Shown here one piece after another: positions 1 to 64,000 of a DNA stretch of 64,000 nucleotides. The stretch comes from Fennellomyces sp. T-0311 (lineage: Eukaryota > Mucoromycota > Mucoromycetes > Mucorales > Lichtheimiaceae), in NCBI GenBank assembly GCA_025266875.1, contig JALLLT010000057.1, forward strand, positions 1 to 64,000, read 5' to 3'. How positions within the stretch are numbered: the first letter of the stretch is position 1; every line of letters begins with the position of its first letter. The translations under genes were made by a program, and so were the position numbers. Under the pieces are notes generated by a model. That model had not been told where the DNA came from and did not search any database. It worked only from the letters and a program-made list of their open reading frames with translations.

Positions 1-844
1 ACCTGAAGGAAGCCTTGGCTAAGAGTACTTTGCTGACGTACCCGCGCCCCCAAATGGGTAGATATGCATTGTATTGTGACGCCTCCGACATTGGGATTGG
101 AGCTGCCTTGACTTTGACAACCCAAGAAGAATCGGAATGACCTGTTTGCTTCCTCTCACGCAAGCTCAAGCCCGTTGAGATGCGGTACCCTATGGTAGAA
201 CGAGAAATGCTAAGTATCATTTATGCCCTCTACAAGCTAAGGAGTTATGTCATAGATGAAGAGTTCGACTTGTATACTGATAGCACCGCAGTACGCTACT
301 GTTTCCTGAAAAACGAACCGAATATAAGATTGCAACAATGGGTGCTGGCCACAACAGAATTTCGCTTCAGGATCTACCATCTGTTGGGTAAAAGGAATGT
401 GGTGGCGGATGTGTTATCCAGATACCCACCAATGCACGAAAATGGGGAGCGAGATGGAGAGGATAGTCTCGACGCTCTGTACGATCACATGCTTTTGGAA
501 GGACAAACATACGAGAAACTACTGATGGACATTCATGAACAATTGAGCCAATTGAATGATCAAACGGCGCACCTCAAGGTAAAAAGGCGTGCAAGGTTCT
601 ACAAGGTCATCAAAGGGAGACTATTCTGACTCTTGGGATGGAGAATGGTACGAGTACCATGCAAGAAGGAACGAGAAAATGTGCTAGCAGAAATTCACGA
701 TGGACATGGTCATTTTGGTATTCACGTGTTATGGGCTCGGTTGTATATGCGCTATTGGTAGCCAATGGCATATCAAGATCTCAAAGATTATTTGGCGAAT
801 TGTCATTCGTGTCAACTTTTTGCCGCAATTCCACGACTACGTAC
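1..844 (+). pseudogene. Ty3/Gypsy pol remnant: RNase H and integrase zinc finger
   Basis: The opening bases encode the end of a reverse transcriptase and an RNase H domain. The frame from 180 has the typical Gypsy RNase H run (REMLSIIYAL, DLYTDST) and the closing ADVLSRYPP motif, which marks the RNase H to integrase linker. It is broken by stops at about 138 and at 627-629. Further on, in shifted frames, an integrase HHCC zinc-binding motif is recognisable (IHDGHGHFG, then CHSCQ near 807-818). The piece stops at the target site of a solo LTR; its integrase core resumes at 1375. The window edge truncates it on the left. It resembles element B only distantly in RNase H, so it is probably another Gypsy lineage. 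It is clearly dead. Confidence 0.85.
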
Positions 845-1374
845 TGTAGTGTCGGATCCAGTAAAGCGACAGCAGCAGGACCTGTATAGAGAAGCCCTGC
901 CATGTGAGCAAAGAACAAAATATAATACTTCGCAAAAACAAAAGTCTACCTGTATAATTATCTGGAAAGAGCCAATACGCAAGTGCAGTATTGAAATGGA
1001 ATTGAATCACACTTGCAGTGCGAGGATACAATTAGAAAAGAAATGAAAGTACCCCTCAACGGAGCACTGGAACAATTACAAATCACTAATAAAACCAATC
1101 ACTATGAATACACTAGAATTTACAACAATCAAAAGCACACTCACGGCAGAGCTTTCTCCTATCCTCCTCTGGGAAGAAAAGCCTTGTTGTTTATTCATCT
1201 GATCAAGTTTTGCTTTTTAAAGCACACAGTGTTGTACAATTTGAAGGTCATATTAGGAAACTAGTGCAGTAATTAATCGTTAGGGAATACTTGTGCGGAT
1301 TTGCCATAAGAGTTTGGTTCAGTATGCTTCAGTCACCCTTGATTTTTACTATAACCTTTAACCCCGCACCAACA
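845..1374 (+). mobile_element. Solo LTR, family B, degenerate (530 bp)
   Basis: The segment starts TGTAGTGTCGG and ends CCAACA, flanked by a 4-bp target duplication GTAC at 841-844 and 1375-1378. Removing it plus one GTAC rejoins the integrase reading frame exactly (PRLRTRQHINVMKL across the junction). Similarity to the 533-bp LTR of element B at 60096 is visible in CCCTGCCATGTGAGCAAAGAA and in TATCCTCCTCTGGGAAGAAAAG. The copy is old and diverged. No internal region is present, so it is a solo LTR left by LTR-LTR recombination. Confidence 0.85.
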
Positions 1375-2038
1375 GTACGCGCCAACACATCAATGTGATG
1401 AAACTTTTTGAACAATTCTCTAGCGATTATGTCGGTCCGGTCGCTCCACCTTCCACGTCTGGGAATCAATATATGCTGGTCGCAGTCGAAAACTTCACAC
1501 GTTTCCCTATTGCGGAGGCCATTAAAAGGGCTGACGTCGACACAGTATATATGTTTTTATATAAGAGCATATACTCCTTCTTTAGTCCAAGTACCTATTT
1601 GCTCTCCGATAATGGCACGGCGTTTCTGGAAGAAGGCATCAAGAAGTTCATCAAGATGGTCAATTCACATCACCGTTACACGTCACTGTTCAGACCAAGT
1701 ACCAACGGAATGTGCGAAAAGGCGAATGGGGTAATTGTTCAATCCTTAAGGAAGCTCATCAAGGACCAGCCAGCTATGTGAGATTTATACCTTCTGTCAG
1801 TATTGTACGCCATACGAACCAATGTGCATGATTCGATTGGGGTGTCACCCTATAAGTTGTTATTTGGCCAAAGTGTGGAACACTTAGAGCAAAACCTCAT
1901 TGCAGCATTAGGCGAATCATTGGGATTTGAGCGTTTGATGTGACTACAACAAAGGAACATCAATAACGAAGAAGCATTTTTGACGGGAAAAGAAGAGGGT
2001 GGTCCCAGAGCAATATGTGCAGAAGACGTCGTTCAGAG
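1375..2038 (+). pseudogene. Ty3/Gypsy integrase core remnant
   Basis: This continues the pol remnant that precedes the solo LTR at 845. The frame from 1395 has the integrase core with the first catalytic Asp in SSDYVGPV, the second in LSDNGTAF and the Glu in NGMCEKANG, so a DDE triad is visible. A TGA at 1779-1781 breaks the frame; the downstream text (DLYLLSVLYAIRTNVHDSIGVSPYKLLFGQ, cited in parts) continues the same domain. A second stop follows near 1941. The remnant runs into an ancient family C LTR at 2039 and resumes at 2808. Confidence 0.85.
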
Positions 2039-2807
2039 TGTGATATTCTCAAATAAGATCAGACGTGAAAGTGCGAGACCGAATTAAAGATGTTTTTATT
2101 GATGACTGTGGTATCGCTCAATTGGAAAGCTTCAAATGACGAGACCAAAAATAAGATAATGTTTTATTGAAGAGAACTACTCTCTATTTATAATGATGAT
2201 GAGTCGGGACGGAGAAGGTGAATGCTTTTCTATCAGAGCCGAATCCGTGTTATCGCCGTAATCCCTAATGACCATACTGCCTTATTACGAAGGAGCAGAT
2301 AATCATGCAGAGACTGAGTTAACGTGAATGGTCCTTCTTGAAGTCTGAACCCAGATCAAGGTCTCACTGACACACAAGCCAGTGAACAGACCAATAGATA
2401 ACTGTGCGGTTGTTGATGTCGAAATAAAGGAACGGATGTAACAAAGGCTGAGATGGAAAGGTCTGTAGACAATGGATGACTGGTATGTCAGGATATGACA
2501 ATGACAAACTACTCAGATATTTATATTGTTGAAGCGGTCGGGATGAATGCTTCTTGGTGATGTTCCGAATCCATGTTTAGGCAGCGATATAGGACGAGCG
2601 TCCTGTTAAGTAACTTATCCATGTTTCGGGTAAACTCGATGAGTCCTTTGATGTCCTAATCTAGATCAAAGTAGTTTTGGACAGATGTTGGCAGAAACTG
2701 GACCAATGGATGACGTACGGTTGGTGCTGTCGAAAGAACGAATAGAATGGATGTGTCTGAGACTGAAACAAGAAGGCATTCTCTGTGGGAAGGTGTAGGA
2801 TACGACA
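2039..2807 (+). mobile_element. Ancient solo LTR, family C, with a younger copy nested inside
   Basis: The outer copy begins TGTGATATTCTC and ends GGATACGACA, flanked by the 5-bp duplication CAGAG at 2034-2038 and 2808-2812. It aligns along its length with the 394-bp family C LTR but is strongly diverged. A younger family C solo LTR (2107-2500) sits inside it. Excising both plus one copy of each duplication rejoins the Gypsy integrase frame (DVVQSNTTLLPGTL). The element is therefore a same-family nested insertion of two clearly different ages. Confidence 0.87.
2107..2500 (+). mobile_element. Solo LTR, family C (394 bp, young)
   Basis: It runs from TGTGGTATCGC to GGATATGACA with a perfect 5-bp duplication ATGAC at 2102-2106 and 2501-2505. 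It is nearly identical to the copies at 32950-33343 (reverse) and 34743-35136. No family C internal region occurs anywhere in the window, so the coding capacity of this family is unknown. It carries AATAAAACATTATC-type A/T-rich signals in reverse orientation that may be its own transcription-end signals. Confidence 0.95.
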
Positions 2808-3044
2808 CAGAGTAACACCACCTTGTTGCCAGGTACACTTGTGCCTAGAGTTAGACACATGCGTTCAGGAAAATTTGATGTCAAATATGAACCAGACCTG
2901 TTGATGGTGATCGCAGGATCCAAGAACAATACCTACCAACTTGCAGACCTGCAAGGACGATTGCTGAAGCGCAGAGTAAATGGAGACTCACTGCATGTCT
3001 ACCGTTACCATTTCCATAAAAACAACAGCGTCCGTTATGAATAG
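2808..3044 (+). pseudogene. Ty3/Gypsy integrase C-terminal remnant
   Basis: The frame from 2823 reads LPGTLVPRVRHMRSGKFDVK and then a beta-rich stretch (VIAGSKNNTYQLADLQGRLL) before ending at TAG 3042-3044. This is the usual Gypsy integrase C-terminal fold, where a conserved loop precedes YxLxDxxG-like text. It completes the same pol remnant seen from position 1. No chromodomain is visible. No 3' LTR of this element was recognised downstream, although 3045-3530 could hold a decayed one. Confidence 0.75.
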
Positions 3045-3530
3045 ATCGGAGAGTATGATTTGGACAGTCATAGAATTACCTATTGGAGCTACGTCACGTG
3101 TCTCCCTTTCCTAATCATTACCCTATCATTGTTACCTTTATAATTAGATTGATTGTCCACCCCTTCATCACATACATCTCTTTTTCTTTCTTATTTGTCA
3201 TTTGGAGTACCTCAACGTTTTCCATCAGTATTGAGTATTTATTCAACCACTACCTCATTTAATTCTGTTCGTCATATTGATATTCTCTCCTTCTTTCGCT
3301 AGTCGTATTTTTCATCATAATTGCCTCGGTTTGTCTATTGTGTCTGTCCAATACAAACCGCCAAATTTGCTGTACTTTGGTTGGTATTTTGAGTTCAGAT
3401 TTCATTCGAATCAGCTGACACAATTGCCATAAAGGCAGTTTTCTTCAATAAATATTCATAGTCACGTATCATAGGCCTTCCACGTTCCTTGATTACAGAT
3501 GAGACTATTTAGTGAGGTTAAAAAGTCATG
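3045..3530. other. Non-coding stretch, T-rich
   Basis: I see no gene. The sequence is pyrimidine-rich with several TTTCTT and CTCTCC runs. It lies between the 3' end of the Gypsy remnant and a gene on the minus strand, and may include the unrecognised 3' LTR or UTR of the Gypsy remnant. Confidence 0.4.
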
Positions 3531-4219
3531 TTATGATTGTATATAAAACAGCTTACCTTGTGATTTGCCTGCAGTTGATGACGCGGTCGCTTTCCTAGAT
3601 ACTCGACTTTTTAATCCTCTGGTGATTTTGTCCTTTGCCCGTGCAAGAATTGCGGCATATGCTTCTTTGTTTGTCGAGCGTAAAGTCGATATTGAAGAAT
3701 ATGAATGAGACTGTTGACCATTTCTGAAAAGCAGGTTTTTCATGGTATGCTCGATTTTTTCGTCACTGCTCTCTGTATCCTGCTCACCTTCATCTACCTG
3801 GGTACCTTTTACCAGCTGCTTTCCTTTGCTCTTAGCTACCTGCTTGCCCTTGGCTCTGGGCTTGCCCACCTTCTTGGCCTTGTCTTTGGTAGACAAACTA
3901 CTGTCACTCTCGAATTCCTCCTCACTGGACAGCTTGCAATCAAGTGATTCTGTATTGCATATGTATCTCCTCTCGTTTGCAAGAAATGTTTCCTCGTCGC
4001 TAGGCTCTACTCTGTGTTTACTGTGGCCATCTTCATTTATCTCGTTAGGGTCATCCTCAAGCCCGTATGCTGTTTGCACCTGCTTGATAGCTTCATAAAT
4101 ATCTTCAGAGTGCAGGAAACCATGATGTACAACCAATCCATTGTCAGGACTTGCAAAGTCTGAATCGTCAATTGGAACTTCGCCCCCAGAAGATAACGCT
4201 TCCAGGCTATAAAAATTGT
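3531..4219 (-). CDS. Unrecognised acidic/Lys-rich protein, exon fragment
   Basis: A minus-strand open frame of about 230 codons. The first half is acidic (DDSDF, SEDIYEAIKQVQ, SSEEEFESDSS); the middle has a Lys-rich repeat-like run (KPRAKGKQVAKSKGKQLVKG) that suggests nuclear location; the end is basic. The family is not recognised. The likely exon starts just after TTTTTATAG (an acceptor-like sequence, minus strand, about 4208-4216), because a solo LTR at 4220 sits at that point. The apparent ATG at 4248-4250 belongs to the LTR, not to the gene. The 3' end near 3553 reads AAG|GTAAGC, a plausible intron donor, so the gene probably continued. Its other exons were not found. Confidence 0.45.
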
Positions 4220-4599
4220 TGTCGTATTCCCGACATACACTATCATCCATGGTTACATGCTTTTCCTTCTTTATGCTACATCCGCTGTCATTACGACATC
4301 AACAACCATACAGTTATTGATTGCCTTATTTGCTCTTATGTGCAACCTTGATTCGGGTTTACCGATTGTAAGGCAACTCCTTTAACTTGGTTCCATATGT
4401 TCTTCGGCTCCTTCATCTATAAGGCAAGATCATATGAAAGTCGGCAATAACATGGATCACAGGCTTATTAGACAAAGCATTCGCCTTCTTCGTCCCGAAC
4501 TCATCAACAGTATAAATAGAGAGCAGTTTTCCTCAATAAAACATTATCTTATTTTGGTCTCGTCATTCGAAAGCCTTTCCTCGTTTAAACGATACCACA
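4220..4599 (-). mobile_element. Solo LTR, family C, reverse orientation (380 bp, old)
   Basis: On the plus strand it runs from TGTCGTATTCC to ACGATACCACA, the reverse of the family C LTR, flanked by a perfect 5-bp duplication ATTGT at 4215-4219 and 4600-4604. It is diverged from the young copies but keeps the TATAAATAGAGAG and CAATAAAACATTATC stretches. It appears to lie in an intron of the minus-strand gene at 3531. Confidence 0.92.
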
Positions 4600-4604
4600 A
4601 TTGT

Positions 4605-4988
4605 AACAGATATGCAAAAACATTAGCTTTTCCATTGCAAGGCATATGTTATATAAAGGTAACACACCATTCATTAGAGGCGCCCGAAGGGTTTGTTGCA
4701 CCGCTTCCAGATGGAGTACTGCCACTTTAGTGTTTAATCCTGTTAGTTTCTAGCTTTTGCAATATACATTATAAATACCTGTAAGTTGTCTTCGCTACTT
4801 TCTTTTCTGATATTCTTCATAAGCTTGTAAGATCGTGAAGAAAAAGGTACCAACCATTACTAAACCTACCTTTTATATCCTTTTTGGTATGTTGAAATGC
4901 TCGCACCATGAGCAACTGGGCGCCCCAGTAACCCGCGCACCCCGTAAGTGGGAAGGAATCCTTGATATGTTCTTCCAATACCAAGTTC
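4605..4988. other. Intergenic or intronic stretch
   Basis: No convincing gene. On the minus strand a possible upstream exon of the gene at 3531 exists (around 4660-4735, ending near GGAAGCG|GTGCAA), but the start codon was not identified. A GC-rich near-palindrome (ACTGGGCGCCCCAGT) lies at about 4916-4930. Confidence 0.3.
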
Positions 4989-5262
4989 TGTGGTGTCCAG
5001 GAGTTAAGACCGAGAAGGGGTTAAGGAGTTAAGCCCGGATAAGAATTCAAATACTGAGAATTGCACTCAGCTGAATAAGCATTCAGAATCATGGATGGTA
5101 CTACATACCTGTACCACATAGTACAATAGCAGTAGAATAGTATATAAGCTTTATTGAATGGATAGTAGAACGGGATCTGATCTTCAGAATAAATCCGTGT
5201 CCCAAAGGATTCCTATTTGTCTTCATATTTCTACTATCACTTACATTCAATCAGATAACACA
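4989..5262 (+). mobile_element. Solo LTR, family D (274 bp)
   Basis: It runs from TGTGGTGTCCAGG to CAGATAACACA with a perfect 5-bp duplication AGTTC at 4984-4988 and 5263-5267. It matches the copy at 26052-26360 in the first bases and in the AATAAATC(C/T)GTGTC(C/T)CAAAGGATTC region, a likely polyadenylation zone, preceded by a TATATAAG TATA-like box. Length and layout suit a small Copia-type LTR, but no internal region is available to test that. Confidence 0.9.
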
Positions 5263-5290
5263 AGTTCGCTTGTCTTTGTTGTAATTTACC

Positions 5291-5811
5291 CTAATCACGC
5301 CACGTCGTTCCTGAACCAAGGTTATGCTTTTGGCGAAGCTTGATCGCTAGCGCATCGGCGTAAGGCGTAATATTTTTTTTGAACGTGGTGAGGTAGGCAG
5401 GCTGCCATTCTAATTTGAATACTTTTTCACCGAGGAGTGAGTATAACTCCCAGGTGAACTGGCGTGGACTGCCTTTATCATTGACCAAAGAATACATGAT
5501 ATTTCGTTCAATCTTGCAATTTGCCAAAGGGTTCCGTTTTGGGTCGTTCTGTGGGTATTCAGGCAAGTCATCCAAACTGCGAACTCGTGCAGTCAACTCT
5601 TCCTCTAGCTGTGAGTGCATCTCGCGCAAGCTGCTGCTTAATCTGCAATTGAACGCTTGATTTCACCGAACTCTTTTTGCACATTTTCCTGGAAGGCTTG
5701 CAGTTCATTGTCCATACTAGTTGCATTTTGCGCAAGTAATGCCTTGAAATCTGAAACAGTTTGCATAAACTCTACATATACGTCGCCGCTACCGTCGTTT
5801 GACACAGCCAT
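5291..5811 (-). pseudogene. Partner gene of CACTA-like pair, copy 1 (frameshifted)
   Basis: The ATG at 5809-5811 opens a frame (MAVSNDGSGDVYVEFMQTVS) that runs to a stop at 5638. The text continues in another frame at about 5640 (LREMHSQLEEELTARVRSLD) to 5291. The joined part is a coiled coil followed by a basic domain, so a single frameshift is likely. It is divergent from the zinc-finger transposase gene at 6015, with about 200 bp between start codons. The same divergent arrangement recurs at 14621/14679, 19179/19267 and 29951/30069. A DNA-binding accessory role (TnpA-like) is inference from context. Confidence 0.55.
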
Positions 5812-6014
5812 TGTGTGGATTTTGAGAGAGTATAAGGAGATGTGTGACCTCAGTAGAAATTTTATTTCTGCGACACCGTGTGCAAAGCAGTGGCGGGACG
5901 CAAACGATCTAAATGTTATGTTGTGTGGATTTTGAGAAGAGAGGTGATAAAGAAAAAGCGCAGCACAACCAAGCTCCGCTACCTTGAAAAGACGTGCTTT
6001 TTCTATAATTGACC

Positions 6015-7201
6015 ATGTCAGAAAGAACTTTTGTGCTCTCATGCCATTACTGTCTTTATGACATTCGCGGGGCTCGTCGTGAATTGCATGTGCATGTGGA
6101 TGATTGCGTAAATAAGCGTCTCGATGCAATGTTTGTTAGATTTTATCAGCCTCAGCAAACCGATCGCGCAGAAGCCAGGGTAATAGTTTACTATTGTCTC
6201 AAATACGAATACTTGCATATTAATCTTTTGTGTGGATAGGTAGCTTCAGGTGTCTCCAGGGCTGCAGAAGCTGGACCAAATACACCACTTTCAATTACTA
6301 CAGAAAGGAATAATCAGGTACGGTAAATTGAGGGATAGCGTGCAATGTCCAAGATATTAACATAGAGATTTTGCTTGCTCTATAAAGCGTTGAGAGCGAT
6401 GAACAAGCTGAACATGATGACTATTTCATGGATTGGGAAGTCTCGTTGTCACACAAACCACATAAACATACAAAGCAATTACCTGGCCCCACTACCCCAC
6501 CAGCTACAACAACGACCCAAGAACCCTCGGAAACACCTACTGACAAGTCTTCTCCTCTGAACGATAATATTGACCTCGTTGATGAGCTTGATATACCTTA
6601 TTTGCCATATATTGAAGAAGAACACGTTGCGGCAAGCATTGATCTATACACGTTAGCTATCCAACTTGGAGCGCCTCGAAAATTATTCAACTCCATGATT
6701 TCAAGAGTCAATCAGTACACCAAGGGCAAAGCACTTCTACTTTTGAGTTATCACCGGTCGAGGAATGCACTACGTAAATCATTCCCTATCCAGCCCGAAG
6801 CACACCATATGTGTCCAAAAGGGGGCAAACTGAACAAGAAAGGTGAGAGCGCCAGAATATGTAAGCATTGTCACACCCTATGCTTTAAAGAAGGATCAGA
6901 CGAACCAGTAAGCACCATAACGTACTTGTGGCTCAGAGAACAGCTGGCACTCCTTATCAGCGATGAGAAGACGCGGGAGCTACTTAAGTACCGATCATTA
7001 TATGAAAAAGCCGATGGTATCATAAAAGACGTTTTTGACAGAGTAGTTTATCAAAAGCTGCGATCAAAAATGTTTAACAGCGACATGAATCTCGCTCTAG
7101 AGCTTTACACTGATGATTTTGAGTCATTCAAGCGAGGTGTACACTCAATGACTATATTTCATATTGTAATTTTGAATCTGCCACCAGAGGTTCGATATTG
7201 A
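6015..7201 (+). pseudogene. CACTA-like (Tnp2-type) transposase, truncated copy 1
   Basis: The start ATG 6015 opens a short exon with a Cys/His motif (CHYC, then HVHVDDC), the zinc finger that heads this family here. After small introns (first donor near 6180) the frame 6428-7201 has a Pro/Thr-rich and acidic linker, then the family signature: CPKGG, a paired Cys motif (CKHCHTLC), a TYLWLREQLALL helix, and LALELYTDDFESF where the other copies read LY(V/I)DGF. That Asp-Gly is the probable first catalytic Asp; here Gly is replaced by Asp. The gene stops at the exon border after NLPPE and the remaining roughly 60% of the protein is absent. Confidence 0.72.
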
Positions 7202-7329
7202 AGTGAATCAACGGTACAAAGAATGAAAAGAGACTTATAAAAGTATCTTTGAAGTTTTCGGATATGCTTTATTGAATGCAACGCTCTATGCTTTTATATC
7301 TTTTTGTGTATTGAATTAGCGATGGCAGT

Positions 7330-8470
7330 TTAGATAGTGTTTCGTCTTCAGAATTGCCTGAATGGATGGAGGACGTATAGGATCCTTTTCTTTGTTCTGA
7401 TCATGCGGATCTGAGGATGTCTTTGACATCCGCCATGCAGTGTAATGACCGCATTGCTATATTGGAGTCAATTCCATGTCCTGTTGAGTTTATCCCATTC
7501 GTTCACACGGTGTAATTCTTAATCCGTGTAGACAAGTTACTGTGTAAGTACACTTCGTGATGACGTTGAACCGATATGTGTTATCCGATAGGAAATATCT
7601 TCTATTATTATCATCTGTGGTTGTTTCACCACAGTCAGGAACCCCCACCTCGCGATGCACCGTTCCAAATATAATGGATGCACCCGGTCGTACGCCTTCT
7701 CGTTATCCAAGGCAATTGAGATATCGTCCAATCCTTGACTTGCTGCATGATCCATCGCCAAGCCATTATCTGCGATGTATCGTTTATGGAGAAAACCAGT
7801 CTGATATTTGTTGATAAGTTTTGCACTGACTCTTACCATTCTTGGGTTGAGAATCCTGGTGAACACTTTGGCGTCAGTGTTTATCAAAGCAATAGGGCGC
7901 CAGTTTGCCAAGTTTGTAAGGTCTTCTTTTTTTGGAAGGAGGCATACAAAAGTCTCAGTCCAAGATGATGGTAGCACGCCGTGTTTGAGTGCATCATTGT
8001 ACACTTGCACAATTAGATCTGCAGCAGGCTCGTGGTGGAAGAGTAGGCTTAGGATTGCATATGACAAACCATTCATTCTGGGGCTGCTTTGCTTCGGCGA
8101 ACGTCGTACAGCTGTCTGGAGTTCTTCCAAGGCAATTTCCTGTGTCAAGATCTCACAATTGGTATCATTCAACACATAAGAAGGTGGCATACCGCTAAGG
8201 ATGTCAGAGACACCTGTATCTTCGATAGGCTCGGGACTATACAGCTGTTGATAAAAGGAGGTGGCAGCATCATGCATATGGTCCAGGGAAGAGTTCGTTA
8301 GTCTGTAGACAGGGTGCTGTAGCTCGACAATGTTTCGCTAAGCTTGGCGTTGTCAGGTGATACATTGAATATACCCAGCAGATGTCTTCCCCTTTTCCCT
8401 CCATCGTACATTTGCTTTGAGAGAATGTATGTACGCGTTTTCTTCTTGGATTTTGGCAATGGAGTTACAC
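7330..8470 (-). pseudogene. LINE (non-LTR) reverse transcriptase fragment
   Basis: The minus-strand frame 8277-7537 shows non-LTR RT motifs in order: an N-terminal region (YQQLYSPEP), LPSSWTETFVCLLPKK, ANWRPIALINTDAKVFTRIL, INKYQTGFL and ALDNEKAYDRV (the first RT Asp region). The upstream text WREKGKTSAGYI (about 8390-8430) precedes it, with stops. Downstream of 7537 the NIAM-like text that normally follows PLSPLLF survives out of frame; the YxDD box is not seen. No endonuclease domain is present. It is a 5'- and 3'-incomplete dead LINE lying beside the truncated CACTA copy 1. Confidence 0.8.
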
Positions 8471-8646
8471 ACTGCCATCAAGTGGTATTAGCACCATAGG
8501 AGCTGCTGAAATTTCTCCAGAGGCACAGGAAGGATAATAGTTTACCTAGGTGATTTTAGTGGCTTTGTTTCGTTTTTCCATATGGGAAAAGAGTAAGGCA
8601 GGGGAAAAAGTTTTGTTCTCTTGTTCCTGTTACTGTTTTTATAGTC

Positions 8647-8875
8647 ATGAGCGATAGCACTACTCTGCCAACTGACTATCTACAAATCACTGATCTTGGA
8701 CCAGACGAATTCGATGTGGAAAACAGTTACTTCTGTACTGATCGCCAACATGTTATGCCTGGAACATCTTTTGTTGGTCGTAAAAAGCCATACAAGACCT
8801 GTTTGGATTGCCGTCTCCGTCGCACGCCTTGCCCTACTATTTCACTTGATAACATGACGTTTTTAGACGCGCTTA
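8647..8875 (+). pseudogene. Gene split by Harbinger, 5' part
   Basis: ATG 8647 opens a frame (SDSTTLPTDYLQITDLGPDE) with a Cys motif (CTDRQH, CLDCRLRRTPC) and continues to LDNMTFLDAL, where the Harbinger element is inserted at the TTA 8873-8875. Dropping the element and one TTA gives DALNEVYSIQF in frame with 11770 onward. The ORF otherwise runs into transposon sequence to a stop at about 8952. A pyrimidine-rich tract ending TTTTTATAGTC lies just upstream and may be its promoter or an intron end. See the 3' part for function. Confidence 0.7.
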
Positions 8876-9058
8876 GAGCATCCCCAGCAGTGTCCACAAA
8901 AATAAAGTACAGACCGAAATTTTCCCAGCAGTGTCCGCACTCTTGTCCTTAAAAAAACGGAAGCGCAATTTTTGTGACGCGAATCTGTAAATATAGCCAA
9001 AATAGAGATCGGCGATCCAGGTCTGTAAAAAAGTTTTTACTGCTCTTTCTTCCTTATT

Positions 9059-10133
9059 ATGTCGTCTTCTGAGAACACCTCTACTATTATTTCGAAGCTT
9101 ACCAAAAAGCCATGCGGTCCAGGCTTTAGCATCAAAGAGGATAAGCAGATTTCTGCTTCGTTCCTGGAGAAGTCTGTTGACCCTATTGTTGGCCGTGACA
9201 AGAAGCTCGTAATTCATTGGGAGCAAGTCACTGAGCACTTCAACTCGGAAAGACAATGTGCTGTTGAAGACGCCAACAAGAAGTTGAAGAAGAAGGAGAA
9301 GTTCTTCGAGCGCTCTCGAAAGTCTTTGGTTGCTCGATGGAATCTCATCCATCCAAAAGTGAGCAAATTCTGCTCATATTATGAGAGAGAAGTACGCTCT
9401 CGGAAAAGTGGACTCAATGATCCGGATAGTCTGGTAAGTTCAAAATAGCTACTTTACACTTATAGTCCTATATTCGTAATATCAATAAATATCGATGATT
9501 TGTTAGATCGACAATGCACTCAAAATGTATCTCGATTTGGAAGGCGAAGAGTTCGAGCTTATAGAGTGCTGGAAGGTTCTTCGCAAGTGCCCAAAATGGG
9601 AATTGCACTGCGAGGAAGAGAAGCAGAAGGAAGAGGTGAAGAAGCGCAAAAAGGGTAATAAAGATATATCCGACGATGAAGATGATGAGGGTGCTCAAGG
9701 TATCAAGCGTCCAATGGGAAACAAGCAAGCCAAGGACAAGCTTTCCCAAGCACGTATCATCGAAATGAACCGCCGTGCTGACCTTGAGCTGCAGAAGCAG
9801 CATGCTGATTTGGCTGTTAAGCGCTACGAGCTTTTGAAGCAAGCAAACGAGCGCGAGGCCAAACGTGATGCAATGATGAGAGAGGCCAATGACAGAGAAA
9901 TTATGTCAAAGGATCTCACCAACATGAGCCTAATCCAGCGCAAGTATTTCGAGATTCTTCAAAATGAGATCTTTGAAAGAAAAATGGCGGAAATGAAGGC
10001 GAGGACTGTTGTTGTTCAGGTCGAAGGCATTGGTTCTGATGAAGTGTACGATGGGGAAGAATGTGAAGGAGAAGGAGAAGGAGAAGAGAGCCAGGAAGAA
10101 GAAGAAGCCTATGGCGATGAAAGTGAGGATTAA
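9059..10133 (+). CDS. Harbinger Myb/NAM-like DNA-binding protein
   Basis: Two exons, 9059-9433 and 9507-10133, with an intron bordered by GTAAGT and TTAG, give about 334 residues. Residues 20-120 have the spacing of the Myb/SANT-like and NAM-associated proteins of Harbinger elements: W-E-QVTEHFN, KSLVARWNLIHPKVSKFCSY, then SGLNDPDSLIDNALKMYLDL and ECWKVLRKCPKW across the splice. The rest is a Lys/Glu-rich coiled coil and an acidic tail (EGEGEGEESQEEEEAYGDE). In known Harbinger systems this protein binds the transposon ends and recruits the transposase to the nucleus; that role is by family. It ends 48 bp from the stop of the convergent transposase. Confidence 0.9.
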
Positions 10134-10181
10134 AATTGGTGACACTTAATGTATATAGGCCTTTAAAAGCTTTTCGCTGCT

Positions 10182-11617
10182 TTATTTGCCTAAGGCACCG
10201 TAGCGCGACCAGATATGCTCGATCAAATCGTTTTTGAGTTGATAGTGCATATCACTGTCCTTGATTGCTTTAAGACGAGCAACACGTTCTGCTGTAGCGG
10301 CATTATATTCGCGCGACGGGCTCTCGATGACAATGCCATACTTTTCTTGTATCTTCTTGACATATTTTTCATTGTCACCATCATCGTCATCGCTGTCATC
10401 GCTGTCGTTGCTACTTTTGTTGTTTTTGCGATCATCTTCGATGATCATGTTATGTAGAATGATGCAGGTCATCATAACCTTTTTAAGGTCCTGCTTCATC
10501 CAAAGCCTTGCTGGTTGCTTTACAATTGCAAAGCGGCCTTGCAACACACCAAAGGCACGTTCAATATCCTTTTGGAAGCTTTCTTGCATTGCCGCAAATC
10601 TCTATACAACATTCCATTACCTTTGATCAGAAACTAAATAAGTCTATACCCTCTTTAGCTATTTCTTACTCGATTCTTGGGTGACTGAGGCTCTGGAATA
10701 CTCTGCACCAAGGTTGCCCACTTCGGATAAATACCGTCGGCAAGGTAATATCCCATTTCGTACTGGTTGCCGTTGACGGTGTACTTGACAGTTGGTGCAG
10801 CACCATCAACAAGCTGGTCGAAAAGAGGCGAGCGGTACAACTGCGTGATATCATTGAAGGTGCCAGGAAGGCCAAAGTCTGCATGCCAGAACCAAAGGTC
10901 CTTCGATGCAACTGCTTCAAGAAGTACCGTCGCTGCTTGCTCTTTGCCAACATACAATCCATGCCATGCCTTGGGACAGTTCTTCCATTCCCAATGCATA
11001 CAGTCCAGTGACCCAAGCATTCCAGGAAAGCCGCGTTTTTCACCAGCCTTCATCAGCCTTGCTAAGTCGTGTTCATTTGGTGCACGGAGGTAGTGATCTT
11101 TGAATAACGCGATGATGGCATCACAGAAGCGTTTCAAAGATTCAATTGCCATGCTTTCGCTAATCTTCAGATAATCGTCAAGGGAATCTGCACTTGCTGC
11201 ATATGCCAGTTGACGAATGGCCGCGGTAACCTTGACATGGCTTGAGATACCAAGTTTGTTCGCAGCATTGTATGTCTGCACAAAGTACGAATCATACCCC
11301 TTGACTTCCTCCATGATACGCAGGAACGATTCGCGGCTCATCCGGAATCGACGTCGAAACTGATCATCAGTATACGTCCGTTCGTTCTTGTCCGCAAAAT
11401 AATCCTGGTATAATTGTTGGTGTGCCTTCTCATGATCGCGAGGAACTGTTCCCACACGACCAGGAATGGAGCCACCACGCATTTGCCTTTTGTGCTGCAG
11501 CTCTTCAACCTGCTCATCATATGCATGCATGCGACGCTTAAAGGCAATCATCCTAAGCTCTTCTTCTTCTTCTTCTTCGGCGATAAGACGTTGCAGTAAG
11601 TTGTTGGAAATTGACAT
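10182..11617 (-). CDS. PIF/Harbinger DDE transposase
   Basis: Exon 1 is 11617-10670 and exon 2 is 10601-10182; the 68-nt intron has GTAAGA and TATAG ends, and splicing gives KNRRFAAMQESFQKDIERAFG, the expected family context. The order is an acidic N-terminus, an HTH-like region (FRMSRESFLRIMEEV), then the DDE_Tnp_4 core with the first Asp in GSLDCMHWEWKNCP, the second in TFNDITQL or LADGIYP, and Glu in DIERAFGVLQGRF. About 455 residues, normal for the family. A HNMIIEDDR motif follows, also typical. No disabling change is seen. Confidence 0.93.
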
Positions 11618-11766
11618 TGATCAGAGTAAACAAAAGAGCAGGTACGTGATTCTTTATTTGCAGTTAAATTTACGGATACTGCTGGGAAAATGACAGGTCC
11701 ATAAAAAATTTTATCTAGTGGAGTTAAAAAGTGGAGATAATTTTACTGACACTGCTGGGGATGCTC

Positions 11767-12508
11767 TTAATGAGGTGTATTCTATCCAGTTCAATGACGG
11801 ATTCGTATGTATTAATAAAATTCGTATCCATGTGTTTATTTATATAGATGAAATTGATAGGACTACTCATTCGATGGCTACATCTGCATTCAACCACATA
11901 TGGAGTCAGTGGAAGACCATGACCTTATTGATATGATCATCGACAAGGTTCAATCCTGTGATCTCTATATCTATGTTTGTAAGAATGTAGCAGATCTAGG
12001 ATTGGAATTTGATATCTCGTTCACTGCATACTGTCATAGATCAAAGCAGGTACAAAATCAGCTAGACCATACACAAGTCCAATGTAGGAATGTTCAGCTT
12101 CCTCAGTTTAACTGCAAAGGTTGTGTGCATGAGACAATCAAATGGAACCCTGGATGTGTTAAGCTCAAAATCATGCATTGCGAGCATGAACGCATCGGCT
12201 CGGAAAGCGATACCATCTGTGTGCCGGTCCCTATGGAGGTACGAGATCACATTGCCTCAAGAACAGATGGTCATACCACCGCCCCGCAACTGTTTACTGA
12301 GATCACAAGGCAATTCATGGAGGCCGATGTTACGCCAATGCAAGTGTACTACTGGTGGAGTGAGTCTTTCAAGACAAACTACCGCTTAGATGACGATCAA
12401 ATGAGATCCACATGTTTGCTCATAGAAAGATATCGTCACAACAGTTACAATGAGATATGTGTAAAGTCATCTACTAGTAACAAGCTTAGTTTTTGCTTTT
12501 TAAGCTAG
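11767..12508 (+). pseudogene. Gene split by Harbinger, 3' part (MULE-like N-terminus?)
   Basis: After the target duplication the frame of the 8647 gene resumes (NEVYSIQFNDGF). A 56-nt intron (GTATGT at about 11806 to GATAG at about 11861) then leads in phase to DYSFDGYICIQPHMESVEDH and on to 12508. The later part has YCHRSKQVQ, FNCKGCVHETIKW and TPMQVYYWWSESF, text that resembles N-terminal DNA-binding regions of fungal Mutator-like transposases. No catalytic domain follows, so the gene is either truncated or something else. An AATAAA lies at about 12549. The function is unproven; it could be a host gene. Confidence 0.5.
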
Positions 12509-12565
12509 AAATAGGTGTAGATAGTATAAAGTTTCTTATCCAAGTATGAATAAATATTAGGTGTA

Positions 12566-12722
12566 CAGTGAACCCCCGCTTTTTCCTCCCCCAATTTTTC
12601 CTCTCCCTTGGTTTTTTCCCTGGGTTAATTATGCCATTCGCTCAATCATAGTGTTAATTTTCCCATCCTCGAAATTTTCCTGTTTGTCCCCTGCTTACTC
12701 TGAGGAAAAAAAACGAGGGATG
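12566..12722. repeat. MITE-like sequence with CAGTGAACCCCCGC end
   Basis: It begins CAGTGAACCCCCGCTTTTTCC after a TA and ends in GAGGAAAAAAAACGAGGG, an imperfect inverted copy of the start. The middle is pyrimidine-rich with repeated TTTTTCC. The same terminal motif occurs inverted at 25391-25415. The form suits a small pogo/Tc1-type non-autonomous element, but the right boundary is weak. Confidence 0.45.
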
Positions 12723-12983
12723 AATAAAACTATGTCTAAATGATCATAAGTATGCTTTGAAAGTGTGTATATTCCTTTATTTTCTAATAAAAAATGATGT
12801 ATTATACGACTGTGTCGTATGAGCGCGCCTAAATAGATCATCATGAAAGCTACGCAAGGCACCTGCTGTTGAGGATTGTCCTGGATGATCGATAATTTCA
12901 ATCACCGTTTCGGTCAGGCTTAGTTATTTCACGTAAACTCTGTGGGGAGATTGATTCTCACCATGGCAGAATTATGGGTAAAA

Positions 12984-13064
12984 ATAGGTGGATTTATGTT
13001 AAACTTGAATTTGGGTGAAATTGTGCTTTTCACCCAAATTCAAGTTTAACACAAATCCACCTAT
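12984..13064. repeat. Subterminal 37-bp hairpin
   Basis: Two 37-nt arms (12984-13020 and 13028-13064) pair at 36 of 37 positions around a 7-nt loop (TTGTGCT). It lies 25 bp inside the left end of CACTA-like element 1. The text ACCCAAA recurs near the right end (about 24680-24775), so it may be a transposase-binding array that has become palindromic. Confidence 0.85.
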
Positions 13065-13224
13065 ATCAATGGAATATAATCCAATTCAATCCATTTCGAT
13101 ATGGTCGTAGCCAGTTACTTTATTAGTGTATGATGTGGCATATCACTGTCCACCATCCACTATTTACTACCTATTGATTTACAATACGTTGTTATTTCTC
13201 TATTGATTCCTCATTTGCCAAGTT
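13065..13224. other. Non-coding, AT-rich, inside CACTA-like element 1
   Basis: No gene seen between the hairpin and the probable 3' end of the minus-strand partner gene. Likely subterminal region and 3' UTR. Confidence 0.4.
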
Positions 13225-14621
13225 GTTGTCATGGAACCCCACGTCTGCGACTGCCACCACGTCCGCGATTGCCAGCAACTCCTCGATCCTGCGCATTATT
13301 ATGTCCAGGGCTATCGCCACTTTCCTGCGGTCCCACTACAGCTACATTTTCCACAGATCTCGATCCATCAGTGATCCTATATTGGGGCGTTCGAGTACAT
13401 ATCTCCTACAATATTCAAACTTACCTTTTCGCGGCTGATCGTGTCATGCGCGCGTTAGTGATAGAAGCTTGCTTTTGGGCATCTGTGGTTCATATGACTG
13501 GTTCGCTGGATGCTTGCTCTGGTGAAGCACGTGACGTTCCTCTATATACAAATAAATGACTCAAGACACCGCGAAAATGAAGTGTCGACTTACGGTGCGC
13601 TGACAATCATGCTGCCAATCGGCTCAGGGGTTGTGATGTGCGAACTAGTACTTGCTTGTTGCTCCAATGCTCTTCTAGTACAAATGGATGTTAGGGCACT
13701 GTATATGCCAAACTGTCATAGGATATAACGTCTACATCGGTGTTGCAGCTGTTTCGTGAACTTCTGCGAAACTGGGACTCAGATTTTCGTCTGGCGTTTC
13801 GCTGGATACAATATTGAACGCATATTAGTTTCTGCCTACCAAAGTTAAGATAAGCTTACTCTTGGGTTGTGATCGCCGCTCCGTTGCATATGATCGCATT
13901 CTCACCAGCATAAGTACTCTCTTGGCGCAATAGTGCTCCTTCAGATCCCCTCTTATTGTTAGGACCGCCGTTTTGTACTGCAGTTCCAGGACGACGAGTG
14001 GCCCTGATGCTCTCATTTGTATCTGCATGTACTAACTCATCTCACCTACCTGTTTCCGAACTGATAAAAGTGCTTGTTATCCCAATGTTCAGAAAGAACG
14101 TGTGTCACACACCATTCTTGTTCACAACTAGGGAAGGGGACGCCTGTCTTGAGCTGTACAAGCCGGGAAAAGTCATCTACCACTGCATTCTTGGGATCGT
14201 CATCGATTGACGTCCAAGAGACTGCATACGTGGCTTCACCATTTCCAAGTTCTTTGGCGAGCTGCTTTACGACAATGTTTGCAAGGCTCTGAATCCTGCC
14301 CTCAACTGCTTCGATCTCCATTTCATCCATGTCGCGCAAAGACATGATAACACTTCGAATATGGCTTTTGGTGGGTGTGAGCATGTAACGTTTATTGTTT
14401 GGACCAGTGCGACGTGGGCAGTAGATGATTGTACTTGGCATTGATCTACAAACTGGATTGACAGGCACTGCATGAGGATGACCTGCGATCTGACCAGCTG
14501 CTTGCTGTGACTGATCAATAGGCTGAACAGGCGTGGGTTGCTCTGGCTGATTAACTGACTGAATTGCCTGTAGCTGGGTGTTCTGCCGGACGTTGTTAGG
14601 AACAGGATTTTGTTCTGACAT
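13225..14621 (-). CDS. CACTA-like element 1 partner gene (TnpA-like role inferred)
   Basis: The start is ATG at 14619-14621 (MSEQNPVPNNVRQNTQLQAI), a Gln/Pro-rich N-terminus. Residues 65-190 form a helical domain (SHIRSVIMSLRDMDEMEIEAVEG) ending in CEQEWCVTHVLSEHWDN. The product of 30069 has the comparable text CDKDWITRCLLSTKWNN, so the two are homologous. Further exons are likely: 14000-13860 (ATRRPGTAVQNGGPNNKRGSE, ending at a GTAAGC donor) and about 13370-13230, a Gly/Arg-rich tail (GNRGRGGSRRRG). Exon borders are approximate. It is divergent from 14679 with 57 bp between start codons. DNA binding is inference from the RGG tail and from two-gene CACTA biology. Confidence 0.6.
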
Positions 14622-14678
14622 GGTGAATGGAAAAAGAGGTCGCATACGAGCAGCTCAACTTCAAAAATTATTAAAATT

Positions 14679-15133
14679 ATGCAAGCCAGAACATTGAGTC
14701 TTCCTTCTTCACACGTCCCTATGAAAGAGTGCCAGATCTGTAATGGACACATTACCAATGCGAATTACGAAAAACATGTCACCTATTGTTATGAGAAAAC
14801 TCGTCGGCAGCTAGATGAGAGGAGAAAATTGGCTATGCAACAGCTTGCTCTTGCCCACAGGTATGCTTGCTAATACTTCCCCATGCATGTATATAGACTT
14901 GGTCCCCTTACCCTAACAGTGGAACTTCTGTGCAAGCTTCATACAAAAGCGAGCATTTCGAACCTCATAATCGATCTGTTGAGAGTCGCCAAGCTTGCAC
15001 GGCGAGCTCCTCTGACACAAGAACCGCAATGCAGCAACCGAGTACGAATTACAGCACTACCAAATTACATGACCATGGAGAGGAAGCACATGCATACCAG
15101 AATAATAATCATCCCAGAGTGCTAAAAAAGTAG
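14679..15133 (+). pseudogene. CACTA-like element 1 transposase, 5' exons
   Basis: ATG 14679 (or the internal Met at 14721, MKECQICNGHI) starts an exon with a CxxC...HxxxC zinc finger (CQICNG, YEKHVTYC), the same head as at 29951 and 6015. A GTATGC donor at about 14861 and an acceptor before the text SYKSEHFEPHNRSVE give a second exon that stays open to NNNHPRV, near 15121. A stop follows at 15131. The body of the same protein resumes at about 21433, so the coding sequence is interrupted by the Plavaka-type element. Confidence 0.65.
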
Positions 15134-15134
15134 G

Positions 15135-15559
15135 AGTGTATTGCAGTTGTAATATGATACGTTTAAAGGACTCGAGGACATTTTAAAGAACATTAAGCAT
15201 ATAGAGAAGACTGGAAGACAAAAGATATGCCTTCTTCGCCTTGTAGCGATACGCTGGCTTCCTGGAAGCATTACAGCAACTTGTAGGCTGCTATAATTAC
15301 CCCTTGGAAGCCTTGCAGTGCCTTGCGTGGTAACACATTAGATCCTTGAAAGCTTTCTAACACCTTGAAGGCCCTTCGTTAGCCTTTGTCGCATTTCACA
15401 CTTAAAGCCATAGTAATAAACTAAATGTATGTATGTTGGTAACGGATATTGTCCGTATGGCAAACTATCTGGCTTCTCCTTTATTGATAGTGGCCTCTAC
15501 TCTACATACATTTACTTTTTGATGGTTGTTTCTCTTGACTATATCTTATTGCACAGGAT
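15135..15559. repeat. Subterminal repeat region of the Plavaka-type element
   Basis: No gene. Between 15240 and 15390 a degenerate motif of the form CCTTG-AAGC(C/T)TT recurs five or six times with 20-35 bp spacing (e.g. CCCTTGGAAGCC, TCCTTGAAAGC, ACCTTGAAGGCC). Such arrays near an end are typical transposase-binding regions. Function is inference. Confidence 0.5.
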
Positions 15560-18500
15560 TTAATCCTGCTGTTCTACCATACCGTTCCACCAGATCCCTT
15601 CGTCATCTTCCAACATCGGCAAATTTGTATTTCCCAGTGACCAGAGTCTTGGGCTAATGTCGTGATTAATAAGATATTGTTCATACGGCCCTTCCGATTC
15701 AACACCGTTCAGAGCTGTGGAGAAATCAGGAACGACGTGTATTGCATGTGCGATCATGGATACTGGTTTTACGGAAAGTCCTTCAAAGCTGATAGAATCT
15801 GTCGGCGTGATAATTGGCTGTAGGCCGCTTGCATGAGGGAGGCTGCTGCGCTCATATAGACGGATCAAGCAAAGATCTTCATTTTTCTTGACACCATCGC
15901 CATTGATACTTTCAATAGTGTAAAAGAGCAGTACCTGGCCGACGTTGCTGATTCCATTCAGCAGCGTATTGCTGCTTTTTCGGAGCAGAACGAAATCATA
16001 ACGGGTTGCTCCATAGAAATTTGGACTTGCGCGTACAGTGTCATACACAATGTCGCCATCAATGTCCTTGCCAACGATTGAGAGCTTTCCAGATGTTCGA
16101 ACCTATAACACCGTAAGAAGACCTATCTGCATTAGCAATGTACAGTCACTCTTACCTTACTAGAGAATCGTGGATACTTTTTCAGTTGTTTGGGATAATT
16201 ATTTCCAAGGCAGTAGTCAAGATAAGTTCTGGTGAGCGTTTCCAGAGACTTGTACGTTGGGTCTTTTAGCAGTATTTGTTGCAGAGGGAGAAACAAACCG
16301 TTGTCCGAATGTGATTCAAGTGTAAATGATGGTAAATTTGTGTTGTTGTCAATACGTGCTTTGTCTGCCATCCACAACGTTGTACATTCCTCCCAATATT
16401 GGTCGCTCAACAAGTCTCGGTAGTAAATGTAAGACCCTAGCTATTGTTAAAAGATATATTAACTTGCTAAATATATAGTGTTGTCTTATATAAACATACT
16501 TGTTCCACAAACTTTTCACTTGCATAATTAACACGTTCGGCAGGTTTCTTAGCGTCAGTTCGATGCTGTCTCTCTGAATGGTTTGTGCTATAATTTCCGA
16601 TCACTCCGTATTTTCGGATGTCCGAGCTGTACTTCCAAAGGGCGTGTAATTTCGGAAATTGCAAATTGCTCTAAAGGTTTAATGAGAAGCAACTTCCATG
16701 CTACAATGTATGGCTTACTGGAGACCATTGTTCAAATATTGCGTTGTATCGACTGAACAGAAGAAGTGACTGGTCCATTTCTGCAAGTGTCCGTTCTGAA
16801 TGTTCTTTTGCAACGGCTTGCTGAAAAAAATCGATGAAATGCCGAATTGCAATGGCCATTTGTAGTGGAATAAGATCGTGAACACAGGAGAGAAAAATCT
16901 AATAATTTGTAATGTCGTTCAGGTCTTTGTTGGATGTGGTAAAAGGTGTTCTCTTACCGCCATATGGGATTTAAGCTCGCTGAAAGTTGGATTCTTGAGA
17001 AAGCTTATCATGTAGCCAGATTTGAAAGCGTGTAGTCCAGGAAATGGGGATAAGAAAGATGCCCTGAAAATTAAAGTTAGGGTCTGGCAAGGAAGTAGGA
17101 GACTGTCTGTTACCTTTGGTTTATTTGCTTTATCACCAACGAACCACCATTTTGAGATAGCAGCATACGCTCTATACATTGAACAAGGTGTTTGTATATA
17201 CCTCCTAGTTGATGTAAGTCATCAACAGATAAAGCTTTGTAGATATCAAACAAAGGCATATCCCAAAATGCGTTCTATAAACGTTTATTAGCAAAAGCTG
17301 TACCGCAAGCGCACGACAGTTGACGTATTTTAGCTACCTTCACCATATGTGTGGAATTATCCTTGAGTACTTTGGCCATTTTCTGTTTTTCTCCTTGAAG
17401 CTGATAAGATTTTGCAATCTCATATATTGATTTCATATACGTCTCAGTTCGCTGGATACTGCTTGCATTGTCTCCATCGCCTGGCCAATCGTACGGTGCG
17501 TGAAACAAACATGTTGGAACGAGACATCGAGGACATGTGTATGTACTGGTACCGCTTCTCACAATAGATAATAGCCTTCTAAGTTTTTAAATAACACTTC
17601 AGTGGTTGAATGATAGTATGAAAGTTATCAAGTAAACGTACTGCTCAGGAAGATCTGCCATATAGCAGGCCAGTGCTGGCACGCAACGATACATTAGCCC
17701 TTCGGGTCCTTTCAATTCATATGCTGGGACACTGAATGGGCTTATGTGAGGGACAATACCATGACTATAGCATGTAGCGTACCTTCCATCCTCACTTTTG
17801 AAATATGCCAAGATCTTTTTAAGACAATGATGAATAACCGCATGCTTGGCAGCCACAAACCATGATGGAGCCGTTGCTGTAGGTCCATTCCAGTCGATAC
17901 ATGGCAAAAAAGCGAGAACTCGACGTGCATTATTCTTTAGCTTCTCCCGTGTAGATGCTGGTATATTTCCTTATGTATGATTGAGTGTTAGCTGTATCAT
18001 ATTAGTACTACAGAATCATTCATTCGTACCGAGCGTTAAGTAAACTGGCCAGGCCTTATGTCGGAAGTTGCCTGAAACAACCGTCTGATCAGATGCAAGG
18101 ATAATCGAAAGAACGACATAGTGATCAGGAAGTTGATTCTATCTCAAATCTCCACGTCAATCGATTTTTAATATTAGCATATCATCAAACCTGTAGATCT
18201 TCCCACCATGTTCCAGAATCGACATCTCCATATACCCTTGTCCCACCCCGGTTCCACTGACGTGCACTCAGAATCATCTCCTTCGAGAATGCTGGATGTG
18301 AAAATAAGTGCTGGCAGAGGTCGACTATATTCCTGTAGCCAAGGGTAAGGGAATGCACTGCCTCGCGAAAGGTTGCTTCGTGTTCGTATGGAAAATCCTC
18401 TATTTGACCTAAATCAAGATCGTAATATTCGAACGGCTATGGGTGTATCAATAATATGTTACGAACCAATTGCAGTGTAGATCTTACAATTGTCGCACAA

Positions 18501-19179
18501 GGATCGGCATCAGAATTCAGGATTTGCTTCATCTTACCCATTGTGTTCACTTGAAGCATAATATGCTGCGTACTAGCATGGCCTTCGTCAAAAGCCTGTT
18601 GTACGATTTTCGCGATCCTAAACGTCCATTTATAATAAGCACGATTTGTTCATACCAATGGGTAATAAATCCTTACTGAGCATATTCCGCGGTTGAAAGC
18701 CCATGATCTAGTGCATAAACGGCTAGATCTTTGCCCGTTGTACATAGAGACCTCTTGATAACTCTCCTTTCGCTGGCCCCCACAATAGCCTCTGTACTTC
18801 ATTAATATAATCTAATGACCGCGCGAATAACGCGTTATACTCACGTTCGAACGTAGTCCTTTGGTAATTTTTCTCAATCGGCACTTGGGCAGATTGATCT
18901 GGCTCTTCATCGTAATCCGTATAATCACATTCCATATATTGTGGAAAGCTAGCTGAATCTGCTTGTGGCTGTGCAGAGTCGCATTAATTTGATTAAAGAT
19001 AAGACCTCAGAAGCGCGTACCCCTGGTATGGTAGGTTGTGTTGACGCTGGACTAATATTCCCGTACGATATAGGTAATGGTGCTGCAGAATGCATCGCTG
19101 TTATATGCTGATCCAAAGCAAAGCTACTCTTGAATAGTCCACGATTGTTGCATTCTGGGTATGGACATTTCTCTGTCAT
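15560..19179 (-). CDS. Plavaka-type transposase (intron-rich)
   Basis: ATG at 19177-19179 opens with a C2H2 finger (CPYPECNNRGLFKSSFALDQ, then HITAMH). Exons continue leftward through an acidic linker (18723-18935), a core around 18400-17600 and C-terminal exons to the TAA at 15560-15562. The core matches the Plavaka pattern: a SDQT-like Asp followed by text encoding the AWPVYLTLG-type strand (about 18030-18100), LPCIDWNGPTATAPSW, AKHAVIHHCLKKILAYF, then ACYMADLPEQ and the zinc-binding CPRC...H (TYTCPRCLVPTCLFHAP). Splice borders were not all resolved; no fatal lesion is obvious. In this group the protein excises and inserts the element in the nucleus. Confidence 0.8.
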
Positions 19180-19266
19180 GGTGCGCGTGTGAAAAAGAAC
19201 ACAATTTCTATTTTCAAATTTGACGCGCAGCGTGTGCTCACATAGAACTTTGTCTTCGCCGCAGCA

Positions 19267-21153
19267 ATGGCAAAACAAATGGTAACGCAGATCGCCCTCA
19301 TTAATCTTTAACACATTAATTGTTCTTGTAATAGAAAAGAACTCCTGGGGGTGGTCGTGGAGGTGGTCGTGAGAGCAGCCGCAATTCTTCTTATTCATCA
19401 GTCTCCAATATGCGATCCACAGACCAACGGTTAGTATCGTTTGCCAGCGCAATGTGTATCCTTCCTTTAATAACAGTATAGAAGAGTCACTCGAAGCTCT
19501 GTTCTTTTTCAACCTTACGATGCTGAAACAAATCAAGGCCGATCTACTCCGCAGCACCCCATTCAACGCACACCGACATCACGACCAACAGTGAACGCAG
19601 GATCGCCTTCTCAAGAAGGGAATGCTCGAACACAAACACCGATTCCAACTCATAGTATGCTTTCACTCGGTCCTCTGCGCTCAGCATCAACAAGTTCGTT
19701 GGCAATCGGTGCTCCGTCTCCACCCATGAATCCAATCGTAACATCAGCACCAGCCATATCCGCGCCTGTCAGCATAGATGTACCTCCTCCACGTACATCC
19801 CTGCCTAGTATATTGTCACATGATCTGTATCATTATCCACAGAATCATTCAGCACAGCAGTCAACGCCAGACAGCACTTCCGGCTTCACAGGGAATATAA
19901 CTACAAATGACGTAGTTGAAGGAAGATATATAGATGACGAAGAACGCCAAGTCGATGTAGATCGAGACGAACAGAATGGGGATGATGATGATTATAATAT
20001 TATCGATGACTATGATCTAATGCATACGCACCGAAAGTTAGTAAGATTTTAGCTTTATAAAGAGTTTGTGATGACTTACTAGTATGGTATTTGTTTTAAG
20101 TAGCCAAACAGCAACGCATGAAACGTTTACTATCGCTTCGCGGAACATACAGAGGTAATTGACCTTCATGATCCAGTATATGATAGCTAAAGTTACACAT
20201 AGGGTCGACCTCGATATTCGCGAAGCCACTGACCCAGATTTGATTCAATACTTTGAAAAAATCAGACGTCATGTATATCTACACAGTGCATTTCCGGATG
20301 TCAGACAAGGACACGAACTTTCAACGAGGTTTAGTCGCGAGATTGATGGAGTTACGCCAGAAGATCAGCGTCGTTTTATTATACCAGATGATATTCGGAA
20401 GCTTGTACGCGCTGGTGATTTATTTTTAAGCGCTACTAAATAGCAAGAAATACTCTTTTAGGTTCGCACCAAAGCAAGTGATTTTCGGATTTCTGCTCAC
20501 AGCGGCATGAAAGACGTCTTGTTAAGGTATGAGTTTGATCCAAGACCATTGCCAAGAAATTGTAAAACCAGAGGAAGAGCTCAATACCGATACCTTTTGG
20601 ATGGATCACGGTAAATGCAGTGTATGCAACAGGTGGGAAACGATTGACTGGGATAGTAGATTTGCACGAGAGGGCTCGGTGTCGACCGGTGCTTTGCTGC
20701 AGAACAGATCGATTGGAGAATGCTTGTACCTGTTGATGTACAACACCAACGGTGGTGCCGCCCGGCTAAGTCCTCCCCCTGAAGAGATCACACGAGAGTT
20801 TATTGCATTAGCATATGTCATGGTATCTGACTAACGTATATTGGCGCGATAAGATTAACAAGATAATGTAGATGTTTTATCGCATGGTACTCATGTATGG
20901 CTTCCAATCTGTGCGCCCAGAATGGCAGAACCAGTTTAGCGAGGGCTCCCACTGGCATAAGACGTACGATCGCATTATACAAGGTTATGGGATGGGCGAG
21001 GACGATTTGGTGGACTGGGAAGCAGTGATTGAATTTCAAAGCAGCATAATTCAAGGAATGCATAGCCGAGATGGCAGTCAACATGCAACAAGTAACCCAG
21101 AGGCCTTCTTTCAAGCATTGTACCCCGATGGTGTTGACTTCGATGATAATTAA
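19267..21153 (+). CDS. Plavaka element partner gene (RGG/Ser-Pro-rich, unknown)
   Basis: The model begins at ATG 19267-19269 with a five-codon exon, then exon 19335-19429 (KRTPGGGRGGGRESSRNS), then exon 3 from 19482 after a TATAG acceptor. The phase fits and gives RRVTRSSVLFQPYDAETNQG and on to HTHRK near 20036. Later exons hold an acidic tract (YIDDEERQVDVDRDEQNGDD), a helical domain (20180-20430), a CSVCNRWETIDWDSRF segment (20529-20834) and a last exon ending FFQALYPDGVDFDDN at 21153. Starts of the two divergent genes are 87 bp apart. No known family was recognised; the Arg/Gly start suggests nucleic-acid binding. Confidence 0.65.
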
Positions 21154-21432
21154 CGTAGCAACACGACGCATATAGCATTGCAATCGGTCAATAAAGCATA
21201 TCTGATTATTCTAGTGTACTGAAGCAGCTGCATCAGCGAAAATAGCCATAATATAAACCATGGGGCTCATAAAAAAAATACATCGCTGCTCCAAATTCCC
21301 TATTATAGTAACGTTCCGAGGATCTGAAAGGCGCTCGAAGGCACCTTACATTTCCTCCTAAGGTACTCTGAGGATATGGTTTCCACTGCAACTCCGGGGG
21401 TTTTTCTTCTTGTATTTTACACCTTGTAGGGC

Positions 21433-24400
21433 TTGGAAGGATCATTGCAAGGGACTGCTCGTATTTGGGTATTTTACGATGATGCAAGTGATGGTTTCAA
21501 CAGTACAGATACGGAGGATGGAAATTCCAGTAGTAACGACAGCTTATCCTATGCTTACATGATGGATAATGATAACTATTCCGCACTGGATAACATACAA
21601 GACGACAGTTACTCAGACCGTGATATGATGGAAGATGCCAACTACTCCCGTCCAGATACAAATGACACAGAACAGCCACGTCCAGGGTCACCAGAAACGT
21701 ATACTATCCCGCCAACCAGAAAACTTTCAATGATACAACAGAAAAGCCTTGAGTTGTATGAGATGGTAACAGAGAAGAACATTACCCACGACGTATATCG
21801 TGCTTTCGCGACCTTTATCAATGACTGGATATTGCATGAGGACTTTGGCATGTGTTCGGAGTAAAACAAGCTTGATATAGTAAGAGTTCGTCACTAACAC
21901 CAGTTTCTTAGTAGTTCAATTGCCACTCCTATCACCAGATGAATCGGAGACACTTTTAGTTGAAATGCTACCAGTGGAGCCGAAAGAGCTACACGTATGT
22001 CCTAAGGGGTGCCGACTATTTACAAAAGAAGATGACTTCTGTGATGATTGCGGCAGCCAACGCTATGCAGATGCAGATGAAAAAGAGCCATCCTCGACAA
22101 TGACCTATTTGCCCCTGGCTGGTCAATTGGCAGCGCTACTAGGTCGTCCTAGCACTCGTGAGCTATTTGAGTACCAATATGACGATGATGAAGTTAGCAC
22201 TAGCAGTATTAGCACACGCAGCAGCAGCCATAGCGACGAAGATCAAACTGAAATGGAATCTTCACACTACATCGACAAAGAGCACAAATCACGCGATATA
22301 TTCGATGGAGAAGCATTTCTCAAACATCAAGCACACCTATTCAGTTCCGAATATGATATCGCGCTTGAATTGTATATAGATGGATTCGTGCCTTTCAATC
22401 GCACCAGAATCTCACTTACGATCGTTCATCTTATCGTGTTAAATTTCCCAAGGGAAGAACATTAAGAAAAACGGTATCTATTAAGCATATTATATTTTGA
22501 TCGCTTAAATATTACCTTCATGCTGTGGCTATTAGATATTTGGAGCGTAACATGATCCAGGTTGCCATACTCCCAGTCAGCCCAAAAGGCAAAGAGGATC
22601 TGTACACTTATCTTCGACCATTAATGGAGGAACTCAAGACACTCGAAAGCGTTGGAGTACATGTTGTCGGGTCTGATGGTGTTGAAATCGACGCAAAAGC
22701 ACACTTACTACTAGCATCAGAGGGCATACCAGCAACTGCTGGACTATGTGGACATTCAGGCCATCAGTCAAAATACGGTTGCAGAGTGTGCCCTATTCTT
22801 TCAACGCGTTTGTTGAGTGAGAATGGGAAAGGGCATGGGCGATACTTTCCTGGACCATTAGATCTTTTCGAAGAACGCGCGGCAGAGCATTTTAAAAAGG
22901 GCGATGAGGTTAGTTGGTACGGTGGGTATCATTGAATGAACGCCAATTTTTTTCCTTTAATAGATCCATGGCATAGTTGCAACTCCTTTCGCAGAACTAA
23001 AGGCGTTCCATGGTCCTTTTTACTTCGGATTGGATGAAATGCACTTAATTGGCTCGAATCTTGGTCACTTGTGGAAAATGTTTCACGGCGATACCGTGTT
23101 CAATATATCAACAGCGGATAAAAAGGAGCTATGCGACAGGCTTGAAAGTGCCATAGCAACATTACCTACAAGCTTTACAGGAAGACCCATTGGTATGTAT
23201 TCTATGCATAGAAATGTTATTTAACATATCGTCCAATAACTTTTCTAGATGTCTTTAAGCGCCCTAAACACGCTCGTGCTGTCGACTGGATCGACATTCT
23301 TTTATACATTACCCCAACATTGATCGTGGAATCGTTGGAGGGCTCAGGGTGTGACAGTCGTGCTATTTCAGCGCTAATTGCTCTTGTGGAGGCTTGTGCC
23401 ATCACACTTTCCTGGTGCATATCCAAAACTGATATTGAACGTGCAAAAATGTAATGTTCAATATTCCTGCATACATGCTTTATACGTTGCTAATTATCAT
23501 GTAAATATATATATAGATGTCTTGATCAATGGCATAAATTTGCAATGGATTCTTTACCGCTTAATCGTTATTCAGCATGCATGCATTACTTACGCCACAT
23601 ACCTCAAGCACTGACGAAACTTGGACCAACACGAGGGTACAGCACTCGACCCACTGAGCGTATTATTGGGTTATAAAGTAAAAGAATTCGATCTAAGGTG
23701 GCACCTGCAAAGAATGCCAGTAACGTTATGGTGCGACTTTCGGCTTGTCGATATTACGCACATCGAGAAAACACAAACCTCATGACAACTAATTCAACGG
23801 GAGGAACGGCAACCAATTCAGTTGACAATATTAGCATTATGGATATGGTGAACAGAGATGTCTACGCAATCAATAGCAATGCCAATTATCCTGAGCTTCG
23901 AGAAATTACCAAGTACGACGCGTCGTTTTCCTGGATGTACGACAAGCATGATATTCGCATTGACACTTTGCTGAAAGTATACTGGAAACGTACAAAGAAA
24001 TTGGAATCTTTACCGGACATAGATGATGGAATTATTGTCTCGAAACGCATGTTCTCTTACGGCAATATTTACGATTCAAAGTTTTACCGAGACAAGCGTG
24101 TAAAACGACCTTCTACGTTAGTCAAACTAACTTTACCCGTGAACTCAAATGCACGTTCTACCCGTCGTACAGAAAAAATGGTATATAAGGAATTCTTTGG
24201 TGAATGTATGCTATTTTTCAGTCACGCATTTGAAGTTGAGTGTAGCAAATGCTTATATGCATCTTGGCTTCATGGTTATTCAGTTATGTATAATCCTACG
24301 TATGTAGGAAGGAAAAAGATACTAGTGCTCGTGTGGATTTTCAAAGGAGTAAAAATGACGGCGCATGGAATGCCAATTGGCCCACTACCTGACGACACTG

Positions 24401-24546
24401 CCAAGTCAAAGCTATATATCATAGACGCAAGACGTGTTGATTGCTTCATTGGAACTCTGAAGTCGAAGAAGGAAACTGAATGCTATTATGTATATCCAGG
24501 ACTCAGACCGCATGGCACAGACTTGGGCATAGATAAACGGATTTAA
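21433..24546 (+). CDS. CACTA-like element 1 transposase, body (Tnp2-type)
   Basis: The frame from about 21433 starts with an acidic, Ser/Asp/Tyr-rich linker, then a helical region (QQKSLELYEMVTEKNITHDV). After an intron come ELHVCPKGCRLFTKEDDFC with CDDC, TYLPLAGQLAALL, and ALELYIDGFVPFNRTR, with the likely first catalytic Asp in DGF. Exon 22525-22935 has RNMIQVAILPVSPK, then a zinc-binding block (GHSGHQSKYGCRVCPI). Later exons (22970-23200, 23250-23440, 23520-23660) match copy 2, including DEMHLIGSNLGHLWKMF. The last exon 23698-24546 ends KRI. It lacks its zinc-finger start because of the nested element, so it may yield a headless protein. Confidence 0.75.
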
Positions 24547-25338
24547 ATTAGCTGAACAATAAAGAACTTGCTGCCAGTAAGTAACTATAGCATTGAAACA
24601 GTATGTTAAAGTTCCTGTGTGCTGTGTACTTTTGTCTCAATATATATAATAAAAGTAACAGTATTTAATCTATTTTCACCCAAAACTACACTTACTGTTT
24701 CTCCTAGGTTTACTTTAATCCACCCAAACTTCCTGTGAAATTCTGTTCCCACAAATTTATCACCCAAATCTATTGAGTTCTACCTAAATCTAAGGAAGTC
24801 AACCTATTTCTAATGGAATTAATGGAAGATTTCGCCATGGTGTCTTTAATCCTAACGGTGTATCTCAAAATATGGTATCGGCCGTCATTATGACAGCATC
24901 AGTAATCTTTCATAGCACTTATTGGCACATATATCGCGCCTCGATCCAAATGATCATTCGGAAGCAACTATGTTGTGAATCAGTTTAGCAGAGACAATGT
25001 CAACTGTATTCTGTAACTTATTATTACTGTCTTTCACCCGTATTAAACGATACCTAAAGCGAACAATGGCAACTCTACGTGACATATTAAGCAGGGACCA
25101 AAAAAGGCACAGTAACAAATCACCATTGCTTGTGATATGCTGTTGTGCTATATATACTGTAATACTTATAATACAACATCATTCTTTCTGGCCCAAAAAA
25201 ACATACAGTACCTTATCAATATAGATACCCATCCATCTATCGCTATAGCGACAGACATGTAAACCAATATACACATATGAAGAAGTGAACGGTGCTTAGA
25301 CGACTACTGATACCCAGCACATACCACTTTGTGTAACC
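24547..25338. other. Right end of CACTA-like element 1 and flank
   Basis: Up to 24842 this is subterminal DNA of the transposon with several CACCCAAA motifs. From 24846 to 25338 I see no gene: short AT-rich open frames only, and a run of CTATC repeats near 25232-25245. Confidence 0.5.
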
Positions 25339-25415
25339 CCCGTTATATCCTCACCCCCGCTTTTTCCACACTTTTGGGTGTTTCATCCGCGTAGGAAAAA
25401 AGCGGAGGTTCACTG
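25339..25415. repeat. Short inverted-repeat sequence with CAGTGAACC end
   Basis: CCCCCGCTTTTTCC (about 25352) and GGAAAAAAGCGGAGGTTCACTG (25394-25415) form an imperfect inverted repeat around ACACTTTTGGGTGTTTC. The right end matches, inverted, the start of the sequence at 12566. Probably a remnant of the same small non-autonomous DNA element family. Confidence 0.5.
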
Positions 25416-25870
25416 CATCTATGCCACGTACTGAGTGCCTACGATGCACTCCATATCGACTAGGTTGGCTATCTAATAGAAAACCAGCACCATGCCCACA
25501 ATGGCAACGCAATCCTGGTATGATTCACCACCAATTTAATTATTGCTTTCAAATTCACCACAAACTCTGCCTGCCACTGACTGTTGATGATCCTATATCG
25601 CACATTCTCAACTGTTTACCAAAATCACCACCTCGCTCCAAATCAAAGCATGACTATTGGAAGATCTTCTGGCCGAGACTATACGCACTACTTGAAACAT
25701 TTAATCAACGTTGCAATCCAGACTAAAGCCACAGAACAACACCTCCTGATGAACATGGCAAAACACTCATTAAATGGATGAAGCCTCTGGCCCCAGTGTC
25801 ACTGTAATCCACGTTGCACCTTGTTTTCCCTTCCCCCCCAACCAAAAAAAAAAGAGAAACAAAAAAAAAT
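25416..25870 (+). mobile_element. LINE 3' end with poly(A)-rich tail
   Basis: A plus-strand frame (25421-25726, continued in another frame to 25781) has text reminiscent of the zinc-binding region after LINE reverse transcriptases (DDPISHILNCLPKSP, DYWKIFWPRLYALL). It is followed by a short 3' UTR and an A-rich tract (25846-25870, A runs of 10 or more). A 5'-truncated LINE insertion is the simplest reading. The protein match is weak; the tail is the better evidence. Confidence 0.5.
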
Positions 25871-25899
25871 TCTTCCATAACCACCATAAAAAATGGCCC

Positions 25900-26040
25900 G
25901 AGAAGTCTTGTAAAATCTTGTGAATTCCTGTGAATTCTTGTAAAACGTAACTGGTCTAGCCTAAACCGGGACGCGGAGTGAAAATAATTTATTTTACTTG
26001 TGAAATCTTGTGGTTTCCTTGTAAAATCTTGTAAACACTG
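25900..26040. repeat. Left subterminal repeat array of CACTA-like element 2
   Basis: At least eight copies of the degenerate unit (T)CTTGT(A/G)AAATC or CCTGTGAATTC occur, clustered at 25907-25945 and 26000-26037. The right end has the complementary array. CACTA transposases bind arrays of this kind; that function is inferred here. Confidence 0.8.
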
Positions 26041-26051
26041 GCGTCTCTCCT

Positions 26052-26360
26052 TGTGGTGTCCAAGGACTAAGTCCGATAAAGAAGTCCAAATCGAGAATAC
26101 GTCACCTACGTTTTACCAAATTTGTTAGCGTCGATCTGTCAATGCTCCATTACTTCGATCGTACTAAAAGACACTAAGAGACACTAAGAAGTACTAAGAG
26201 GTACTAAGAGAAAGACTAAGAGAATTTATGATGCAATCGAGTATAAAAGAACCATCGTAATAATAGAAAGCAAGTTGTTCTGATTTTCAGAAATAAATCT
26301 GTGTCTCAAAGGATTCGTCTTTATTGCCTCACCTTACTATTTATCAACCCCACAACACAC
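26052..26360 (+). mobile_element. Solo LTR, family D (309 bp)
   Basis: TGTGGTGTCCAAGG to CCACAACACA, with a perfect 5-bp duplication CTCCT at 26047-26051 and 26361-26365. It shares start, TATA-like (GTATAAAAGAACC) and AATAAATCTGTGTCTCAAAGG regions with the copy at 4989. A small internal repeat of (G)ACTAAGAG(A/G) units lies at 26163-26222. It inserted into CACTA-like element 2, so it is younger. Confidence 0.92.
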
Positions 26361-26545
26361 TCCTAAAGCTCGATAAGCATTATCGGCCCCTTTGCATGAT
26401 TTGCTTGGATCATAGCATGTTTACTATCATATAGCCAGTGCCTTATTTAGCTTAATTTTATTTCGCGAAAGAGAATGTTGTAATAAAATTCTATGAATAC
26501 GTATTTATTAGCGATATTAATATAGCAGTCGATGTTGTAGTGTCC

Positions 26546-29500
26546 TTAAAGCAAGGCAATTTGATCAACTTTGATACTATTTGGCACCATCTGTGGGTAG
26601 ATGTAATAATATCTGTTTGCTGTATCAGAACTGGCACGGCCACTTGAGTATGGCATCTTCAAAATCCCAGCATGCCCTTTTACTGCCTCTACTTCCACAA
26701 CATATCGTCTGCCTGTATAGCCAACTGTGTGAGATCCATACAGACAACCGCCGCTGTTCAGCTTCACCCCTTCAAACATATTCACAAAGCACAACATTTT
26801 CTCATCGCCTAAGATCGAAAATTGGTCTATAAAATCTCTATTAAATACTGCTTCTCCTTACCTTTGTACTTATGCGTGAAAAACAGTATCGCTTCTCCGA
26901 AAAACGTTTGGACTTTGTCCCTCCGCTCTACCGAGCGTGTTCTCCCTTTATCCAAATCCACTTCAATATCAAACTTTAAGAAGTGACAAAGCTTTGTGGT
27001 ATTCTGCTTGGTTTTTCTGGCGTCGTATACTGTATCGATTATGAAAAGTCGCCATCCTACCATGACATCATCGTCCAATATGTCCGCATCTCAGATTCTA
27101 TCGTGAGGGAATTTGCGTCTCCAAAACTTGGCAAGATATTCGCACAAATCGTCATTTCCTCCAGAATAATGGGACACTTTCTTTGAGAAATGATTCCAAA
27201 GTTGAATATCATCTGCACCGTTCTGGATCGTGTACGCTTTCGTCAATTCGCCGTCGTCATTGTTATCCGAAGCGTCTTCCTGCTGCTCAAGTAAATTGTA
27301 GTATCTACAGGCTTGCTGACGGCGAAGTATGTTGCCCACATTGGCTCCTGGATTCTTTTGGGACTTAATACGACGCTTAAAAAAGCCTATGTAGGATATC
27401 TGTCAAAATACAGGGATAATGCGTCGACCATTCAATATACCTATAGCCCGTTCCATTAACCTCGCACTGATTCCTCGCAGAGGACCAAGGTGCTTGATTA
27501 TCTCCGGTATATGTCGTAAATAATGCATGATCGAGTTGTACATGCACAGGTCAACATGGTCATACAAGTAGTGATGCCACTTCACAAACGAGCTAAACCT
27601 CGTATTAGTCGTTATCTCTTCGCCATTAAATATTATTACGGTATGCATCATACCTTTCCATCGTAGCAATATCCTCCCACGATATGCTCCAAAGTAAGGA
27701 TATACTACATCCGGTGACAAGAGCAACCAATGCGTCGATTACAGGCTTTGATTTTTCTGGTCCAAGCTCTAGTCCAAGCATATCACAAACCATTGTTGGC
27801 ACCACAAATTGCAGGAAACACAACCAGTCCACCGATCGCATCGTGCCAGGTTTCGTATGATAGTCTATTGCACTAGTGGTTAGTATTTTGCACAAGATGA
27901 TATTAAAATTTTTTACTTACTTCGAAAATCACCTTCAAAAACTGAAGAAGGAATTGTTGCAGATGATGCTTCTACAGAATTACCAATAGTTTGTCGGGAC
28001 GTCGTTGTCAATTCGAATGGTGTCGATGCATTGCAAAAGCTACTCGAGATCATCTCCCATATACGTTTGGAGCAATTTGCTCCAAGCAAATGCATTTCGT
28101 CGAGGCCAAAGAATGATGCTCCGTGAAAGCTAGATAGCTCAGCAAATTTCGTTCTTGCCTTCATAGATAGATCCTATATTAAGTATAGGTGTAAGAAAGC
28201 GGGTCTATCGTAACTGAACAAAAACTTACTGGATGACCATTTTGGAATTGCTCTATATCTCGAAATCCTTCCAAAACATTACGTGATCCTTTAAAGTAAT
28301 TACCGTCACCAGGACCATCCGGACTATGTCCAGTGATGGTTTGGATTGGACATATACGACATCCATACTTAGCTCTATATGTTCCGTGATGTGCAAGCTC
28401 CTGTGTAGCGACAAGGTCTCCTGTGGCTAGCATCAAATGGACGTTCAGTGAAAAGATACCACTGAAAGAACGTATTTCCAATCCAGCCGTTTGTAGATTG
28501 CGAAGTTCAATGAACAAAGGCTCTAAAAATGCATCCATGTTCTTTGGCTTGACTGGCAATATGGTAACTTGGATCATATTTTCGTTCTTATATCTATTAG
28601 GTAAAAGATTCGTGAGAAATTGCACTTGTCTATGCATCGATGTAGTATTGCGTCTTAGAAGACACATAACCTAGCTTACCTTTCCATTGGCGGGAGATTC
28701 AGCAATATGATGTTGAAGATTGTCATATTTGACCTTCCTTTACGAAAAGGGACGAACCCATCGACATACAACATAATAGCAAGATCAAAATCGCGTCGAA
28801 AAAGCGTATTTTTCTGACCTTGATATACAGAACTGTCAAAGAAGTCCTTCAGTTTCCCAGCTTCATCGCTTTCACGGCTGGATAATGCAAGCAGGCGTTC
28901 GCGCTTCGTATCGTTGGATACTAGTGCTGCTAGCTGCTGAGCCAGTGGCATATACGTCAGGGATGCTCTTGGTCGATATTGAGGCAAATCCGTCACTTTG
29001 TACCGCGGTTCGCGACATGTCGGGCACTGTACACTGACATAGTTGGTAAATAATGTACAGCCTTTTGGGCAGTAATGGTAGTCAATTGGCTTCACGGGGT
29101 ACATTCTCGCGAGCATGGATTCGGCCTTGAACTTCGACATAATCTGTTTTCCGGCTGAAGTGATTCATAGTATAAGCATACCGCACACCAAAACTCGAAA
29201 TAAATAAGCTTACATAATTCTGGAGTAGCAAGACATTCATTAACGAACTTCAGAATACTGGAGTATGCGCTGTCCGTTATGCCTTTTTGTTGCACAATGT
29301 TGTATAGTTCAACACTGCGTTTCAATTGCTCATCAAACGGTTGGGTCTCAGGTACATGGCAGACGATAGGCTTTCCTTCATCGATTGCTGCTGTTACTGG
29401 ATGAGGGTTTTTGCCTACTGTCATTCTATCCTCATCGTCCAATTCGTCTTCCTCATCACCCGATTCGCCTTCCTCATCACTCGATCTGCCTTCCACGTAG

Positions 29501-29951
29501 CTTTGTTCGTCATCTTGCTGACTGACGTATCCGCCGCCCTGGATGGTGGATTCGACACCTTGCTCGCGAACGGATTCGGCATCCTCGCCACCAGAACTCG
29601 TACCTTCATCATTATTGTCGTCGACGTGCATAGCAGCATCAACTTCGCTGTTAGATATAGTCTCCGAAGCTATTGACATCGTATCAAAGCCAGAATTCAT
29701 CTCATCGAGGTACGGAAAATCATCGTCACTGTTGGCATTAAGATCAGGTGCCGCACTGGAGCTACTCAGGACAGTAGTCGGATCATACGGGGCTTCAACG
29801 CGCTGCGCTTTTGCAGGGGGCCAGGAGTAACCAAGTTACGCCACGGATTTTTTTCGCATTGACGTTCGTGATCTTGAATTTGCTTCTTGCGAAAAGGTTC
29901 GTCACACCATTCGCAATCTACTGTAGTGGTACGGGGTGCGCGCAGCTTCAT
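26546..29951 (-). CDS. CACTA-like element 2 transposase (Tnp2-type)
   Basis: Start ATG 29949-29951, with a zinc finger (CEWCDEPFRKKQIQDHERQC), then an acidic linker (29700-29219) with many Glu/Asp runs. After an intron, exon 29140-28676 has YHYCPKGCTLF, CPTCREPRY, SLTYMPLAQQLAALV and DLAIMLYVDGFVPFRKGRSN, the probable first catalytic Asp being in DGF. Exon about 28620-28225 has NMIQVTILPVKPKNMDAF and a CRICPI zinc block; 28164-27913 has FFGLDEMHLLGANC. Four to five more exons lead to the stop at 26546 (C-terminus VDQIALL). The reading is intact as far as seen, except a small frame ambiguity near 29820-29840 (tiny intron or frameshift). Confidence 0.78.
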
Positions 29952-30068
29952 AGTTTTATAAATGCTTTAACGTAAAAGTTAAAAGTGAGGTAGCTTAAGG
30001 TGAGGTAAGTTAAAAAGTGCCGTAAGTTTGCTGTGTAAAAAAAATTGGTAATCACTTTTTGTTCCATC

Positions 30069-31585
30069 ATGAATCAAAATCACCAACAGCAACAACCGCC
30101 ATCTTCGCAACAAGAACTGCAAGAGATGTCGCAGCAGCAACAGCCTTCTCAGCAACAGCAGCAGTACCTGCAGCAACAGTACCTACAGCAGCAGCAACAG
30201 CAGCAACCGTTTCAACAATTCCTACTGCAACCACACCAGCAACTGCAATCTGGTGATTCCGAAGCGAACCCCTTCCCGCTATACTCACCCAACTGGTACT
30301 TATACGAGAAGGTAGAGCGCGCTGAGAAAGCAATTGCAACAGTTGGCCAGGCTGTAGAACGCGTCGAGGGTATGCTGGAGATACTTCTGCAAAGTCGCCC
30401 ACACATGACTAGACAAGCTTCTCTCGAGAATCTGAGCGTGGCGGCAGAGCCTGTAGCTGCAACGACTGAAAGTTCAGATCTCCCAACACAATTCATCAAG
30501 AAGCCGAACATGAAAAACCCTGGAAAGACTCACGTCAGGCAAGCTCTGCAAGCGTTGTACGCCTCTCTCTGGGGCATAGATAGAAAAGATGATGTGGAAA
30601 GATGCTTGATAAAGCTGGAAAGGGCCACAGATAAGACGATTGAGCACATGGCGAGCCTTTTACCAGCGCACACCCATTCTCAAGGATGGAAAGGTAAAGA
30701 CATCCGGGCTGTCCGAGACAACGCAGTGGCGCAATTTGTTGAAAAGGTAACCAAATCGTCGCCACAAATCCCGATCGACGAATGCGATAAGGACTGGATT
30801 ACGCGCTGCCTCTTGTCCACAAAATGGAATAATTTTGGGCGAGGATCAAAGGAGCAGCCAGGAGCTGCTGATCCTGATGAAGACCATGCCGACAAGAACG
30901 ATCAAATGAGGTACGTAAACACCATTATTATCATTAAAATAATCAATAGAACTAAGAAATTTCTTTCGTCTTTTACCCTGCCCCAAAGCCAAAGGTAAAG
31001 TGCACCCTTTGATTATGGTTTTTCTTATATCCCTAATAATAATTTGTATGTACTAGTGCGAATCTATACAAGTTGAAAAGTATTGATTTTATTATGGAAG
31101 TTTTTTTTTTTGAATCTATACAATAGTACGGGCTCAGTGGACATGTCGCTTTGCTCTAACCCGACGACCAATGAGCAAGCAGGTGACAACACAACAGCAA
31201 GGTATAGTAGTGGCACATTACAAAGTTATATCTGCTGGCGCGCGCTTTTCTATTTAAGATATATGTATTTCCTATAGCAATCTGAGGAGTTCTCAGCATC
31301 ATGGTATCGGAGCACCATCTATTGCAGATGTGTCGATGTAGGTTCATCGTAGTTTGACAACGCTTACAGCAAACATGCTTATGCAATTTTTTTAGAAATG
31401 GCTCGTTGGCTCAACAAGGGAGTTCAACTACTCCCAGAAGGTAATTTCCAAATTACTCATTGTTGCTTAATATGCACTGTCATTAATGTGCGTTTATATC
31501 TGTTAATAGCACCTCAAGCACCAGTAGGCGGCCAGCGGCCACAACTAGTCGACGCTCTAAGCGTAACAAGACGATGACTGAGTAA
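30069..31585 (+). CDS. CACTA-like element 2 partner gene (Gln-rich, TnpA-like role inferred)
   Basis: ATG 30069 starts a long CAG/CAA tract (Gln runs across about 50 residues), then a coiled coil (EKVERAEKAIATVGQAVERV) and a helical domain ending CDKDWITRCLLSTKWNNFGRG, shared with the gene at 14621. Exon 1 ends at a GTACGT donor at 30911. Probable later exons: 31129-31200 (GSVDMSLCSNPTTNEQAGDN), 31277 to about 31338, 31397-31440 and 31510-31585 with a basic tail (RRPAATTSRRSKRNKTMTE) and TAA at 31583-31585. Its start is 117 bp from that of the transposase. Gln-rich tract plus basic end suggest a DNA-binding accessory protein; no enzymatic motif is seen. Confidence 0.65.
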
Positions 31586-32014
31586 CCAGCAGGCAGGCGT
31601 ATGTTTTATTAGTAGTTGCTAATTAACGTGTACTTTTTTTTTATCACGTATTTATTCGAGAATTAGATCAATCGTATACAGTACATATTTTGGAAGCATT
31701 ACGAACCAAATAAAGCATGAAACTGGTGGCTTTGGCTTTAAGAAAGTAGGAGTAGGATTGCAGATATCCCACTATAGTGGTAATATATCAACCAACTGGA
31801 GCTTCAGGTTAGCTGCTGAAAGATGAGGCGGCGGTTAGTAAAAATAAAAATAAAATAGTGGTTGTGTAACAGTATAGTCTTGTAAATTCGCTCAAACCAC
31901 AGGATTTCACAAGATTACAGGATTTCACAGGATTTACAGGACTTACAGGATTTCACAGGATTTACAGGATTTACAGAATTTCACAGGATTTCACAAGATT
32001 CTTTTTTTATGGTG
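31586..32014. repeat. Right subterminal region of CACTA-like element 2
   Basis: No gene. From 31895 to 32000 the units CACAGGATTTCACAAGATT, ACAGGATTTCACAGGATTT and close variants follow one another, about nine copies at 10-20 bp spacing. They are the inverted counterpart of the array at 25900-26040. The element ends at ATGGTG 32014. Confidence 0.8.
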
Positions 32015-32017
32015 AAC

Positions 32018-32548
32018 TCTTAGTAACTGTAATCGAAATGTACCGCTTCTTTCTGACTTAGCTTTGTATTCATTACTAATAGCTTCTCTATTGTTTCTTA
32101 TTCAGTTTTTTCTCAACCTTGTACCTTTTTCTTCTGTCTTCCACCTTTTCTCTGCTGCTGGGCTGATTTTTTCATTTCTAGCCCTTTAAACGGAACAGAC
32201 ATGAGCGGAAAGCTGAGATCAGTGAGTGTTCCCTAAAAACGTGATTCAATAAAACCCAACTTTATCCTGTACTGCTTCTAGGGGCTTCCCCTCCGGTGTG
32301 ATTGTTTAAGACATTGGCCCTTTCTCGCCTCCAACCTCCTAGTCCTGGTTCTAACTTCGCCACAAAAGTTTTTAGTGCCACTCGTTCTTTCTCTCTGGTT
32401 GAAAGTTATGCAATAACTGCTATTCCCGTGGTTAGTACTTTTCCTCTCCCGAAAATCTACCTCCGGCAAATATTGTCCTATCTGATTTTTCTTTTATATT
32501 CCTTTTACCCACTTCCAAAAAGGAAGGAAGTATTCAAACGTTCCCCAG
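32018..32548. other. Flank between transposons, possible small exon
   Basis: No gene that I can support. A short ATG frame at about 32200 (MSGKLRS) is followed by a GTGAGT-like donor, and CTTCTAG acceptor-like text at 32275 precedes an open stretch (LALSRLQPPSPGSNFATKVF, 32308 onward). This may be a fragment of another element or gene. Confidence 0.3.
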
Positions 32549-33480
32549 TGTAATAAAGTCCGGGAACTTGTGACAGCGACAGGATCTAGAAGGAGAGACC
32601 CTGCCATGTGAGCAAAGAAGAAGTACTATCTAAATCAAGAATATGGAAAATACCTTTGTTGCTATCTGAAGAAGCTCGGTAGGCAAACGCTCTATCGAGG
32701 AAAAATCGGTATACACCAACCGCTGAAGAATACAAATTTAAAAGAGGATGTGTAAATCAAGAACACCGATACACGTGTACAGAATGTCACTATCGAATTT
32801 ACAACTGATAAGTTTTCATACACTAACAATGTCTCAAATGAACACTCACAGGAGGGCTCTCTTCTATCCTCCTCTGGGAAGAAAAGCTCTCTTTTATTTT
32901 TATCTGTTCACAAGACCTTATATAAGGGCACAAGTGTGTGACACCACTCTGTCGTATCCTGACATACCAGTCATCCATTGTCTACAGACCTTTCCATCTC
33001 AGCCTTTGTTACATCCGTTCCTTTATTTCGACATCAACAACCGCACAGTTATCTATTGGCCTGTTCACTGGCTTGTGTGTCAGTGAGACCTTGATCTGGG
33101 TTCAGACTTCAAGAAGGACCATTCACGTTAACTCAGTCTCTGCATGATTATCCGCTCCTTCGTAATAAGGCAGTATGGTCATTAGGGATTACGGCGATAA
33201 CACGGATTCGGCTCTGATAGAAAAGCATTCACCTTCTCCGTCCCGACTCATCATCATTATAAATAGAGAGTAGTTCTCTTCAATAAAACATTATCTTATT
33301 TTTGGTCTCGTCATTTGAAGCTTTCCAATTGAGCGATACCACACACTCACTACTAAAGGAACTATTGTAATATGTTGTGAATACATAGTGCGTGATGATA
33401 CAGCTGTGTGGTTCCCCCATTCGTATATAACGTAATTATGCTCGTTCATGGTCTGAGATCGTTTCTCTCCCTTCATAACA
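32549..33480 (-). mobile_element. 3' LTR of element B, interrupted by a family C solo LTR
   Basis: Plus-strand reading TGTAATAAAGTCC to CTTCATAACA. Without the insertion at 32950-33343 and one CACTC it is 533 bp and nearly identical to 60096-60628. The purine-rich CTGGAGGGA just outside (minus strand, 33481-33489) is the expected polypurine tract. Confidence 0.92.
32950..33343 (-). mobile_element. Solo LTR, family C, reverse (394 bp)
   Basis: It has a perfect 5-bp duplication CACTC at 32945-32949 and 33344-33348. The uninterrupted site is seen at 60490-60510 in the other LTR of element B, which proves the insertion directly. Confidence 0.97.
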
Positions 33481-33497
33481 TCCCTCCAGATGGATGC

Positions 33498-34364
33498 TCA
33501 TGCGTCTCGCAAGTCATCCATCTCCTGTATCCTTGGTCTCTGCAACGCTTGATACCCTGAATGTGGTTTTGGTCGGTTGACATACAACTTCATTTGATCA
33601 GCATGTACCACAGTTGGCAGTACTAGGTGTCCGTCCTTGAGTCGGTATACATCGCGTCCCAACTTTTCATATATCTGGTATGGCCCCACCCAATGTGGAG
33701 CTAGGCCCGCGCCGAAACTTCCGATTGCGTGATTTCGGACCATCACTCTGTCGTACAACTGATATTTCCTAGGTTGTGAGTGTTTATCATAGTCCTTCTT
33801 CATTTTCCCGGCATATTCTGCATGCATCCGAGCCACTCGTGGAATGGTGTATTGTTGGTGTTCCATGATTTGTAGAATGCGGCCATATATCTGTTCCTCC
33901 ACTGCATTAGTTGTCTCATCTTCACCGATATCGTCCTATGCATCAAAAGTCCTTGGTTGTCGAGCATGCACCAAGTAAAAAGGAGAGGCATCCACGGCAG
34001 CACTTTTGGAGGTTCTCATGACAAATAGGGTAGCGGGTAACCATGCATCCCAATTGCCAGTGAATTGAGTACATAATTTAGCCAGAACCGCCTTCATCGT
34101 TTGTATTGCTCGTTCCACCTTGCCTTGTCTATGCGAATGATGTGCCGGACCCACTTCAATTCGAATTCCGTAGTTTGACATCATACTCGTTGTCATTCCT
34201 GAGATAAAAGGGGGACCACCATCGGTAATAGCTCTCTTGGGTACTCCATGTCTGCACACCCATTGATATAGAAACCACATAGTCGTCTCTGATGTTTGTT
34301 CCTTGGTTGCCATCACCTCCGGCCATCCGGTGAATATGTCAATACCTATGATTCCGCCTTTGTG
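33498..34364 (-). pseudogene. Element B integrase, C-terminal half
   Basis: Minus-strand text begins KGGIIGIDIFTGWPEVMATK and continues with the catalytic region (AITDGGPPFISG, second Asp; HSHRQGKVERAIQ, Glu). It then goes, after a TAG at 33933-33935 that looks like CAG to TAG, to the C-terminal domain (YDRVMVRNHAIGSFGAGLAPHWVGPYQ, cited in part) and a stop at 33498. The N half ends at 45817 on the other strand with LPVATESGH. The 5-bp duplication (TTGTG at 34360-34364, CACAA at 45813-45817) marks where element A split them. Confidence 0.88.
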
Positions 34365-35164
34365 TGTGGTGAGAGAGTTATAAGAAATAGAATTGGTAAC
34401 AAGAAATAGAATTCATTGAGAATCTGAATAATTGTATGTCCTTTATTATGGATGAACTCTCTCTCTTTTATATCTTTTACTGGAGATTCTAATATCCGTT
34501 CCTGGATAAATGATACTTGGTCGAGGACGTATCGGGTTGTGTGTTCGTCTTATGTTTTACCGACGACGGCAGATATCGACTCCGTGTACTCTGTGATAGG
34601 TGCATGTCCTGTAGAACATCATTCAGCTTCCTTGAAACCGGTGTAAGGTAATACCGTTCATATCTTAGTCATCAGTACTCTTCCAGAGTGTTCGTCTGAT
34701 GGAATGTGCTAGAATGGATGTTTAACCGATCTCCATTGTGTCTGTGGTATCGCTCAATTGGAAAGCTTCAAATGACGAGACCAAAAATAAGATAATGTTT
34801 TATTGAAGAGAACTACTCTCTATTTATAATGATGATGAGTCGGGACGGAGAAGGTGAATGCTTTTCTATCAGAGCCGAATCCGTGTTATCGCCGTAATCC
34901 CTAATGACCATACTGCCTTATTACGAAGGAGCGGATAATCATGCAGAGACTGAGTTAACGTGAATGGTCCTTCTTGAAGTCTGAACCCAGATCAAGGTCT
35001 CACTGACACACAAGCCAGTGAACAGGCCAATAGATAACTGTGCGGTTGTTGATGTCTAAATAAAGGAACGGATGTAACAAAGGCTGAGATGGAAAGGTCT
35101 GTAGACAATGGATGACTGGTATGTCAGGATACGACAGTGTCCATACATGTAGTGGTTCACCACA
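34365..35164 (-). mobile_element. 3' LTR of element A with nested family C solo LTR
   Basis: Plus-strand reading TGTGGTGAGAGAG to GGTTCACCACA. Net length 401 bp after removing 34743-35136 and one GTGTC. The flanking duplication TTGTG is at 34360-34364. Confidence 0.95.
34743..35136 (+). mobile_element. Solo LTR, family C (394 bp)
   Basis: Flanked by GTGTC at 34738-34742 and 35137-35141. The empty site is visible in the other A LTR at about 41006-41014, so the insertion is certain. It postdates element A. Confidence 0.97.
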
Positions 35165-35207
35165 TTACCCCCTGCCAGGTTCAAACATCATTCTGTTAAG
35201 CGTATGC

Positions 35208-38200
35208 TTACTGATGTGTGTGCAAGCGTTTGTTATATCTTTGTGCAGGTGTATCAACTTGTTTTCGCTTGTTGCGCTTAGGGTAACGTGAAGGTGTGTC
35301 TACCTGCGACCACGTGCATGTTTGCTTACGCTTCTGCTGTCTTTGGGTAGTAGCATTTGCAGTTGTGCTGGCAGCTGTTGTAGCTTGCTCTGTTGCTTTA
35401 TTCCCAACTCTTTCCCAGTACTTTGTAATCTCAAGCGGACTGTTGAAGGACACTGGTGGTTCCCAAGTATCGTCCGATGGACTGTAATCCTTCCATCTTA
35501 CTCGGTACTCATACTTTCCCGGAGCTAGCTCGTTATGATCTACGATGGACTGGATCGTGTAGTACTTTCCGTTTTTCTCATATGTTTCAGAAGTGTCAAT
35601 TAATGCATCCTGTGAAAGGAGCTTGAGCTGTGATGGAGCATAGTTGCGCGATGTGAGGAGTCCCTGTTCATCTCTAAGGACGTATGATCCTCCTTTGGTC
35701 TTCCTTACGACGGTATACAGTCCTTCATACTTTGGATCCATTTTGTTGCGTCGTGTCTCATCTTTTACCATGACTTGGCTGCCCGGTGTATATTCTACAA
35801 GACGGTACTTTGCATTGTATTTGCCACTTTTCATGTCTGCTAATGCTTTGGTTCTCTCTGCTATTGCAGGGAATACAACTTCGGACATTACTTTGATCCT
35901 GTCCTGCAATTACTCTTCGGTCATTTGCCGGGGAATGATTTCTTTGCTGTAATCTCGGAATCCATTCATTGCTCTGTTGAACATGAGTGCGAATGGTGTA
36001 GAACCATGTCTGCTGGCTACTTTGTTATTGAGTGCCAGTTGCACAGGCTTGACATACAAATCCCAGTCTTTGGTTGCATCTTGTACATACTTGCGGATCA
36101 CATTGATAGATGTTTGCACGAACCGCTCAGCAACGCCATTACCTCTGGGGTGATAAGGTGTGGATAAAACGTGTTCAAAGCCTGAAGTTTCGCTTAACTT
36201 TTTCATTAAAGAGTTGACGAATTCAGTACCGTTGTCTGACTGTAAGTAACGTGGAAAACCATAATCGCAGAAAGTGTCTATAACTGCTTTGACTACTGTG
36301 TCGGATGATTTATCCGGTATAGCATGTAGTACACAAAAACGTGTGCAAATGTCGACCATAACTAGTAAATAGTTGTTTCCGCGATGGCTTGTTCCAAAAC
36401 CTGACGCGAGATCGATTGCCCATTGATCTGATGGATAAAGTGCATGGATGGTCCGTACTGGATTATATCCTACTTTGCCGATATTGAATCGCTGGCATTG
36501 TGGGCAACTTTTAACAAGTGTGGTAGCCTCTTTATACATGTTGTTCCATTTCACGCCATCGTTGTGTAACGATTTGACCATGGCTTCTGCTCCAAAATGA
36601 CCAAATGCATGTGCTTTCGCCAACAATTGATGTCTATCCTGTTCTGGCGGTACAAAATAGACCTCATTTGCATCTTCAGATGTTTCTGTATCTGTAAGTT
36701 GGTCCTTAGGTAGGTTGATTTCCACCTGTTTGTTTTGCAGATCAGTGTTTACTGTGTTCGGAACTTTCATGTTTTTCTTATTCCGTGTGTTACGGTGCGC
36801 CACTCTGACCTTTTGCCTGTGTTCTTCTCCCCCCAGATCTTTTTCCATGGGGAAAAGTCTAGATAATCGATCAGGCAAAATGTTGTCTAGCCCAGGCAGG
36901 TGTACGACTGTGAACTGATAGTCCATGATGACATCATACCAGCGCAAGAGCATAGCACTTAACACTTTTGTGGTGTGCATGTAGGTCAGACTCTTGTGAT
37001 CCGTGTATAACGTGAAAGGATTACCTCATAAATACTTATGAAACTTCTTGAATGCATACACTACGGCAAGCAATTCTAAAGTTGTGACGCTGTACGATTT
37101 TTCGCTTTTGGATAATGCGCGCGACATGAAAGCTATATGCTTCGTCTCGCCATCAATAAGCTGGTACAAGCAGGCTGATATGCCGCTTAAAGAGGCATCA
37201 GTTGCAACTGAATAAGGATAGCGTGTATCGGGATAACATAAAATCGGTGCTTCTAGAAGGAGACGTTTTAATGTGTCAAAGCATTACTGTTCCTTGGTAG
37301 TCCAGTAAGGTTGAAGTGACCCTACGCTTCGTAACCTGTCCAGAGGTGCCATTAACGTGCTTGCTTTAGGAATTGACTCTCGAAAGTAGTTGAACACTCC
37401 TAAAACTCGTTGTATGTCTTTTCCCGTTTGAGGATACTCAAGGTCCTGTATGGTACTGACTTTGCGTTTGTCAAGTGTGATACCCTTTGCAGAGATGCAA
37501 AATCCAAGTAAGTAAATGCTACTTTGTGCAAAGTGCGATTTTTCAGCATTGAGTTCTAGGCTTACAGCTGTCAAGCGTTCAATAACCTTGGTAACTACTC
37601 TAGCGTGTTCTTTCATGTCATTTTTTGTTGCTATGACGAGATCATCCACAAAATGCAGACATTCTGGGATATCACTAGTCAAGGCTGACAAGGTACGCTG
37701 TGCTACACTCATGACGTGTGTCAATCCGAATCCACTTCCACGGAACATAAGCTGCGGAAATCCGTCTACTTTGAATGCTGTTTTCATACGATGGCTGGGC
37801 AAAATTGGTAGCCGATTGAAACAGGCTTTACAATCTAACGACGTGTACAATTCGCTGCCTTGTAGCATGTGAAAAATATCCCGGATAAGGGGCAAAGGAT
37901 GGTGGTCAGGTGCTACGACCAGGGCATTGAGGTGCCTCCAATCACAGACGGTCCTGATGGCTGTATAGTTACCTTCGGAATCTTTTTTCCTGGTAGTTAG
38001 GATGCTAGAATTCCAAGGGTTGTTAGGCGGTGCTGGTTCTACCACTCCATTCTGAATCCAAGTTCTGATTTGTTCATCAACTGCCTCTTTGCATGCTACC
38101 GGTATGGGGTATTGTCTTTTGCTCGACGTTACTCCTTCAGGTGTATCAATGCGCACTACTGCTTCGGGCATGGGACAGAGAGCGCCAGGTGGTATACTCT

Positions 38201-38735
38201 GGTTGCGATTTAATGCAGGTTGTACAGTAGCATTGAATTCCGCCCTTTGTGTAACTGTACCGGCAGGACTGTTGTTAGGTTCCGGTTCATCGTCAACTTC
38301 ATCTTTTTCCGTTTTCTCCTTTTTCCATGAAGTTGCTAAACCTGTAATGCCAATGCCTAATTTTGACATTAAGTCCAAACCGATGGTCACTGGTGTAGTA
38401 CCATGCAAGTTCATGACAAAGAAGTCGTGTGTATACGTTTTCTCATTATACTCAAGCTGTACGTTTTGCACTAAGCCAAGCAAGTCAGCTGTTGAATCTT
38501 TTTGTGCAAGAGACACTGTAATATTTTGTACTGCATTTTTATTTAAAACTTTTACTGATTTTATTGACTTTAACTCTTCTACTAGAGCTGGCGAGAGAAA
38601 GGAACTGTTCGCCCCAGTATCCAGCAGAGCCAAGACTTGTCTAGTCTGTACAGTAATAGGAGTGTATAGTGAGTCATCAGTGTCTGTTTGCAGTGTACGG
38701 CATTTGTGTTTACCTGTTATATCCATATCCTGTAA
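35208..38735 (-). pseudogene. Element A pol: protease, RT, RNase H, integrase, chromodomain
   Basis: One frame from about 38735 to 35208. Order: aspartic protease (LLDTGANSSFLS), RT (ALVVAPDHHPLPLIRD, catalytic LHFVDDLVIAT), RNase H (ending LPDRLSRLF), integrase zinc finger (HAFGHFGAEAM, CPQCQRF), core (WAIDLASGFG, LQSDNGTEF, NGVAERF) and a chromodomain (YEYRVRWKDYSPSDDTWEPP). Three in-frame stops break it: TAA 37284-37286, TGA 37026-37028 and TAA 35910-35912. In context each is a one-step C-to-T change from CAA, CGA and CAA. Otherwise the polyprotein is intact, so the copy is recently dead. Chromodomains guide integration into heterochromatin in this group. Confidence 0.92.
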
Positions 38736-39845
38736 CTAGCCTGGTAGAATTTCTTCTAGAATAGTTCTATCCCTAGGCGAGGCTGTAGGTGCGGATGATG
38801 GTGTGGACGAAGGTGAGGATCTGACATGGACGGTGTGGTTGGTGACACGAGCAGCTTTGTTTGCTCGCGCATCCCTATATCCTTGACACTCGTGCCCTCG
38901 AATGTACGGAACTTTCTTGCAATACCTGCAGAGGTTGTAGTTCGTGTTGCTGTTGCTGCTTGATGCTACGGCGTTTGCCTGCTGCAGCACTGCTTCTCTC
39001 TGCTGCTGCAACACATGGCATTCTTTTGCAGAATGAGATCCACGTGGATGCACTGGGCAATCACCATATTTACGCTGGTTAGCGTTTGGACGATGGCGCG
39101 AAGCAAGTGAGGATGAGGTATGCTCATGTTCTATACGGCGCTTACACGTGTCTTGATTGTTATTTTGTTCATGGTGTTCACCAAGATTTTCCCCTAAGGT
39201 CGAAACAACAAGCTGCGCCACTTCAGCTATATCACTTGGCAGCTGGGCACCAAAGTGGCGAGTCAAAGTAGGGACAACCTTTTCACGGACGGCAGATGGC
39301 AAGGAACAAAGGTAGTCATAGGTGAGTTCAGGACCATTGGCACGGCCGGCTTGGTAGGCTAATTCTACCCATCTCTCTGTGTAGAGACGGATAGACTCAT
39401 TCTTGTGGGGGCGAGTGTTGAACAACTCATGACGCTTGTGGAAGGTGTGATATGGGTTGTCATACTCTCTATGAATGGCTTGGACGGCTTGTCTCCAGGT
39501 CAGGTTTTTGTCAGCAAGCTCACGGCGGCACCAAGACACTTGGTTGCTATCTAAGCACGACCAAATAAGGCGCTCCCAGTTGGCATCAAAGTCTAAACCA
39601 TGCATGCGGAGCTGGACTTCAAAAGCAGAGACAAAGGACGCGACAGACTCGTGGACGGGACGGCTCGGATCTCGGACGACACTGCCTCTGATCTGCAAGG
39701 CAGGCATGTTATTGGGGACGGTGAGTTGCTGTTTAGTTGAAAAAGTATAAATTTTATTTGGAAGACTTTTTGACCTGCTCCAATAGGTATATGGTCGCTT
39801 CCTTGCGGTACAAATGTATAGATATAAAAGAGTATCTGGTGCCAT
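38736..39845 (-). CDS. Element A gag
   Basis: About 369 codons, in the same frame as pol and separated from it by a TAG at 38736-38738. The retrotransposon gag fold is suggested by YTERWVELAYQAGRA and LPSAVREKVVPTLTRH. There is a Cys/His-rich end (CPVHPRGSHSAKECHVL; CRYCKKVPYIRGHECQG), divergent from the CCHC knuckle. The Met at 39845 lies in a TATA-like region; the first internal Met with gag-like text is MPALQIRGSVV, about 39705. The TAG could be a real readthrough stop or a CAG-to-TAG mutation. Confidence 0.82.
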   Translation of the reverse strand: MAPDTLLYLYICTARKRPYTYWSRSKSLPNKIYTFSTKQQLTVPNNMPALQIRGSVVRDPSRPVHESVASFVSAFEVQLRMHGLDFDANWERLIWSCLDSNQVSWCRRELADKNLTWRQAVQAIHREYDNPYHTFHKRHELFNTRPHKNESIRLYTERWVELAYQAGRANGPELTYDYLCSLPSAVREKVVPTLTRHFGAQLPSDIAEVAQLVVSTLGENLGEHHEQNNNQDTCKRRIEHEHTSSSLASRHRPNANQRKYGDCPVHPRGSHSAKECHVLQQQREAVLQQANAVASSSNSNTNYNLCRYCKKVPYIRGHECQGYRDARANKAARVTNHTVHVRSSPSSTPSSAPTASPRDRTILEEILPG

Positions 39846-39969
39846 GTCTGAAAAAACCCCTTACGGGGAAAAAGACAGGCCGATATGGAAACGTTGCGTA
39901 GAGTTATAGAATTAGAGAGAAGAAAAACAATGTAGATAGAATATCAATAATGTAAACGTGGGTATCACC

Positions 39970-40592
39970 CTAAGTGTGGTGGTGTGTACGTGCTGATGGT
40001 CCGCCTTGAAGAGCTTCTTCCGGTGCCGGTTCATCGTCATCGTACTGTGCATCTTTATGGCTCAGTCTATCAACCTTGCGGAGGACATGCAAAAGGAGTT
40101 GCTGTTTAGGCTGCGAAGCCTGCAGGGCCTTGTGGATTGCCTGGTACGTCTGTAGTTCTTCTAGGGCTTCTTGCTGCTCGGCCTTCAAGGTCTGGCGTTT
40201 TTCCGCAGTCTCGTTGCGGCTGTTGAAGTAGGCTTGAGCAGCCTGTTCAAGACGGTTTCTCAGAATTGCTTCTGAGTTGCCAGGCGTTAAAACCCTGTCG
40301 GCATAATAATTTTCCAGTGTCAAAACCTGGGCCTTTTTGGCATTTGTGCCGGTTTCGGAAGAATCAGGTTCCGGATGTGTTTCACTTTGTTCCAGTTCCT
40401 GTTCCTGAGCACGGTCAATCATGGCAACATCTTCGCTGCCGGTGGTCGCGGGTTGCTCGCTGGTTGCGGCAGGTACTTGGGCTTGACCTTCAGTAGGTGC
40501 GACTTGCTGCTGCTCAATTTGGCGAGTTTCCTCGGCGGCGTTGGCAGCGACAACGGCAGTGGTGGGCATGGTGTTCTTGACGTTCTTGACCA
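39970..40592 (-). CDS. Element A small upstream ORF (gag-like or unknown)
   Basis: ATG at 40590-40592 (MVKNVKNTMPTTAVVAANAA) starts a 207-residue frame: Gln/Glu-rich, then a long coiled coil (AEKRQTLKAEQQEALEELQT) and an acidic/His tail. It lies between the 5' LTR and gag, with about 125 bp before the gag ORF. It may be an N-terminal gag exon or a separate protein; no family recognised. The frame extending upstream of 40592 runs into the LTR and is not counted. Confidence 0.6.
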
Positions 40593-40633
40593 TCTTGATA
40601 GCTTGAGGTACTTGATAATTCAACGAAAAAAAA

Positions 40634-41034
40634 CGTGGTGAGAGAGTTATAAGAAATAGAATTGGTAACAAGAAATAGAATTCGTTGAGAATCTGAATAA
40701 TTGTATGTTCTTTATTATGGATGAACTCTCTCTCTTTTATATCTTTTACTGGAGATTCTAATATCCGTTCCTGGATAAATGATACTTGGTCGAGGACGTA
40801 TCGGGTTGCGTGTTCGTCTTATGTTTTACCGACGATGGCAGATATCGACTCCGTGTACTCTGTGATAGGTGCATGTCCTGTAGAACATCATTCAGCTTCC
40901 TTGAAACCGGTGTAAGGTAATACCGTTCATATCTTAGTCATCAATACTCTTCCAGAGTGTTCGTCTGATGGAATGTGCTAGAATGGATGTTTGACCGATC
41001 TCCATTGTGTGCATACATGTAGTGGTTCACCACA
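40634..41034 (-). mobile_element. 5' LTR of element A (hybrid after inversion)
   Basis: 401 bp; its first base is C instead of T. Its right flank CTGAC (41035-41039) is the complement of GTCAG found beside the solo A LTR at 46218-46222, not of the TTGTG beside the 3' LTR. This mismatch is the signature that its outer part was exchanged with the solo LTR during an inversion. Confidence 0.93.
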
Positions 41035-41729
41035 CTGACGAACAAAAGTATCAAGTCCTGGGAAATCTGTTTGTCAGACCAGCTCTCGAGTGGTTCAGGG
41101 AACTCAAGGTTGACAACCTGCCATTTTATTCCAATGACAACAACTGCTTTGTCAAAGTGTTTGTCAAAAAGTTTCTCACTGAAACACAGAAGACCGAACT
41201 ACAGGAAGCATTCTATGCAAGAGTGCAAGCACCTGGAGAGCTGGGAGAAGATTACATAACAGCTAAGATAGCGTTATGGAGACGCACAGCCCCTGTAAAT
41301 CAAGAATTGGGAACAGAACAAGTCATGTCAGTCAAAAGAGGACTACTACCACACAATGAATTCTATCTGGAGCTCAAAGCACCCAAAACCCTAGAAGAAT
41401 TACGGGCAGCAGTTCGCATGGCTGATCATTTCAATCAACAACCAAATGGCTTGCCAACACAGTTAGTGGGAATCAAAGATAACGGAATAGTCAACAAAGA
41501 CCACCAATTACCAAGGAACAACCTGGTAAATGTAGCAATCAAAACTCCATCACAGCTGGAAAAACGAGTGGATGACCTGGCAAACCAATTGGAAAAAATG
41601 GTGACACTGCAGCAAAAGTTGATTGAAAGCCAAACGCAGGTTATGCAAAACCGAGACATGGGAAAACCGCAGTCATCAATCATCTGTTACAACTGTGAGA
41701 AACCGGGACACATAGCAGCGTATTGCTGA
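41035..41729 (+). pseudogene. Element B gag, main part (in inverted segment)
   Basis: The frame begins in mid-protein (DEQKYQVLGNLFVRPALEWF) because its first exon part lies at 46346-46218. The gag fold follows (ARVQAPGELGEDYITAKIAL), then a coiled coil (LEKRVDDLANQLEKMVTLQQ) and a CCHC zinc knuckle (CYNCEKPGHIAAYC). A TGA at 41727-41729 stops the frame just after the knuckle; a second Cys/His box (CGICNSRQHAITYC) follows in the same frame, so the stop is likely a mutation. Confidence 0.88.
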
Positions 41730-42566
41730 CAACCATGTGGAATCTGCAACAGTAGACAACATGCTATCACTTATTGCCCAGAAAACCAGTACAACAGGTC
41801 GAGAAACATGGGCAGACTGGAACCAGAGCCACGAGGTCAAGAGTCAGGGGATCACCAGCAGGGTTTTCAGGAAGGGCGCCGCTAAGAACAGGAGCGAGCG
41901 CCCTTCAACAAGAAAAGGATCCTGTTCACACAGTTCAAACGATTTGGACTATCAATCAAAGTGGAGATCCAGCTGAAGTCACGCCAGAAGGAGAAGCCAT
42001 GGATGAAGACCAGGAAAAGAGTCAGCTTCCACCACTCAAGTTCGATTTGTTGAAAGCCATACAATTGGGTACACAGGAGGCGGAGGCCAACAAGAGAGAA
42101 AGGGTGGAGTTAGCAGCATGGACTCGAGCACAGGAAGTTCGACAGAAAAAATAGCCTCTTTGGAAAAAGCTAGAGCCAAGAAACAGGAATTACAACAAGC
42201 CGATGCGGTTGCTGTAGCCGATGGTCGGACAAAACCCTCAATTCTGGCACAAGCCAACAAAGGATTCCCTATGATGTTGAAGCCAGATGGATCAGTGGAT
42301 GAATTTGATTTATGGGAAGCAGTATGACAAACCAAAATGGAAGTCCCTCTACATCAACTGCTATTTTATTCGCCAGCCTTGTATCAAACTTTCATGGAAG
42401 GTATCAGCACAAAGGGAGTGAAGAAAAAGCAACCGGGAGACAAGAAAAAAGAGCTGGCAGATGGTGATCGACAAGCACGAGGCCATATCATCTCCACAGA
42501 CTGCGACCCATCAGTTCACCTGACCATACGGCAGGAGATTCACCACCAATACATCAACTTCAGGCA
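41730..42566 (+). pseudogene. Element B gag-pol linker, broken frames
   Basis: Three overlapping short frames (41774-42154, 42118-42327, 42337-42648) carry Glu/Lys/Gln-rich text such as DEDQEKSQLPPLKFDLLKAI and PMMLKPDGSVDEFDLWEAV. They read as one protein interrupted by stops (for example TAG at 42152-42154 and TGA at 42325-42327) and shifts. It links gag and protease. Confidence 0.6.
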
Positions 42567-43946
42567 GTGTATTTTGCGATTGGGGACACAATTATGGAGG
42601 CCATGCTTGATGGAGGTGCCACGGTCAGCATTATGCCATTCTGGATAGCAGAAGAAGCAGGGTTGACAGGCAAAATCACCCCCACAAATCAAGGATTCAG
42701 CTACAGTGGGAAGTTCGAGCAGAAAGTCGTGGGTCGGCTTACAGAGGTCACTTTAACCATGTCGGAAGAGTTGGATGTCATCCATTCATTCCTGATTGCG
42801 GAAGACCCAGATACACCATTTCTGCTAGGCCTAGATTTCATGGTGGGAGCTAAGGTCGTAACAGATCCGATACAAGAATGTATTACATTCTCGGTGGAAG
42901 AAGGTGGAAATGAAAGGGTGATCCGGATTCCTACACATGAGGGAAATGGAGTGCGCTTCAAGGAGGACAACAATGCGAACGACGTCATGACCATCACTCG
43001 ACAGGACATGGGGAACGATGCTCCGGCGTTGGTGACTCTGGTGGCGGACCTTACACTGGGTCCAAACGAAATCTCCATTTTGGACATCAATGAACTTTCA
43101 AGCGAAGAAAAAGTGTCCCAAGACACAGTGACCATCCTGGAGCCAGTCACTTCGGCACTACAAAAGGGAATTATAGTCATGCCAACCATTCGCCATGAAA
43201 CACTGAAGGACATGACAGCAGTGGGGAACATTAGTAACAAGGAGATCCGATTGAAGGCAGGAGAAACTATTGGAATGATGATGAACTCTGAAACGACATT
43301 GCTGGAATGGAAGAATGGAGGGAAGAAGGTCACCTCAAGCCATCACGAGGTTGTGGACTTCCTGGCCAATATGATCGTATATCCGGACCAATGCCGGTTG
43401 CCTTCACATTCGAGCAGTTTCATATTCATGCCGGAGGCGAGGGAAACAGGGAAAGCTGGAGTCATCCACCAAGTAAATATGGCTCAAGTGTCGCAGGGAG
43501 AGAAGAGCGACTTGAACGGATTTGACATAAATCCGGAATTGCCACAAGAAGACCAACTCCAAATATTAAGCATCTTGGAGAAACACTCGAAGGTTTTTGT
43601 AACCAAATTGGAAGAAGTAAATAAACTGCGAGTTGAACCGTACAAGATCCGTCTCAAACCAAATGCGATCCCTCATAAAACGGCTCTATATCCTATACCC
43701 CACGATGCAAGCATATGGTTAAAAGAGCATTTGAAAAAGCTCACAGAATTGGGCATGATTGAGCCTAGTACCAGTCCTTGGGCTGCGGGAACAGTACTAG
43801 TACCCTCTGATCGGGAAAAGCAAAAACCTCGAAGAAGAAAAGCAAAAATGAGGGCAGACCTACAAATCAAGAAGAAAACTAGACAAGGCCAAGTCTATGT
43901 GGTGAAGAAAGTCTGGACCGTAGAACAGGGAGAAAAAGAAGACTAG
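42567..43946 (+). pseudogene. Element B pol: protease and start of RT
   Basis: The protease is at the start (EAMLDGGATVSIMPFWIAEE, active-site DGGAT in place of the usual DTGA; FLLGLDFMVG further on). A long linker follows, then the first RT text (NAIPHKTALYPIPH, LTELGMIEPSTSPWAAGTVLV). The frame ends at TAG 43944-43946 and RT resumes at 43983 in another frame, so an indel lies near 43850-43980, in a Lys-rich, low-complexity zone. Confidence 0.88.
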
Positions 43947-43982
43947 GAGGATTGGGAAGAGAGAGACAAGGAAATCAGAAAT

Positions 43983-45817
43983 GTGGAGGGATATATGCAT
44001 CATGGAGCACCCGAACAAATCACACATATGAGCAAAGGCGAAATGGTCAAATACACCACAGCACTTCCCCAAGTTCAAGACAAGGAGCCATATCGACTAT
44101 GCATCAACTACATTCCATTAAATCGATGGGTCGTCGACGATAGTTACAGTTTGCCGAACATAAACTATTTGTTCACCCTCTTGGGAGAGGCCAAATATTA
44201 CTCGATTTTTGACGCGTATTGGGGATATTGGCAGCGCGAATTGGCCGTGGAAAGCAGAGAACTTACGGCATTCACCACTGTGGGTTTTGGCACTCATCAA
44301 TGGACTGTCCTTCCGATGGGAATGTCGTGCTCTCCCATGGCGTGGCAAAGATGCATGGATGAATGCTTTTCGGAGGTTCTATATGATGGGTTCTTCATGT
44401 ATGTGGATGATGGCTTAACATTCGGACCAAACTTGGCGAGGCATAATGAAACACTGGACAAAGTGTTGACCATAGCCGAAACAGTGGGATTGTCGCTTTC
44501 AAAACGCAAGTGCAAGTTTGGCTACCAGAGATTGAAGGCTCTCGGATACATCGTGGGGGACGAAGGGTTCGAAATGGATCGAGGAAAGGTGCAACGAATC
44601 CAAGACTGGCCAGTACCGAAAAACACTGGAGAGCTGCGATCATTTTATGGCCTGATACAGTACTATCGTAAATTTGTTCGAGATTTCTCTGGTGAAACTC
44701 GAGCATTGACGGCATTACTAAAGAAACATGTACGGTTCCATTGGAATGAAGAGCTACAACAATGCTTCGACCACTGCAAGGAGTTGTTATCAGGAGAACC
44801 TATTCTAGCCCACCTAGACTTCTCTAGACCTATGGTGTTATATACGGATGCATCACAGTACTCCATTTCAGGAATTCTAAGCCAAGCCGCAAAGGATAAC
44901 GACAAGGAATTGCATCTGATTTACTACGGAAGTCGATTAATGAACAAAGCCGAACAAGGATACAGTGTATACGAGAAAGAATTCCTGGCTGTTGTGTACT
45001 TCATCGAATTCTTCAAAATGTATTTGATGGGACATTACTTTATCGTGTACACGGATCACCAAGCACTGAAATATTTGTTGAACTTGAAGGGCGATGCATC
45101 CAGTCAGGTCCTGAGGTGGCAAATGGCACTCCAAAAGTATGACTTCGATATTTTTTACTGGCCAGGGAAACAGAACGCAAATGCAGATGCTTTATCACGC
45201 ATACCACCAAGGGCATATGACGAGGAGAAGGAAGTAAAGGAGGAAAACTGGATGGAAGGAAGTTCCTATTGGGTTTTCTTGATGCAACAAACCAATAACC
45301 GACAAGGCAAAGTTCATATGAGCACACAGAAACTGGGCATTAATCATGGATTTGGCGGAATATCGGCGGAAGAGTATGCGGATTTGGGAGTGTATTTAAC
45401 AGCCATGGAATTTCCTCCAGGACTTGATGGCCGGCAACGGCGAAAGTTGAGGAGCAAGGCATTAAATTATGAAATCCGTGAAGGCGAAATCTTTCAGCGA
45501 GCACACGGCAAACATGGACCTCGGAAACTAGTTGAAGCTACTGAAGTGCTGGACATCTTAAGGCGAAACCACGACCACTGGATGGCTGGACACCAAGGAG
45601 TGCAGAGAACGTTTGACAAGATAGCGAAAGATTATTACTGGCCAGGGTACTTCGAAGCAGTGCGCCGATATGTTATGTCCTGTAAAGTATGCCAGCAATT
45701 TGGCCCAAAGAATCCACCAGTTCCCTTGCATCCGTACAAAGCTCCAGATGGGGGCCCGTTCAGTGAAATTATGTTGGACTTTTTCTCATTGCCGGTAGCG
45801 ACGGAGAGTGGACACAA
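43983..45817 (+). pseudogene. Element B pol: RT, RNase H, integrase N half
   Basis: RT text EPYRLCINYIPLNRW, SIFDAYWGYWQ, then the catalytic FMYVDDGLTFG. RNase H begins PMVLYTDASQYSISGIL and ends NADALSRIPP. The integrase zinc finger is HWMAGHQGVQRTF with CKVCQQF, and the core starts EIMLDFFSLPVATESG. The open frame appears to go on to 45911, but everything after 45817 is solo LTR sequence. The other half of the integrase is at 34364-33498 on the opposite strand. Confidence 0.92.
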
Positions 45818-46217
45818 TGTGGTGAACCACTACATGTATGGACACAATGGAGATCGGTTAAACATCCATTCTAGCACATTCCATCAGACGAACACTCTGG
45901 AAGAGTACTGATGACTAAGATATGAACGGTATTACCTTACACCGGTTTCAAGGAAGCTGAATGATGTTCTACAGGACATGCACCTATCACAGAGTACACG
46001 GAGTCGATATCTGCCATCGTCGGTAAAACATAAGACGAACACGCAACCCGATACGTCCTCGACCAAGTATCATTTATCCAGGAACGGATATTAGAATCTC
46101 CAGTAAAAGATATAAAAGAGAGAGAGTTCATCCATAATAAAGGACATACAATTATTCAGATTCTCAACGAATTCTATTCTTGTTACCTATTCTATCTCTA
46201 ATAACTCTCTCACCACA
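45818..46217 (+). mobile_element. Solo LTR of family A, opposite orientation (400 bp)
   Basis: It reads TGTGGTGAACC to CTCTCACCACA, inverted relative to the two LTRs of element A. Left flank CACAA pairs with TTGTG at 34360; right flank GTCAG pairs with CTGAC at 41035. Neither flank matches the other side of this LTR, as expected if it took part in an inversion. Confidence 0.93.
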
Positions 46218-46440
46218 GTCAGTGATCCATCCCCCCAATATGCACAGCCTTTGGAAATCATCAATAAATGACGCCGGATCTTCGAGTCTCCCCTCTCCGG
46301 TGAACTGGCTTGGTATCGAGGTCACTTGATGCGATTGATTAAACATTTAATGAGGTACAAATGAAATTTGGTGTCCAGGCCCGGGTCCTTGAGTTACTTG
46401 CAAGTTACCCAACAATCGACGCGAAAATGGAAAGAAATTT
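46218..46440 (-). pseudogene. Element B gag start and leader
   Basis: On the minus strand ATG 46346 begins MFNQSHQVTSIPSQFTGEG and reads to FIDDFQRLCILGGWITD at the duplicated GTCAG. The next residues (EQKYQVLG) are found at 41040 onward, so the two parts join in frame. 46347-46440 is 5' leader, cut at 46441 by the palindromic element. Confidence 0.85.
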
Positions 46441-47475
46441 ACTACTGGATTTTTCCTCTCTCTTTGCGGTGATTGGGTAGAACTTTTGCGGGTTCAAGTA
46501 AGATCGCTTTGCGGACAAAAATAAACCTTTTGCGCATGTGCTGCTGCCTTTTGCGGCTGTGAATGTGCATTTGCGGCTATGGTGATAGTTCTTTGCGTGC
46601 TTGCACTTTGCGTTTACAAATTGCGGTTATAGTTTGCGGGCGTGATTAAGCTTCCTTTGCGGATTTATTCATTGCGCTTTCACATTGCGGCTAATGCTTG
46701 CGGACTGGTCAAGCTTCTTTTGCGACTAATGTTTGCGCACTAATCATGCTTCCTTTGCGGATATTATTTGCGGGCTTATACATTGCGTCTACTTCATTGC
46801 TTCTAATGCACGCAATATGGTGATTCCGGTCTCCGTACCTACATTTTAAAAAGAAATCATATGATATATTTTATATTGTGTGCCATTGTGAAGGTGCATA
46901 GATACTGCCTAAGCATATTGATTATCATGGATAGATAATGTATTTGGGCGCATAAGAGACCTCAGAATGTGTGTATGGAAAGCGGTTATTGCTCAGAGAC
47001 AGTTTACGTCATGGCAGCTGGATATAGAAAAAGCACATGTATAGCGGTTCCGGAAACTAAACAGACGATTATATATGAGCTTAAAATGTGTGTATGTGGG
47101 ACGATCAGAATATACAGCAAATTCACTTGATCATTACGGGCGTGTCTAAGTAGAGAGCATGGACAAAGATTGCAAATTAGGTGACTTGCCAAATGAGCGT
47201 AGATTCTGTGCACGCTAAGAGATTATAAAAATGGATCATCGAAAGGATCGTAAAAGTGTATATGCGTAGAAAGATTATGAAACATATACAAGCTACAGAT
47301 TACTAATGAAGAGCACAGACTGTGGGAAAATTGGGCGGTTATATCGAGTGGACACAGGAAAGTGCATGTAATATGCTCATAAAGAGCGTATATTGTATAG
47401 AATATATAAATGGGCAGAGAAAAAAGATATTACTAAAGTAATATAAAAGAGAAATAATGATGGGTGAAAGGAAGA
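46441..47475. repeat. Left outer arm, with phased TTGCG array
   Basis: About 1.03 kb, near-identical in inverse to 59015-60053. Between 46464 and 46788 there are 19 TTGCG motifs on one strand (12 are TTGCGG), starting at 46464, 46486, 46509, 46530, 46551, 46571, 46593, 46608, 46621 and so on. Gaps are 20-23 bp or 13-15 bp only. The rest (46800-47475) is AT-rich without genes. Confidence 0.93.
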
Positions 47476-47480
47476 GGGTA

Positions 47481-48050
47481 CTATTCGGTGACATTTTTAC
47501 TAGCGTTCATTTTCGTTAACAATTTCAAAGCGATGTCTTGGTTTACTATGGACAGATTTGACTTCGCTTTACGAGTTTTCCGTTTTTTCTCCACCTTCGG
47601 AAACAAATGCTTGTACGTGTTGACTAGCTTTCTTGCCGATGCTTTCGGCATCCCAACAGTTGCTCCTGCCTCTTCCATTGAGGTAATGCTGGGATCATTG
47701 AAGTAAGCATCAAGGACTTTCTCAATTTCATCGTCAGTGTATGTCCTGCTAGTGCCACTGCTTCGCTTCGCTCTAGTCTTTCTTGTCTTCGGGACTTGGA
47801 CCTTCTTCGTCTTTGCTGGCTGTTGTGCCTGCATTGACGATTGTTGTTGCTGCTGCTCTTCTGCTTGGGTTAGAGGCTCCTTGACGTGTGTCATCTGTTC
47901 TTGGGCATTTCCGTCAACAGCCATCGGGTCATATTGTTGCTGCCCTTGTCCGCCACGAGGATACTCGTCATAATCCGCTAGTTCGTCATCCACGTCGCTG
48001 CTATTGATTTTCATGTGGTCAATTGAGCTTCTATCGATATAATGGGACAT
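47481..48050 (-). CDS. Helix-turn-helix protein, transposase-N-terminus-like
   Basis: ATG at 48048-48050 (MSHYIDRSSIDHMKINSSDV) gives 189 residues. Acidic and Tyr/Gln-rich N-terminus, Gln run, Lys/Arg-rich linker (KTRKTRAKRSSGTSR), then an HTH-like domain (YTDDEIEKVLDAYFNDPSIT, EEAGATVGMPKASARKLVNT). It ends with a short basic segment. Layout resembles the first third of the transposase at 57336 (Lys/Pro linker, then YTMYQRVEFIKCL...INERTAQDWAKKY), but there is no catalytic domain. It points outward, mirror to the transposase. It may be a repressor or end-binding factor; that is inference. Confidence 0.72.
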   Translation of the reverse strand: MSHYIDRSSIDHMKINSSDVDDELADYDEYPRGGQGQQQYDPMAVDGNAQEQMTHVKEPLTQAEEQQQQQSSMQAQQPAKTKKVQVPKTRKTRAKRSSGTSRTYTDDEIEKVLDAYFNDPSITSMEEAGATVGMPKASARKLVNTYKHLFPKVEKKRKTRKAKSNLSIVNQDIALKLLTKMNASKNVTE

Positions 48051-48150
48051 TTTGTGGGTAGTAAGAATAATGCGCACAACGAGACACTTTCTGTGCGTAT
48101 TTATACCTTTAACTAATAGTAAGCTTTGATAAAACACGTGCACCGCATGC

Positions 48151-48783
48151 AAATACTATCGAAGTAGACCGTCAATATCATATCATAAACATGATCTTAT
48201 TATTATAATTGGAAAATATGCAAACGTGTAAAGATAATAGCTATCTATATGGTATTGACAAACTGAAAAATATCATGTGCAAAATACACAGCAGGTAGTA
48301 GCTATCATACCAGTGCAAGTAAACTAAGTATAGTAAAAGAGCATGAGAGATGTTTGTAATGTGATGCTTGTAGAATGTGAATAAGTCAAATGATTATAGG
48401 AAAAGATGATAAAAAAACGTGCAAAATCTGCACATATACTGGGGCATGTTACTAGAAAATAGTAAAGGAGGATGAATAATGTTTACGGTATCTGATTATC
48501 TTACGAGAGCAGGTTAACTAGGCGAAAACAATCGTGTAATATGGTGCTTACAGAATATAGGTACGTTTCAATAAACTTAAGAGAGCTTATAAATATGATG
48601 GCGAATCAGAATAGCTAAGTTGCGTGATAATATGAATAAAGCACCATTCTTACACGGAATTACCATTTCGTAACAAATGACATGGTTACACAAAGGCAAT
48701 ATGATAGTTAGTTATATTATCACCTCACTGGAAAAGCAATTAACTACATTTCTTTTCCCCGAATCCAACTACATACAGATACA
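48151..48783. other. Non-coding part of left cassette
   Basis: AT-rich, no gene. From about 48300 it shows weak copies of the arm repeat (for example GATTATAGGAAAAGATGATA near 48392). Confidence 0.4.
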
Positions 48784-49256
48784 ATGTACTTCTATGAAGA
48801 TCCAGATCTCGTATTTCAATCAGAAGTCCCATCCACCTATGAATTTTATCGACAGCCATCACATCAGTTAGTCGACTATCCTGTTTTTATTCGACTGGCA
48901 AACATCTGTGTCCGTTGCTTCATCACGGGAAAGGACTGTCATGGATTCAGAGAATACTTCAATGGTAATCCAGGAGTCTGTGGCCAATGTAGACATGACG
49001 GCTGGGCTATATATTGTAAATATCCGGAATTGTATCTTGCGAATCCAGACGTTCCCCCATGGCATATTCGCTATATGAGCCGTGTATCAAGAGGCCCTTA
49101 TATCATAACCCTTATGTTGGATATGATTTCTGTGGACATCGAATTCGTTACCTGGCAAACGGCGATATCAAAGAAGATGACAGGGATATGCTGCCAATTC
49201 CACCTAGAGACCTGGAAAGTATGCATCATTACAACTTTATACAGCACCATATCTAG
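48784..49256 (+). pseudogene. Cys-rich ORF in left cassette (frameshifted?)
   Basis: ATG 48784 (MYFYEDPDLVFQSEVPSTYE) leads to a Cys-rich part (ICVRCFITGKDCHGF, GVCGQCRHDGWAIYC). After PDVPP at about 49055 the plausible text moves to another frame (MAYSLYEPCIKRPLYHNPYV, GHRIRYLANGDIKEDDRDML) and ends at 49256. Paired CxxC motifs suggest zinc binding. No family recognised. The shift may be a mutation or an unseen small intron. It is absent from the right arm. Confidence 0.45.
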
Positions 49257-50980
49257 CATTGCTAAACAGTGATTACTCTATAGTTATTAAGGAGATAGAT
49301 AGTATTATAAGTAACCGTAAACGTAGATAACAATTACACTATATCTAGCGTAGCAAAATCTATCGTTGTATAATAATAAATTATGCATGCAGCAAAAAAA
49401 GATATAGGATGCGTTTATGCAGCACAGTATATAATTATCATGCTGGCGCACGTTAGATAATATTACAGGAAATTACCAAAAACACATGTACCCATGACGC
49501 TTACAAACGTAAGCAAGTCAATCGACTATAGAAAACGATTATAGAAAACGTGTAAGAATCATGTTCATGGAGTACAGATATGTCGTATGATAATAGTTAA
49601 GGCACATGGATAATGTGCACATTATATGATCATTGTATCGTTTTAAATTGGTTGAGTACGATAGAAAAACATGATAAATGTATAAGCATAATACCTACAG
49701 AAGTTAGATGAGCTGAACGATTGTAAAAAGATTATAGAGAACGTGCAAGGATGGCGCTCATAACTATGTGCTCATTGCACAGTCATAACAAAAGCGCACC
49801 GAAGCCGTACGCGATACAAAATTATGATCTTAATACCATAATATGTTAACTAAGAAGCATGCCAAGGGAGCGCCCAAAACGTGCAAATATGATGCTTACA
49901 CAATATAGGCCCATTATCGATAATAAAAAAATATTATGGAAAGCATGCAAGAATACAAGCAAGTGTTTATCGAGTATGCAGAAGTCGCATGATGATATTA
50001 AAAGCGCATGAATAATGTCACAACACTTTATTGTCGTATCGAAAGAGATTCATGGAATACGACAACAAACCATGAAAAACGTGTAAGCATAATGCTTATA
50101 GAAAATAGATCGAGTTAAGCAATTATACAAGAATATTATAGCAGAGGATTATAGAGAAAGTGCAAGGATTTGTTCATAACGAATGGAAGCATTGCGCGAT
50201 TATAGAAAAAGAGCACAGAAGACATATACAATAAGGGATTATAATCTTAATATTACTGGAGTAGACAAATTAAGCATGACAAGAAAGTACGAAAACCGAG
50301 TAAGCCGATGTTTACACAACGTAGGGCACGTTATCGGTAATAAGGAAAAAAGATTATTATGAACTTGTAAGAATAGTGTTATTAGGTTGTAGATATGTTG
50401 CATGGTATCAGGAAAGGACATGAGTAATCTACACAACACATGATTATCCCAACGGAACGTATTTATTTATCATGACAGAAGTTATTATAAAATATGCGAG
50501 TATAATGTTTACAGAAGCCGTAAAAGTTAAGTGACTACAGGAAAAGATTATAGAAAACGTGCAAGTAAGCTGTTCCTATAGTAAGGTAAGTCGCATGATT
50601 ATATTAACAGCGCATGGATAGCGTATGCGGTACATGATTAGCTGAACGGAACAGATTAATTAAGCATGACAGGAAAGCATAATAACCGTGTCAGTATAAT
50701 ACTCACGGAAACTAGAGAAGTTAAGCGTTTTTGGAAAAGATTGTAGAAAATGTGTAAGAAAGCTGTTCATATAGTAAGTTAAAAAACATGATTATAGTAA
50801 CGAAGTATGAAAAATGTATACAACATATGGTTATCGGACCGGAACAGATTAATTGAGCATGACAGGAAAGCATGAAAGAGGTGTAGGTATAATGCCTATA
50901 ATAGGGTGGTCAATTCAAGAGATATTTGGAAAGGATTATGGAGAACGTGTAAGAACAATGCTTATATAGTATACGTAAAT
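49257..50980. repeat. Left inner arm, about 195-bp degenerate repeats
   Basis: No genes. A core of the form GATTATAGAAAACGTG(T/C)AAG recurs near 49541, 49730, 50150, 50548, 50739 and 50936, i.e. at one or two multiples of about 190-210 bp. A second phrase (ATAATGCTTACAGAA...AGTTAAG) precedes it in many units. From about 49536 to 50890 this arm is matched inverted by 51425-51947 plus 56117-56940. Confidence 0.8.
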
Positions 50981-51424
50981 CGCATGACAATTTTAACAGT
51001 ACATAAAAAATAAATATAGCATAAATTATATTAAAAGAGTCTGTGTAATGTTTCACAGGAAAGCCATTTTTCAGTTATTTGTGCTCCCTAGCTATGTCCC
51101 ACTCTCCTGTTCTATTTTTTGTATTCCTTACTGCATTTCATTAATTTATTCTGTACTATGCTTCTCTAATCATTTCTGTTCTATGATTGGCTGCTATATC
51201 CTTATTTTATAACCAGCTTATATATTTCTACTATGCATCTTTGACGTATCCAGATAAATATGTGGGCTGTTAATAACTGTGCTGCAATTATACTTTCAGG
51301 GCCTTTCTTCTATAATCTGCCTGCTACACGACCATAATAACCATTTATATGCTTACATTCTGTAATCTTCTAATAGAATTATTTACTTTGTTAACAGTTT
51401 ATACTAGCCAATTGATGTGCACGC
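50981..51424. other. Centre (spacer) of the palindrome
   Basis: About 0.5 kb that does not pair with itself well; AT-rich, no gene. The predicted symmetry axis, after removing the DIRS insert, is close to 51160. Confidence 0.6.
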
Positions 51425-51947
51425 TTTCTGTGCTTTCCTGTCATGCTCAATTAATCTGTTCCGGTCCGATAACCATATGTTGTATACATTGTTCATACTT
51501 CGTTACTATAATCATGTTTTTTAACTTACTATATGAACAGCTTTCTTACACATTTTCTACAATCTTTTTCCAAAAACGCTTAACTTCTCTAGTTTCCGTG
51601 AGTATTATACTGACACGGTTATTATGCTTTCCTGTCATGCTTAATTAATCTGTTCCGTTCAGCTAATCATGTACCGCATACGCTATCCATGCGCTGTTAA
51701 TATAATCATGCGACTTACCTTACTATAGGAACAGCTTACTTGCACGTTTTCTATAATCTTTTCCTGTAGTCACTTAACTTTTACGGCTTCTGTAAACATT
51801 ATACTCGCATATTTTATAATAACTTCTGTCATGATAAATAAATACGTTCCGTTGGGATAATCATGTGTTGTGTAGATTACTCATGTCCTTTCCTGATACC
51901 ATGCAACATATCTACAACCTAATAACACTATTCTTACAAGTTCATAA
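51425..51947. repeat. Right inner arm, first part
   Basis: Inverted counterpart of about 50370-50890, nearly identical (for example GTCATGCTTAATTAATCTG). It is cut at 51947 by the DIRS element; the arm resumes at 56117. Confidence 0.9.
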
Positions 51948-51989
51948 TGTTCCTTTAGGTCGAGACCGAAGGTCGATGACCTCATCACA

Positions 51990-52095
51990 TTATTTGAGAA
52001 GAGTGGATCCAGGGATTGTGTTACCATCTTTCTTAATTTATTCTCGAGAGTTATAAAAAAAAATATGTGATACAATAATTATAAACTATCATCTT
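51990..52095. repeat. DIRS left terminal inverted repeat
   Basis: Pairs with 56003-56103, including GTTACCATCTTTCTTAATTT and the AAAAAAAAATATGTG stretch, with minor length differences in the A/T run. Confidence 0.93.
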
Positions 52096-52141
52096 GAGAG
52101 AGAGAGCGATATATATATATATATAAGGGAGGGTGGGTGGG

Positions 52142-52244
52142 ACAATCCCTGGATCCACTCTTCTCAAATAATGTGATGAGGACATCGACCTTCAGTCTCG
52201 ACCTAAAGGAACATTATTCTTCGAGAGGTGGATCCAGGGATTGT
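52142..52244. repeat. DIRS internal complementary region
   Basis: The first 71 bases are the complement of the left end (from 51948); the bases after the join at 52212/52213 (GGAACA|TTATTC) are the complement of the right end (to 56116). So it spans the joined ends, as in the circular-intermediate model for DIRS elements. The join independently fixes both element boundaries. Confidence 0.93.
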
Positions 52245-53460
52245 GGATCCAGAGATTCTTGACGTGCTTGTGTCTCTCCAAGTGCCAAGTGCGTAAAGTC
52301 TGTACGGGTTTCCCGGGCAATGCGATAGAATTTTTCATAGATGTCGTTCGATGACCAATTACCATGGGTGACAATGTCATCAACACTAGCGCCCGCTTGT
52401 GCTGCTCGCGTGGCGCCTACTGCCCGAGCCTTTGGGGTTCGTCTGCCTGGTTGTTGTGGTATCAACTCCATGACGGCGCGAATAAGCTTGCTAATCCTTT
52501 GTGAGCCAATGGGTTGCTTGTTATCCTGAACTTTCCGGACAAGGTGGTTGAGGGTGATTGACGACAGTGTGGGGTGTTGGCGAATGCATGGTTCTTGGGC
52601 AAAACGCCTACAATATGAGCGGAATGCGGCCACCGGACAGCACAGAGGATCGTCATGTCGCTTGATTGTAACAGTGCAAACTTGTTTTTTACCCTTGCGT
52701 AGTTGTTTCGGAGCGACAACGTGAAGTTCAACCTCGTCTTGTTCTGGTGATACCTTGCATTGATTGAGATCGATACGGTGAATATCCGAAGGTCGTAGGA
52801 AACCGCACACGCCCAGTAGCCAGCATAACTTCTTGGTGAGGTCGGCGATGGCCAAATCCTTGTTAGGCCCCAGAGTGCGGAAATGATTGAGTACTGGTGT
52901 GATGTCAACATTGGTTTGCCGCGACGGGTGAAGTGTAGTCGCATTGAGAGATTTGAAAAATGATTGATATATCCATGACTGGATCACGACCTCCCTATCC
53001 TCGAACAAATTCAGAATAGCTGACCGATATGCCTCGATTGTCGATGTTGCCCATTTCTGTTCATTTCGTCCATACGCCAAAAAGTTGACCAGGTTTGTCG
53101 CTGAAGATTCAAGAGGATCGCGATTGTGTTGATGGCACCATGTTTTGTATTGAATTTGAACGTGCTTGTATCCTGTCTCCGTACGGATTGCGTCTGGGTG
53201 AAGGATCAACTGTATAGTGTCGGCACTTGCACCTTCTAATTGAAGTCGTCGAAGCTTATGTTCCAAGCCGTCATCTTCCAGTGTGGATTCTTGTCTAGCA
53301 CGCTTTTGTCCTGTCCAGGGGCTGGGAGTACTTGTGACCGTGGAACCTTGCGCGGTCGAGGTTGGGATAATCTGTGGATTGTTGGGAACCAAATTGCCGA
53401 CGGCCACTATGGGGTGATGATTGTCGCTGAAACTTGCTCTGTTTACAATTTGCGAAGGCA
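52214..53460 (-). CDS. DIRS tyrosine recombinase
   Basis: The minus-strand frame that stays open from 55969 to 52214 codes for recombinase only in its last 400 codons or so. It shows LCWLLGVCGFLRPSDIHRID (box 1 Arg), LDDD-like acidic linker text, then KARAVGATRAAQAGASVDDI and HGNWSSNDIYEKFYR (box 2 with the likely Tyr). The usual HxxR appears as KAR, so the His position is uncertain. The last residues are encoded by the internal complementary region. It would integrate the circular DNA. How the ORF is started was not determined. Confidence 0.87.
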
Positions 53461-55176
53461 TGCTTGGATCAGATTCCATGGTGGACAAAGGTATACCCGC
53501 CCCAAATTGGTCCATGGGATGGAGAACGCATCGGTTGCCATCGCATTGGGATCCCATTTCCATGATACGTAGCTCCGTAGTTGGTTGTTGAGGTGGGTTG
53601 CGAAGAGATCCACATGATGTGGTCCCCACTGTTGATTCAATTTGTTGAAGAATGGTCTGGCTATCGTCCATTCGATTTGTCGAGTCAATTGGCGCGATGG
53701 TGCATCGGCTGGGTTGAAAGCTGAAGGTACATACGTCAGTTGTAGACGTGTGTCGCTCGTTAGACAATAGTTCCAGATACGATGAGAAAGTTTCATGAGA
53801 GTCTCTGAGCGTGTACCTCTGAAGTTGTTGATGTATGCAATGGTGGTCGTATTGTCGCAATAAATCCGGAGGGATCGTCCCCGCAATGAAGGTTGATGGA
53901 TAGCTATCCATATGACTTGGAGTTCTTTCCAATTGATGTGTTGGTGAATCTGCTGTGGCGTCCATTGTCCCTTCCAAATGTTGTTCTCCGCCACTATGCC
54001 CCATCCCTCGTTGGAGGCATCCGTAAAAAGTTCCCTCTCTGGGACAGTTGGTAGGAATCCGAGACCATTCCATATCTGAAGGCTGCGACGCCACCACTCC
54101 AGTTCCTGTCTCGCTGCAGTGGGAATTGTTATGAACGATGACCATGTTTTCCTGTGATGCAGTTGTTGGTTCTTGAGTTGGAGTAGATGACGAGTCATCA
54201 ACCTCGCCGGAAACACTGCCATCGTTAGGGATTGGGCTTTGCCAATGAATGCTGCGATATGGCGGACTGTGCTTTGTGGTCGATGAAGAAGGCGAGCTGC
54301 TTCGCGCCGTAGATCCTGGATCTTGGTGCGAGGAACCCGAAGTTGCATCGTGGTAGTATCGATGTCGAAGCCCAGATGTTTGATCTGTTGCGAGGGGGTT
54401 AGACTGGATTTGGATTGCTTGACGAGGAATCCAAGTTCCTTCAGTTTGGACTTTACCTGACGTGTATGGATTGTCGAGGTATGGTAGTCCGGAGCTGCGA
54501 TGATCAAGTCGTCCAGATAACCCGAAATCCGTATGCCCCTTCGACGTGCCCAGGTCAGGCAAGGTTTCACCACTGACTGAAAAACGAACGGGCTTAAGGA
54601 CATTCCGAATGGGAGCACCTCGAACTGCATGAGCTTTTTGTTCTTGCTCCATACGAATTGCAAGTATTTTTGTGAAGAGGGATGGATTTTCACGTGCATG
54701 AAGGCGTCTGCCAAATCGATGCTCGTGAGGTAGTCGTCCTTGTTGATCATGTGACACACCGTTTTGATGGTTTCCATCTTGAATGGGCGACGTGGTAAAA
54801 ATTGATTGAGTGGTTTGAGGTTGAGAACGGGCCGTCGGTCCCCTGTCTTCTTGGGAATAGTGAAAAGGTGTGATCGAAACCCTGGGGTATTGGACGGTAC
54901 TTCTTTGATTGCCTTCTTGCGTAGTAGTTCTGAAACCTCGTAGTCGATCAAGTGCTGATCTTCTACTGAATGCTGAGGAGCAGAGCTGTGAGTGGTGAGT
55001 GGTGGTGGTTTGGTGAAGGGGATCTCGTACCCCTTGCGGATGATCTGACGAATCCACCTGTTGTCGGTCAGAGCCATCCATTGTTTGTAGAAACAAGAAA
55101 GTCGCCCCCCTACGACCTCTGGTCGCCCTTTTTCCCTTTGTCGCGGGGGCCCGAGTGAAAATCCTTGCGTTGCCAA
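53443..55176 (-). CDS. DIRS reverse transcriptase/RNase H
   Basis: 577-codon frame with RT text KKTGDRRPVLNLKPLNQFLP, SIDLADAFMHVKI, VLPFGMSLSPFVFQ and the catalytic GYLDDLIIAAP, then RNase H (REFFTDASNEGWGIVAEN; IYCDNTTTIAYIN) and the typical end SAFNPADAPSR. It overlaps the gag-like ORF by 67 bp and the recombinase by a few bases, in different frames. Intact. Confidence 0.95.
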   Translation of the reverse strand: MATQGFSLGPPRQREKGRPEVVGGRLSCFYKQWMALTDNRWIRQIIRKGYEIPFTKPPPLTTHSSAPQHSVEDQHLIDYEVSELLRKKAIKEVPSNTPGFRSHLFTIPKKTGDRRPVLNLKPLNQFLPRRPFKMETIKTVCHMINKDDYLTSIDLADAFMHVKIHPSSQKYLQFVWSKNKKLMQFEVLPFGMSLSPFVFQSVVKPCLTWARRRGIRISGYLDDLIIAAPDYHTSTIHTRQVKSKLKELGFLVKQSKSSLTPSQQIKHLGFDIDTTTMQLRVPRTKIQDLRREAARLLHRPQSTVRHIAAFIGKAQSLTMAVFPARLMTRHLLQLKNQQLHHRKTWSSFITIPTAARQELEWWRRSLQIWNGLGFLPTVPERELFTDASNEGWGIVAENNIWKGQWTPQQIHQHINWKELQVIWIAIHQPSLRGRSLRIYCDNTTTIAYINNFRGTRSETLMKLSHRIWNYCLTSDTRLQLTYVPSAFNPADAPSRQLTRQIEWTIARPFFNKLNQQWGPHHVDLFATHLNNQLRSYVSWKWDPNAMATDAFSIPWTNLGRVYLCPPWNLIQACLRKL

Positions 55177-55964
55177 TTGTAGCCTTTCTGGGTACGGCTA
55201 TCGTGGTCATTTGTGTTCTGATGACTCTCATCCTCTGACTTTGAGGTGTTACGGCTGCGGGAATACGCTTTTCCCGATCTGTTGCGTGGGTGTCGTTGTC
55301 CAGTTTGTTGCACCGCTTGTGCCAGTTTGACATATTCCACCATGTCTTTTGGCTCCAAAAGGGGGGATGTGGTCGAAGATCCCAGTCGAGGTGCCTGTCC
55401 TCTAATGTTTGCGGCCATGAACATGTTGTCGACTCTGAGCTGGGTGATAAATGAGGCTGTGTCCACCAATAATTCGTGTACCACATTGGCAAAATCGATA
55501 GCCTGTTGTTGGTGGGGTCCATTTGATTGTAGGGCCTTATGCACGAAGTTGTCCAAAGGGCGGGTAATGCCTGACAAGCGAAACTGAATTTCGGATAACT
55601 GGTGATCTGTGCGTTTAGCCGACTTGTTGACATTGACATTGTTGAGGACTGGAGGGTTGTAATTTCTAGCTGTGTTACGAGGAAAATCAGCCAAGAAACG
55701 ACGTTGAGCAAGCTCAGGTAGAGGATGGCGAAAGAAATCCTTTTCCCATCCAGGCAGAGCCTCACTGAAGGCCGGATACGGGGTGAATTCCGTATCTGGA
55801 GGTCTTGCTTCAACGTTAGGGTCGTCCGATCGAGTATGTGTTTCCAGTGCTTCGATTCTGCGGACGAGGGCCAAAGCCCATTGAGGTGGTGGACCCTCTG
55901 GTTGGCCGGCCGTTGATTGTTGTGTTCTTGCTTGTTGTTGTTGACCATCGAGTTCGTTTTGCAT
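55110..55964 (-). CDS. DIRS gag-like ORF
   Basis: ATG 55964 (MQNELDGQQQQARTQQSTAG), 284 residues: Gln-rich start, a helical core (LVHELLVDTASFITQLRVDN-like text), a Lys/Arg/Ser-rich tail (SGKAYSRSRNTSKSEDESHQ) and no zinc knuckle. Position before RT and basic tail fit a DIRS gag. The family match is by context only. Confidence 0.8.
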   Translation of the reverse strand: MQNELDGQQQQARTQQSTAGQPEGPPPQWALALVRRIEALETHTRSDDPNVEARPPDTEFTPYPAFSEALPGWEKDFFRHPLPELAQRRFLADFPRNTARNYNPPVLNNVNVNKSAKRTDHQLSEIQFRLSGITRPLDNFVHKALQSNGPHQQQAIDFANVVHELLVDTASFITQLRVDNMFMAANIRGQAPRLGSSTTSPLLEPKDMVEYVKLAQAVQQTGQRHPRNRSGKAYSRSRNTSKSEDESHQNTNDHDSRTQKGYNWQRKDFHSGPRDKGKKGDQRS

Positions 55965-56002
55965 CTCAAACTCGACGGTGATATACCAGGAGCGAGTCTC
56001 TC

Positions 56003-56103
56003 GAGAGAAAAGATGATAGTTTATAATTATTGTATCACATATTTTTTTTTATAACTCTCGAGAATAAATTAAGAAAGATGGTAACACAATCCCTGGATCC
56101 ACC
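56003..56103. repeat. DIRS right terminal inverted repeat
   Basis: Inverted partner of 51990-52095. Outside it the last bases (CTCTCGAAGAATAA) match only the internal complementary region. Confidence 0.93.
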
Positions 56104-56116
56104 TCTCGAAGAATAA

Positions 56117-57248
56117 TAATCTTTTTTCCTTATTACCGATAACGTGCCCTACGTTGTGTAAACATCGGCTTACTCGGTTTTCGTACTTTCTTGTCATGCT
56201 TAATTTGTCTACTCCAGTAATATTAAGATTATAATCCCTTATTGTATATGTCTTCTGTGCTCTTTTTCTATAATCGCGCAATGCTTCCATTCGTTATGAA
56301 CAAATCCTTGCACTTTCTCTATAATCCTCTGCTATAATATTCTTGTATAATTGCTTAACTCGATCTATTTTCTATAAGCATTATGCTTACACGTTTTTCA
56401 TGGTTTGTTGTCGTATTCCATGAATCTCTTTCGATACGACAATAAAGTGTTGTGACATTATTCATGCGCTTTTAATATCATCATGCGACTTCTGCATACT
56501 CGATAAACACTTGCTTGTATTCTTGCATGCTTTCCATAATATTTTTTTATTATCGATAATGGGCCTATATTGTGTAAGCATCATATTTGCACGTTTTGGG
56601 CGCTCCCTTGGCATGCTTCTTAGTTAACATATTATGGTATTAAGATCATAATTTTGTATCGCGTACGGCTTCGGTGCGCTTTTGTTATGACTGTGCAATG
56701 AGCACATAGTTATGAGCGCCATCCTTGCACGTTCTCTATAATCTTTTTACAATCGTTCAGCTCATCTAACTTCTGTAGGTATTATGCTTATACATTTATC
56801 ATGTTTTTCTATCGTACTCAATCAATTTAAAACGATACAATGATCATATAATGTGCACATTATCCATGTGCCTTAACTATTATCATACGACATATCTGTA
56901 CTCCATGAACATGATTCTTACACGTTTTCTATAATCGCTTTCTACGATCGACAGACTTATGTATCTACTTTCTGTAAGCATCATGTGTACATAATTACCA
57001 TATCTCCTCCATGCTTGTTTAATATAGTCTAGTATAATAATAGTATTCTATGCATCTTTTCTATATGGCCATCTAGCAGAGACACTGTATGCATGTATAT
57101 ATAATCTTTTTAGTTAAAAATAAGGAAGTACCTGCTTCTATGCTCTATAACCGTGCTCAACTTTTGTACTTCATAATCGAGAACTGTACACGACTTTAAT
57201 AAACTATCGTATAACCATAAAAACCCATCCATAACATGTTTTTTTTTT
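56117..57248. repeat. Right inner arm (second part) and cassette edge
   Basis: 56117 to about 56940 is the near-identical inverse of about 49536-50365. From 56940 to 57248 similarity to the left side falls to repeat-family level. No genes; a T run lies at 57239-57250. Confidence 0.85.
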
Positions 57249-57335
57249 TTGAATAACTCATATATAATGGGCTTGTCTCAATCACTTTGCAAACGATCAA
57301 TACCAGAATCTCTTACTATAACCAATTTTCAAATC

Positions 57336-58990
57336 ATGTCTCAGAATTTTACATTCAAGAATACCTTCGGAGATCTCCCAACGAACACAGCAGATAACGA
57401 GGCGAGAAACAAGGAGCTGTCATTCATATATGAGCGTAACTGCCTTGCAAACCTTATTGAGGCAGAGGAGCACTTTTATATCCCGGAACCTGAAGATCCC
57501 GGTCTTGTGGAACAGGATCCAAATGAAGAACCGGAGTCCCAAGGTGCAAGAACTATCCAGTCGTCAGATGTCCAGCAAGCTCCAGATACGGCAGCATTAG
57601 CTTTGAGTGAATGGAATGCTGGATCAGATAATGGTGGAATACGGCAGCTAATCACTTTGAGTGTAAGTTTCGATATTTATTCAACTATAATACGTAAGCA
57701 ATTCAATTTTACTGATAAAATGTTACGTAAAGGATTATACATTGAATGGGATGGAAATTAATCAGCAGACGTCTGCTTCAGCTTCGACTACAACTCGTGC
57801 AAAGCCCAAGCCCAAGCCCAAGAACGAGAAGAAGGCAGTTCCACGGAGAAAGTACACGATGTACCAAAGAGTCGAATTCATCAAGTGCTTGATCGACACT
57901 GCTGGCAAAAGTGCTGCTGCATGTGGTCGAGCCCAGGGAATTAACGAAAGGACTGCCCAAGACTGGGCAAAAAAGTATGCAGAAGATCCAGAGAAATGAA
58001 TTCCGCGGCTTGGCAATATGACGAAAACTCCTGTTTCGGGCACTCAAGTTCTTTTCAAGGAGCATTCCTCGTTTCTGGTGGCTTTGTACGATATTCGACC
58101 TGAGACAACCCTAAACGAGGCGAGAGCAGCATTATACTCTGTTTTTCCGGATATTGCCATCACTCTTAGTGGGCTCCAAAAGCACTTGGTGAACAAATGC
58201 ACCCTTACGATGAAAAAGTTGGAGAAGTTACCTGCTGCACGCATTTCAGACCGTATCATCGATCTTCGCTACGAAATTGTGAAAGGATGGAAGGATGACC
58301 AGGAATTTTTTTCGATGATTGTGTATTTCTTGACGAAGCGGGTTCAACATGCATATCAAGCGGAATTTTGGTCGATCTGTCAAAGGCCAGCCTGCCAAAA
58401 CTGCTGTTCCAACCCAAAGAGGCGTTTCGATCACCATACTCGGAGCGATGACGAAAGAAGGTGTTATCAGTTTAACACTGCGAAAACCAGAGGCTGTTGC
58501 TGCACGCAAGAAAAGAAAGAATGACGACAAGAGTGCAACCAATGTGAATGGACGAGTAGGAACCCGCACCGAGCATTTTCTTTTGTTCCTCGGTTTCGTT
58601 ATGGATGTTCTTGACAGTCATGGCCTTGGTGGAAAGTATCTCATCATGGACAATGCACCCATACACAAGAAAGTCGAAATCAAAAATCTCATTCACAGCC
58701 GAGGATACAAGTGCGTGCACCTTCCTCCCTATACTCCAGAGTTAAATCCCATCGAATTGCTGTGGTCTAAGCTCAAAGCAGGTATGTTAGTTTTCGAATT
58801 AAATACAAATATTCAATATACTCACTAACTGAAAACAGGTGTCCGAAGAAGCGAGCTTACAGTCGATGACAAGCTGACGACAAGAATCGAAGAATCCGCC
58901 CGGTTGATTACCAGAGATGACTGTGTAGGATGGATACGTCATTCCAAAGGTTACTTTGAAGGCTGCTTAAACAAGAAGAGGATATTGTGA
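57336..58990 (+). pseudogene. DD34E (Tc1/IS630-type) transposase, decayed
   Basis: ATG 57336 (MSQNFTFKNTFGDLPTNTAD; an upstream Met at 57267 is possible). Exon 1 ends at GTAAGT 57663; exon 2 starts after CAG near 57768. HTH region (YTMYQRVEFIKCL, INERTAQDWAKKY), then TGA at 57997-57999 in KYAEDPEK*IPRLGN, a likely CGA-to-TGA change. Catalytic text: first Asp FLDEAG, reachable only by two shifts near 58305 (a T7 run) and 58345; second Asp LIMDNAPIHKK; Glu in PELNPIELLW, 34 residues between the last two. A final intron (GTATGT to ACAG, about 58782-58839) precedes the C-terminus KKRIL. Not functional as read. Confidence 0.88.
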
Positions 58991-59014
58991 TCCTTATTAC
59001 TACCTTCCTCTTTC

Positions 59015-60053
59015 GTCCTCTCTTCCTTCACCCATCATTATTTCTCTTTTATATTACTTTAGTCATATCTTTTTTCTCTGCCCATTTATATATTCTATAC
59101 AATATACGCTCTTTATGAGCATATTACATGCACTTTCTTGTGTCCACTCGATATAACCGCCCAATTTTCCCACAGTCTGTGCTCTTCATTAGTAATCTGT
59201 AGCTTGTATATGTTTCATAATCTTTCTACGCATATACACTTTTACGATCCTTTCGATGATCCATTTTTATAATCTCTTAGCGTGCACAGAATCTACGCTC
59301 ATTTGGCAAGTCACCTAATTTGCAATCTTTGTCCATGCTCTCTACTTAGACACGCCCGTAATGATCAAGTGAATTGCTGTATATTCTGATCGTCCCACAT
59401 ACACACATTTTAAGCTCATATATAATCGTCTGTTTAGTTTCCGGAACCGCTATACATGTGCTTTTTCTATATCCAGCTGCCATGACGTAAACTGTCTCTG
59501 AGCAATAACCGCTTTCCATACACACATTCTGAGGTCTCTTATGCGCCCAAATACATTATCTATCCATGATAATCAATATGCTAAGGCAGTATCTATGCAC
59601 CTTCACAATGGCACACAATATAAAATATATCATATGATTTCTTTTTAAAATGTAGGTACGGAGACCGGAATCACCATATTGCGTGCATTAGAAGCAATGA
59701 AGTAGACGCAATGTATAAGCCCGCAAATAATATCCGCAAAGGAAGCATGATTAGTGCGCAAACATTAGTCGCAAAAGAAGCTTGACCAGTCCGCAAGCAT
59801 TAGCCGCAATGTGAAAGCGCAATGAATAAATCCGCAAAGGAAGCTTAATCACGCCCGCAAACTATAACCGCAATTTGTAAACGCAAAGTGCAAGCACGCA
59901 AAGAACTATCACCATAGCCGCAAATGCACATTCACAGCCGCAAAAGGCAGCAGCACATGCGCAAAAGGTTTATTTTTGTCCGCAAAGCGATCTTACTTGA
60001 ACCCGCAAAAGTTCTACCCAATCACCGCAAAGAGAGAGGAAAAATCCAGTAGT
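59015..60053. repeat. Right outer arm with phased CGCAA array
   Basis: Inverse of 46441-47475, nearly identical, with the motif array as CCGCAA/CGCAA between about 59706 and 60030. No genes. Confidence 0.93.
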
Positions 60054-60077
60054 TGTTCTTCTTGTTGTATGTGCTGA

Positions 60078-60095
60078 CGCCCAGCTTCTCCACCA
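60078..60095 (-). promoter_or_regulatory. Primer-binding site of element B
   Basis: On the minus strand, directly after the LTR end (TTTATTACA), the text TGGTGGAGAAGCTGGG starts with TGG, the complement of a tRNA CCA end. The tRNA was not identified. Confidence 0.7.
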
Positions 60096-60628
60096 TGTAA
60101 TAAAGTCCGGGAACTTGTGACAGCGACAGGATCTAGAAGGAGAGACCCTGCCATGTGAGCAAAGAAGAAGTACTATCTAAATCAAGAATATGGAAAATAC
60201 CTTTGTTGCTATCTGAAGAAGCTCGGTAGGCAAACGCTCTATCGAGGAAAAATCGGTATACACCAACCGCTGAAGAATACAAATTTAAAAGAGGATGTGT
60301 AAATCAAGAACACCGATACACGTGTACAGAATGTCACTATCGAATTTACAACTGATAAGTTTTCATACACTAACAATGTCTCAAATGAACACTCACAGGA
60401 GGGCTCTCTTCTATCCTCCTCTGGGAAGAAAAGCTCTCTTTTATTTTTATCTGTTCACAAGACCTTATATAAGGGCACAAGTGTGTGACACCACTCACTA
60501 CTAAAGGAACTATTGTAATATGTTGTGAATACATAGTGCGTGATGATACAGCTGTGTGGTTCCCCCATTCGTATATAACGTAATTATGCTCGTTCATGGT
60601 CTGAGTTCGTTTCTCTCCCTTCATAACA
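60096..60628 (-). mobile_element. 5' LTR of element B (533 bp, uninterrupted)
   Basis: Plus-strand reading TGTAATAAAG to TTCATAACA. Followed by CCAG (60629-60632), equal to the bases before the other LTR at 32545-32548. It contains the empty site for the family C insertion. Confidence 0.95.
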
Positions 60629-60888
60629 CCAGGACATGTTATATGGGCCTGAATTTGCCACTACATATTTTACGAATGTCCGAAAGTTTTCTAATTTTTT
60701 TTTCCTGAGGTGTCTGTTTAACAGAAAATCTAGCTGCGAAAAATGCTCACAACATCCTTTGCTATTTTCTGAAATATGCATACTTTAGAGCTGTTTGGAA
60801 AAGAAGTTAAACTTTATCGTGCACATATTATAGCTCCAGTCAATACGTCTATTATTAGCAAACAAAGTAGTCTCTGTCATTATTACAG
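60629..60888. other. Flank, likely 3' region of the HAD gene
   Basis: No gene. AT-rich with a T9 run; probably 3' UTR and terminator of the minus-strand gene that ends at 60889. Confidence 0.4.
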
Positions 60889-61905
60889 TTAAAAACGAAG
60901 TTGCTGTAGCACAAATGTAGGTTCTGGACTTTGGTTTTGCAAGCACAAGTTCTGAATTCGGGAGACACACTGGTTATCTCTCATTGAGAGGCCATGCACG
61001 CCATCCAATATAAGAACAACATCAAGGCCCATTTTTTTGGCACCAAGAACGTCTGTCGAAACATTATCACCGATACATAATAGCTGCGATTTCGGCGATT
61101 TTACAATTGCCAAGAGATACTGGTAGATGGTTGTAAAAGGCTTTCCAAAGTACAGCACCTTTCCGCCCATTTCATGGTATAGTTGTCCGATATAACCGGG
61201 ACACACAAGCAAGCGAGGATATCCATCTGGATTGGTCCCATTTGGAGCGCGAACATCTGGATTGGCAACAATAAATGGCAAATCATTTGCCAAACATTGG
61301 TGCAAGAATTTCGTGTAATGCGTCTTCACGCTATCGGGATCGTTCGGGTCCATTGGAGTTCTCTGGTCAGGTAGTTCAACCACCATCCCAACGAGAACGA
61401 AATCAATATCGCTGTTGAAAGGTACACGGGCCATGTGTGGCGATAGATGTTCATATAATGGCGCATGGTATGCTTCGTTACCAACAAGGTAGAAATGTCC
61501 CGTCCTGATGAACTTGGTCACGAAGTGTTCTGCCGTAACTGCATGAGATTCACCATTTACGAGCATGGTAGCTACACAATGGTCGCTGTTTCTTGCCAAT
61601 CCACGGATTTGGTCAACACAGGCATTGAGAAATAGTTTGGTTAAATCGCCGCTTGAGATGACTCGTTTGTAGGTAGTTTCGTCAATTCCGAATTTGCGTT
61701 GCAGATCCTTAGCGAGAATGTGCCCTAATCGTGATGAATTGGAAAGCAGAAATGTTTGAAAGTTGCGAGTGTCCAGTTCCTTCAGGCATTCACGTGTATA
61801 GGGGTATGGTTTAACACCGTCATGAAGTACGCCATAGACATCCGTTGCAATGATGTTGTATTGGCCATCAGAAACAGCTTGTGATAAAGATTGAATAAAG
61901 TGCAT
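60889..61905 (-). CDS. HAD-superfamily (class IIA-like) phosphatase
   Basis: A single open frame of 338 residues from ATG 61905. Motif I is ATDVYGVLHDG (nucleophile Asp at about residue 21; the usual second Asp is Tyr, as the Trp of some HAD-IIA members). Motif II LLSNSSR, a long cap domain (about residues 85-225, including FYLVGNEAYHAPLY and VNGESHAV), motif III Lys in YFGKPFTTIYQYL, and motif IV IGDNVSTDVLGAKKMGLD. This is the layout of TIGR01459-like proteins (HAD-IIA hypothetical subfamily). Substrate unknown. No intron, no signal peptide; likely cytosolic. It seems to be the only ordinary host gene here. Confidence 0.88.
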   Translation of the reverse strand: MHFIQSLSQAVSDGQYNIIATDVYGVLHDGVKPYPYTRECLKELDTRNFQTFLLSNSSRLGHILAKDLQRKFGIDETTYKRVISSGDLTKLFLNACVDQIRGLARNSDHCVATMLVNGESHAVTAEHFVTKFIRTGHFYLVGNEAYHAPLYEHLSPHMARVPFNSDIDFVLVGMVVELPDQRTPMDPNDPDSVKTHYTKFLHQCLANDLPFIVANPDVRAPNGTNPDGYPRLLVCPGYIGQLYHEMGGKVLYFGKPFTTIYQYLLAIVKSPKSQLLCIGDNVSTDVLGAKKMGLDVVLILDGVHGLSMRDNQCVSRIQNLCLQNQSPEPTFVLQQLRF

Positions 61906-62316
61906 AGTCTAACGGTGGTGACGCGTTGAGTATGGGTCCTTTAGTAAATTAGCTCGCTTAGGGAAGTTGTAAAAGTCCGCTTGTGTCCCCTGAATAAAGT
62001 GATGCGCCTAAAACCCATGATGGATGGAGGCAATGAAGTCCACTTCAGAATACCTGCATTATATAAGCCACCCTTAATTGCTTCGTGCCCAAATAGATTA
62101 TCCAACAACTGGTATTATTAAAAAAAAATGGCGGGCCTACAATAGCTCGGGGGTCTCTCTGCCAATAAAATATCCCAGAATTTGGCCAATAGTTTCCTTT
62201 ATGCCTAGTGGGGCCAATAAGAAACTTAGGATAGTGGGCCAATCATCTGGTGGCGCCTCGATTCCGTAGAAGCTTAAATACTAGGCGCCCCTTGACTGTT
62301 TGATGTGTCAAAAAAA
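61906..62316. promoter_or_regulatory. Divergent promoter region with CCAAT boxes
   Basis: Between the HAD gene (-) and the gene at 62317 (+). Four (G)CCAAT motifs in one orientation lie between about 62160 and 62243 (GCCAATAAAA, GGCCAATAGT, GGCCAATAAG, GGCCAATCAT). This suits a CCAAT-binding (HAP) controlled promoter for the plus-strand gene. Confidence 0.5.
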
Positions 62317-64000
62317 ATGGTGAAAAAGTCCCCTGGTCGCAAACCCAAGCAAACACTACCCGGGCAACAGTGCATTGACTTACGCTGGCTCCGGAAAGGT
62401 AGCAACAGCGCGTCTAGCAGCGCTTCGCAGAGCAACACGTCTCCAAGCAACGCTTCGCCTAGCAGTACGTTGCATAGCAATACTTCGTCCAGCACCGCAG
62501 AATCTCGATTCAATACAATCGGCAATGTCATTCAAAACGACAATGATAATGCTCCTTTTGATTCCGGTGTAGAGGTAGCTCAGATATTTTATTTATGCAA
62601 GTAGTTACATGGTTAATAATAATGCGTTAATATATTAGAATGAAGATCAAACGCATAGTAGTGACATGCAAACTCTCAGTGATTTTATGCATGAAGTTGA
62701 ACTCGGTGATCGAAACCAGAATGCCGAGGAGCATGAACGCAATGATGACTGTGAGACCGATATACAAGATACAGGAGCCCTGACTGAACAAGAAGAACTT
62801 GATCGGTATGGACCGGAGTCACTTGATAATGAAGTGTCGTGGCGTCGTACCTAAGAAAAGTTCGAGATGAGAAAGTCAAAGGCATTGCGAAATATTACCG
62901 CCAGAAAAACAAGTTTTGGATTGAGCTGGATCCTGTGTTTCATTGTCTTGATGGTCGACCGCTCGATCCTACCGCACTGTATTATCCTCGTATCTTTGTT
63001 TGGCTCCCTGATCTTCTTGTCCCAGAAAAGTTATGTTGCCCCCATTGTAACGCTATCCTCCATAAGGACGGTCTTAGCACCGATCCACCAGCAAGGCGCG
63101 TGGTTGACATTGACAGGTAAGATTGTCCTTCATTTGTATAATCGTTAATTTAACAAGGATTATAGCTGCTTCTATATATTATCTCAACGCTACCGATGTT
63201 CAAAATGCCCAAAGTCATTCAGCGCACACGAGGAGAAAATTCTCAGCAGTTTACCATTTCATATTCAGTCCATCTTTCCAGCATATCTGACCCACAAGTC
63301 AGGGATATCAAAAGCGCTATTTGATTTGATGCGGCCTTGCTACCAGAACGCACTCGGGCCCGAACGCCTGCACAATCTACTGTACGAATTGCATACACTC
63401 AAACATAGCCGCTTGGAGCTCGATTACCTGAATACTATTGCTTTTCGCTTAAGCAATCCGCAAATCCAGGACAACTTTGCCTCCAATGTCAGCCATATCC
63501 CATTTTCGACTTTCGACGACCCAAAAGGGTATGCTGGATTCGTTCCTTCTGCGACCTATCTGCGCTTAGTTTACACATCTCTTATTGATCAGCTTCGACC
63601 ATTGATTGATAAAGAGATGATGGCCTTGGATGGAATTATATTGAAAGGCGATCATACGTTCAAGTTAATCAAGCACATGGCAAAAATTGGGGGCGAGCCG
63701 ACTTTTTATGCAGTGTACACCGTCTGTAACGAGTATGAGGAAATTCGACTACAGCTCTTGGTTCCCACAAAAAAACTATCCCATCTAAAAGCATCCTTCC
63801 AAGAAATGCTTCGATCATACCACATGTACAATCATAAAGAGCCAGAAATATTCTATACGGATAACGTCGTTGGTGACAAAAGCTTCTTGGAAGAAACAAT
63901 GCCATCTTTGAAGCGTGGATTCGGACCGACAGCACCAGAAGCAACAACAGATCAATTTGAACAAGGCATACGTCCCAGTAACCCTGGTTATTTGACTATC
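62317..64000 (+). CDS. Zn-ribbon protein with RNase H-fold-like domain (DUF6729-like?), partial
   Basis: ATG 62317 (MVKKSPGRKPKQTLPGQQCI) starts with an AT-hook-like GRKP and Ser/Asn repeats. Exon 1 ends at a GTAGCT donor near 62574; exon 2 from 62639. At about 62840 the frame moves by one (SWRRT to VASYLRKVRDEKVKG), a frameshift or misread intron. Then CCPHCNAILHKDG, an intron at 63117 to about 63164, and CSKCPKSFSAHEEKI complete a zinc-binding unit. The later part has ALDGIILKGDHTFKLIKHMA and EIFYTDNVVGDKSF, resembling transposase Asp motifs. It runs off the window. The family name is from memory and tentative. Confidence 0.6.

Follow-up and report, generated by a model that had tools for sequence, protein, structure and literature searches.

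Ordinary fungal Tc1-like elements are 1–3 kb long, carry one gene and have short ends. In Foldback-type elements the inverted ends are very long and consist of short repeats, and a Tc1 transposase is usually lacking; palindromes on willow sex chromosomes reportedly keep their inverted arms alike by arm-to-arm gene conversion (PMC7023750). The Paramecium Tc1/mariner elements Sardine and Thon have up to four ORFs, with a DD35E transposase and a tyrosine recombinase; Sardine is ~6.7 kb long, and the palindromes, of 425 and ~700 bp, are placed in the terminal repeats in excerpts of the description (PMC3464196). According to extracts of the respective sources, TBE elements of Oxytricha carry 22-kD and 57-kD zinc-finger/kinase ORFs beside a DDE transposase (PMC4724952), KolobokP composite-like transposons of the Kolobok superfamily have direct long terminal repeats and a His-Me endonuclease (PMC9587614), and DD34E is named for fungi (PMC4054914).

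The window analysed here, a whole stretch of 64,000 nucleotides from Fennellomyces sp. T-0311 (Mucorales), contains a member of a real element family whose layout is seen again elsewhere in the genome. The window copy (C136) spans 46443–60051, with TA at its start and end, and measures 13.6 kb with a DIRS insert. The order is outer arm, HTH gene, Cys-rich gene, an array of 8 + 8 inverted units round a loop, ORF3, DD34E transposase and outer arm (Table 1). Like ordinary fungal Tc1-like elements, it has a DDE_3 transposase, TA ends and DD34E; unlike them, and outside the usual small, single-gene Tc1/mariner form with short inverted ends, it is ~9.45 kb long without the insert, with four ORFs and 1.03-kb outer arms. 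The short-repeat array of its outer arms might recall Foldback-type elements, but it encodes a DDE_3 transposase. Arm-to-arm conversion is a likeness to the willow palindromes, which are chromosomal and lie outside any mobile element.

Table 1. Coordinates of the window copy, its parts and the elements nested with it
Feature	Position	Strand	Remarks
LTR retrotransposon that probably hosts the insertion and holds nested inserts	32549..60628	-	
Left outer arm (terminal inverted repeat)	46443..47476	+	begins TACTGGATTTTTCC
HTH-like protein gene	47484..48050	-	reads outward; 189 aa from Met, with the frame open as far as 48155
Two diverged ~195-bp units in the HTH/Cys intergenic region	48325..48645	+	
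Cys-rich ORF	48784..49269	+	reads inward; frame-shifted in window copy, intact as P0080 in C64
Left half of central array	49459..51009	+	8 units of ~195 bp; near-identical arm proper ~49541-50872
Loop between inner arms	50873..51430	+	558 bp
Right half of central array, inner part (inverted units)	51322..51956	-	
DIRS-type retrotransposon in right inner arm, foreign to element	51957..56112	-	bounds approximate; reverse transcriptase and integrase-like matches
Right half of central array, outer part (inverted units)	56113..57023	-	
ORF3	57315..57758	+	acidic 148-aa frame
DD34E transposase (DDE_3)	57751..58825	+	reads outward; frame-shifted in window, open over 375 aa in C174
Right outer arm, mirror of left	59020..60051	-	19 TTGCG repeats on minus strand; TA end

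With Sardine and Thon, as excerpted, the Fennellomyces element shares an IS630/Tc1 DDE transposase, several ORFs and palindromic DNA within a DNA transposon, but it is DD34E rather than DD35E, and its palindrome occupies the centre, where ~195-bp units form an inverted array; its outer arms carry a directional TTGCG array. None of the family-A ORFs searched (A being the window element's family) matched a tyrosine recombinase or integrase in Pfam; a phage-integrase-like match sits in the DIRS insert. TBE elements likewise combine a Tc1/mariner DDE transposase with two further ORFs, one of them zinc-finger, whereas the extracted TBE descriptions contain no central palindrome (PMC4724952). KolobokP offers a parallel as a DDD/E element of eukaryotes that has a second gene and long repeats, between which recombination has been proposed, but those repeats are direct, and here they are inverted (PMC9587614, in extract). 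A literature search limited to one open-access collection returned no description of such an element. The element is most probably a recently mobile, multi-gene DDE transposon of the IS630/Tc1 group, with inner arms kept alike by conversion and a loop that appears to flip. It would be a DNA transposon with its own gene-converting palindrome, part of the element being corrected against mutational decay while immobile.

Self-comparison aligned the outer arms (46441–47476 and 59020–60053) in inverted orientation at 99.5% identity over 1036 columns, and placed the inner arms (49486–50872 versus 51431–51956 plus 56113–56992, split by the DIRS insert) on the same axis; symmetry of this extent vastly exceeds chance expectation (BLAST E given as 0). 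C149 and C174 show the layout again, and C64 holds its left half. A sequence-only reading had described palindromic arms on one axis within 46441..60053, enclosing two unrelated mirror segments with an HTH gene, a Cys-rich ORF and a DD34E transposase, and had proposed a new giant Tc1-related element type. The inverted arms recur as an arrangement in the genome, and the palindromic locus is real, with the element proper confined to the TA-bounded span given above. The inner arms are inverted on that axis as described; they are degenerate ~195-bp repeat arrays, of which the outermost ~54 bp are diverged and side-specific. The mirror segments, 47477–49485 (2009 bp) and 56993–59019 (2027 bp), have no mutual match at E 1e-10 and >60 bp. 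The HTH-like ORF is present, 34 residues separate D and E in the window transposase, and the Cys-rich ORF is intact in C64 and frame-shifted in the window copy. Further same-layout copies, and the kinship of genes and repeat units with those of a second family, bear out a giant multi-gene element type related to Tc1/IS630.

All nine family-A ends read carry TA, both ends of the window copy among them, and the transposase would move the element into TA sites. A search with the joined flanks of the element matched nothing beyond the flanks themselves and copies of the LTR, with no empty target site among the matches, and the left flank had no other match in the genome, so we infer the TA duplication from the ends. 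The window copy probably lies inside an LTR retrotransposon, judging from LTRs at 32549–33480 (with a nested solo LTR) and 60096–60628, a PBS-like TGGTGGAGAAGC adjoining the right LTR, and minus-strand frames read by eye; the element sits ~45 bp inside that right LTR. The host LTRs agree at 401/401 and 136/137 positions, and because they differ at only 1 of 538, the window copy would have been mobile recently. Its transposase is frame-shifted, so the move would either have relied on another copy or have preceded the frameshift. The 4156-bp DIRS insert, named from its layout, is present in one inner arm alone.

The transposase matches the DDE_3 domain PF13358 at E 7.8e-22 (C174 frame) and 5.9e-20 (window piece), and this match, with D, D and E aligned in C174, places it in the IS630/Tc1 superfamily; a PDB sequence search with it returned 0 matches at E 0.01. 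ORF3 has three matches in the genome, which are the three family-A copies C136, C149 and C174. The HTH-like protein, which has no Pfam match, is 51% identical to its relative in the second family (B) over 163 codons, with pN/pS 0.33; for the Cys protein the A-to-B value is 0.44. The Cys-rich ORF reads C-x2-C-x6-C-x13-C-x2-C-x8-C, with cysteine spacing that agrees in both families and that we take to be that of fungal Zn2Cys6 clusters; this likeness is one of spacing, P0080 having no Pfam match at E 1. Homologue searches with the Cys and HTH proteins, which require shared 5-residue words and can let distant relatives escape, gave one match each, both in Fennellomyces. AlphaFold mean pLDDT was 36.9 for the Cys protein (no usable model) and 59.6 for the HTH protein (weak model). 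Rfam gave 0 matches at gathering scores.

The distal 345 bp of the left outer arm hold 19 TTGCG repeats, all on the same strand and spaced 13–23 bp, against 71 TTGCG/CGCAA in the remaining 50,391 bp of the window. These arrays would be bound by the transposase and perhaps also by the HTH protein. Within the central array, a profile of the ~195-bp unit from the A arm, run on fetched stretches, matches the family-B palindrome (best E 1e-14), and its matches within the window are confined to the element. A dyad-like motif (3–4 mismatches) lies at 48470 and also at 48061, a short way upstream of where the HTH gene starts; the motif was taken from the aligned units, which makes its higher count in the arms circular in part. 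Because the motif of the array units recurs upstream of the HTH gene, the units would most likely be bound by a protein of the element, one that governs expression or pairing.

The 558-bp loop appears to flip, provided the assembly is right: it is reversed relative to both cassettes in C174, one of the three copies that hold it, and crossing-over between the inner arms would turn it around. Inverted arms are a classic site of assembly misorientation, and a single reversed loop was seen. The flipping of parts proposed earlier is supported for the loop, with that proviso on the assembly; of a turn of the whole interior there is no more than a hint, at C149:2010-3441, where a mosaic test (49 sites, permutation p 0.014) and 68 bp lying past the arm weakly suggest an outer-arm swap. 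Might the loop be an invertible switch, holding a promoter or signal whose flip alters which cassette is expressed? Copies differ in its orientation although their cassettes keep theirs, and the HTH and transposase genes read away from each other; but no gene was assigned to the loop, family-B loops all have one orientation (5/5), and recombination of the arms may flip the loop incidentally, so we consider a switch unlikely.

An assembly artefact, in which one arm was copied or misplaced by the assembler so that both the symmetry and the loop reversal are spurious, is improbable. Assembly is difficult across long inverted arms, and a reversed loop is the exact error expected if reads did not span the 1.33-kb arm. 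Against this, arms within a copy are imperfect duplicates with 2–4 substitutions (and 14 gap columns in C136), the DIRS insert is in one arm only, the C149 outer arms differ from each other at 42 positions, and the layout is present on several contigs and, modified, in family B.

Comparison of copies shows that the two ~1.33-kb inner arms are kept near-identical by mutual gene conversion while the element sits in the chromosome. Past column 55, inner-arm mismatches within a copy number 2/1337 in C136, 2/1337 in C174 and 4/1342 in C149, versus 19–27 differences between these copies; the partial C64 arm differs from other copies at 16–30 of about 1047 positions. Beyond column 54, all 28 informative sites have the same state in the two arms of a copy, and arm-pair support is 100 for C174, 98 for C149 and 87 for C136; of the 15 sites before that column, 14 split cleanly by side and one is common to two right arms. 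C174 is a segmental duplicate of C149 (flank 97% over 3.9 kb), and because of this common flank the two derive from one insertion, yet their arms differ at 19–21 sites. In C149 both arms carry, at mirrored places, a 393-bp solo LTR, 393/393 identical and with the same junctions, which C174 lacks. These mirror solo LTRs, together with the likeness within copies, indicate conversion in place, and offer a directly testable fungal case of palindrome gene conversion. The earlier proposal that conversion maintains the symmetry is thus strongly supported for the inner arms and weakly for the outer: those of C136 have five private states in common, yet differ at eight positions, and those of C149 and C174 do not pair.

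Alternatively, the inner arms might be alike through recent transposition from an identical-armed master copy, without conversion in place. The C136 insertion is recent, and this reading could explain the likeness of its outer arms. For C149 and C174 it is contradicted by the single shared insertion, with far more differences between copies than within them, and by the mirror solo LTR; as a general account it is very unlikely. That two independent Tc1-like elements came to be nested head to head by chance is most improbable, although the two gene cassettes stand at mirror places: TA ends occur at the outer borders only, the inner arms have no match to the outer arms in self-comparison (E 1e-10, >60 bp), and other copies keep the identical layout, so the halves do not show the independent insertion that the sequence-only reading had named as its refutation.

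Beyond conversion in family A, family B (C171) has genes and the repeat unit in common with it and TA at both ends, and its mirror end bears a transposase-like gene without catalytic residues. Its arms are 90.5% identical, that is, diverged, and its loop has the same orientation in all five copies with loop sequence (two in pieces or partial); conversion and flipping are therefore not features of the wider group. Such second-type genes, when within 6 kb of an active-type transposase, face away from it in 12 of 15 cases, a cut set after the list was seen (13 of 22 within 12 kb); the second D and E positions are readable in three of 31 second-type loci. These facing-out pairs in related families make a two-headed ancestor plausible, with an outward-facing transposase gene at each end, one of which would have lost catalysis or been lost. 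For family A, they do not amount to the tail-to-tail fusion of two elements once suggested. More tentatively, Fennellomyces may hold a whole class of two-headed IS630/Tc1 elements derived from a mirror outward transposase pair, one member of which became a conserved non-catalytic partner or gave way to accessory DNA-binding genes, with the family-A central array as a self-correcting palindrome and flipping loop, a built-in recombinational switch. The second-type genes raise the question of whether some IS630/Tc1 elements use an unlike transposase pair, one non-catalytic.

The HTH gene was also considered as the remnant of a second transposase, a reading dropped because family B has both. An HTH-like protein from C57 scores 47 against that of family B, within its shuffles (maximum 53), and 67 against that of family A, where the maximum of 300 shuffles was 61.

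Self-comparison of the window element bore out the long inverted arms described in an earlier sequence-only reading: its outer arms are 99.5% identical, and its inner arms are confirmed but broken by a DIRS insert. With ends compared across copies, the element border is TA/CTGGATTTTTCC on both sides, at 46443 and 60051, for a length of 13,609 bp, or ~9.45 kb minus the 4,156-bp insert. The element carries an HTH and Cys-rich cassette on the left and an ORF3 and DD34E transposase cassette on the right, around two inner arms and a 558-bp loop. Among its four frames, only the transposase reached the Pfam cut-off, and matches to ORF3 were confined to the three copies of family A (the element type of the window copy). 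Judged by its domain and TA ends, it is most likely a cut-and-paste IS630/Tc1 element.

The window copy sits ~45 bp within one LTR of a putative LTR retrotransposon on the minus strand, itself carrying nested inserts (32549-60628; reading frames assessed by eye), whose LTRs agree at 401/401 and 136/137 positions. If the host is so read, the element arrived later than a retrotransposon with near-identical LTRs, hence recently. No empty target site was found for the window element, and its left flank has no repeat elsewhere in the genome. The window also contains solo-LTR-like repeats of ~375-405 bp at 2098-2503, 32946-33349, 34365-35140, 40635-41037 and 45815-46216.

Genes of the two element families and the family-B reference copy
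Feature	Location	Orientation or position	Remarks
HTH protein frame (family A)		reads out	
Cys-rich protein frame (family A)		reads in	intact in C64
ORF3 frame (family A)		reads out	
Transposase frame (family A)		reads out	uninterrupted for 375 aa in C174
Family-B element	C171 37736-48636		191-bp ends, 98.4% identical; TA borders
Second-type (transposase-like) gene	C171 (fetched stretch L053) 47137-48382	mirror end of element, reads outward	BLASTP to transposase 25%, E 5e-27

In the outer arm, 19 TTGCG motifs lie on a single strand within the distal 345 bp, at 13-23 bp spacing; outside the element, the window has 71 in 50,391 bp, both strands counted. Arms on C64 and C57 carry 19 each, the left arms of C149 and C174 14 each, and the right arm of C149 seven. 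An iterated profile resolved each central arm into eight units of ~195 bp that are mutually about two-thirds identical. Their dyad-like motif recurs at 48061, immediately upstream of the HTH gene, and at up to 4 mismatches is absent from the 50,391 bp of window outside the element. Both the one-directional repeats of the termini and the units of the centre resemble arrays of protein-binding sites.

A genome search with the outer arm, a check that the earlier reading had proposed, revealed further copies in 17 matches, several of them pieces of a single arm; the inner arm gave 16, counting internal repeats. C149 (55132-80326) and C174 retain the two cassettes and the two inner arms in unchanged order, with other inserts, and one outer arm of C174 lacks its outermost ~350 bp. 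C64 preserves the left half, reaching almost to the contig end, while C57, C8, C121 and C149:2010-3441 hold fragments. The copies on C149 and C174 do not count as independent, since 4.9 kb, flank included, aligns at 97.4%. Flanks distinguish four insertion sites (C136, whose positions 1-64000 are the window, C149/C174, C64 and C57). Outer arm and flank are duplicated among C149 79192-82188, C149 105-3144 and C8 28322-30811. The C64 left cassette (L043, a stretch of C64, 5932-7919) contains a 2-kb insert with long inverted halves and a 9-bp repeat at its borders; the C149:3441 fragment breaks near the same point, with similar sequence farther along.

The earlier proposal that gene conversion keeps the element symmetric is strongly supported for the inner arms. 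Past column 55, the two arms of a copy differ at 2/1337 (C136), 2/1337 (C174) and 4/1342 (C149) positions, versus 19-27 differences between these copies; the incomplete arm of C64 shows 16-30 differences from the other arms over ~1047 positions. Both arms of each copy agree at all 28 informative sites past column 54. In columns 0-54, 14 of 15 sites divide cleanly by side and the other is shared by just two right arms, those of C174 and C149. Tree support for within-copy pairs is 100 (C174), 98 (C149) and 87 (C136). Since C149 and C174 derive from one insertion, their inner arms were homogenised in place. The clearest single event is in C149, where one 393-bp solo LTR occupies the mirror position of both inner arms, 393/393 identical and with like junctions; it is absent from both arms of C174 and C136 and from the single arm of C64. 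This LTR is 98-99% identical to the solo-LTR-like window repeats at 2108-2495, 32950-33342 and 34744-35136.

The outer arms serve as a control. Left and right differ at 42 positions in C149 and, over a shorter stretch, at 17 in C174, and they pair in neither copy: the two right arms group weakly (support 61; 92 with the outer-arm sequence C149a), and no grouping of the left arms finds support. In C136, left and right outer arms do pair, with five private shared states and eight differences. C149R and C149a show many C-to-T (G-to-A) changes, mostly at CG (18/29 and 27/45), so that some copies bear a signature of mutation or methylation.

The idea that the element can flip its parts is supported for the loop, reversed in one of the three assembled loop-bearing copies. 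In C174 both cassette anchors lie on the minus strand and the loop on the plus, whereas in C136 and in C149, the segmental duplicate of C174, all three are on the plus; misassembly may lie behind this reversal. A swap of the whole interior is at most suggested. At C149:2010-3441, the flank that adjoins the transposase side in C149 adjoins an arm that leads into 68 bp from the HTH side, an arrangement compatible with exchange by way of the outer arms; a mosaic test gave a weak signal (p 0.014). In family B, a related second family, loop orientation relative to the HTH gene is alike in all five copies with loop sequence, counting C139 in two pieces and C177 with 86 bp only.

The family-B reference copy on C171 encodes a transposase whose matched part is 31% identical to that of family A. 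It also has a related HTH gene and a Cys gene in which the six cysteines recur. Its central inverted array has arms 90.5% identical, and the units match the family-A profile. Between families, pN and pS are 0.30 and 0.91 for HTH and 0.29 and 0.66 for Cys, with synonymous sites near saturation. More copies or parts lie on C4, C156, C177 and C139. Nested in the C171 element is a Harbinger-like element, named by eye (40689-43686, or 3689-6686 of the fetched stretch L051), with a nuclease-like ORF, a second ORF and inverted ends of ~100 bp. C172:74379-81200 and C96:21283-31056, with an HTH-like match on the minus strand and a transposase match on the plus like the window element, are possible further families.

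In the second-type gene of C171, E replaces the second D and I replaces the catalytic E. A genome search with its protein returned 92 matches, among which 19 second-type loci have frames that run for 243-275 aa without a stop. Sorting, with hits typed by the higher-scoring query (second-type vs active-type, the ordinary transposase), left 31 second-type loci, one of which (C4:914) is probably a piece of family-B transposase. An active-type gene lies within 6 kb, a cut chosen after the list was seen, of 15 of the 31: 12 face away from it, at 3.2-5.8 kb (one also faces another), and three run in the same direction. With a 12-kb limit, 13 of 22 face away and 9/31 have no neighbour. Like spacings mark several of the 12 as mutual copies, so they represent perhaps ~4 families. 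A smaller C57 element has the order second-type gene, HTH-like gene, 174-bp tandem repeat, transposase, and no match to the ~195-bp unit profile. The first D is retained in the three second-type genes where it is readable; in the three where the second D and the E are readable, the second D is E in each, and the E is I, Y or R. Six active-type genes all retain E, but three have an altered second D; loss at that position alone is therefore not diagnostic. Among second-type genes, pN/pS is 0.44-0.50, versus 0.26 for one active pair.
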